Source: Paludibacteraceae bacterium (GTDB lineage: Bacteria > Bacteroidota > Bacteroidia > Bacteroidales > Paludibacteraceae). From it: a stretch of DNA of 32,104 nt. This document shows, in pieces, positions 1 through 32,104 of the stretch (positions are counted from its first letter, which is position 1; each line of letters opens with the position of its first letter). The notes beneath the pieces are model-generated. The model ran no database searches, was not told the DNA's origin, and saw only the letters and a program-made list of their open reading frames with translations. The translations under genes were made by a program, and so were the position numbers. The stretch covers positions 1 through 32,104 of the forward strand of contig JAFUEI010000015.1 in the NCBI GenBank assembly GCA_017464025.1, given 5' to 3'.

Positions 1-48
1 AAAATAATGAGGCATTTCAAACGGAAGAAAACAATAAAGTCACTTCAA

Positions 49-80
49 TTTGCCGATGAGAATTATTTTCAGTATCTTTG
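49..80 (+). promoter_or_regulatory. Bacteroidetes-type promoter of the M13 peptidase gene
   Basis: A -33 box TTTG (49-52) and a -7 box TATCTTTG (73-80, matching TAnnTTTG) are separated by 20 bp, the consensus layout for the Bacteroidetes primary sigma factor. Transcription should start a few bases after 80, which leaves a leader of about 40 nt before the ATG at 126 and rules out the in-frame TTG at 78 as the start. Confidence 0.8.
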
Positions 81-125
81 CGCCGATTTTGTGACGGGCG
101 AAGAAACAAAAAATCCAATAAATAT

Positions 126-2129
126 ATGAAAACAAAACATGTATTTCTGATTGCATTGACCATTATGACAGCATCATGCAGCAAACAACAGACTACGGGT
201 ATCGACTTGCAGAATCTTGATACCACCGTTATCGCGCAAAACGATTTCTACCGCTACGCATGTGGCGGATGGATGGAGCGCAACCCGCTTACGGCGGAAT
301 ACAGCCGCTTCGGCTCGTTCGACAAACTGGCAGAGAACAACCGCAAGCAGCTCAACGAACTCATTGAGGGCATTGCCGCCAAGCCGCAGCGTCAAGGCAC
401 TCTCGGGCAGAAGATAGCCGACATCTACAATCTGGCCATGGACACTACACGCCGCAATGCCGAAGGCATCGAGCCGCTGCGCGAGAGTCTGGATGCCATA
501 GCGGCTATCAGCGACCGCAGCCAACTGTCGTTAGCCTTAGGCAAATCGATGGACTATGCTTTGTGGGCGATGTATGTTGATGCCGATGAGCTGAACAGCT
601 CGATGAACATCCTGAAGACCTATCAGGCCGGCTTCGGTTTGGGAGAGAAGGAGTATTACTTCGACGAGGATGAGAACACGCTCAAGATACGCAATGCCTA
701 TCAGCAGCATATTGCGCGCATGTTCGGTCTGTTCGGTTATGCCGATGGCGACGCGCTGGCACAGACCGTGATGCGTCTGGAGACGCGTCTGGCAGGTGCC
801 GCCAAGACCAATGTGGAACTGCGCGACCCGATGGCCAACTACAACAAGATGTCTATAGCCGACCTCAAGACATTAGTGCCTGAAGTGGACTGGGACGTAT
901 TCCTCGGGGCGATGAATATCCATACGGACAGCGTGAGCGTTGGACAGGTGAAGCACCTGCAGGAGGCCGGCCGCATGCTGGCGGAAGAGCCGCTTGAAGA
1001 CCTCAAGACGCTTTTTGCCTGGCAGACCATCAACGGGGCCGCAGCCTATCTGAGCGACGAGATTTATATGGCCAATTTTGATTTCTACGGGAAAGTGCTC
1101 TCCGGAAAGGAAGAGCCCAGTCCGCTCTGGAAACGCGCCGTGAGCACTGTCAACGGGACGCTGGGCGAGGCCGTAGGACAGGTGTATGTGAAGAAGTATT
1201 TCCCGCCTAAGGCAAAAGCCCGCATGGTGCAGTTAGTGAAGAATCTGCAGACAGCACTGGGCGAGCGTATAGACGAGCAGGACTGGATGTCGGATACCAC
1301 CAAGCAGCAGGCTCACGAGAAGCTGGCGACCTTTTACGTAAAGATAGGCTATCCTGACAAGTGGCGCGACTATAGCGACCTGCAGATTGACAAGGCCGAG
1401 TCTTACTATGCCAACCTGCAACGGGCGGCCAAGTTTGAGCAGGAGTACAGCCTCAGCTTCATTGACAAACCCGTGGACCGCGACAAGTGGTACATGACTC
1501 CCCAGACAGTGAATGCCTACTACAACCCCTCTACCAATGAGATCTGTTTCCCTGCAGGTATTCTTCAGTATCCTTTCTTCGACATGAATGCCGACGATGC
1601 CTTCAACTACGGGGCTATCGGCGTTGTCATCGGACATGAGATGACCCACGGCTTCGACGACCAGGGAGCACAATTTGACAAGGATGGCAATCTGCACAAC
1701 TGGTGGACGGAAGAAGACAAGAAGAAGTTTGAAGCACGGACCCGTGTGATGGCAGCATTCTTCGACAAGATAGAGGTGGCCCCCGGCGTATATGGCAACG
1801 GAGAGCTCACGCTGGGTGAGAACATAGCCGACCACGGCGGACTGAACATATCGTTCCAGGCTTTCCGTAATGCCACCCAAAAGCATCCTTTGCAGGTGCG
1901 TGACGGCTTTACGCCCGAGCAGCGTTTCTTCCTGGCCTATGCCAACCTGTGGGCAGGCAATATCCGTCCGGAGCAGATACTGGTGCAGACCAAGTCGGAC
2001 CCCCACTCGCTGGGCAGGTGGCGAGTCAATGGTGCGCTACCGCATATCAATGCCTGGTATGAGGCATGGAACGTAACGCCCGAGAGTCCGCTCTACGTGG
2101 CTCCTGAAGACCGTGTAAGCATTTGGTAA
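126..2129 (+). CDS. pepO: M13 family zinc metallopeptidase, lipoprotein (PepO/neprilysin-like)
   Basis: A 667-residue zinc endopeptidase of family M13, the usual length for the family. The N-terminus is a lipoprotein signal: hydrophobic stretch, then lipobox TASC with the acylated cysteine at residue 18, so the protein should be membrane-anchored outside the cytoplasm. The catalytic HExxH motif is HEMTH at residues 504-508 (zinc ligands H504 and H508, catalytic E505). The third ligand lies in ENIADHGG (E565, with D569 supporting). The NAYYNP substrate-binding motif lies about 60 residues before the HExxH. Members cleave oligopeptides; no specific substrate can be inferred here. The ATG at 126 is chosen because the promoter at 49-80 lies just upstream and the signal peptide begins there. 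The next gene starts 3 bp after the stop, so the two are probably cotranscribed. The gene symbol reflects the family only. Confidence 0.93.
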   Translation: MKTKHVFLIALTIMTASCSKQQTTGIDLQNLDTTVIAQNDFYRYACGGWMERNPLTAEYSRFGSFDKLAENNRKQLNELIEGIAAKPQRQGTLGQKIADIYNLAMDTTRRNAEGIEPLRESLDAIAAISDRSQLSLALGKSMDYALWAMYVDADELNSSMNILKTYQAGFGLGEKEYYFDEDENTLKIRNAYQQHIARMFGLFGYADGDALAQTVMRLETRLAGAAKTNVELRDPMANYNKMSIADLKTLVPEVDWDVFLGAMNIHTDSVSVGQVKHLQEAGRMLAEEPLEDLKTLFAWQTINGAAAYLSDEIYMANFDFYGKVLSGKEEPSPLWKRAVSTVNGTLGEAVGQVYVKKYFPPKAKARMVQLVKNLQTALGERIDEQDWMSDTTKQQAHEKLATFYVKIGYPDKWRDYSDLQIDKAESYYANLQRAAKFEQEYSLSFIDKPVDRDKWYMTPQTVNAYYNPSTNEICFPAGILQYPFFDMNADDAFNYGAIGVVIGHEMTHGFDDQGAQFDKDGNLHNWWTEEDKKKFEARTRVMAAFFDKIEVAPGVYGNGELTLGENIADHGGLNISFQAFRNATQKHPLQVRDGFTPEQRFFLAYANLWAGNIRPEQILVQTKSDPHSLGRWRVNGALPHINAWYEAWNVTPESPLYVAPEDRVSIW

Positions 2130-2132
2130 ACC

Positions 2133-2945
2133 ATGTTGGCAGAAATTATCTCATACGCCCTTGTGCTCCACTCGGTGGTGCCGGTGCGCAGCCAGCCTTC
2201 GGAAGGTGCGGAGCAGGAGACACAACTGCTGTTTGGCGAGACGTGTGTCATTACGGAAGAGCTGTCCCGCTGGTACAAGATTCGTAACGACTACGACGGG
2301 CAGACCGGCTGGGTGGACTTCAAGATGGTGACGCTCGTTTCCGAGGAAGAATACCGCCGCTATTGTGCGTCGGACCTTACCGCTGTCGTGCGTATGCCTA
2401 TGGCCTATGCTGTCAGTGAGGGAAACGGACAGACCTTTCCTCTGACGGCAGGCACTCGGCTGAGCAACTATAAGGACGGACAGTTTGAAGTGCTGGGCAG
2501 CCGCTTCCGTATCGACCCTGACATGGTGGCGGCAACGCCCTTGGAACTGACACGTGACAACTTCATGCAGACGGTGCGCTTCTTCCTCAATATCCCCTAC
2601 CTATGGGGAGGAAAGAACTGTATGGGAATGGACTGCTCGGGCTTTTCGGGCGTGCTGCTCTCGCTGTTCGGCAAGCGCCTGCTTCGTAATGCGCGTGAGC
2701 AAGTGACGCAAGGTACCGAAGTGGGTTTCCTGCAGGAGGCCCGATGCGGCGACCTCGTGTTCTTCGACCATCACTCCATCAATCCCGACAACACGGCTAT
2801 CTCTCATGTAGGTATCCTGCTCTCGCCCGATACGGTGATTCACTGCTCGGGACGCGTCAAGGCGGAGCGTATCGACACAAACGGCATTATATCTGCCGAG
2901 ACAGGGCAATATACCCACGACTTGCGTGCCATCCGGCGCTACTGA
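2133..2945 (+). CDS. SH3 domain-containing C40 (NlpC/P60) peptidase
   Basis: A 270-residue protein with bacterial SH3-like regions in the N-terminal half (about residues 8-130) and a C-terminal NlpC/P60 cysteine peptidase domain (about 140-270). The catalytic cysteine is C168 in the DCSGFSG motif, the catalytic histidine is H225 in SHVGILL, and H237 in VIHCSG fits the third position. Members of this family cut gamma-D-Glu to diamino-acid bonds in peptidoglycan stem peptides, often of recycled wall fragments. No convincing signal peptide is visible: the chain enters the SH3 fold almost at once, so either a cytoplasmic location or a misplaced start is possible. It starts 3 bp after the M13 peptidase stop and has no promoter of its own, which points to a two-gene operon. 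Confidence 0.9.
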   Translation: MLAEIISYALVLHSVVPVRSQPSEGAEQETQLLFGETCVITEELSRWYKIRNDYDGQTGWVDFKMVTLVSEEEYRRYCASDLTAVVRMPMAYAVSEGNGQTFPLTAGTRLSNYKDGQFEVLGSRFRIDPDMVAATPLELTRDNFMQTVRFFLNIPYLWGGKNCMGMDCSGFSGVLLSLFGKRLLRNAREQVTQGTEVGFLQEARCGDLVFFDHHSINPDNTAISHVGILLSPDTVIHCSGRVKAERIDTNGIISAETGQYTHDLRAIRRY

Positions 2946-2967
2946 CGGATAAGGTATATATGACAAT

Positions 2968-2998
2968 AACAGCGCATCTCCGAAGGGGATGCGCTGTT
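2968..2998. terminator. Hairpin between convergent genes, likely bidirectional terminator
   Basis: An 11-bp perfect inverted repeat (AACAGCGCATC at 2968-2978 with its complement at 2988-2998) lies between the stop codons of the peptidase (+, 2945) and elongation factor P (-, 3021). No long T-run follows on either strand, so it is a weak match to the intrinsic type. Its position between convergent genes supports the call. Confidence 0.6.
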
Positions 2999-3020
2999 GC
3001 TATAAATGTCACTGAGTGTC

Positions 3021-3587
3021 TCAAGCTTTTACGCGCTCGCAGTAGCTGCCGTCGCGGGTATCCACACGGATAATTTCGCCTTCGTTGATGAAGAGGGGAA
3101 CGCGTATTTCTGCACCGGTCTCCAGCTTGGCAGGCTTGAGGGTGTTGGTAGCGGTGTCGCCCTTCAGACCGGGCTCGGTGTAAGCCACTTGCAGTTCCAC
3201 CTTCGTGGGCAGTTCGGCAAAGAGTACGGTGTCGGTAGAGGCATCACTTACAACATCGCAAATCATACCTTCTTTCAGGTAGTCAACACCTGTGATAAGG
3301 TCGTGAGCGATAGGAATCTGCTCGTAGGTCTCCTGGTTCATGAAGATGTAGTCGGCACCTTCCTGGTAGAGATACTGGTAGGGACGGCGCTCCACGCGGA
3401 CGTCTTCCAGCTTCTCGCCGATATTGAAGCGGCGCTCCAGCACACGGCCGTCAACCACATCCTTGAACTTAACGCGCATGATGGTGTTGCCCTTGCCGGG
3501 TTTTACATGCAGGAATTCGATAACGAAATACAAACGGCCGTCCATACGGATGCAAACGCCGTTCTTGATGTCTTGGGAGTTAATCAT
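3021..3587 (-). CDS. efp: Translation elongation factor P
   Basis: A 188-residue protein matching elongation factor P in length and in its three-domain beta-barrel pattern. EF-P binds ribosomes stalled at consecutive prolines and promotes peptide bond formation. The N-terminal KOW-like domain carries the loop KPGKGN with K32 at its tip, where EF-P is modified in many bacteria; the arginine of rhamnosylated EF-Ps is not present. The sequence continues through the FNIGEKLEDVRVERR and YLYQEGADYIFMNQETYEQI segments typical of domains I-II and ends in the domain III signature region around TRDGSYCERV. It is transcribed from its own promoter (3685-3715) with a leader of about 90 nt and converges on the NlpC/P60 gene. 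Identification is secure; the modification state cannot be read from the window because no modification enzyme lies nearby. Confidence 0.97.
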   Translation of the reverse strand: MINSQDIKNGVCIRMDGRLYFVIEFLHVKPGKGNTIMRVKFKDVVDGRVLERRFNIGEKLEDVRVERRPYQYLYQEGADYIFMNQETYEQIPIAHDLITGVDYLKEGMICDVVSDASTDTVLFAELPTKVELQVAYTEPGLKGDTATNTLKPAKLETGAEIRVPLFINEGEIIRVDTRDGSYCERVKA

Positions 3588-3684
3588 AATATGAAGTGTT
3601 TATAATGTTGGTTTTCTTTTGCGGCGCACATGCTCTGAAAGGCATTCAGCCAAGAGATAGAGAAGCGGGTATATTTTGACGGTG

Positions 3685-3716
3685 CAAAGTTAATATATTT
3701 TTTGCAATCACGCAAC
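3685..3716 (-). promoter_or_regulatory. Bacteroidetes-type promoter of efp
   Basis: Read on the minus strand, a GTTG -33 box (3713-3716) and a TAACTTTG -7 box (3685-3692) are 20 bp apart and point toward efp, whose ATG ends at 3587. This indicates that efp is transcribed independently of the sirtuin gene upstream. Confidence 0.75.
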
Positions 3717-3725
3717 ATGTCGGTC

Positions 3726-4421
3726 TCAACAGTAGCGCTTTGTCAGCATGTCGCATAATTCGGGCACACCTTCGGCCGCCCGTTTGCGGATATGCATGAC
3801 GCGGTCTTTGTAAGACCCGAACTTCGGCAACCCGGGGTCAACCACGTAAACGGGCGTATTCATCGGTACATATTGCAGCAGTGAGGCGGCCGGATAAACA
3901 TTGAGCGAGGTGCCCACTACGACGAACAATTCGGCTTCCGAAGCGATGCGGATGGCTTGGTCGAACATGGGTACGCCTTCGCCAAAGAATACGATATACG
4001 GTCTGAGCAGCGATCCGTCGGGATGGCGTGCGTCAAGAGGCTGCTCCCAGCCTGGGCAGGGAACGGTGGCCAATTCGTCGTATGACGAGCGCAGTTTCGT
4101 AATTTCGCCGTGCAGGTGTGTGATGTGTGTGGAGCCTGCCCGCTCGTGGAGGTCATCGATGTTCTGCGTGACCACTTGCACGTCGAAGTGCCGCTCCAGT
4201 TGCGCTATTGCCAGATGGGCGGCGTTGGGCTGCTTCTCCAGCACCTCTTTGCGGCGCTGGTTGTAGAAGTCAATGACGAGAGGACGGTTGCGCTCGATAG
4301 CCTCATGGGTGCACACGTCTTCAATGCGATACTTGTCCCAGTAGCCGTCTGCATCGCGGAAGGTGGACAGGCCGCTATCGGCACTGATGCCGGCACCTGT
4401 AAATACTACGATTCGTTTCAT
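3726..4421 (-). CDS. cobB: Sir2-family NAD-dependent protein deacylase (CobB-like)
   Basis: A 231-residue sirtuin that removes acyl groups from lysines with NAD+ as cosubstrate. It shows GAGISADSG and TFRDADGYW (NAD-binding Rossmann loop), TQNIDDLHERAG, the catalytic HLHGE histidine, LRPYIVFFGE, and GTSLNVYPA near the end. The FYNQRR segment carries the Tyr and Arg that mark class III sirtuins able to act on succinyl- or malonyl-lysine as well as acetyl-lysine. The structural zinc module between HGE and LRP is unusual: only one cysteine remains, so the four-Cys zinc site appears lost. The ATG ending at 4421 is preferred over a start 33 codons upstream, because that extension would run through the promoter and has no sirtuin features. 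Divergent from the DUF5606 gene. Confidence 0.93.
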   Translation of the reverse strand: MKRIVVFTGAGISADSGLSTFRDADGYWDKYRIEDVCTHEAIERNRPLVIDFYNQRRKEVLEKQPNAAHLAIAQLERHFDVQVVTQNIDDLHERAGSTHITHLHGEITKLRSSYDELATVPCPGWEQPLDARHPDGSLLRPYIVFFGEGVPMFDQAIRIASEAELFVVVGTSLNVYPAASLLQYVPMNTPVYVVDPGLPKFGSYKDRVMHIRKRAAEGVPELCDMLTKRYC

Positions 4422-4448
4422 AAAGCAAGGGTGTTTTGGTTTGCGTTG

Positions 4449-4477
4449 CAAAGATACGAAAAATTTGCGTATTCCAA
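4449..4477 (-). promoter_or_regulatory. Bacteroidetes-type promoter of the sirtuin gene
   Basis: On the minus strand, a TTG -33 box (complement of 4475-4477) and a TATCTTTG -7 box (4449-4456) are separated by 18 bp. The predicted start lies about 20 bp before the ATG ending at 4421. It overlaps the divergent promoter at 4464-4495. Confidence 0.65.
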
Positions 4478-4495
4478 TAATTTGCACTAATTTTG
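4464..4495 (+). promoter_or_regulatory. Bacteroidetes-type promoter of the DUF5606 operon
   Basis: TTTG (4464-4467) and TAATTTTG (4488-4495) are separated by exactly 20 bp, and the DUF5606 ATG follows at 4523. The -33 regions of this and the divergent sirtuin promoter interleave, so two polymerases could not occupy both at once. Confidence 0.8.
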
Positions 4496-4522
4496 CAGCC
4501 ACTTTAACAATACAATGCAACT

Positions 4523-5059
4523 ATGCTGAAGAATATCCTTGCAGTAACCGGCAAGCCCGGATTGTTCCGCCTTGTAAGCCGCGGCAACAATATGCTCATC
4601 ATTGAATCGCTGGAAGACGGCAAACGTATGCCCACTTATGCCCGTGACAAGATAGTCAGTCTGGCCGATATTTCGATGTTTACCACGGGTGAAGACAAGC
4701 CGTTGCACGAGGTGCTGACCGCTCTTTACACCAAGCAGGAGGGAGCTCCTGTCGGCTTCGAGGCCAAGAAGGCCGACAACGAGCAGTTGCGCGGCTTCTT
4801 TGCGGAAGTGGTGCCGGACTTTGACCGCGACCGCGTATATCCGTCGGACATCCGCAAACTGATCCAGTGGTACAACCTGCTGCTGAAAGCAGGCATTACC
4901 GACTTCTCCGTAGAGGAAGAGGGTGGCGAAGAGACAAATGAGGAAGGTGCAATCAAGAGGGAAGAGGCTCCCAAGAAGGCAGCTCCCAAGCAGCAGGTGA
5001 AGACGCAGAAGTCGGCCGCCGTAAGCGCCAAGACGGGCGTGGGGGCCAAGCGCGGATAA
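4523..5059 (+). CDS. DUF5606 domain-containing protein
   Basis: A 178-residue protein of the Bacteroidota-specific DUF5606 family; its function is not established. Residues 1-135 form the conserved part, beginning MLKNILAVTGKPGLFRLV, with a short beta-rich start followed by a helical segment (YPSDIRKLIQWYNLLLKAGI). The last 45 residues are a low-complexity charged tail, first Glu-rich and then Lys/Ala/Gln-rich, and are probably disordered. It is the first gene of a three-gene + cluster driven by the promoter at 4464-4495, followed by a Nif3-like protein and a zinc-ribbon protein. The basic tail could bind nucleic acid or ribosomes; that is inference only. Confidence 0.88.
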   Translation: MLKNILAVTGKPGLFRLVSRGNNMLIIESLEDGKRMPTYARDKIVSLADISMFTTGEDKPLHEVLTALYTKQEGAPVGFEAKKADNEQLRGFFAEVVPDFDRDRVYPSDIRKLIQWYNLLLKAGITDFSVEEEGGEETNEEGAIKREEAPKKAAPKQQVKTQKSAAVSAKTGVGAKRG

Positions 5060-5104
5060 TACCGGCAAGCAACTTCAAAAACATATATCCGCAGACCGTA
5101 TCAG

Positions 5105-5872
5105 GTGACTGCCAATGAAGTAATCAATATCATAGAATCTGTAGCGCCGCTGAGTCAGCAAGAGGGGTGGGATAATTCGGGGTTGCAGGTTGGGCAGAGG
5201 GCGACCGTTGTCACCCGCGTGTTGCTTTGCACCGACCTGACAGAGGCTGTGCTTGACGAGGCGCAGCGGAAAGGCTGTGAGATGATAGTCTCCCACCATC
5301 CGCTGTTGTTTCACGGGCTGAAGACCGTGGAGGGGCTTACGCCGCAGGAGCGTTGCGTCATTCAGGCTATACGGCACAACATCGTGCTCTATTCGTCGCA
5401 TACGGCGATGGACACATGGTTGCATGGCGTGAGCGGGCGCATGGCCGACAAATTAGGTATTACGGATTATCAGATTCTGTCTTCCACAGGAGAAGGCACG
5501 GGGCTTGGCGTGATAGGGACGCTTCCGACGCCGATGACAGAGGAAGAGTTGCTGGCACTGGTGAAGCGCACTTTCCGCGTGCCGGCTGTGCGCTATGTGT
5601 CGGGCGCTTGTCGTCCGGTCAGCCGCATCGCCATGTGCGGCGGGGCAGGCAGCGAGTTTGCACAAGAGGCGTTTCGTCAAGGGGCGGAGGCCTACTTGTC
5701 GGCCGACTTCAAATATCATGAGATGCAGGCATGGGAAAACCGTCTTCTTGTGATGGACATCGGCCACTTTGAGAGCGAGCAATACACCAAAGAAGTATTC
5801 CGCGACCTGCTGGCGGGCCGTGTGGATTGCCTCTTCGCCGAGACCGACCGCAGCCCTGTGCGCTACTTCTGA
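5105..5872 (+). CDS. Nif3-like dinuclear metal center protein (YbgI/GTP cyclohydrolase I type 2 family)
   Basis: A 255-residue member of the NIF3/YbgI family, the short form close to E. coli YbgI. Family members form toroidal hexamers with a two-metal site; the physiological reaction is unsettled, despite the database label GTP cyclohydrolase 1 type 2. Expected metal ligands are visible: H64 and H65 in VSHHPLLF, D103 in HTAMDTW, H221 in IGHFESEQ and E225 four residues later. The N-terminal signature PLSQQEGWDNSGLQVG is also present. The start is the GTG at 5105: it gives the expected N-terminus, and I see no good in-frame ATG at this position. It lies 45 bp after the DUF5606 stop with no promoter between, so the two are probably cotranscribed. 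Confidence 0.9.
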   Translation: MTANEVINIIESVAPLSQQEGWDNSGLQVGQRATVVTRVLLCTDLTEAVLDEAQRKGCEMIVSHHPLLFHGLKTVEGLTPQERCVIQAIRHNIVLYSSHTAMDTWLHGVSGRMADKLGITDYQILSSTGEGTGLGVIGTLPTPMTEEELLALVKRTFRVPAVRYVSGACRPVSRIAMCGGAGSEFAQEAFRQGAEAYLSADFKYHEMQAWENRLLVMDIGHFESEQYTKEVFRDLLAGRVDCLFAETDRSPVRYF

Positions 5873-5914
5873 AGAACCCACCGCTAAACATAACAACAAA
5901 CAAATATTATAACA

Positions 5915-6685
5915 ATGGAACAGGAAAAACAGGAAATGACCAACGAGCAGAAACTGCGCATGCTCTATGAGCTGCAACAGGTTGACTCGAAAATCGACGA
6001 GCTCCGCATTCTTCAGGGCGAGCTCCCCATCGAAGTGAAGGATATGGGTGACGAGGTGGAAGGCCTCAAGACCCGTCTGAAGAACATCGAGAACGAGATT
6101 AAGGAACTTGAGACCCAAATCAGCGACCGCCGTGTGCAGATTGAGAATGCGAACGCCGCCATCAGCCGCTACAAGGAGCAGCAGGACAACGTGCGCAACA
6201 ACCGCGAATACGACAACCTGACCAAGGAAATCGAGTACCAGTCGCTCGAGATAGAGCTCTGCCAGAAACGTATCAAAGAGTACACCGCCACCCTTGAAGC
6301 CCGTCAGGCCGACAAGGCCAAGACCATAACCGACATTGAGGATCGTACGGTGGACCTCAACCAGAAGAAGGCCGAACTGAACGATATCCTCTCGGAGACG
6401 AAGGAGCAGACCGAGGCCCTCATGGCCCGCTCACAAGAGATAGAGGGGCAGATTGAGGACCAGCGCGTGCTGACTGCCTTCAAGCGTATCCGCAAGAATG
6501 CCCACAACGGTCTGGCCGTTGTTACGGTGGAGCGCGACGCCTGCGGCGGCTGCCACAACAAGATTCCTGCACAGCGCCAGCTGGATATCCGTCTGCGCAA
6601 GAAGATTATCGTGTGTGAATACTGCGGGCGAATTCTTATAGACACCGATATGGCCAACGAGGTCCGCAGCGAAGAGACAAAATAA
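5915..6685 (+). CDS. Coiled-coil protein with C4-type zinc ribbon
   Basis: A 256-residue protein. Residues 10-190 are almost entirely charged heptad-type sequence predicted to form a long antiparallel coiled coil. The C-terminus carries a four-cysteine zinc ribbon: C210 and C213 in CGGC, C234 and C237 in CEYCGR. This is the conserved bacterial family of coiled-coil C4 zinc-ribbon proteins (zf-RING_7 type), whose role is not firmly established; DNA or RNA binding has been suggested for relatives. It is regularly found next to Nif3-like genes, as here, where the Nif3 gene ends 42 bp upstream, so the two probably share a process. The ATG at 5915 is supported by an A-rich, SD-free leader typical of Bacteroidota. 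A terminator follows at 6711. Confidence 0.88.
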   Translation: MEQEKQEMTNEQKLRMLYELQQVDSKIDELRILQGELPIEVKDMGDEVEGLKTRLKNIENEIKELETQISDRRVQIENANAAISRYKEQQDNVRNNREYDNLTKEIEYQSLEIELCQKRIKEYTATLEARQADKAKTITDIEDRTVDLNQKKAELNDILSETKEQTEALMARSQEIEGQIEDQRVLTAFKRIRKNAHNGLAVVTVERDACGGCHNKIPAQRQLDIRLRKKIIVCEYCGRILIDTDMANEVRSEETK

Positions 6686-6710
6686 CCGTTTTCATCGGGA
6701 AAACAGCAGG

Positions 6711-6740
6711 AGGGTGCAGCCACGGCTGCACCCTTTGTTA
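6711..6740 (+). terminator. Intrinsic terminator after the zinc-ribbon gene
   Basis: The inverted repeat AGGGTGCAG (6711-6719) and CTGCACCCT (6726-6734), with loop CCACGG, is followed by a T-rich stretch TTGTTA. It ends the DUF5606-Nif3-zinc-ribbon cluster ahead of the thymidine kinase promoter. Confidence 0.75.
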
Positions 6741-6781
6741 ATATCCTTTGGTGTCGTTGGTGTTTTTTCATTCGCGTAATC

Positions 6782-6812
6782 TTGCGCTATCTGAAAAATA
6801 TGTTTACCTTTG
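6782..6812 (+). promoter_or_regulatory. Bacteroidetes-type promoter of the tdk-priA-CPBP cluster
   Basis: A TTG -33 box (6782-6784) and a TACCTTTG -7 box (6805-6812) with a 20-bp spacer. The ATG at 6800 lies inside this promoter, so translation of thymidine kinase should begin at the next in-frame ATG, 6842. Confidence 0.75.
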
Positions 6813-6841
6813 CAAGCACTAACCGAAACACTCCTTTCCCT

Positions 6842-7435
6842 ATGTTTTCCGAACGAGACACCCAGGGCCCGCGCCTTCGCAGAGGCTCTATCGAGGTGGT
6901 ATGCGGCTCGATGTTCTCCGGCAAGACCGAAGAGCTGATACGCCGCATGAAGCGGGCGCAGTTTGCCAAGCTGCGCGTTGAGATATTCAAACCCGCTATT
7001 GACGTGCGCTATTCCGAAGAAGAAGTTGTGAGTCACGACCGTCGTGCCATTCCATCGACACCCGTAGAGTCGTCAGGAAGCATCCTGCTGCTGTGCAGCG
7101 ATGTGGATGTGGTGGGCATTGACGAGGCCCAGTTTTTTGATGACGGGATAGTGGATGTATGCAGTGAGCTTGCACGCAGAGGGATACGCGTTATCGTGGC
7201 CGGTTTAGACATGGACTACCAGGGCAAGCCATTCGGCCCCATGCCCGCCCTGCTGGCCATTGCCGAAGACGTATATAAGACCCATGCCATTTGTGTCCAT
7301 TGCGGCGACCTTGCCTACGTCTCCCACCGCTTGGTGGACAGCAACAAGCGCGTGCTGCTTGGCGAGACCGAGAAATACGAGCCGCTCTGCCGTCACTGCT
7401 ATGAAAAGGCCCTCCGCGGCGAACAACCCGTCTGA
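6842..7435 (+). CDS. tdk: Thymidine kinase (type II)
   Basis: A 197-residue cytoplasmic enzyme that phosphorylates thymidine with ATP in the pyrimidine salvage pathway. The P-loop is GSMFSGKT at residues 22-29 and the Mg-binding/catalytic region is DEAQFF from D94 (catalytic base E95). The lasso-domain zinc site is formed by CVHC (C151, C154) and CRHC (C183, C186). Length and motif order match bacterial type II thymidine kinases. The start at 6842 is chosen because upstream in-frame starts fall within the promoter. The stop overlaps the priA start (TGATG at 7433-7437), indicating translational coupling and cotranscription. Confidence 0.96.
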
Positions 7436-9879
7436 TGCTCTTCGACGTCATACTTCCTCTGGCTTTTGAGGGGGTGTTGACTTACAATATCCCCGATGAA
7501 ACCGCCCTTTCCGATACCTGGGAAGGGCGGCGCGTGCTGGTGCAGGTAGGGCGGAAGAAGGTATATACGGGCATTGTATGGCGGCAGCATACCGACCCGC
7601 TGTCAGACGAGGTGGAAGTGAAAGACATACTGGCCCCGATAGATGCAACACCGATGGTGACTTCGGTGCAACTGCGGCTGTGGGAGTGGATGGCATCTTA
7701 CTACATGTGCACCTTTGGGGAGGTGATGAAAGCCGCTCTGCCCGCCGCCATCAGGCCCGAGAGCGAGACCCGCGTCCGGAAAGTGGCGGGCTTTGAGAGC
7801 GAGAAGCCTCTGACCGCTACACAACAACGCCTTTTGGATTTATTAGCCGACGGGAAGGAAAAGAGTGTTGATGAGATAGGCCGTATCATAGGGATGAAGC
7901 ATGTGCTTGCTGCTTTGCAGAAGCTGCAGGAGGCCGGGGCCGTGGAGACGGGCGAGCGGGTGAGTGACCCCTACCGCGCCAAGACAGAGGTGCGGCTTCG
8001 CCTTTCTGACGCCTGTGCGGCTTCGGAGCAAACGCTTCATCTTATGTTAGATGCGTTAGAGCGCTCGCCGCGCCAACAGCAACTGATGCTGGCATTTCTG
8101 CACTACAGCGAGGGCGGGCAGCCGGTGCGCCGTGACGAGCTGCTGGCCTTGACCGGCATATCCGCTTCCGTATTGAAGGGCCTTACAGACAAGGGACTAC
8201 TCATACAGGAGAAACACACCGTAGGGCGGCTGAAGACCGTTGAGTGCGTGCGTCCGCCCAGTCCGCTTACCGCTGTGCAACAAGAGGCCTTGAGGCAGAC
8301 GGAAGAGGAATGGAAGCAGCACGATGTGGTGTTGCTTCACGGCGTGACGGGCAGCGGGAAGACGGAGCTGTATATCCACCTTATCAAGCAGATGCTGGAG
8401 CGCGGGGAGCAGGTGCTCTATTTAGTGCCAGAGATAGCCCTTACCACCCAACTTACGGAGCGCCTGCGTGCAGTGTTCGGTCCGCAGCTGTCGGTGTATC
8501 ACTCGCGCTTCACGGACAACGAGCGGGTGGAGACCTACCGCAGTCTGCTTGCCTCCGGCGGCGGGCGGCTTGTGCTTGGCGTGCGCTCTTCCGTGTTTCT
8601 TCCGTTTACTGCATTGGGTCTTGTGATTGTGGACGAGGAGCATGACAGCAGCTACAAGCAGCAGGATCCGGCCCCCCGTTATCATGCGCGCAACACGGCC
8701 GTGATGCTGGCCCGTATGACAGGGGCCAAGGTGCTGTTAGGCACAGCGACGCCTGCCGTGGAGACTTACTACAATGCGCAGCAGGGCAAATACGGCTTGG
8801 TGGAGCTGACGGAGCGGCACGGCGGCCTGCAGCTGCCTGCGATACGGTTGATAGATACGAAGCGGCAGTATCACCGCAAGGAGATGCAGGGTCACTTCGC
8901 CGACCCGTTAGTAAGCAGAATGGCCGATGAAATCGGGCGTAAGAAACAGATTATTGTCTTTCAGAACCGGCGCGGCTATGCCCCATGGACAGAGTGTCCG
9001 GCGTGTGCCTGGGTGCCGCGGTGCGTCAATTGCGACGTGAGCCTGACGCTTCACCGGCGTCAGAATGTGTTGAGTTGTCATTACTGCGGTTACACGATAC
9101 CTGTACCAACCGTTTGTCCAGCCTGCGGGCAGGCTGCTCCTTGTGACAGGGGCATAGGCACCGAGAAAGCGGAGGATGAGCTTCGTGAACTCTTCCCTCA
9201 GGCCCGTATCGCGCGTATGGACCTTGACACGACCCGCAACAGGAGCGGCTACCAGCGGCTGATAGACGACTTTGCCGCCCACCGCACCGATATACTGGTA
9301 GGCACGCAGATGGTGACAAAGGGTCTGCATTTCGACGATGTGAGCACGGTAGCGGTGCTGAATGCCGACAGTCTGGTAAACAAGCCTGACTTCCGAAGTA
9401 CGGAGACGGCCTTTCAGATGCTGGAGCAGGTGAGCGGCCGAGCAGGCAGAACGGGGGAGCAGGGCGAGGTGTATATACAGACATCCTGCCCGGACAACGA
9501 TCTCTACCGCCGCGTGGCACTGCATGACTACAAAGGGCTGTATGCCAAGCAGATAGTAGAGCGCAGCGACTTCAAGTATCCGCCCTTCTACCGGCTGCTG
9601 TCGGTAAGCGTGAAGCACCGCGACCAGAAGAAGGCAGAGGCCGTGGCCGCCGCCTTGCAAGCAAAGCTGCAGGCCGTGTTCACCCACCGGTGCTCACGCG
9701 TGACCGAGCCGGCCGTGGGCAGGCTGCAGAACATGTATATCCGGCATATCCTGCTGAAGATAGAGGCCTCGGCTCCGGCCGGCAAGGCCAAGGAGCTGCT
9801 TAAGGAAGAGATAAGACGGATCCGTCAGACCGCAGACGGGAAGAGTGCGGTAATCTATGTGGATGTTGACCCGGTATAG
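7435..9879 (+). CDS. priA: Primosomal protein N' (PriA replication-restart helicase)
   Basis: An 814-residue superfamily 2 DNA helicase that recognises abandoned replication forks and helps reload the replicative helicase. The N-terminal DNA-binding region (about 1-100) begins with the typical LFDVILPLAFEGVLTYNIP. It is followed by a winged-helix region, then Walker A GVTGSGKTE (residues 303-311) and the DEEH box (400-403). The PriA-specific zinc-binding insertion lies at about residues 519-565 with paired cysteines CPAC, CVNC, CHYC and CPAC. The later helicase motifs GTQMVTKGLHFDDV and QVSGRAGRTGEQG follow. Length is normal for Bacteroidota PriA. It overlaps tdk by one base and is followed 6 bp later by the CPBP protease gene. 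Confidence 0.97.
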   Translation: MLFDVILPLAFEGVLTYNIPDETALSDTWEGRRVLVQVGRKKVYTGIVWRQHTDPLSDEVEVKDILAPIDATPMVTSVQLRLWEWMASYYMCTFGEVMKAALPAAIRPESETRVRKVAGFESEKPLTATQQRLLDLLADGKEKSVDEIGRIIGMKHVLAALQKLQEAGAVETGERVSDPYRAKTEVRLRLSDACAASEQTLHLMLDALERSPRQQQLMLAFLHYSEGGQPVRRDELLALTGISASVLKGLTDKGLLIQEKHTVGRLKTVECVRPPSPLTAVQQEALRQTEEEWKQHDVVLLHGVTGSGKTELYIHLIKQMLERGEQVLYLVPEIALTTQLTERLRAVFGPQLSVYHSRFTDNERVETYRSLLASGGGRLVLGVRSSVFLPFTALGLVIVDEEHDSSYKQQDPAPRYHARNTAVMLARMTGAKVLLGTATPAVETYYNAQQGKYGLVELTERHGGLQLPAIRLIDTKRQYHRKEMQGHFADPLVSRMADEIGRKKQIIVFQNRRGYAPWTECPACAWVPRCVNCDVSLTLHRRQNVLSCHYCGYTIPVPTVCPACGQAAPCDRGIGTEKAEDELRELFPQARIARMDLDTTRNRSGYQRLIDDFAAHRTDILVGTQMVTKGLHFDDVSTVAVLNADSLVNKPDFRSTETAFQMLEQVSGRAGRTGEQGEVYIQTSCPDNDLYRRVALHDYKGLYAKQIVERSDFKYPPFYRLLSVSVKHRDQKKAEAVAAALQAKLQAVFTHRCSRVTEPAVGRLQNMYIRHILLKIEASAPAGKAKELLKEEIRRIRQTADGKSAVIYVDVDPV

Positions 9880-9885
9880 GTGCGT

Positions 9886-10761
9886 ATGAAACAGATGAAA
9901 GGCATAGCGGCACAGAGCTCCGTATGGTGGAAAGTGTGCCAGTTTGTGATGCTGACGGTGGTGTGCACACTGTTGGCTCTTGGTGTGTGGGCAGCCGTAT
10001 GGCATGGCAGTCAGTCGGTCTTCTCACTGAAGATGATGCAGATGCTGCAGACGACGGGGACCTTCATGCTACCCTGCTTTGCGGGAGCCTACCTATGGAG
10101 CGAAAAGCCGATGGAATGGCTTCATATAGACAGGGGAACGGATTGGCGTGCGGTAGGAGTAGTGGTGGTGCTGATGCTGTGCGCGGTGCCGGGCGTGAAC
10201 CTGTTGGCGTGGCTGAACGGGAAGATGGAGCTGCCGGCTTTTCTGAGCGGGTTGGAAGAACTGATGAAAGCGCAAGAGGAGGCAGCGGGAGAACTGACGG
10301 AGCGCTTCATACGCGCCGATTCCATCGGTGAATTGCTGCTTAACGTCTGCCTCATGGCCCTGCTGCCCGCTTTCAGCGAGGAGTTGTGCTTCCGCGGGAC
10401 GCTCTTCACGCTGTTTTCGGGAAAAGGCAACCGCCACGTAGCCCTATGGGCTGTGGCTATTCTGTTCTCGGCCATTCATTTCCAATTCTACGGTTTCGTG
10501 CCGCGCATGCTGTTGGGGGCACTCTTCGGCTATATGCTGTTGTGGAGCGGAAGCCTCTGGTTGCCAGTGTTAGCACATTTCGTGAACAACTGCACGGCCG
10601 TGGTGCTGTATAACCTATACTATATGCGGGGCCGGAATACGGACGAGATTGACATGTTCGGCACAGAGGATACATGGTGGGCAGGCATCCTGAGTCTGCT
10701 ACTTACAGCCGTGCTGATTGCCGTGCTGCACCGAGTGCTGCATTCTTCCCGCCGCGCCTGA
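9886..10761 (+). CDS. CPBP family intramembrane glutamic endopeptidase
   Basis: A 291-residue multi-pass membrane protein of the CPBP/Abi family (Rce1-like proteases). All three family motifs are present: EELCFRG with E165, E166 and R170; HFQFY with H198; and HFVNN with H231 and N234/N235. Hydrophobic segments near residues 12-32, 40-60, 80-100 and through 140-290 suggest six to eight membrane helices. Members cleave within or next to the membrane; some act in bacteriocin self-immunity or signalling, and the substrate here is unknown. The ATG at 9886 is preferred over the GTG six bases upstream. It follows priA by 6 bp and is the last gene of the tdk-priA cluster; the link looks organisational rather than functional. 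Confidence 0.92.
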   Translation: MKQMKGIAAQSSVWWKVCQFVMLTVVCTLLALGVWAAVWHGSQSVFSLKMMQMLQTTGTFMLPCFAGAYLWSEKPMEWLHIDRGTDWRAVGVVVVLMLCAVPGVNLLAWLNGKMELPAFLSGLEELMKAQEEAAGELTERFIRADSIGELLLNVCLMALLPAFSEELCFRGTLFTLFSGKGNRHVALWAVAILFSAIHFQFYGFVPRMLLGALFGYMLLWSGSLWLPVLAHFVNNCTAVVLYNLYYMRGRNTDEIDMFGTEDTWWAGILSLLLTAVLIAVLHRVLHSSRRA

Positions 10762-10865
10762 GAAAAGAAAAGGCTTACTTATACTAAGGGGTGTATATGG
10801 AGTATATAGAGTATATGGAGTAAAATATAGACATTTAATGTTTAATTGATTTACTATTTAATTGT
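10762..10865. other. Intergenic gap with 9-bp tandem repeat
   Basis: An AT-rich 104-bp gap. It carries three tandem copies of a 9-mer (GTATATGGA, GTATATAGA, GTATATGGA at 10793-10819) and a degenerate fourth. No clear TAnnTTTG promoter or strong hairpin is visible, so the promoter of the downstream regulator is not identified. Confidence 0.6.
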
Positions 10866-12371
10866 ATGGTTATGGAAGAAAAACGTGTATTTCTGAATGG
10901 GCCGGTGGTGTCCGGATGGGTGATAAGCGTACTGATGGGGGTGATGATGGTGGTGATGGCGGGATGTGCGGGGGGATGGAAGGGTGAGGCGCGGTACCGG
11001 ATAGGGGTGAGCCAGTGTTTGGACGACGCATGGCGTCAGAAGATGAACTATGAGATGGAGCGTGAGCTGCTGCTTCATCCGGACATGATGCTGTCGCGGC
11101 GTATAGCGTACGGCAGCAACGCGTTGCAGTGCGCGCAGATAGACAGCTTCGTGAGCGAGCGTGTGGACCTGCTGATAGTGAGTCCGAACGAGGCGGAAGA
11201 GGTGAAGCCGGCGGTGACGCGTGCGTACAGGGCGGGGATACCGGTGATAGTGGCGGACCGGAGAGTGACCGGCGAGGAATGGACGGCGTTTATAGGCGGT
11301 GACAACTACAAGGTGGGTCAGCTGATGGCCCGCTGGATACGTGAGAAGAAGCCTGTGCACGTGCTGGAAGTGGCGGGTCTGCCGGGTTCGACGCCGGCCA
11401 CGCTGCGTCACAAAGGCATGACAGACGGTTTGCCGGAGGGCATAGAGGTGCACAGCGTGATGGGGAGCTGGTACAGAGAGGAAGCGTATGCGGTGGTGTC
11501 GGACTACCTGGCAAAACAGGGCGAGGCGGATGTGATAGTGGCGCATAACGACCTGATGGCGATAGGTGCGGCGGAGGCCGTGCGTGACAGCAAGCGCTAT
11601 GTGGGGCGTAAGATACCCATCATGGGTGTGGACGGCATCAAGCCCGGCTTGCAGGCGATAGTGGACGGTCTGACGGAGTGCACGGCGACGTATTCGTCGC
11701 GGGGTGACATGGTGATAGACGCAGCGGCGCGCATACTGCACGGCGAGCCTTACGTGCGCGACACGGTGTTGGAGACGACATTAGTGGACATAAAGGCAGC
11801 GTATCCGATGCTTCGGCAGGACGAGGCGATTACACGGGACTTGGAGACGCTGCATCTGGTACAGACCCAATCGGAGAACCGGTGGAAGCAACTGAAGCAG
11901 GACAAGAGGATATTGTTCCTGTGTTTAGTCGTCTCTTTTGTTCTGCTGCTGCTGGCTTTCGGGTATATCATCTTCCGGCAGAGCCGGTTGCAGACGGAGA
12001 TAAAGCAGGAGATACTGCCGCAGCTGGAGACGATGCAGGAGGCCATTCAGCTGAGCCGCAGGGACGAGGCCTTTGCGGAGCGCATGAAGCAAATTGTTGA
12101 CGAGCACGTGACGGACCCGAACCTGAATGTGGAGTATTTGGGGTCGATGCTCCAGCTGAGCCGGACGCAGTTGTTCAGGCGCGTGAAGGCGGTGACGGGG
12201 AAGGGGCCGTTGGACTATATCCGAGAACGGCGGCTGATACGGGCGGACCAGCTGCTCTACACGACGGACATGACGATACAGCAGGTGGCGCTGGAGATGT
12301 GCTTCTCGTCGGCGAGTTATTTCTCGAAGTGCTACAAGGAGTATTTCGGACATCTGCCAAGCGAGCGGTGA
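10866..12371 (+). CDS. Membrane-spanning one-component regulator: periplasmic binding domain, TM helix, AraC-type HTH
   Basis: A 501-residue protein. The N-terminus has one hydrophobic segment (about 14-33) ending in a lipobox-like VMAGC (C34), acting as a signal or anchor. Residues 43-320 resemble the type I periplasmic binding fold of LacI/ribose-binding proteins (RIGVSQCLDDAWRQKM, DLLIVSPNEAEEVKPAV, GIPVIVADR, FIGGDNYKVGQLMA, VIVAHNDLMAIGA, IPIMGVDG). A single transmembrane helix follows at about 349-372, then a short linker and an AraC/XylS DNA-binding domain (about 400-501) ending with the signature ASYFSKCYKEYFGHLPSER. The layout matches the sensor and DNA-binding ends of Bacteroidota hybrid two-component regulators but has no kinase or receiver domain. 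It probably senses a periplasmic sugar-like ligand and acts on DNA from the membrane; the targets are unknown. The sense strand is strikingly G-rich. An alternative start is the ATG at 10872. Confidence 0.88.
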   Translation: MVMEEKRVFLNGPVVSGWVISVLMGVMMVVMAGCAGGWKGEARYRIGVSQCLDDAWRQKMNYEMERELLLHPDMMLSRRIAYGSNALQCAQIDSFVSERVDLLIVSPNEAEEVKPAVTRAYRAGIPVIVADRRVTGEEWTAFIGGDNYKVGQLMARWIREKKPVHVLEVAGLPGSTPATLRHKGMTDGLPEGIEVHSVMGSWYREEAYAVVSDYLAKQGEADVIVAHNDLMAIGAAEAVRDSKRYVGRKIPIMGVDGIKPGLQAIVDGLTECTATYSSRGDMVIDAAARILHGEPYVRDTVLETTLVDIKAAYPMLRQDEAITRDLETLHLVQTQSENRWKQLKQDKRILFLCLVVSFVLLLLAFGYIIFRQSRLQTEIKQEILPQLETMQEAIQLSRRDEAFAERMKQIVDEHVTDPNLNVEYLGSMLQLSRTQLFRRVKAVTGKGPLDYIRERRLIRADQLLYTTDMTIQQVALEMCFSSASYFSKCYKEYFGHLPSER

Positions 12372-12443
12372 GCGAAGGAGAGGGGGGAGATTGGGGGAGA
12401 GGTGAGATTGGCGGGTGTTTTTTTAAGATAATAACGGGGTTTA

Positions 12444-12475
12444 TTTGCAAGATTTAATAAAAAGGCGTAACTTTG
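12444..12475 (+). promoter_or_regulatory. Bacteroidetes-type promoter in the non-coding region
   Basis: TTTG (12444-12447) and TAACTTTG (12468-12475) with a 20-bp spacer match the consensus fully. The first plausible coding start downstream is at 12916, so it implies either a leader of about 430 nt for the DUF4105 gene or a small RNA. Confidence 0.75.
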
Positions 12476-12601
12476 CACGCTTTTAGGGGGGTATGCGGTT
12501 TGCCTTAGCCGAGAGAGGGGAATAGGGGGAAAATAGGAGGGGTGGAAAATAAGGTCCGCATGAATGAGACAGCGTGAATAGGAAGAATGAGGGAGCGAGA
12601 C

Positions 12602-12624
12602 ATAAAAAAGGGAGCGAGGCTCCC
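12602..12624 (-). terminator. Second minus-strand intrinsic terminator
   Basis: On the minus strand, stem GGGAGC, loop CTC and stem GCTCCC are followed by six T (complement of 12604-12609). The stem is short but the T-run is well placed. Confidence 0.6.
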
Positions 12625-12632
12625 TGCATAAA

Positions 12633-12661
12633 CAAAAAAAGCTACATGCAGAACATGTAGC
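12633..12661 (-). terminator. First minus-strand intrinsic terminator
   Basis: On the minus strand, GCTACATG and CATGTAGC form an 8-bp stem with a 5-nt loop, followed directly by seven T. This is a textbook intrinsic terminator for a transcript coming from the right, yet no minus-strand gene is recognisable there. Confidence 0.75.
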
Positions 12662-12744
12662 AAACAAACGGACGACAGAATGAAACACGGGGGGGGAGAT
12701 TGGTGAGGCGGGAGGACAGCGGAAACGTCGGGCGTCTGAGGACC

Positions 12745-12779
12745 GCTGTCGGGATATTATCCCGACACAATGGACGCTG
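12745..12779. repeat. 35-bp direct repeat with perfect palindrome, copy 1
   Basis: Identical to 12817-12851. Contains a perfect inverted repeat with arms TGTCGGGATA and TATCCCGACA around a single central base, followed by CAATGGACGCTG. Confidence 0.92.
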
Positions 12780-12816
12780 ATCAGGCCAATGATGCGCGTG
12801 TGACCTCGGAGACGGA

Positions 12817-12851
12817 GCTGTCGGGATATTATCCCGACACAATGGACGCTG
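12817..12851. repeat. 35-bp direct repeat with perfect palindrome, copy 2
   Basis: Second identical copy, 72 bp from the first. Its last bases begin a 22-bp imperfect tandem repeat (GGACGCTGGTAGTCTGA at 12844 and GGACGCTGATAGTCTGA at 12866). Confidence 0.92.
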
Positions 12852-12915
12852 GTAGTCTGATGGAAGGACGCTGATAGTCTGACGTAAGGGATGCAAGAAT
12901 AGAAGAAAGGGGCGT

Positions 12916-14229
12916 ATGGTACGGCGATGGTGCGTGATATTGTTTGTGCTGGCTGTGAGCAGCCAGCTACAGGTATGCCCGGAGGAAGGGAATACTTCTC
13001 GGGAGGGGATTACTTTGCAGGAGGGGAATACTTCTCCGGAGGGGATTGTTTTACGGGAGGGGGATGCTATTCAGGAGGGGATTGGGTTGGCGGAGCAGGG
13101 GAGAATGGAGGAGCCGGACAGGTTGGCGGAGGGGTTTGAGCGGGTGAGTCTGGTGGTGGCGGAGCCGGGGAGCGTGCTGTACACGATATTGGGACATGCG
13201 TGTCTGCACATGGAGTGTCCGTATTACGGGATAGACTACATATACAGCTATGAGAGTGAGGATGTAAGGGGAAAGGTGGGGCGTTTTCTGCTGAACGACC
13301 TGAAGATGGGGATGTACTATATAACTCCGAAGGAGTATATAGAAGACAACAGGCGCGAGGGCCGAGGTGTGGCGAAGTACAGGCTGAACCTGCCGGCGGA
13401 GGTGGAGATGGAGCTGTGGCGGGTATTGGACGAGCGGGTGGATGAAGGCAGCGAGTTGGAATATGACTACATAAAAAGGGGCTGCACGATATCGATTGTC
13501 CATAATTTAGACATAGCTGTGGCAGCCGCCAACCGCCTGCACGAGGAGCCGGTATATACACTCAGATACCCGAAATGGGACAAGGGCTTTGACCGGACAC
13601 TGCGCGAGATTGTGTATGACAACGCCCCCAAGGGGTGGCAATTGTTTTACGCGATGACCTTAGTAGGCGGGCAGGTGGACAACCCGAATCTGAAGAAGAA
13701 AGACAAGCTGATCATACCGTCGGACCTTGTGAGGATATGGAAGCAAACGACGATAAACGACATACCGCTGATAACGGAGGAGCCGGAAGAACTGCTGCCG
13801 GCGGAGCACAGGTATCAGGGCGAGGCATTTACGCCGTTGCATGCGTCGCTGATTGTATTATTGTTAGCGATAGTGGGGCTGTTTTGTAAGAAGCCGTATG
13901 TTGACTGGTGCATCCTCGGTTTGCAGACGGCGCTGGGCTGCCTGATGGTGTGGCTGCTTGTGATGCCGATAGCAGGTTCGGAGTGGAGCTGGCTGATTAT
14001 CCCCTTCAATCCGCTGCCGGCGATATGCTGGAGATGGAGACGGTATTGGGCGCTACCATACGCGGTCGTGATTGCTGTATGGTGTATCGGTATGGTGTTG
14101 GCACCGCACAGGTTGGTGGAATATGCGCATCTGGTTCTGGCTGCCAGTTTTGCGCTTGTATTGGTGAAAACCCTCTTCGGTTCCCCCACAGGGGGAAGGA
14201 AACCATGCGGGTGTGAGGCAAGAACTTGA
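12916..14229 (+). CDS. DUF4105 / Lnb-like membrane protein
   Basis: A 437-residue protein. Residues 1-20 are a signal sequence. Residues 24-71 are a minisatellite-encoded repeat (EGNTSREGITLQ and variants). Residues 75-300 match the DUF4105 family, now also called the Lnb N-terminal periplasmic domain: PGSVLYTILGHACLH with H94, YGIDYIYSYESEDV, GMYYITPKEYIEDNRREGRGV, and C190 in KRGCTISIVHNLD. His and Cys are the expected catalytic pair of this NlpC/P60-like fold. Residues 312-427 hold about five membrane helices. Lnb of Bacteroides N-acylates lipoproteins, which makes that a reasonable candidate function, but paralogues are common and specificity is not shown by the sequence. The ATG at 12916 has a purine-rich AAAGGGG upstream. 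The giant gene begins 45 bp after its stop. Confidence 0.82.
   Translation: MVRRWCVILFVLAVSSQLQVCPEEGNTSREGITLQEGNTSPEGIVLREGDAIQEGIGLAEQGRMEEPDRLAEGFERVSLVVAEPGSVLYTILGHACLHMECPYYGIDYIYSYESEDVRGKVGRFLLNDLKMGMYYITPKEYIEDNRREGRGVAKYRLNLPAEVEMELWRVLDERVDEGSELEYDYIKRGCTISIVHNLDIAVAAANRLHEEPVYTLRYPKWDKGFDRTLREIVYDNAPKGWQLFYAMTLVGGQVDNPNLKKKDKLIIPSDLVRIWKQTTINDIPLITEEPEELLPAEHRYQGEAFTPLHASLIVLLLAIVGLFCKKPYVDWCILGLQTALGCLMVWLLVMPIAGSEWSWLIIPFNPLPAICWRWRRYWALPYAVVIAVWCIGMVLAPHRLVEYAHLVLAASFALVLVKTLFGSPTGGRKPCGCEART
12985..13128 (+). repeat. In-frame 36-bp minisatellite in the DUF4105 gene
   Basis: Units at 12985-13020, 13021-13056 and 13057-13092, with a degenerate fourth at 13093-13128. Each encodes 12 residues of the form EGNTSREGITLQ. 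The length is a multiple of three, so copy-number change would keep the reading frame. Confidence 0.85.
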
Positions 14230-14257
14230 AAATAACAGACTTGAAATAACAGCTTTG
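14226..14257 (+). promoter_or_regulatory. Possible promoter of the giant gene within a small tandem repeat
   Basis: TTG (14226-14228) and CAGCTTTG (14250-14257, one mismatch to TAnnTTTG) are 21 bp apart, giving a start about 10 bp before the ATG at 14275. The region is itself three imperfect copies of ACTTGAAAATAACAG (14224-14266), so the match could be accidental. Confidence 0.35.
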
Positions 14258-14274
14258 AAAATAAATACTCGACT

Positions 14275-14358
14275 ATGAGAACGAGCAAAAGGATATGGGT
14301 GATAGTGCTATTGGCAATCACCGGATTGAGTTTTACAGGCGTTGAAGAAGCGTTGGCC
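14275..14358 (+). other. Signal peptide of the giant protein
   Basis: Residues 1-28: basic start (MRTSKR), hydrophobic core (IWVIVLLAITGLSF) and an ALA cleavage site before GNAYSDG. Indicates Sec export, the first step for T9SS cargo. Confidence 0.88.
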
Positions 14359-17300
14359 GGCAATGCTTATTCGGACGGTCGTGCCTATCTGCGTCAGGGT
14401 TCGCCGCAAAATGCAGGAAAGGTGTATGTCAGCACCTCTTCCTCTACTCCCGCAGCGAGTGCATATAAGACATGTAACACGGTGCAGACTTCAGAGAGTA
14501 CTACGCCGTGTGCCACGGCTCAGGTAGAGGGTGAGAATAAAAAGACCACCTATCATTTCTGGGCGCAAGCGAATACGGGCTATAAGTTCACGGGTTGGTA
14601 CACCTCTACCGGTACGCTTGCGACAACCGACGTCCACTACAGCGGAAGCGTAACCTCCGGTACGGCAGGTGGCAGCGACACGCATGCCTACTTGGACATG
14701 CACGCAAGTTTCATCAAGATTATACAGATGAGTTTCGTCCGTCCGGAGAACGGTTCGTTCACTATCAATCATAACGGTTCGGAGGTGGCTAACTATGCCT
14801 CTTTCACCTTGGACGGGACAGTGAGACTGACAGCACTTCCGGCGGACGGCTACAAGTTGCGCGGCTGGTACACCACCACCAACGGCGGCGCGACGAAGAG
14901 CTATTTTGCGTTCGGCACTACCTGCGAGCCGAACTTCACGAGCAATGTGACCATCGGTGCCGATTTCGTGCCGGACGACGGCAAGGCCACCTTCTGGAAC
15001 CAGAACACCAACAAGATTTACACAAATCTGAATACGGCGAATACTGAGGCATTGAGCGGGCACGTGATAGTTGTCGTGAGCGACGGTGTGCTGGGAGCCG
15101 GTACTTATACGATTAAATCCGGCGTGACGCTGCTCATCCCGTATAACGAGACTTATAACCTAATGACGACACCGAAGGTGCAACACTATGGATCGGCAAG
15201 TTCGGCACCGGCGCTGTCGGCCTTCCGCAAACTGACATTAGCGGCGGGAGCGGTGATCAACTGTTCGGGCAATATCTGTATCGGCGGTCAGCAGACGGCG
15301 GTGAACGGCGGTAACCCGACATCGCAGGTTTGCGGAGCAGCAGGTGTGCTGGATCTGTCGCGGGGTGGCATCATCAACATGAATAGTGGCAGTAATCTGT
15401 ATGCCTGGGGCTTCGTGAAGGGTCAGGATATGGACCAAGGCAACAACACGTCGGCATCGGGTGTAGGAGAGATTAATGCCAACAATGGTGCCACCATTTG
15501 GGAGGACTTCCAGTGCGGTGAATGGCGCGGCGGTACGGCGAGTTCAACGATATACAGCAACAAGGGGAGTTGGAAATTCTTCCCCTTCCAGAGTTATACT
15601 ATTCAGAATATAGAGGCACCTGTCAACTATGTATATGGTTCGAACCTTAAATGCCACTGGGCAGTCTTCGGCAACGGATCGACCTTTACGGTAACGTTCC
15701 CGTTAGTGGCCAGTTCAGGGTCTCTTTTCACATTGGCTTCGGGGGCTACGCTCCGGAAGTGGTATGACCCGACAACCGACCGCGTATGCTATGAGTTAGG
15801 CGGTGGTACATCCTTAGGTGCTCTGAACCTGAATGTGTTGGGCGAGAGTATATCTTCGTCGGACTACAACCTGCCGATACCGGCTAACATGCACATCATC
15901 CTGAAATCAGGCAATACACTGACTATTTCCAAACCGATGACGGCGCATGCCGGTGCAGTGGTGGAAGTGAAATCCGGTGCAACGCTGAAGATTAATGCCA
16001 AAGTGTATATGTACGATGCCGACGACTGGGACACGTACTGTATGTATGCGTATTACTACCGCACGTACAAGAACCTCACAACCCATTATGACCGCGGAAC
16101 GGGAACATCGAAAGCCAACCTTGAGGACGCAACGCTGATAGTGGACGGTACGGTGAACGTAGGTGCGCAGATGCTGTATGCCACTGCACACGGGGCGAGC
16201 ATCATAGGCAACGGCGGAGGTACGTTCATCTATAACACTCTGCCGAGCAACACCACGATGGTGCAATGTAAGGTATTGAGCGACAGGGTGAATGTGAACA
16301 TCCGCTCGGCGAACCTGAAGAATGATAATGAAAGTTTCACTAAAGGCATTGAATCCACTACTTTCAAGAATATAAACGGGCGGTGGTTCACGAATGCGGC
16401 CAGCACGATAAAGTCGAACAAGACCTACGACTTCACGTATATCAAATCGGGCGACGTATATGGCACGGGTGGCACGAACACGACGGTGTCGGCCTGCTAT
16501 TCGAAAGACAAGACAGGGCTTGCGCTGTGCGACAAATGGGCGAACGTGAAGGCTGACGCCTGCGACAACTGGTGGGTAGGAATAGATGATGGCCATCTTT
16601 ACAACTACACGCTCAACAATGCCTGGCATCAGTATATCAAGACGGGCTCCGTCACTACCGGTACGGGCGAAGACGCCGTAACGACGGACAGCTATGCCGG
16701 CTCAGATGACAAGACTTACAATAGACAGGATTGCGACATCACACAGGACGGGACGATAGACGGCAACTGTCTCTATACTATCGGCGGCGTGAAGAAAGCA
16801 TTGGTGAATGGCAGTTTCATCGCTGTGGAGAAGAACACAGCAGACGAGGCCTATCACAAGGTCGGGGCTACTACGACGTATTATATCTGTTTTGACGGCT
16901 GTGTATGGCATCCGGCAACAAAAGTGTCGGGTAAAGAAAAAGCCTATACAGTTGACGGTACAATATATATATGGTACGACGGTGCATGGCTGGCGGTTCA
17001 GAACGATGCGACGGTAGGGCTGTACTATTCGCTGAGCAGCACCAACGTGAAGATTTACTATGAGTATGCAGGCAGCGCGTGGACGCTTGCCACACCGGTG
17101 GCGGAGGTGGTGACCTCGGCGGGTACGGAGCAGGTGTATGCCCTTGCGACGGCGATAACGAAAGCGAAGGCGGGTGGGACGAACGTGACGATTCGTCTGC
17201 TGAAGAACATGACCATATCTTCCGCCTTCACCTACGACGGAGCCAACAACTGCTCTTTGGACCTAAACGGCTATACGCTCACCGGCACGATTACAAGCAT

Positions 17301-20300
17301 GATAAAAATTAACAATGCTTCTGCTACACTTATCATCAAAGACCAGAGCGGTGCAGGAACAGGTAAGGTATATGCTAACTTTTCGCGCAGCGATGATCAC
17401 ATATATGGCATCAATGTCACAAAAGGACATCTGATTATCAACAGCGGTACGGTGCATATTGAAAACACCCATGCCTCAAAGGGTGCTGTAGGCGTAATAG
17501 TATATTCAGGATATAAGTGTACCGTCAATGGCGGTATGATAGAAGTCGTATCGAAAGGTGCATCATACGGTGTATCTACTCAATCGTCAACTACTCCGGT
17601 GGTGAATATCAACGGCGGTACGATAGATGTTACCTCTACAGGAACGGTTGATAAGTTAGTGAGCGGAATCTATAGTCAGGGCGGAACAATCAATGTTAAC
17701 GGAGGTACTATTAACGCACATTCCACATCCTCGAAATACGTTTATGCTATTAATCTCACTAATGGCAATAGCACACTGACTACAACGGGCGGAACGATAA
17801 AAGCTTCAGCAGCAAGCATAGATTACGGTGTATATGTGACAGCCGGCTCAACAGCCACTATTAACGGTGGTACTATTACCGCTACCACAACATCCGGTAC
17901 ACCACGAGGCGTTATCTCATACGGAACAACGACTATCAGCGGCGGCACCATAACAGCTACTGCGGGCAGTTCGGATGCACGTGGCGTGTTTGTAGCCAAT
18001 AACGGAACCACCATCAACAACGGAGCCGTGATTACCGCCAACGCCAATTCCGATGCGCGGGCACTTTATTATGGAAACACCACACCGACGGTTACTGTCA
18101 ACGGCGGTACATTTACTGCACAAACACTCTCAACGACAGGCGCTTACGGCGTGTATGCCGAGAAAGGAACGGGAACAATCAATGACGGTACTTTCAACGT
18201 CACGGCCAAGACCAGCAATGCCTACGGCATGTATGTAACGACGACAAACACGCCGAAACTGACGGTCAACGGGGGAAAGTTCAAGGTTGCAAGTAATGCG
18301 GCTTCGCCGACAAATATCCTCTTGTGTAACAATGCTGCCGCAACGGCGGACTTCATTATCAACGGCGGGTATTATAATCTGGCGAAGAATGAGAATGTTA
18401 CTACAGGTACGGAAGACGGTTATACGACATATCCCAACTTGAGTATAGCCAAATACAAGGCATCGGGCAAACTTGTAAAGGAACTGGATGCGACAGTCGA
18501 GGCGAGCCTCAAAACAGAAGGCTACGGATGCAAGGTGGCAGGAAAGGAATATATCGTTACGTGGTGCAAGATGGGAGGCAACACAGGTAGCAACATCCTG
18601 AAAACTGAAAAATGGGAAAGCGGTAAGGTGCCTGTATGGACAGGCCCCGATCCTGACTTGAACTCGACAGGCGTAACACGTGTGTTTGCCGGCTGGAATA
18701 CCGGAACATGGAATGGGGGAACCGCATATCCTCTCGGAACACCATTGCCTGCAATTACAGATCACGATGTTACCTACTATGCGATTAACAGGCCCATTTA
18801 TGCCGAGGTGATAGCAGGCGGAAAAACCACTCCATATACTGATATTAACACGGCTTTCAATGCCGCTATGGCTTATACCAATGCTACCATTCGCGTTAGA
18901 ACCCAATTAGGCACAGAGGCAAGTATAAGCAATGGCAGACAGTTGGTATTCAACCCTGAAAATGCCAACTCTATCATTACCCTCGACCTCAACGGACTGT
19001 CGTGGACGATGGGTAACAACGCTGATGCCACACTAAATAAGAACATCTACCTTAGTGTCGCTCCGACAAAAGCCAATTGCAAACTCATCATTACCGACAA
19101 CTCGGCATCCGGCAACGGCTACCTGATGAACAAGCATGCTTATAACGGAACTCTGTATTGTGTTGATGTGGCTAATGGAGGCGAACTGATACTGCAAGGC
19201 GGCGGACTGAGGGCAAGCAACACATCTGATGTCTCGGCGGCAAAATATGGTGCAGCTGTGAATGTGGCAAACGGCGGCAAGTTCACTATGACCGGCGGTA
19301 CGGTTTATTCCACCGATGCTTACTCGCCACGAGGTGTCAATGTGTCGGTTGGTGGTACGGCTGATATAGCAGGCGGCACCATTGAAGCGGTCTCAACAGG
19401 AGGTAATGCGTATGGTCTTCTTCCTTACGGAACAGTGTCTGTGGGCGGTACGGCTCATATCAAGGCAACTGCAGCCACCTCTTTGGCATACGCTACCCAA
19501 ACGCAGGGAACACTGACCGTCAATGGCGGTACTTTTGAAGCAAAAGCCGCAAGCGGCACAAGAGGTTTGTTTGCGCATGCAGGTGGAAAAATAACTGTAG
19601 ATGGCAATCCGATAGTAAAGACGGAAGTTACTTCCGGCAGCGAGGCCTACGCGGCTTACTCCAATGGTGCCAATAGCGAATTGGTAATCAACGGCGGTTC
19701 ATTTACTTCTACCGGTATCTCAACATCCGGTTCGATAATGGGTGTTCGTGCTGTATCCGATGGTGTGGTAACTGTCAATGACGGTACCTTCACGCTTAAC
19801 GGAGGTAACAACTGGACTTTCGGCGCTTTTGCCCAAAGCGGCACAATTAATCTCAATGGTGGTGAGTTTACAATCAACCAACCATCAGGTAGTAATGTGG
19901 AGGCTGTCCGTGTTTATCCGACCGGAGTATGTAATATCTCCGGCGGTACTTATACGGTAACGCGAGATGGTGCAGGCAACGCGCTATGTTCGATGGGAGG
20001 TACTACCAACATTACGGGGAATCCGGTATTTAATGCATACTATGGTATCAATGTCGGAGGAGCAGTTGTCGCAGCCGGCGATCTTACCGCTACGGTTGTG
20101 GTTGACGGCGGAACATATAACACCCAGAGCTGGGGAGTACAATCTATCATAACCAGCAGGAATGAAGCTACGTTAACAGGCTCTATTACCGGAGATGTAA
20201 CGATATGGGATGGTAAATTTAAAGCACAAAAGACCGGTTATTTTGTTTTAGGTAATACTTCGCCTACAGAGTGTCTGAAGATCCGCGGTGGTTGGTACTC

Positions 20301-23300
20301 TAACAATTCGAATGGCAAACTTGCCACAGGTAGCGGTAATTATGTTGTTTCGCCGAGTACGGTTCAAACACTCACTTCCGGTGCGGAATTTGATGCCGGT
20401 TACAAATATCATGTACTTGCCAAATACAACGTTACCTTCTTGGTCAACGGCAGCAGTACTGTCACGCAGTACAACCGCAACGAGACGCCGGACTTTGGTT
20501 CGACGCCTGCTATCAACGACGGCAACACATGGGAGTTTGTAGGCTGGAGTCCGGAGATAGCGCCCGTAACGACGGATGTAACCTATACCGCTGTGTTCAA
20601 GAAATATGAGGCGGAGATTATACGGTTAGGGGCATCATCGGGAAAGAAATACGAGCACTTCACTGACGCATGGACCGATGCTTTGAAGCTTGAAAACTGC
20701 ACCATACGCATATTGAGTAATACCGATGTGGCAACACAGTTGCAATATAACCCCGCCCCTCCGGCCGGCACGACCGAAACGGACGAAGAGTATTTCACGA
20801 ATGCCACGACCACGCTTGACCTGAACAATCACACACTGGCCTATACAGGTACGGCTGACAGGTTCCTCATTGTCAACAAGGCAGGCTCTGTATTGACCGT
20901 TACGGACAATTCAACCGCTAAGGGCGGCAAATTGGATTTTACAAAATCATACAACGGGAATCTGCTTTGTACAGTAGTACAGAATGGCGAACTTGTACTT
21001 GAAGGCGGACAAATATCTGCACAGAACACATACGATGGTAAGGCTTCCCGTGCCGTTATGCCATTGGCAAATGCTGTATTCACCGTAAACGGCGGTAAGG
21101 TACAGGCTAAGGCCAAAACAGATGCGCGCGCAATCAATAATGACGGCAATGCCACTGTCAATATCACCGGCGGTACCATCTATGCAAGTACGGAATATGC
21201 AACAGACACATGGGGAGCGAGTGCTTTCGGTGTCGTCATGTGGAACACGGGAACCACCAACATCAGCGGTAATCCGACCATTACAGTAGAGGCTGCAAGC
21301 AGTGCCACCGGCGTTTACGCATACGGTACAACCGGCAAAATCAATATAGATGGCGGTACGATAAATGCGACAACCAAAACAGCAGGTTCAGCGAGGTGTG
21401 TTCAGTCTGCAAACAATGGTACAGTTGTCATTAACGATGGTACATTCACTGCGCGTACTGCGACTACGGCGGCATTCGGAGCATACGCGGATACTAACGG
21501 CAAAATGACAATTAATGGTGGTGTATTCGATGCTCAAAACGCACTTGGTAATACATCAGAAATTTGGAATATAGAAGGTTTGCGTGTTGCAGCAGGAGCA
21601 AATGTGACTGTCAACGGCGGTACATTCACCGCTTCCAAAGGTGCAAGTCCTATGGCAGTAGGTGTTCGCGGTGGTACGACAACTATCAACGGCGGTACAT
21701 TCAACTCAACGCGAGGTCTGTATGCAATGGGTTATGCCGATGCAACACAAACAGCGACCGTAACCATCAACGGCGGTACCTTCATCGGTACGGCAGAAGC
21801 AGTCAGAGTGGAATCTATGTCACGTGATGTTAAGGATGGCGATGGCAATATAACGGCAACTTATAAAGCATATTCCAATGTTACCGTCAACGGTGGTTAC
21901 TTCTATTCAACGGGTTCATCAATCATTTCTCTAAATCAAAAAAGCGGAGTAACCAACTCAACGCTGGTGCTGAACGGCGGAAAGTATTGCGAGAAATCGG
22001 GAACTACCTATAGGGATCAGATTAAGGCGCGCAAAGGTGCGACCACAAGTGATCCTATTGCTATCAACGAGACGGTTGAAGGCAGGAAATATGTTTATGA
22101 ACTACGGACACCGTTCACCGTAACGTGGAAGGGAGGCACGAGTTACACCCAGACGGAGACGGTGCAGTCGGGTACGACACCGACAAACAACGAATGTACT
22201 TCGTTTGTCAAGTCTGACGGCAAGACCTATTACTTCACCGGCTGGACGCCGACTCCGGCACCTGTGTATGGCGACGTGACCTACGAGGCCGAAGGCGCAT
22301 ACTACGAAGCGGAAGTGAAGATAGGCAACGGCGGATGGACCAAATATGCCGACTTCAACGAGGCATGGGAAGCCGTGCAGAACTCAAGCAATGCGACCAC
22401 GCAGATAAAGCTGCTCAACAATGTGGAGCTTGCCGACAAGATTCTCTACAAGCCTACTGTCGCCAAAGCACGCACAACATTCGACCTCAATAACTTCACC
22501 TTGTCGATCGGCGGAACGGCAGACCGTCTGATGGAGTTCAACAAGACGGATGCCATCCTCACCATCACCGACGGCTCGGAGGCGAAGGGCGGAACGCTGT
22601 CTATAACACGCACCTCTGCTGCCTCCATTTACACGGTGGTAGTAAGTAGCGGCGAGCTGAAGATGACAGGCGGACGCATCTATGCGCAGAACGACCAGAA
22701 CGATGCTAACTGGCACCCTGCCATAGCGGTATATGTAGCAGGCAGCGACAATGCCAAACTGACTATGACCGGCGGAACGGTAGAGTCAAATGCTAAGTAT
22801 CTTGCTTATGGAGTACAGTCATACGGTATCACCAACATCACCGGCGGCACGATAAAAGCCACCTCACCCGGATTGAACAATGGCAGTAGCGCCTACGCCG
22901 TAGGTCTATATAGCGTGCAGCGCACAACTACTTTCGGCGGCACTGCCAAGATAGAAGTATCAGGTCTGAAAACCAGCTATGGCGTTATGGCTAACGGCTG
23001 GATTAGCAACGACGGGAAAACCATATACAACAGCACTCTCAACATCACCGGCGGTACGATAGATGTGACGGCTACGAATAGTAATGCTGTTGGCATACAA
23101 GTCAACGCCACATCCAAATTAGTGAGTGAGACTTACTATGGCGCACACGGCGTTATCAACGTGAGCGGCGGTACGATTAATGTGAAATGTTCTGCTTCAT
23201 CGGCAACACAGGTGTTTGGAGCACAAGTATCGGCATCTCGGCAATTTGACGAAGCAACGCCCCATAATATGCTGTTGGATGAGAAAGGTGAACTGAATAT

Positions 23301-26300
23301 ATCAGGTGGTACATTCACAGTGGATACGCGCAATAACGGTGCATGGGTTAGTAACGGCGGCAATGTGGACATGCTGCGCAGTTGGGGTACGCTCAATGTG
23401 ACAGGCGGTAATTTCACCATCTATCAGAATTCAGCTCCTGTAGGTGTGAGTTGCTATCGCAACAAAGCGACGGTCAGCGGCAATCCGGTATTTAATATCT
23501 ATGGTAATGACAGGGCGTATGGCGTAGAGGCTGGTCCGTGGAACAGCGAGGGCTATTGCGATGCCGATGCCGCAAATAACCTTGCTGAGATAGAGGTGAA
23601 CGGCGGTACATTCAATGTAAATGCAAAAAGCGGTCTTACGATAGGCGCATGGGCATACGGCGGTATCTCCGCCAATAACGCCACAACCGGTACCGGTGCC
23701 GGCTATGCGATGAATGCGAAGGTAACAGTCAACGGAGGCGAGTTTATCTGCTACAATCCGACGGCTAATAATTCGCGTATCTTCCGTCAGGAAAACACAC
23801 GTACAGGGACCTACGGAACAGCCACGGCTGAACTCATCGTTAACGGCGGTAAGTTCAAACCATTGGCAGGTGCTGCTGAGCCTTACACTTCAACCGGCAC
23901 TCATAATGTCACATTACCGGACAACAACGACAAGCACACCCTACTGACGGGCGGTTATTATGTTACCAACACAGAGTTAGCTACCCATGTGGCAGACACA
24001 TGCGTTGTCCGCGCTCTGACCGAGGCTGACGCTGAATATGCCGATGGTTATCGCTATGCTATCGGTGTCAACTATGTAGCCCAAGTGAAAGTGGGAAGCA
24101 CGGTGAAGAAATACACCCTTATGAAAAATGCGTTCGACTATTTTGCTACTGTCAACAACGCTACCCTCACCGTCTTGGACGACTGCAACTTCGACATGGG
24201 AGATAAATTCTATAATTTCATCCCTGCAATGGCTAACTGGGTAGGTAAGCTCGACTTGAACAATCATAAGATAACAGGTATTACGACTACCGACCGCTTC
24301 TTCAATTGCAATTCCGGCAATGTAAAGACCTTTACCATTACCGACTCTTCCGCAGAGAAAGGCGGTGAGTTCTATTACGAGTCCGCATACTCAGCAGGTA
24401 CCACTTACGGTTTCTTGTTCTATAAAGGAACCTACAACCTCAATGCAGGCACGCTGCACCTGAAAAAGACTGTAGCACAAGGTGCTCTTGCAGTACGCAT
24501 TGGTGATGGTTCGTATGATGCTGCTACGCCGTTCAATATGACGGGCGGAAAGATTATCTGCGAAGGCGGATCGAGCGTTACTGGTATTGCTAATTATGGT
24601 AGCGTCAACATCTCCGGCGGAGAGGTGAACATAACTTCCACTGCTTCTACTTGGCTTAACGCAATAACCAACTATGCTCATAATTCGAAGGCATCGGAAC
24701 TGACCATCAGCGGTGCTTCAACGAAGATTATCGCTAAAGCAGCTTCAGGAGCGCAAGCTATTAATATGAGCGGTTTGAATACCACCACTATCTCCGGTGG
24801 TACGATTTCGGCTACCGTTTCCGACAAAACTGCACGCGGCATATTAGCAACTGCCGGTACAGCTACTATCTCCGGCTCACCGGAATTCACTGTAACTGCT
24901 ACAACTTCAGGTGCAAGCGGTATTCTTATTAACGGTTCTGCAACGATAGACATCAGCGGAACGCCTGAGTTTAAAGTTACTGCGGGGACAAGCGCATACG
25001 GTATCAAGTCCGAGGCAACGAGTACCACCACCATTGCAGGCGGCACATTCAATGTAACCACTTCGGGCACAGGTAGCTGGGGCTTACATGTCCAGAACGA
25101 AACAAATGCCAGTGTGATTAATGTGACCGGCGGCACATTCAATGTTCAAACCACTACGCCGGCAACCTCGCAAACATGGTATAACATTGAGGGTATGCGT
25201 ATCTATAGCGGAGCAAGCAGTGTGATGAATATCTCCGGCGGAACATTCAATGTGACCAACAACTGCAAGGGTACATCGGCGGCAACAGGAGTGCGCACAT
25301 TTGACGGGACAGTGAACCTGTCCGGCACGGTAACCATCAACGCGAACCAATGTTTCCGCATCTCTGATACATATATTTCCAACACGACGGCTTATGTCAA
25401 TGTCTCCGGCGGTACGTTCAACAGCAATTCGTTAGGCATTTATACGAATGAGAAGACAAGCGGCGAGAACAAGAACTCATCCAGCTTCACTATTACCGGA
25501 GGTAAGTTCAAGTCGGCCACAGCCAACCATATTGACACCTCCTCGCCTGCTTCGCTGCTGCATATCCAAGGCGGCTTCTTCAACGAGCGCTCCGGCACCA
25601 ACTCGAAGACCAATCTGGAAAAATATGTCTCCGACCCCTATGAGGTATTCACTCTTGAAGACGGCGATGCCAACAAAGCAGCAGGCTATGCCTACGAGGT
25701 ATGCGAGAAACGCGTGGCAAAAGTGAAGACAGGCTCTACCACAACCTACTACACCACTGTTCTTGCTGCAATGAATTACGCAAGAACAGTTGCCAACCCG
25801 ACGATAACTATTCTGCACGACTGCACCCTGACGGCAAGATGGAATCTTAGCAGTGCTATCGACAATTGGCAAGGCATACTTGACCTTAACGGCAAGACCG
25901 TGACAGGAACAGGAACCACCTATGGTGTGATAGATGTAACCAAAGCCGGTACAAAACTTACTATTCGCGATAGTTCGGCAGGGCAAACAGGTAAACTGAC
26001 TCATGAGGAAGCAAATAATGCTCACTGGGGTGTTAATGTCAATAATAATGCGGAATTAGTGCTTGAGTCAGGTACTATATATGTAAAGAACACGAAAAGC
26101 GATGCCACCAGTAATACTGTAGGCGTTTGTATCAATAGTGCCGGTGGTAAGTTCACCATGAGCGGCGGTAAGATAGAAGTACATAGTGCTCTGAGTGCTC
26201 TTGGTTTATATTTATTCGGTTCGGGTACAACCAACATCACCGGCGGTAAGATTAAGGCGGCAACCGACCTCAACCCTGAAAGCCTTGGCAATACCGCAAG

Positions 26301-29300
26301 AGGTATCTTGCATGCTGTTGCACACACTTTGACAATCAGCACTACTGATTCCATAATCGCTACGGCAAATAGCGATGCTGTGGGTTACTATCTGAATGTA
26401 GCTTCACAGACACTGACTATTGGTGGCACAACGAAGATTTCTGCTAACGCGGCAAACACTGCCTACGGTGTTCGTCTTGAAAAAGCAAGTACAATTAATA
26501 TTGGGGGAAATGTAGTTATTGATGCTACCGCAAAAGCAGAAACGTCTTATGCCGCTTATCAAACATCAGGAACCATCACTATTAGCGAGTCAGCGACACT
26601 TACAGCAAAAGCTGACCACAATGCTTATGGTGTTTATGCCACAGGCTCAGCTTCGACGGCTAATGTGTCCGGCGGTACGATAACCGCTCATGTGGTAACT
26701 GAAGGTGCTTCCCTTGGCGTATATGCAGTCTCTTCCGCCAAAGCGAATATCACAGGCGGTACTATCTATGGCAAGTCCGATAAGGCTTCGGCATCTAATG
26801 TATCACCTGTTCGCACCGGTCAGAATGCAACGATGACCATTGACGGTGGTATATTTGATGGCACCGGCTTCCAAGCCGTAAGTATCCGTGGCGGTACAAC
26901 AACCATCAATGGCGGTACATTTACTGCCAAAGAGGGTATCCGTGCAATGGACTGGGCAGATGCAAATGGAATAAAGGGCACTCTCAATATTAACGGAGGC
27001 GAGTTCAATGCAACATCTGTGGCACTCCATATTTCGTCAAAGTCCAATAGCGATCCTGTTCGTACCGGTTCTGCCAAGGTAACAGTAAATGGCGGCAAGT
27101 TCAAGAGTACCGGCACAAATATGATTCAGTTTGATGCCACTCCTTCGGGTGCAGCCGCGTCATCGCTTCAAATCACCGGCGGTTACTACAACGAACGTTC
27201 CGGCACCACCTTCAAAGACCAAATTCAGACCTACTGCGTAGCACCTAAACATGCCATTGAACTGACCGCAGCAGAAAAAACCGCTATCGGCTCTGACTAT
27301 AGCTACAAAGTTGTTGATGCCTACACACTCACATGGGATGTCAACGGCGGTAACGCACTGACGGGTACATATACAAGCGGAATACTCGAAGTGGGTGCAC
27401 CAATCACCAAACCTGCAGACCCGACGCGCGAGGGCTATACCTTCAACGGTTGGGACACAACACCGGCAACAGTCATGCCGGCCGCCAACACAACCTATAC
27501 GGCACAATGGTCGTTGAATGTGGCAGAAGTAACCATCAACGGCACTTCAACTATTTATACTACCCTTGCAGCTGCCTTTGCTGCGGCTAATGCTTCTAAA
27601 ACATACGAGCCTACAATAAAGATTCTGCAAGATATCTCAGATATAACAACAGCCATCAGCTACACAGGTACCAAGAATTGTACGCTCAACCTGAACGGAC
27701 ATACTGTGGCAGGAACTGTTACAAAGATGTTGACTATAAATACTGCCGCTAAATTTACAATTGACGACAGCACTGCCGACAAACTCGGTAAAATATCTTT
27801 GACTGCAAATATAAATGATCGTGCGTATGGTCTGTATATAACCAAGGGTGAAGTGAACCTAAAAGCAGGTACTATATATAGCAAGAACACGCATACATAT
27901 TCTGATGCCGCAGAAAACGAAAATTCAGCTGCTACTGCCGTCTTTGTGACCAAAAGTCAGAAGTTTATTATGGATGGAGGAATAGTGGAAAGTGAATCGC
28001 AACATGGGTCGTATGCTATATATGCTTCTCAGACAGGTACTACAACGATAACTATCAATGACGGACTTGTTAAAGGACATACTAATTCTTCAACAACAGC
28101 AGCAGGTATATACACCTATGCCGGTGGTTTGACCGTTAACGGCGGAACCATCATAGGACATGCTTGGACTTCAACAGCTTATGGCGTGTATGTACGCGGT
28201 GCCGCTACTTTGAATGGTGGAACAATAGAAGCAACAAACGACACTATTAGCAGCAAAGGCTCGACTACTACCATTGGTATATATGCAAGAGGTACGATAA
28301 CCATTCCTTCTACATCCACAGTAAATGTTTTAGCCAAATCGCGCACAAATAAATCTTATGCTGTTTATGCGTACAGCGGTTCTACAGGACACACCATTGC
28401 CGGCGGAACCTTTACTGCAATTTCAAAAACAGGAAATACAGCATACGGTATTATATCTACCGGAGACATTACCGTTTCAGGAGGTACATTTAATGTATCT
28501 GCGGCTACAACCACTTCTACTATCACTACCGTGCCTGCCGGCATCTATGCAACAAGAGGAACAGTTACTGTCAACGGTAATCCTACATTCAAGGTTACTT
28601 CCGGCGCTGCACGAGCATACGGAGTATTTGCTTACGGAACAATAGGAGACACCGGAACCGACAAGTATTCCGGAACAATCAATATCAATGGTGGTACATT
28701 CAATGTTACATCCACTACCACTACTGCATACGGTGCATACGCAGGATTAATCACTAAGACTGTCGAAGAGGCTGAAGGTAATACTGCCGGAACGCACTAT
28801 ATGCCGGGTATCATTTCTATAACCGATGGTACATTCAATGTAAAGGCAACGACAACGAAAGCCTACGGCATTGTTGTTGCAGCCGCTCAATCAGAATCAG
28901 GGGCAGTAGGTACAACTACTAAATATCCTACTGCAACTATCACCGGCGGTAATTTCAAGGTAGAAAGCGGAAACGATGCTAATGCTACAGCATACGCTAT
29001 GAACAATGACGCAACTGCTGAGTATCTGATAGTTCAAGGCGGTAAATACAGCACAAAAGCAATAAGTGCCACTGTAAATATCGAAGGCAAATACACCGCT
29101 CCGAAAAAGTCGTGCAACTACTATGTATTCCCCCTCATCGGCGAAACCCCGTATAACTACGAAGTAGCGGAGGGTGCTGTGGTTACTTGGAACGCAACGC
29201 AGAACGGCGGAACGACAGGGGCAACAACAACGGTTGTGAAGAAAGGCACGGCTCTCTCGACGCAGTTGGCATCTATGCCGGAGGCTACAAGAGCGGGTTA

Positions 29301-31422
29301 TACCTTCAAAGGCTGGTACACGGAAGCCACGGGCGGCACGGCCGTAACCACCGCAACGACCGTCTCTGAAAGCACGACGTACTATGCGCAGTTCGGTGTG
29401 AACAGCTACAAGATCACATGGAAGGATGAAGACGGCACTGTTCTCAAGGAAGAAGATGTCGATTACGGCGAGACTCCTGCTTACGGCGAGACACCGACCA
29501 AGGCCGACAGCGAAGACGAGAGTTACAGCTTTGCCGGTTGGTCGCCGGCCATAGCGGCCGTAACCGGCGAGCAGACCTACACCTCCACCTACACCGGTAG
29601 CGAGCGTGCGGACTATAACGATGCTGACGGGACTCTTGACTTTGTGGACTGGGCCCTTGGATCGGGCAAATTGGCCTCATTCACGCTCAACATGAACGGC
29701 TACGTTGCTTCCACGCCGGGGACGAACTGGAAAGTGCAGGTAACGGGTATTGACAAAGCCTATCTGTCAGGCGACCGTGCGTCCGACCGCACGATGGAGG
29801 TGGATGTGGCATCACTGAACCTTGCCGCCGGCAGTCAGTTCGTCGTAAAAGCCTACTGCGGGGACAAGTGTGACAGCCGTCAGCACATAACGGTGCCGTA
29901 TATATATAGTGCAGCCACCACACTCTCCAGTCAGGGAAGTATAGCCCCGACAGCGATGCTGTACGTGAAGAGCGGCACGCTGACGGTGAACGGCAATATA
30001 GAGGTGAAAGACGTGGTAGTGAATGCGGGAGCGGAGCTCGTCATCAAGAGCGGGAAGACGCTGACGGTGACGGGTAGAATCGTGCTCCGCACCGAGGCGT
30101 GGCGCTCGGCCGTGCTGACGAACAACGGCACTCTCAGTTTCGGTTCGCTTGCGACGGGTAAGATGTACTACAGCCGTATTATGCGTGACAAGTCGGAGAC
30201 GTGGCAGATAGGCTTCCCGTTTGATGCGGATGTGGATGTGAGCAAAACCAACACGCTCTTCTCCAACGGCAAGTCGGCGCGGTTGGGCACGCACTTCGGC
30301 CTGATGTACTATGATGCGCAGTCACGTGCCGAAAACGGGAAGGGAGCGAACTGGATCGGCTGCAATCCGGCCACGTTCAAGACGATAAAGGGCAAGACGG
30401 GTTATCAGATCGTTTCCACGTCGGCCTACTATATGGAGTTCTTGTTCCCTGTGAGCTACAGCAAGGTGGCTGACGGCGCCACCATTGCCGTCACGGCCTA
30501 CAGCGGCAGTGCGGCCCCGATAGACCAAGGCTGGAACTACCTCGTCTCGCCCTACACGGGCCGCTTCACGTGCGAGGGTGATCCTTCGGAGCGCATCAAG
30601 CTCTGCGAGCTGTATGACGACAACAAGAACTTCCACCAGTTTGTGCCGGAGCAGATACTGCCTGCCATGCCGTTCTACTATCAGGCGACCGAGACAGGCA
30701 AGCTGACGTTCTCGAGCGACATCGCCTTCTCGAAGGCTCCGGGCCGCGATGCGGCGGCAAGGACGCAGTGGCTGCAGGTGCTGTATGGCGACAGCCGGTA
30801 TGTAGAGGACGAGGCCACGATATTCCTGCATCCGGAGAAGTTCAGCGACGGCATGGACAGCCGCTACGAGACGGGCAAGCTGTCCACCTCGGGGACGCGT
30901 CCGTTCGTGTGGAGCACGCTGCCTTACGGCGATATGGCCATCGCCGCCCTCACCGACAGCATGGCCGAGAGGCGCATCCCGCTCACGGTGTATGCTCCCG
31001 CGGCCGGTGAGATGTACTTCTCGCTGCGGGCGAACGACTGGCAGGACCGTCTGGAGGCGCTCTATCTGTACGACGAGCAGACAGGCAGCGTTGTTGACCT
31101 GTTGTGGGCCGACTACACCTACGACGCCGCGGCGGGCACCGTGCGTGACCGCTTCTTCCTGCAGCCGGTGTTCAGCAGCCGGAAGGTGACGACCGGTATG
31201 GCCGAGGACGGCAGCGCAGAGAGCACGCTGAGCATCTGGCGGTCGGGCAAGACGCTGTGGGTAGCGGCCGAGCCGGGCGCAGAGGTATATTGTTTTGACG
31301 CGGTAGGGCGCCTTATCGGCAAGGGCGTGGCGGCCGCCGAAAGGTTGCACTTTGAGGTGCCGGCAGACGGCGTATATCTGATACAGGCCGGAACAGAGGT
31401 AAGGAGAGTGATGATAAAATAG
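14275..31422 (+). CDS. Giant secreted beta-solenoid surface protein (5,715 aa) with InlB-type repeats and T9SS-like tail
   Basis: An open frame of 17.1 kb with no internal stop. Residues 1-28 are a signal peptide with cleavage after ALA. Two divergent InlB B-repeats (Listeria-Bacteroides type) lie at about 70-145 and 152-232, each with the F-x-GWY core. An N-terminal beta-helix-like region follows (about 240-720), then a linker with YDG/W-rich segments. Seven large modules begin near residues 943, 1510, 2113, 2679, 3269, 3815 and 4417. Each has a head (AEV...Y..., TLDLNG, LTITDxS), a ladder of NGGT-type rungs about 25 residues apart and a closing GGYYNERSGT-like segment. InlB-type linkers lie at four of six junctions, and two more follow the last module (about 4968-5110). 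Residues 5112-5650 are a beta-rich C-terminal region, and 5650-5715 resemble a T9SS type-A sorting domain. I infer a cell-surface or released adhesin or matrix protein; no enzymatic motif is seen. Probably cotranscribed with 31430. Confidence 0.9.
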   Translation: MRTSKRIWVIVLLAITGLSFTGVEEALAGNAYSDGRAYLRQGSPQNAGKVYVSTSSSTPAASAYKTCNTVQTSESTTPCATAQVEGENKKTTYHFWAQANTGYKFTGWYTSTGTLATTDVHYSGSVTSGTAGGSDTHAYLDMHASFIKIIQMSFVRPENGSFTINHNGSEVANYASFTLDGTVRLTALPADGYKLRGWYTTTNGGATKSYFAFGTTCEPNFTSNVTIGADFVPDDGKATFWNQNTNKIYTNLNTANTEALSGHVIVVVSDGVLGAGTYTIKSGVTLLIPYNETYNLMTTPKVQHYGSASSAPALSAFRKLTLAAGAVINCSGNICIGGQQTAVNGGNPTSQVCGAAGVLDLSRGGIINMNSGSNLYAWGFVKGQDMDQGNNTSASGVGEINANNGATIWEDFQCGEWRGGTASSTIYSNKGSWKFFPFQSYTIQNIEAPVNYVYGSNLKCHWAVFGNGSTFTVTFPLVASSGSLFTLASGATLRKWYDPTTDRVCYELGGGTSLGALNLNVLGESISSSDYNLPIPANMHIILKSGNTLTISKPMTAHAGAVVEVKSGATLKINAKVYMYDADDWDTYCMYAYYYRTYKNLTTHYDRGTGTSKANLEDATLIVDGTVNVGAQMLYATAHGASIIGNGGGTFIYNTLPSNTTMVQCKVLSDRVNVNIRSANLKNDNESFTKGIESTTFKNINGRWFTNAASTIKSNKTYDFTYIKSGDVYGTGGTNTTVSACYSKDKTGLALCDKWANVKADACDNWWVGIDDGHLYNYTLNNAWHQYIKTGSVTTGTGEDAVTTDSYAGSDDKTYNRQDCDITQDGTIDGNCLYTIGGVKKALVNGSFIAVEKNTADEAYHKVGATTTYYICFDGCVWHPATKVSGKEKAYTVDGTIYIWYDGAWLAVQNDATVGLYYSLSSTNVKIYYEYAGSAWTLATPVAEVVTSAGTEQVYALATAITKAKAGGTNVTIRLLKNMTISSAFTYDGANNCSLDLNGYTLTGTITSMIKINNASATLIIKDQSGAGTGKVYANFSRSDDHIYGINVTKGHLIINSGTVHIENTHASKGAVGVIVYSGYKCTVNGGMIEVVSKGASYGVSTQSSTTPVVNINGGTIDVTSTGTVDKLVSGIYSQGGTINVNGGTINAHSTSSKYVYAINLTNGNSTLTTTGGTIKASAASIDYGVYVTAGSTATINGGTITATTTSGTPRGVISYGTTTISGGTITATAGSSDARGVFVANNGTTINNGAVITANANSDARALYYGNTTPTVTVNGGTFTAQTLSTTGAYGVYAEKGTGTINDGTFNVTAKTSNAYGMYVTTTNTPKLTVNGGKFKVASNAASPTNILLCNNAAATADFIINGGYYNLAKNENVTTGTEDGYTTYPNLSIAKYKASGKLVKELDATVEASLKTEGYGCKVAGKEYIVTWCKMGGNTGSNILKTEKWESGKVPVWTGPDPDLNSTGVTRVFAGWNTGTWNGGTAYPLGTPLPAITDHDVTYYAINRPIYAEVIAGGKTTPYTDINTAFNAAMAYTNATIRVRTQLGTEASISNGRQLVFNPENANSIITLDLNGLSWTMGNNADATLNKNIYLSVAPTKANCKLIITDNSASGNGYLMNKHAYNGTLYCVDVANGGELILQGGGLRASNTSDVSAAKYGAAVNVANGGKFTMTGGTVYSTDAYSPRGVNVSVGGTADIAGGTIEAVSTGGNAYGLLPYGTVSVGGTAHIKATAATSLAYATQTQGTLTVNGGTFEAKAASGTRGLFAHAGGKITVDGNPIVKTEVTSGSEAYAAYSNGANSELVINGGSFTSTGISTSGSIMGVRAVSDGVVTVNDGTFTLNGGNNWTFGAFAQSGTINLNGGEFTINQPSGSNVEAVRVYPTGVCNISGGTYTVTRDGAGNALCSMGGTTNITGNPVFNAYYGINVGGAVVAAGDLTATVVVDGGTYNTQSWGVQSIITSRNEATLTGSITGDVTIWDGKFKAQKTGYFVLGNTSPTECLKIRGGWYSNNSNGKLATGSGNYVVSPSTVQTLTSGAEFDAGYKYHVLAKYNVTFLVNGSSTVTQYNRNETPDFGSTPAINDGNTWEFVGWSPEIAPVTTDVTYTAVFKKYEAEIIRLGASSGKKYEHFTDAWTDALKLENCTIRILSNTDVATQLQYNPAPPAGTTETDEEYFTNATTTLDLNNHTLAYTGTADRFLIVNKAGSVLTVTDNSTAKGGKLDFTKSYNGNLLCTVVQNGELVLEGGQISAQNTYDGKASRAVMPLANAVFTVNGGKVQAKAKTDARAINNDGNATVNITGGTIYASTEYATDTWGASAFGVVMWNTGTTNISGNPTITVEAASSATGVYAYGTTGKINIDGGTINATTKTAGSARCVQSANNGTVVINDGTFTARTATTAAFGAYADTNGKMTINGGVFDAQNALGNTSEIWNIEGLRVAAGANVTVNGGTFTASKGASPMAVGVRGGTTTINGGTFNSTRGLYAMGYADATQTATVTINGGTFIGTAEAVRVESMSRDVKDGDGNITATYKAYSNVTVNGGYFYSTGSSIISLNQKSGVTNSTLVLNGGKYCEKSGTTYRDQIKARKGATTSDPIAINETVEGRKYVYELRTPFTVTWKGGTSYTQTETVQSGTTPTNNECTSFVKSDGKTYYFTGWTPTPAPVYGDVTYEAEGAYYEAEVKIGNGGWTKYADFNEAWEAVQNSSNATTQIKLLNNVELADKILYKPTVAKARTTFDLNNFTLSIGGTADRLMEFNKTDAILTITDGSEAKGGTLSITRTSAASIYTVVVSSGELKMTGGRIYAQNDQNDANWHPAIAVYVAGSDNAKLTMTGGTVESNAKYLAYGVQSYGITNITGGTIKATSPGLNNGSSAYAVGLYSVQRTTTFGGTAKIEVSGLKTSYGVMANGWISNDGKTIYNSTLNITGGTIDVTATNSNAVGIQVNATSKLVSETYYGAHGVINVSGGTINVKCSASSATQVFGAQVSASRQFDEATPHNMLLDEKGELNISGGTFTVDTRNNGAWVSNGGNVDMLRSWGTLNVTGGNFTIYQNSAPVGVSCYRNKATVSGNPVFNIYGNDRAYGVEAGPWNSEGYCDADAANNLAEIEVNGGTFNVNAKSGLTIGAWAYGGISANNATTGTGAGYAMNAKVTVNGGEFICYNPTANNSRIFRQENTRTGTYGTATAELIVNGGKFKPLAGAAEPYTSTGTHNVTLPDNNDKHTLLTGGYYVTNTELATHVADTCVVRALTEADAEYADGYRYAIGVNYVAQVKVGSTVKKYTLMKNAFDYFATVNNATLTVLDDCNFDMGDKFYNFIPAMANWVGKLDLNNHKITGITTTDRFFNCNSGNVKTFTITDSSAEKGGEFYYESAYSAGTTYGFLFYKGTYNLNAGTLHLKKTVAQGALAVRIGDGSYDAATPFNMTGGKIICEGGSSVTGIANYGSVNISGGEVNITSTASTWLNAITNYAHNSKASELTISGASTKIIAKAASGAQAINMSGLNTTTISGGTISATVSDKTARGILATAGTATISGSPEFTVTATTSGASGILINGSATIDISGTPEFKVTAGTSAYGIKSEATSTTTIAGGTFNVTTSGTGSWGLHVQNETNASVINVTGGTFNVQTTTPATSQTWYNIEGMRIYSGASSVMNISGGTFNVTNNCKGTSAATGVRTFDGTVNLSGTVTINANQCFRISDTYISNTTAYVNVSGGTFNSNSLGIYTNEKTSGENKNSSSFTITGGKFKSATANHIDTSSPASLLHIQGGFFNERSGTNSKTNLEKYVSDPYEVFTLEDGDANKAAGYAYEVCEKRVAKVKTGSTTTYYTTVLAAMNYARTVANPTITILHDCTLTARWNLSSAIDNWQGILDLNGKTVTGTGTTYGVIDVTKAGTKLTIRDSSAGQTGKLTHEEANNAHWGVNVNNNAELVLESGTIYVKNTKSDATSNTVGVCINSAGGKFTMSGGKIEVHSALSALGLYLFGSGTTNITGGKIKAATDLNPESLGNTARGILHAVAHTLTISTTDSIIATANSDAVGYYLNVASQTLTIGGTTKISANAANTAYGVRLEKASTINIGGNVVIDATAKAETSYAAYQTSGTITISESATLTAKADHNAYGVYATGSASTANVSGGTITAHVVTEGASLGVYAVSSAKANITGGTIYGKSDKASASNVSPVRTGQNATMTIDGGIFDGTGFQAVSIRGGTTTINGGTFTAKEGIRAMDWADANGIKGTLNINGGEFNATSVALHISSKSNSDPVRTGSAKVTVNGGKFKSTGTNMIQFDATPSGAAASSLQITGGYYNERSGTTFKDQIQTYCVAPKHAIELTAAEKTAIGSDYSYKVVDAYTLTWDVNGGNALTGTYTSGILEVGAPITKPADPTREGYTFNGWDTTPATVMPAANTTYTAQWSLNVAEVTINGTSTIYTTLAAAFAAANASKTYEPTIKILQDISDITTAISYTGTKNCTLNLNGHTVAGTVTKMLTINTAAKFTIDDSTADKLGKISLTANINDRAYGLYITKGEVNLKAGTIYSKNTHTYSDAAENENSAATAVFVTKSQKFIMDGGIVESESQHGSYAIYASQTGTTTITINDGLVKGHTNSSTTAAGIYTYAGGLTVNGGTIIGHAWTSTAYGVYVRGAATLNGGTIEATNDTISSKGSTTTIGIYARGTITIPSTSTVNVLAKSRTNKSYAVYAYSGSTGHTIAGGTFTAISKTGNTAYGIISTGDITVSGGTFNVSAATTTSTITTVPAGIYATRGTVTVNGNPTFKVTSGAARAYGVFAYGTIGDTGTDKYSGTININGGTFNVTSTTTTAYGAYAGLITKTVEEAEGNTAGTHYMPGIISITDGTFNVKATTTKAYGIVVAAAQSESGAVGTTTKYPTATITGGNFKVESGNDANATAYAMNNDATAEYLIVQGGKYSTKAISATVNIEGKYTAPKKSCNYYVFPLIGETPYNYEVAEGAVVTWNATQNGGTTGATTTVVKKGTALSTQLASMPEATRAGYTFKGWYTEATGGTAVTTATTVSESTTYYAQFGVNSYKITWKDEDGTVLKEEDVDYGETPAYGETPTKADSEDESYSFAGWSPAIAAVTGEQTYTSTYTGSERADYNDADGTLDFVDWALGSGKLASFTLNMNGYVASTPGTNWKVQVTGIDKAYLSGDRASDRTMEVDVASLNLAAGSQFVVKAYCGDKCDSRQHITVPYIYSAATTLSSQGSIAPTAMLYVKSGTLTVNGNIEVKDVVVNAGAELVIKSGKTLTVTGRIVLRTEAWRSAVLTNNGTLSFGSLATGKMYYSRIMRDKSETWQIGFPFDADVDVSKTNTLFSNGKSARLGTHFGLMYYDAQSRAENGKGANWIGCNPATFKTIKGKTGYQIVSTSAYYMEFLFPVSYSKVADGATIAVTAYSGSAAPIDQGWNYLVSPYTGRFTCEGDPSERIKLCELYDDNKNFHQFVPEQILPAMPFYYQATETGKLTFSSDIAFSKAPGRDAAARTQWLQVLYGDSRYVEDEATIFLHPEKFSDGMDSRYETGKLSTSGTRPFVWSTLPYGDMAIAALTDSMAERRIPLTVYAPAAGEMYFSLRANDWQDRLEALYLYDEQTGSVVDLLWADYTYDAAAGTVRDRFFLQPVFSSRKVTTGMAEDGSAESTLSIWRSGKTLWVAAEPGAEVYCFDAVGRLIGKGVAAAERLHFEVPADGVYLIQAGTEVRRVMIK
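17101..29165 (+). repeat. Seven large protein-level modules of about 546-603 residues
   Basis: Module heads start at nt 17101, 18802, 20611, 22309, 24079, 25717 and 27523, i.e. spacings of 1701, 1809, 1698, 1770, 1638 and 1806 nt. Each begins with AEV-like residues, a Tyr-Thr segment, an Ala-rich helix-like stretch, an N-x-T-I-x-x-L strand, LDLNG or LDLNN, and an LTITD-S-GG core, then solenoid rungs. The repeats are diverged at DNA level, so this is an old array rather than a recent tandem duplication. Confidence 0.85.
29176..29607 (+). other. Tandem InlB B-repeat (Flg_new) region
   Basis: Two consecutive Listeria-Bacteroides repeats (residues about 4968-5110) with the cores RAGYTFKGWYTEATGG and SYSFAGWSPAIAAVTG, each ending in a TYxAxF or TYTSTY strand. 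They separate the solenoid from the C-terminal region. Confidence 0.82.
31222..31419 (+). other. T9SS type-A-like C-terminal sorting domain
   Basis: The last 66 residues show the pattern of the Por secretion-tail family: LSIWRSGKTLWV strand, EVYCFDAVGRLI (equivalent of VYDLLGR), a VPADGVYLIQ turn (P-x-G-x-Y) and a final basic VRRVMIK. This signal directs Bacteroidota cargo through the type IX secretion system. No T9SS component gene is in the window, so activity depends on the rest of the genome. Confidence 0.78.
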
Positions 31423-31429
31423 GAGAGAG

Positions 31430-32083
31430 ATGAGGATAAACAGCATATACAGGAAAGCAAAGGGCATGAGATACGGGCGCGGGATAGTGACGGCACTGCT
31501 GTTGGTGGCGGGTATGTCGGCGCAGGGTGTGGTGCACAGAACGAGTGACAGCGGTCCGGCCTATCATAGTCCTTACGGGGAGCAATACAGCGGTTCTTTC
31601 CTGCCGCAGGCGGGTGTGAGTCCGCAGGCGAGCGACCAACGGGGCGGGTACGGCCCGTACGGGAATGTTTATGGCGGCCGGTACGGTGCGGCAATTCCGC
31701 AGGGTCAGGCATCGGGCTCCCGCGCATACGGAACGGGCCGGCGGTACAGCGGGCCGGGGCATCTGAGCGGGAGCAGTATGGCTCATCAAGGCACCGGCGG
31801 ATATGGCGGCGTGATGCGCCGTGTGTTAGTATGGGACCCGGAGACGGAGACGTATGTGGATGACGGGACGGGGCCGGCATCGGGCAGCGGTGAGCCGACG
31901 ACGAGCGGGACGTATGTAGGAGAGACCGCGACAGGCACGGACGGCCGGCAATACAGATGGACGCTTGACGGCTGGGTGCTGAACACGACGTCGGAGGCAG
32001 ATCTGCCGTTAGGGGACGGCCTGTGGCTGCTGCTTCTGCCGGCAGGGGTGTATGCGTTTGGCCGAAGGAAGAGGATGAGGTAA
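31430..32083 (+). CDS. Small Gly/Tyr-rich secreted protein with PLGDG-TM-Arg C-terminus
   Basis: A 217-residue protein I cannot assign to a named family. The N-terminus has a signal sequence (GIVTALLLVAGMSAQG). The M at residue 13 (nt 31466) gives a more compact signal peptide and is an equally good start. Residues 40-125 are low-complexity, rich in Gly, Tyr, Ser and Gln (GGYGPYGNVYGGRYGA). A short conserved-looking part follows (RRVLVWDPETETYVDDG, then GRQYRWTLDGWVL). The C-terminus is tripartite: LPLGDG, about 14 mostly hydrophobic residues, then RRKRMR. That arrangement resembles exosortase, rhombosortase or sortase substrates. It starts 7 bp after the giant gene's stop, so it is almost certainly cotranscribed; I infer that it works with the giant protein at the cell surface. 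Confidence 0.75.
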   Translation: MRINSIYRKAKGMRYGRGIVTALLLVAGMSAQGVVHRTSDSGPAYHSPYGEQYSGSFLPQAGVSPQASDQRGGYGPYGNVYGGRYGAAIPQGQASGSRAYGTGRRYSGPGHLSGSSMAHQGTGGYGGVMRRVLVWDPETETYVDDGTGPASGSGEPTTSGTYVGETATGTDGRQYRWTLDGWVLNTTSEADLPLGDGLWLLLLPAGVYAFGRRKRMR

Positions 32084-32104
32084 AGGTTGAGGTTGAGGTT
32101 GAGG
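32084..32104. repeat. Hexanucleotide tandem repeat at window end
   Basis: AGGTTG is repeated three and a half times directly after the stop codon and runs off the window, so its full length is unknown. Confidence 0.85.

What the first reader, a model, noticed from the sequence alone, without database searches (positions are those of the whole stretch)
14275..31422. 5,715-residue solenoid protein with a 25-residue NGGT...YGVY rung repeat
The central 4,000 residues repeat a unit of roughly 25 residues with the pattern T-[IV]-[NS]-G-G-T-[FI]-x-A, about eight variable residues, then A-Y-G-V-Y and a G-T turn. By hand I count about eleven rungs in module 1 alone. The spacing fits one turn of a right-handed beta-helix, but the double signature (NGGT and YGVY) is unusually regular. 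A fibre of this length could extend hundreds of nanometres from the cell. The repeat is seen; the fold and adhesin role are inference.
Basis: partly seen in the sequence, partly recalled or inferred. Interest (0 to 1): 0.85.

Follow-up and report, generated by a model that had tools for sequence, protein, structure and literature searches.

The report
Giant seven-rod surface protein with partner
A probably rumen-dwelling bacterium encodes a 5,715-residue protein built of seven beta-helix-like rods joined by linkers; in relatives such rods appear to be swapped between species, and the protein's tail end goes together with a small neighbouring membrane-protein gene whose role is unknown.

Summary

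(2) A close C-terminal domain is followed by a small gene ending P-x-G-x-x/hydrophobic/Lys-Arg: 13 of 13 giants with it, 0 of 30 without; the two co-diverge (r 0.85), the N-domain does not. The genome has exosortase and type IX secretion genes. Best reading: a type IX-secreted modular surface adhesin with a dedicated exosortase-type partner. Function is inferred.

The parts
14275..31422 (+). giant secreted protein, 5715 aa
   Evidence: open frame ATG to stop; dN/dS 0.05-0.28 in the segments where dS could be measured
14275..14361 (+). N-terminal signal peptide, residues 1-29 (no lipobox)
   Evidence: by eye; no signal-peptide predictor was run
14782..14970 (+). divergent InlB B-repeat-like domain (residues 170-232)
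   Evidence: Pfam Flg_new_2, 16.4 bits, below cut-off 23.6
14980..17097 (+). conserved N-domain, residues 236-941; no family found
   Evidence: alignment A6, 45-84% identity in five relatives; 37 named loci found with it
17098..18798 (+). module M0, beta-helix by family match
   Evidence: Pfam Cthe_2159 28.3 bits above cut-off 25.8; not folded
18799..20604 (+). module M1, beta-helix; end B-repeat-like by eye
20605..22302 (+). module M2
   Evidence: homology in alignment A1; not folded
22303..24072 (+). module M3: first ~190 residues confident beta, rest uneven, then low-confidence linker
24073..25710 (+). module M4, beta-helix-like
25711..27516 (+). module M5, with B-repeat at 27322-27501
   Evidence: Flg_new above cut-off; not folded
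27517..29151 (+). module M6
   Evidence: not folded
29182..29589 (+). B-repeats after M6 (residues 4970-5105)
   Evidence: Flg_new 41.4 bits over 470-539 of the last fragment; a second copy at 5043-5105 by the module profile
29602..31224 (+). C-domain, residues 5110-5650, coupled to the partner gene
   Evidence: alignment A8
31225..31419 (+). C-terminal tail resembling a type IX sorting domain (ends GVYLIQAGTEVRRVMIK)
   Evidence: homologous to the end with L047 and L050, whose tails match an own-genome type A domain profile (20.5, 12.5 bits); the window's tail itself 3.0 bits, not significant
31430..32083 (+). partner gene, 217 aa, two hydrophobic segments
   Evidence: starts 8 nt after the giant ends
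32006..32080 (+). partner's tail: PLGDGLW, hydrophobic segment, basic end
12916..14229 (+). Lnb_N (DUF4105) gene upstream, sometimes linked to giants
   Evidence: Pfam Lnb_N 26.8 bits above 22.2; NCBIfam Lnb 57.2 below 550; linkage

Best explanation
[quoted passage not shown] It is seven right-handed beta-helix rods on a string with flexible or B-repeat linkers, a conserved N-domain at the distal end and a C-domain plus sorting tail at the cell end. The rods present variable surfaces and are exchanged as blocks between species, as expected of a binding or antigenic surface. The C-domain works with a small partner encoded immediately downstream, whose C-terminal P-x-G-x-x/hydrophobic/Lys-Arg tail looks like an exosortase-type sorting signal; I propose that the partner helps to receive or hold the C-domain at the envelope. 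Shown by computation: the repeat, the predicted fold of M1 (others by homology or a weaker model), module exchange in one pair of relatives, C-domain/partner coupling, presence of T9SS and exosortase genes. Inferred: export route of this protein, orientation, adhesion, processing of the partner by exosortase, physical contact of C-domain and partner.
For: Fold. T9SS: SprA 617.6 bits, PorU-type sortase 1034.7 bits, 6 own-genome places above the Por_Secre_tail cut-off; nearest C-domain relatives carry type A-like tails. Exchange: L037 (G019) against L086 (G101) have pS 0.00-0.28 in the windows of M1-M3, while 8 of the 11 windows up to residue 1109 have pS 0.52-0.78 and PriA 0.78; dS 0.08-0.15 in M1-M3 against 0.6-1.8 in the N-part. 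Coupling: 13 of 13 giants with a close C-domain have the partner, 0 of 30 without; of the 26 strongest C-domain places in 151 genus genomes all 26 have a partner match within 0.5 kb on the same strand, 13 of them (12 genomes) not used to build the profiles; 25 of 26 strong partner matches have the C-domain upstream, the 26th begins 251 nt into its contig. Distances of C-end and partner correlate 0.849 (0 of 2000 permutations), N-domain with partner 0.11 on 10 loci. Exosortase: 56 of 61 same-genus genomes.
Against: The window's own tail does not score as a type IX domain (3.0 bits; none in Pfam and NCBIfam), and 39 of the 43 giants compared end in a different tail class. G034 (97% complete) has a strong partner but no exosortase match; so has G018 (54% complete), and G031 (76%) has a weaker partner match without one. 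Exosortase is nearly universal in the genus, so co-occurrence proves nothing. The partner tail matches no curated sorting-signal model in the 4 of 13 partners scanned. Eleven of the 13 partners were first picked by their tail, so 'all have the tail' is partly circular. Giants with only weak similarity to the C-domain (tblastn 23-25%: L043, L046, L101, L107, L108, L110, L119) count among the 30 and lack the partner; below rank 26 of the C-domain list 15 of 26 typed rows have no partner listed and 3 lie at contig edges (the listing was truncated). Co-divergence of neighbours can come from linkage alone. G019 and G101 come from neighbouring run accessions, and the L037 contig is only 18 kb, so a chimera or misbinning is not excluded. 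No binding evidence exists.
Confidence: 0.6

Rival explanations
1. A giant polysaccharide-degrading or polysaccharide-binding protein: the beta-helix rods act as pectate-lyase-like or carbohydrate-binding modules on plant fibre rather than as a spacer or adhesive fibre.
For: M0 matches the Cthe_2159 carbohydrate-binding beta-helix family above cut-off; polysaccharide lyases (6kfn, 9ozl, 7o84) are among the fold matches; 11 of the 37 named relatives are titled ruminant foregut.
Against: Six of seven modules do not match Cthe_2159; the best fold matches are autotransporter passengers, though fold alone shows no function; only 25 columns of the 853-column module alignment are invariant, 13 of them glycine, which does not look like a conserved active site.
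Confidence: 0.25
2. The downstream small protein is just the next gene in an operon that travels with the 3' end of the giant; it has no functional tie to the C-domain.
For: Physical linkage alone makes neighbouring stretches co-diverge; the partner's middle is low complexity.
Against: 13 of 13 against 0 of 30 across giants that share N-domain or modules; recovered in 13 loci not used to build the profiles; weakly similar tail proteins also follow other giants in the own genome (L053, L055).
Confidence: 0.25
3. A continuous solenoid fibre of several hundred nanometres, as first read.
For: Rungs recur in all seven modules.
Against: Own caps, B-repeats and a ~70-residue low-confidence break between M3 and M4; length arithmetic gives at most about 71 nm. 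The two-module alignment had only 3 rows, so a low-confidence junction is weak evidence on its own.
Confidence: 0.07

Closest known systems
Autotransporter and two-partner passenger beta-helices (Vag8 7akv, pertactin 1dab/2iou, UpaB 6bea, EtpA 8vbb)
   Different: no Pfam beta-barrel match in the C-terminal 1215 residues; seven modules with caps and linkers; 9-15% identity; a Bacteroidales genome with T9SS
SprB-type giant T9SS adhesins of Flavobacterium johnsoniae (passages of PMC10994853 read; gene details recalled)
   Same: very large repetitive surface protein in a T9SS organism; cargo C-domain with a dedicated partner
   Different: the known type B carriers are PorP-like outer-membrane proteins; the partner here is 217-296 aa with one or two clear hydrophobic segments and no family match; the tail is nearer type A
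PEP-CTERM/exosortase systems (passages of PMC10936215 read; PMC1569441 only its listing and the opening of its abstract)
   Same: tripartite C-terminal tail (motif, hydrophobic segment, basic end); exosortase in the genome
   Different: the motif P-x-G-x-x-[PL]-[WFY] matched no NCBIfam sorting model where scanned; tied to one class of giant cargo
Cthe_2159 (PF14262) carbohydrate-binding beta-helix
   Same: M0 matches above cut-off (28.3 bits)
   Different: the other six modules do not; cap, linkers and seven-fold array
InlB B-repeat (Flg_new PF09479, TIGR02543)
   Same: two copies above cut-off; InlB B-repeat 2y5p matched at E 4.1e-4
   Different: here only linkers between and after beta-helix modules

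Membership tests
Right-handed parallel beta-helix fold | three-strand rungs stacked in one direction with solved beta-helices as nearest folds | tested here: met
Cthe_2159 (PF14262) | Pfam gathering score | tested here: inconclusive
   1 of 7 window modules passes, 0 of 3 L037 modules tested
T9SS substrate, type A | C-terminal sorting domain | tested here: inconclusive
   window tail 3.0 bits; relatives L047 20.5, L050 12.5, own-genome giant L055 23.3 bits
T9SS substrate, type A | T9SS machinery in the same genome | tested here: met
   SprA_N 617.6 bits, T9SS_sortase 1034.7 bits; other components not searched
T9SS substrate, type A | secretion actually depends on T9SS | not testable with these tools
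   needs a mutant
SprB-type (type B CTD with PorP/SprF-like carrier) | outer-membrane beta-barrel carrier gene beside the cargo | tested here: not met
   the downstream gene encodes 217 aa with two hydrophobic segments and no Pfam or NCBIfam match at E <= 0.1; carriers elsewhere in the genome not searched
Autotransporter (type V) | C-terminal translocator beta-barrel | tested here: not met
   Pfam on residues 4501-5715 finds only Flg_new at E <= 0.1
PEP-CTERM-like exosortase substrate (partner) | tripartite tail: motif, hydrophobic stretch, basic end | tested here: met
   13 of 13 partners, 11 of them chosen by that tail; the hydrophobic stretch passes a 17-residue average of 1.4 in 8 of 13
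PEP-CTERM-like exosortase substrate (partner) | match to a curated sorting-signal model | tested here: not met
   no NCBIfam sorting model for the window's partner (E <= 0.1) nor L047, L050, L038 (E <= 1); the other 9 not scanned; L055's weak tail protein 16.1 bits to GVDTG_CTERM, below 29
PEP-CTERM-like exosortase substrate (partner) | exosortase in the genome | tested here: met
   own genome TIGR04178 67.0 bits against 23; 56 of 61 genus genomes; but G034 and G018 have a strong partner without exosortase match
PEP-CTERM-like exosortase substrate (partner) | cleavage by the exosortase | not testable with these tools
   needs a mutant and proteomics

The most novel reading that the evidence does not exclude
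A two-route display cassette: the giant leaves by type IX secretion while its small partner is sorted by an exosortase, and the two meet through the C-domain, so that exosortase processing licenses or anchors the fibre. The rod array in front of this fixed C-domain/partner base is a freely exchanged set of modules shared among rumen Bacteroidales. It would supply candidate substrates for the Bacteroidota exosortases, which PMC10936215 leaves to future work in F. johnsoniae.
Probability: 0.25. Interest if true: 0.82.

Novelty: new variant of a known kind. Interest (0 to 1): 0.62.

Why it matters
Exosortase genes are frequent in this genus (56 of 61 genomes), yet PMC10936215 (passages read) leaves the substrates of the F. 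johnsoniae exosortase to future work, although xrtF and T9SS genes were both found needed for surface colonisation there. Here a genus pairs a giant C-domain with one small tail-signal protein, which gives named gene pairs to test. The module exchange suggests that these bacteria trade ready-made surface rods across species, which would bear on how they compete for plant fibre or escape phages and protozoa. In the eight searches of open-access PMC papers that I made I saw no title or abstract opening that describes this protein class or the pairing; none of the searches was aimed at module exchange.

Tried and rejected
Plasmid collection, megablast of the whole gene: no match. Viral contigs with M1: no pattern match. 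PDB by sequence: for residues 4876-5715 only internalin B; for M1 two ribosomal L6 chains at E about 0.9; for M0 one chain at E 0.44; A1 profile 0 of 177635. Modules across the phylum: 1 of 395 genomes (own only; in the rows shown at most 3 candidates were scored per genome), and 28 of 101 relatives, all same genus. A weak Pfam match to a toxin B subunit (13.7 bits against 27) I take for a chance hit and dropped. A strict 25-residue period: rejected. Homogenised recent tandem duplication: rejected, since M0-M3 group with M0-M3 of L037/L086 in the tree. Positive selection: not supported, dN/dS 0.05-0.28 where dS was measurable. PriA shows that the window (53-54% identical) is distant from G019, but the window-G019 N-domain pS (0.48-0.76) is too high to prove recent transfer of the window's own copy, so I claim exchange only for the G019/G101 modules; many other pairs of loci share 80-97% identical stretches that I did not separate from plain relatedness. 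The regular expression used first missed two partners (L089, L090: PIGTTPW, PLGATPW), found by eye, and gave two hits that I judge false (L106, L109; 94-95 aa ORFs 578-585 nt away, not found by the profile). The Fisher value (1.4e-8) was for 11 of 13 against 0 of 30; the loci are related and not independent. In control ORFs of 300-899 aa, 5 of 317 had a tail-like ORF downstream.

Full report
What is there. The window is the whole of contig C59 in a 2.11 Mb, 71-contig, 89% complete genome. The giant ORF is complete. It reads signal peptide (by eye), a divergent B-repeat-like stretch, a conserved N-domain (residues 236-941), seven modules M0-M6 (942-4959), B-repeats, a C-domain (5110-5650) and a tail. 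The other six modules are 28-35% identical to M1, at 545-602 aa, with 25 invariant columns, 13 of them glycine.

Repeat statistics. Motif counts exceed all 500 shuffles. The iterated profile, fitted on the sequence itself, gives 72 sites against 2.0 per shuffle at its threshold; positions -1 to +3 read N-G-G-T-[FI]; commonest spacings are 28, 29, 26 and 27. An A-[YRFVT]-G-[VILMA] element follows within 26 residues 17 times, 9 of them at 12 residues after the first G; it is much looser.

Distribution. The module profile matches 28 of 101 relatives, all of the same genus and none of 40 other genera, and 1 of 395 phylum-wide, the own genome, with shallow scoring. N-domain relatives: 37 loci, all titled Bacteroidales or Paludibacteraceae; 11 titles name a ruminant foregut (goat reticulum, sheep omasum, yak, dairy cattle, roe deer), and the RUG names of many others I recall as rumen genomes. 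The window's own source is not told. Rung number varies between relatives: in L048 six short modules keep the cap and the last ~130 profile positions but skip the middle.

Module history. In an IQ-TREE of 19 modules, window M1, M2 and M3 each group with M1, M2 and M3 of L037 and L086 at 100 support; the M0s group, with window M6 beside them; M4 and M5 do not pair one-to-one; deeper forks are weak. Between L037 (G019) and L086 (G101) the protein is a mosaic. Up to residue 1109, 8 of 11 windows have pS 0.52-0.78, the others 0.38, 0.17 and 0.36; the M0 rungs fall to 38-52% amino-acid identity; from about residue 1428 to 3729 identity is 85-100% with pS 0.00-0.47, three 100-codon windows at 0.00; then 61 to 38% again. 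PriA between the same genomes is 61% identical with pS 0.78. The breakpoints lie near module ends. I read this as block exchange of rods between species. Caveats: the two MAGs come from neighbouring run accessions (SRR11784280 and 281; L092 equals L037), and the L037 contig is only 18 kb, so chimera or misbinning is possible, though the uneven divergence inside the block argues against a simple chimera and the contrast inside the gene does not depend on binning.

Partner gene. Starting 8 nt after the giant's stop lies a 217-aa ORF ending PLGDGLWLLLLPAGVYAFGRRKRMR. Among 43 giants with a stop codon and at least 500 nt downstream (two of them the pieces of the broken L046 gene), all 13 that match the C-domain by phmmer have such a gene next (11 by regular expression, L089 and L090 by eye), and none of the 30 others do after discarding two hits that I judge false; some of the 30 show weak C-domain similarity by tblastn. 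A profile of the 13 run over 73 loci (1.17 Mb) returns the 13 themselves and two weak ones, L053 and L055, which also follow giants in the own genome. In 151 genus genomes the partner profile matches 99 and the C-domain profile 114; some weaker partner matches also lie behind weaker C-domain matches (for example G185:C60, G142:C52, G035:C22). Ranking C-domain places, the top 26 all have a partner match within 0.5 kb downstream, 13 of them (12 genomes) in loci not used for the profiles; of 52 typed rows 34 have one, 3 are at contig edges, 15 have none listed (five partner rows were added by hand). Distances of the last 620 residues and of the partner correlate 0.849 (0 of 2000 permutations); on the 10 loci with N-domain, N against C is 0.19, N against partner 0.11 and C against partner 0.89. 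So C-domain and partner behave as one unit while the N-domain is shuffled against it; linkage alone could also produce this.

Sorting systems. SprA and the PorU-type sortase are present, and six own-genome places pass the Por_Secre_tail cut-off, not including the window's tail. One exosortase-family gene is present (TIGR04178 67.0 bits; C55), nearest NCBIfam subtype XrtX at 99.7 against a cut-off of 170. Its sequence shows WSCTALKQ, NILRITLIA and an HAYVFKYLFYG stretch, which I take from recall to be the exosortase Cys-Arg-His pattern. 56 of 61 genus genomes have one; G034 (97% complete) and G018 (54%), both with a strong partner, show none.

Literature seen. PMC10936215: passages; xrtF, its neighbour and T9SS genes came out of a surface-colonisation screen in F. 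johnsoniae, substrates left to future work. PMC10994853: passages; type A and type B sorting domains and their carriers. All other papers: search listings and abstract openings only. SprB size and SprF details are recalled.

Verdict. The repeat is a beta-helix, as read, but arranged as seven capped modules; nothing about the fold is new. The points of interest are the apparent exchange of whole rods between species and the tight C-domain/partner pairing with an exosortase-like tail.

Noticed in passing
window 12916-14229: Lnb_N (DUF4105) gene ends 45 nt before the giant; a homologue lies within about 1.3 kb upstream of giants also in L037, L039, L045, L047, L087, L103, L120 and L121, farther off in L114. 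Why a lipoprotein N-acyltransferase-like gene should sit there is unexplained.
   Followed up: partly
window 10866-12371: Sugar-binding periplasmic domain (Peripla_BP_4) fused to an AraC-type HTH: perhaps a one-component membrane sensor that regulates the locus.
   Followed up: partly
L046 4828-9963 and 9960-14813: The giant of G031 is split into two overlapping open frames; assembly error or real frameshift unknown. Described only, not mended.
   Followed up: no
L038 16343-18181, L042 17556-19391, and downstream of the giants in L043 and L049: A further secreted-looking protein of 611-621 aa follows the partner or the giant; similar starts follow the partner in L089, L090, L097 and L111. Maybe a third member of the cassette.
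   Followed up: no
C-termini of most relatives (e.g. L042, L043, L048): 39 of 43 giants compared end in a different tail class, often K-V-L-I-[ND]...[YF]-I-[LI]-R-G...Y...G-[KQ], that does not match the type A profile used here: perhaps a separate sorting signal.
   Followed up: partly
L050 17730-18440 and 18466-19185: Two tail-type genes in a row behind one giant.
   Followed up: no
window 10001-14000: GC skew rises to 0.23-0.33 over the sensor and Lnb_N genes and falls to 0.07 in the next 1 kb, where the giant begins.
   Followed up: no
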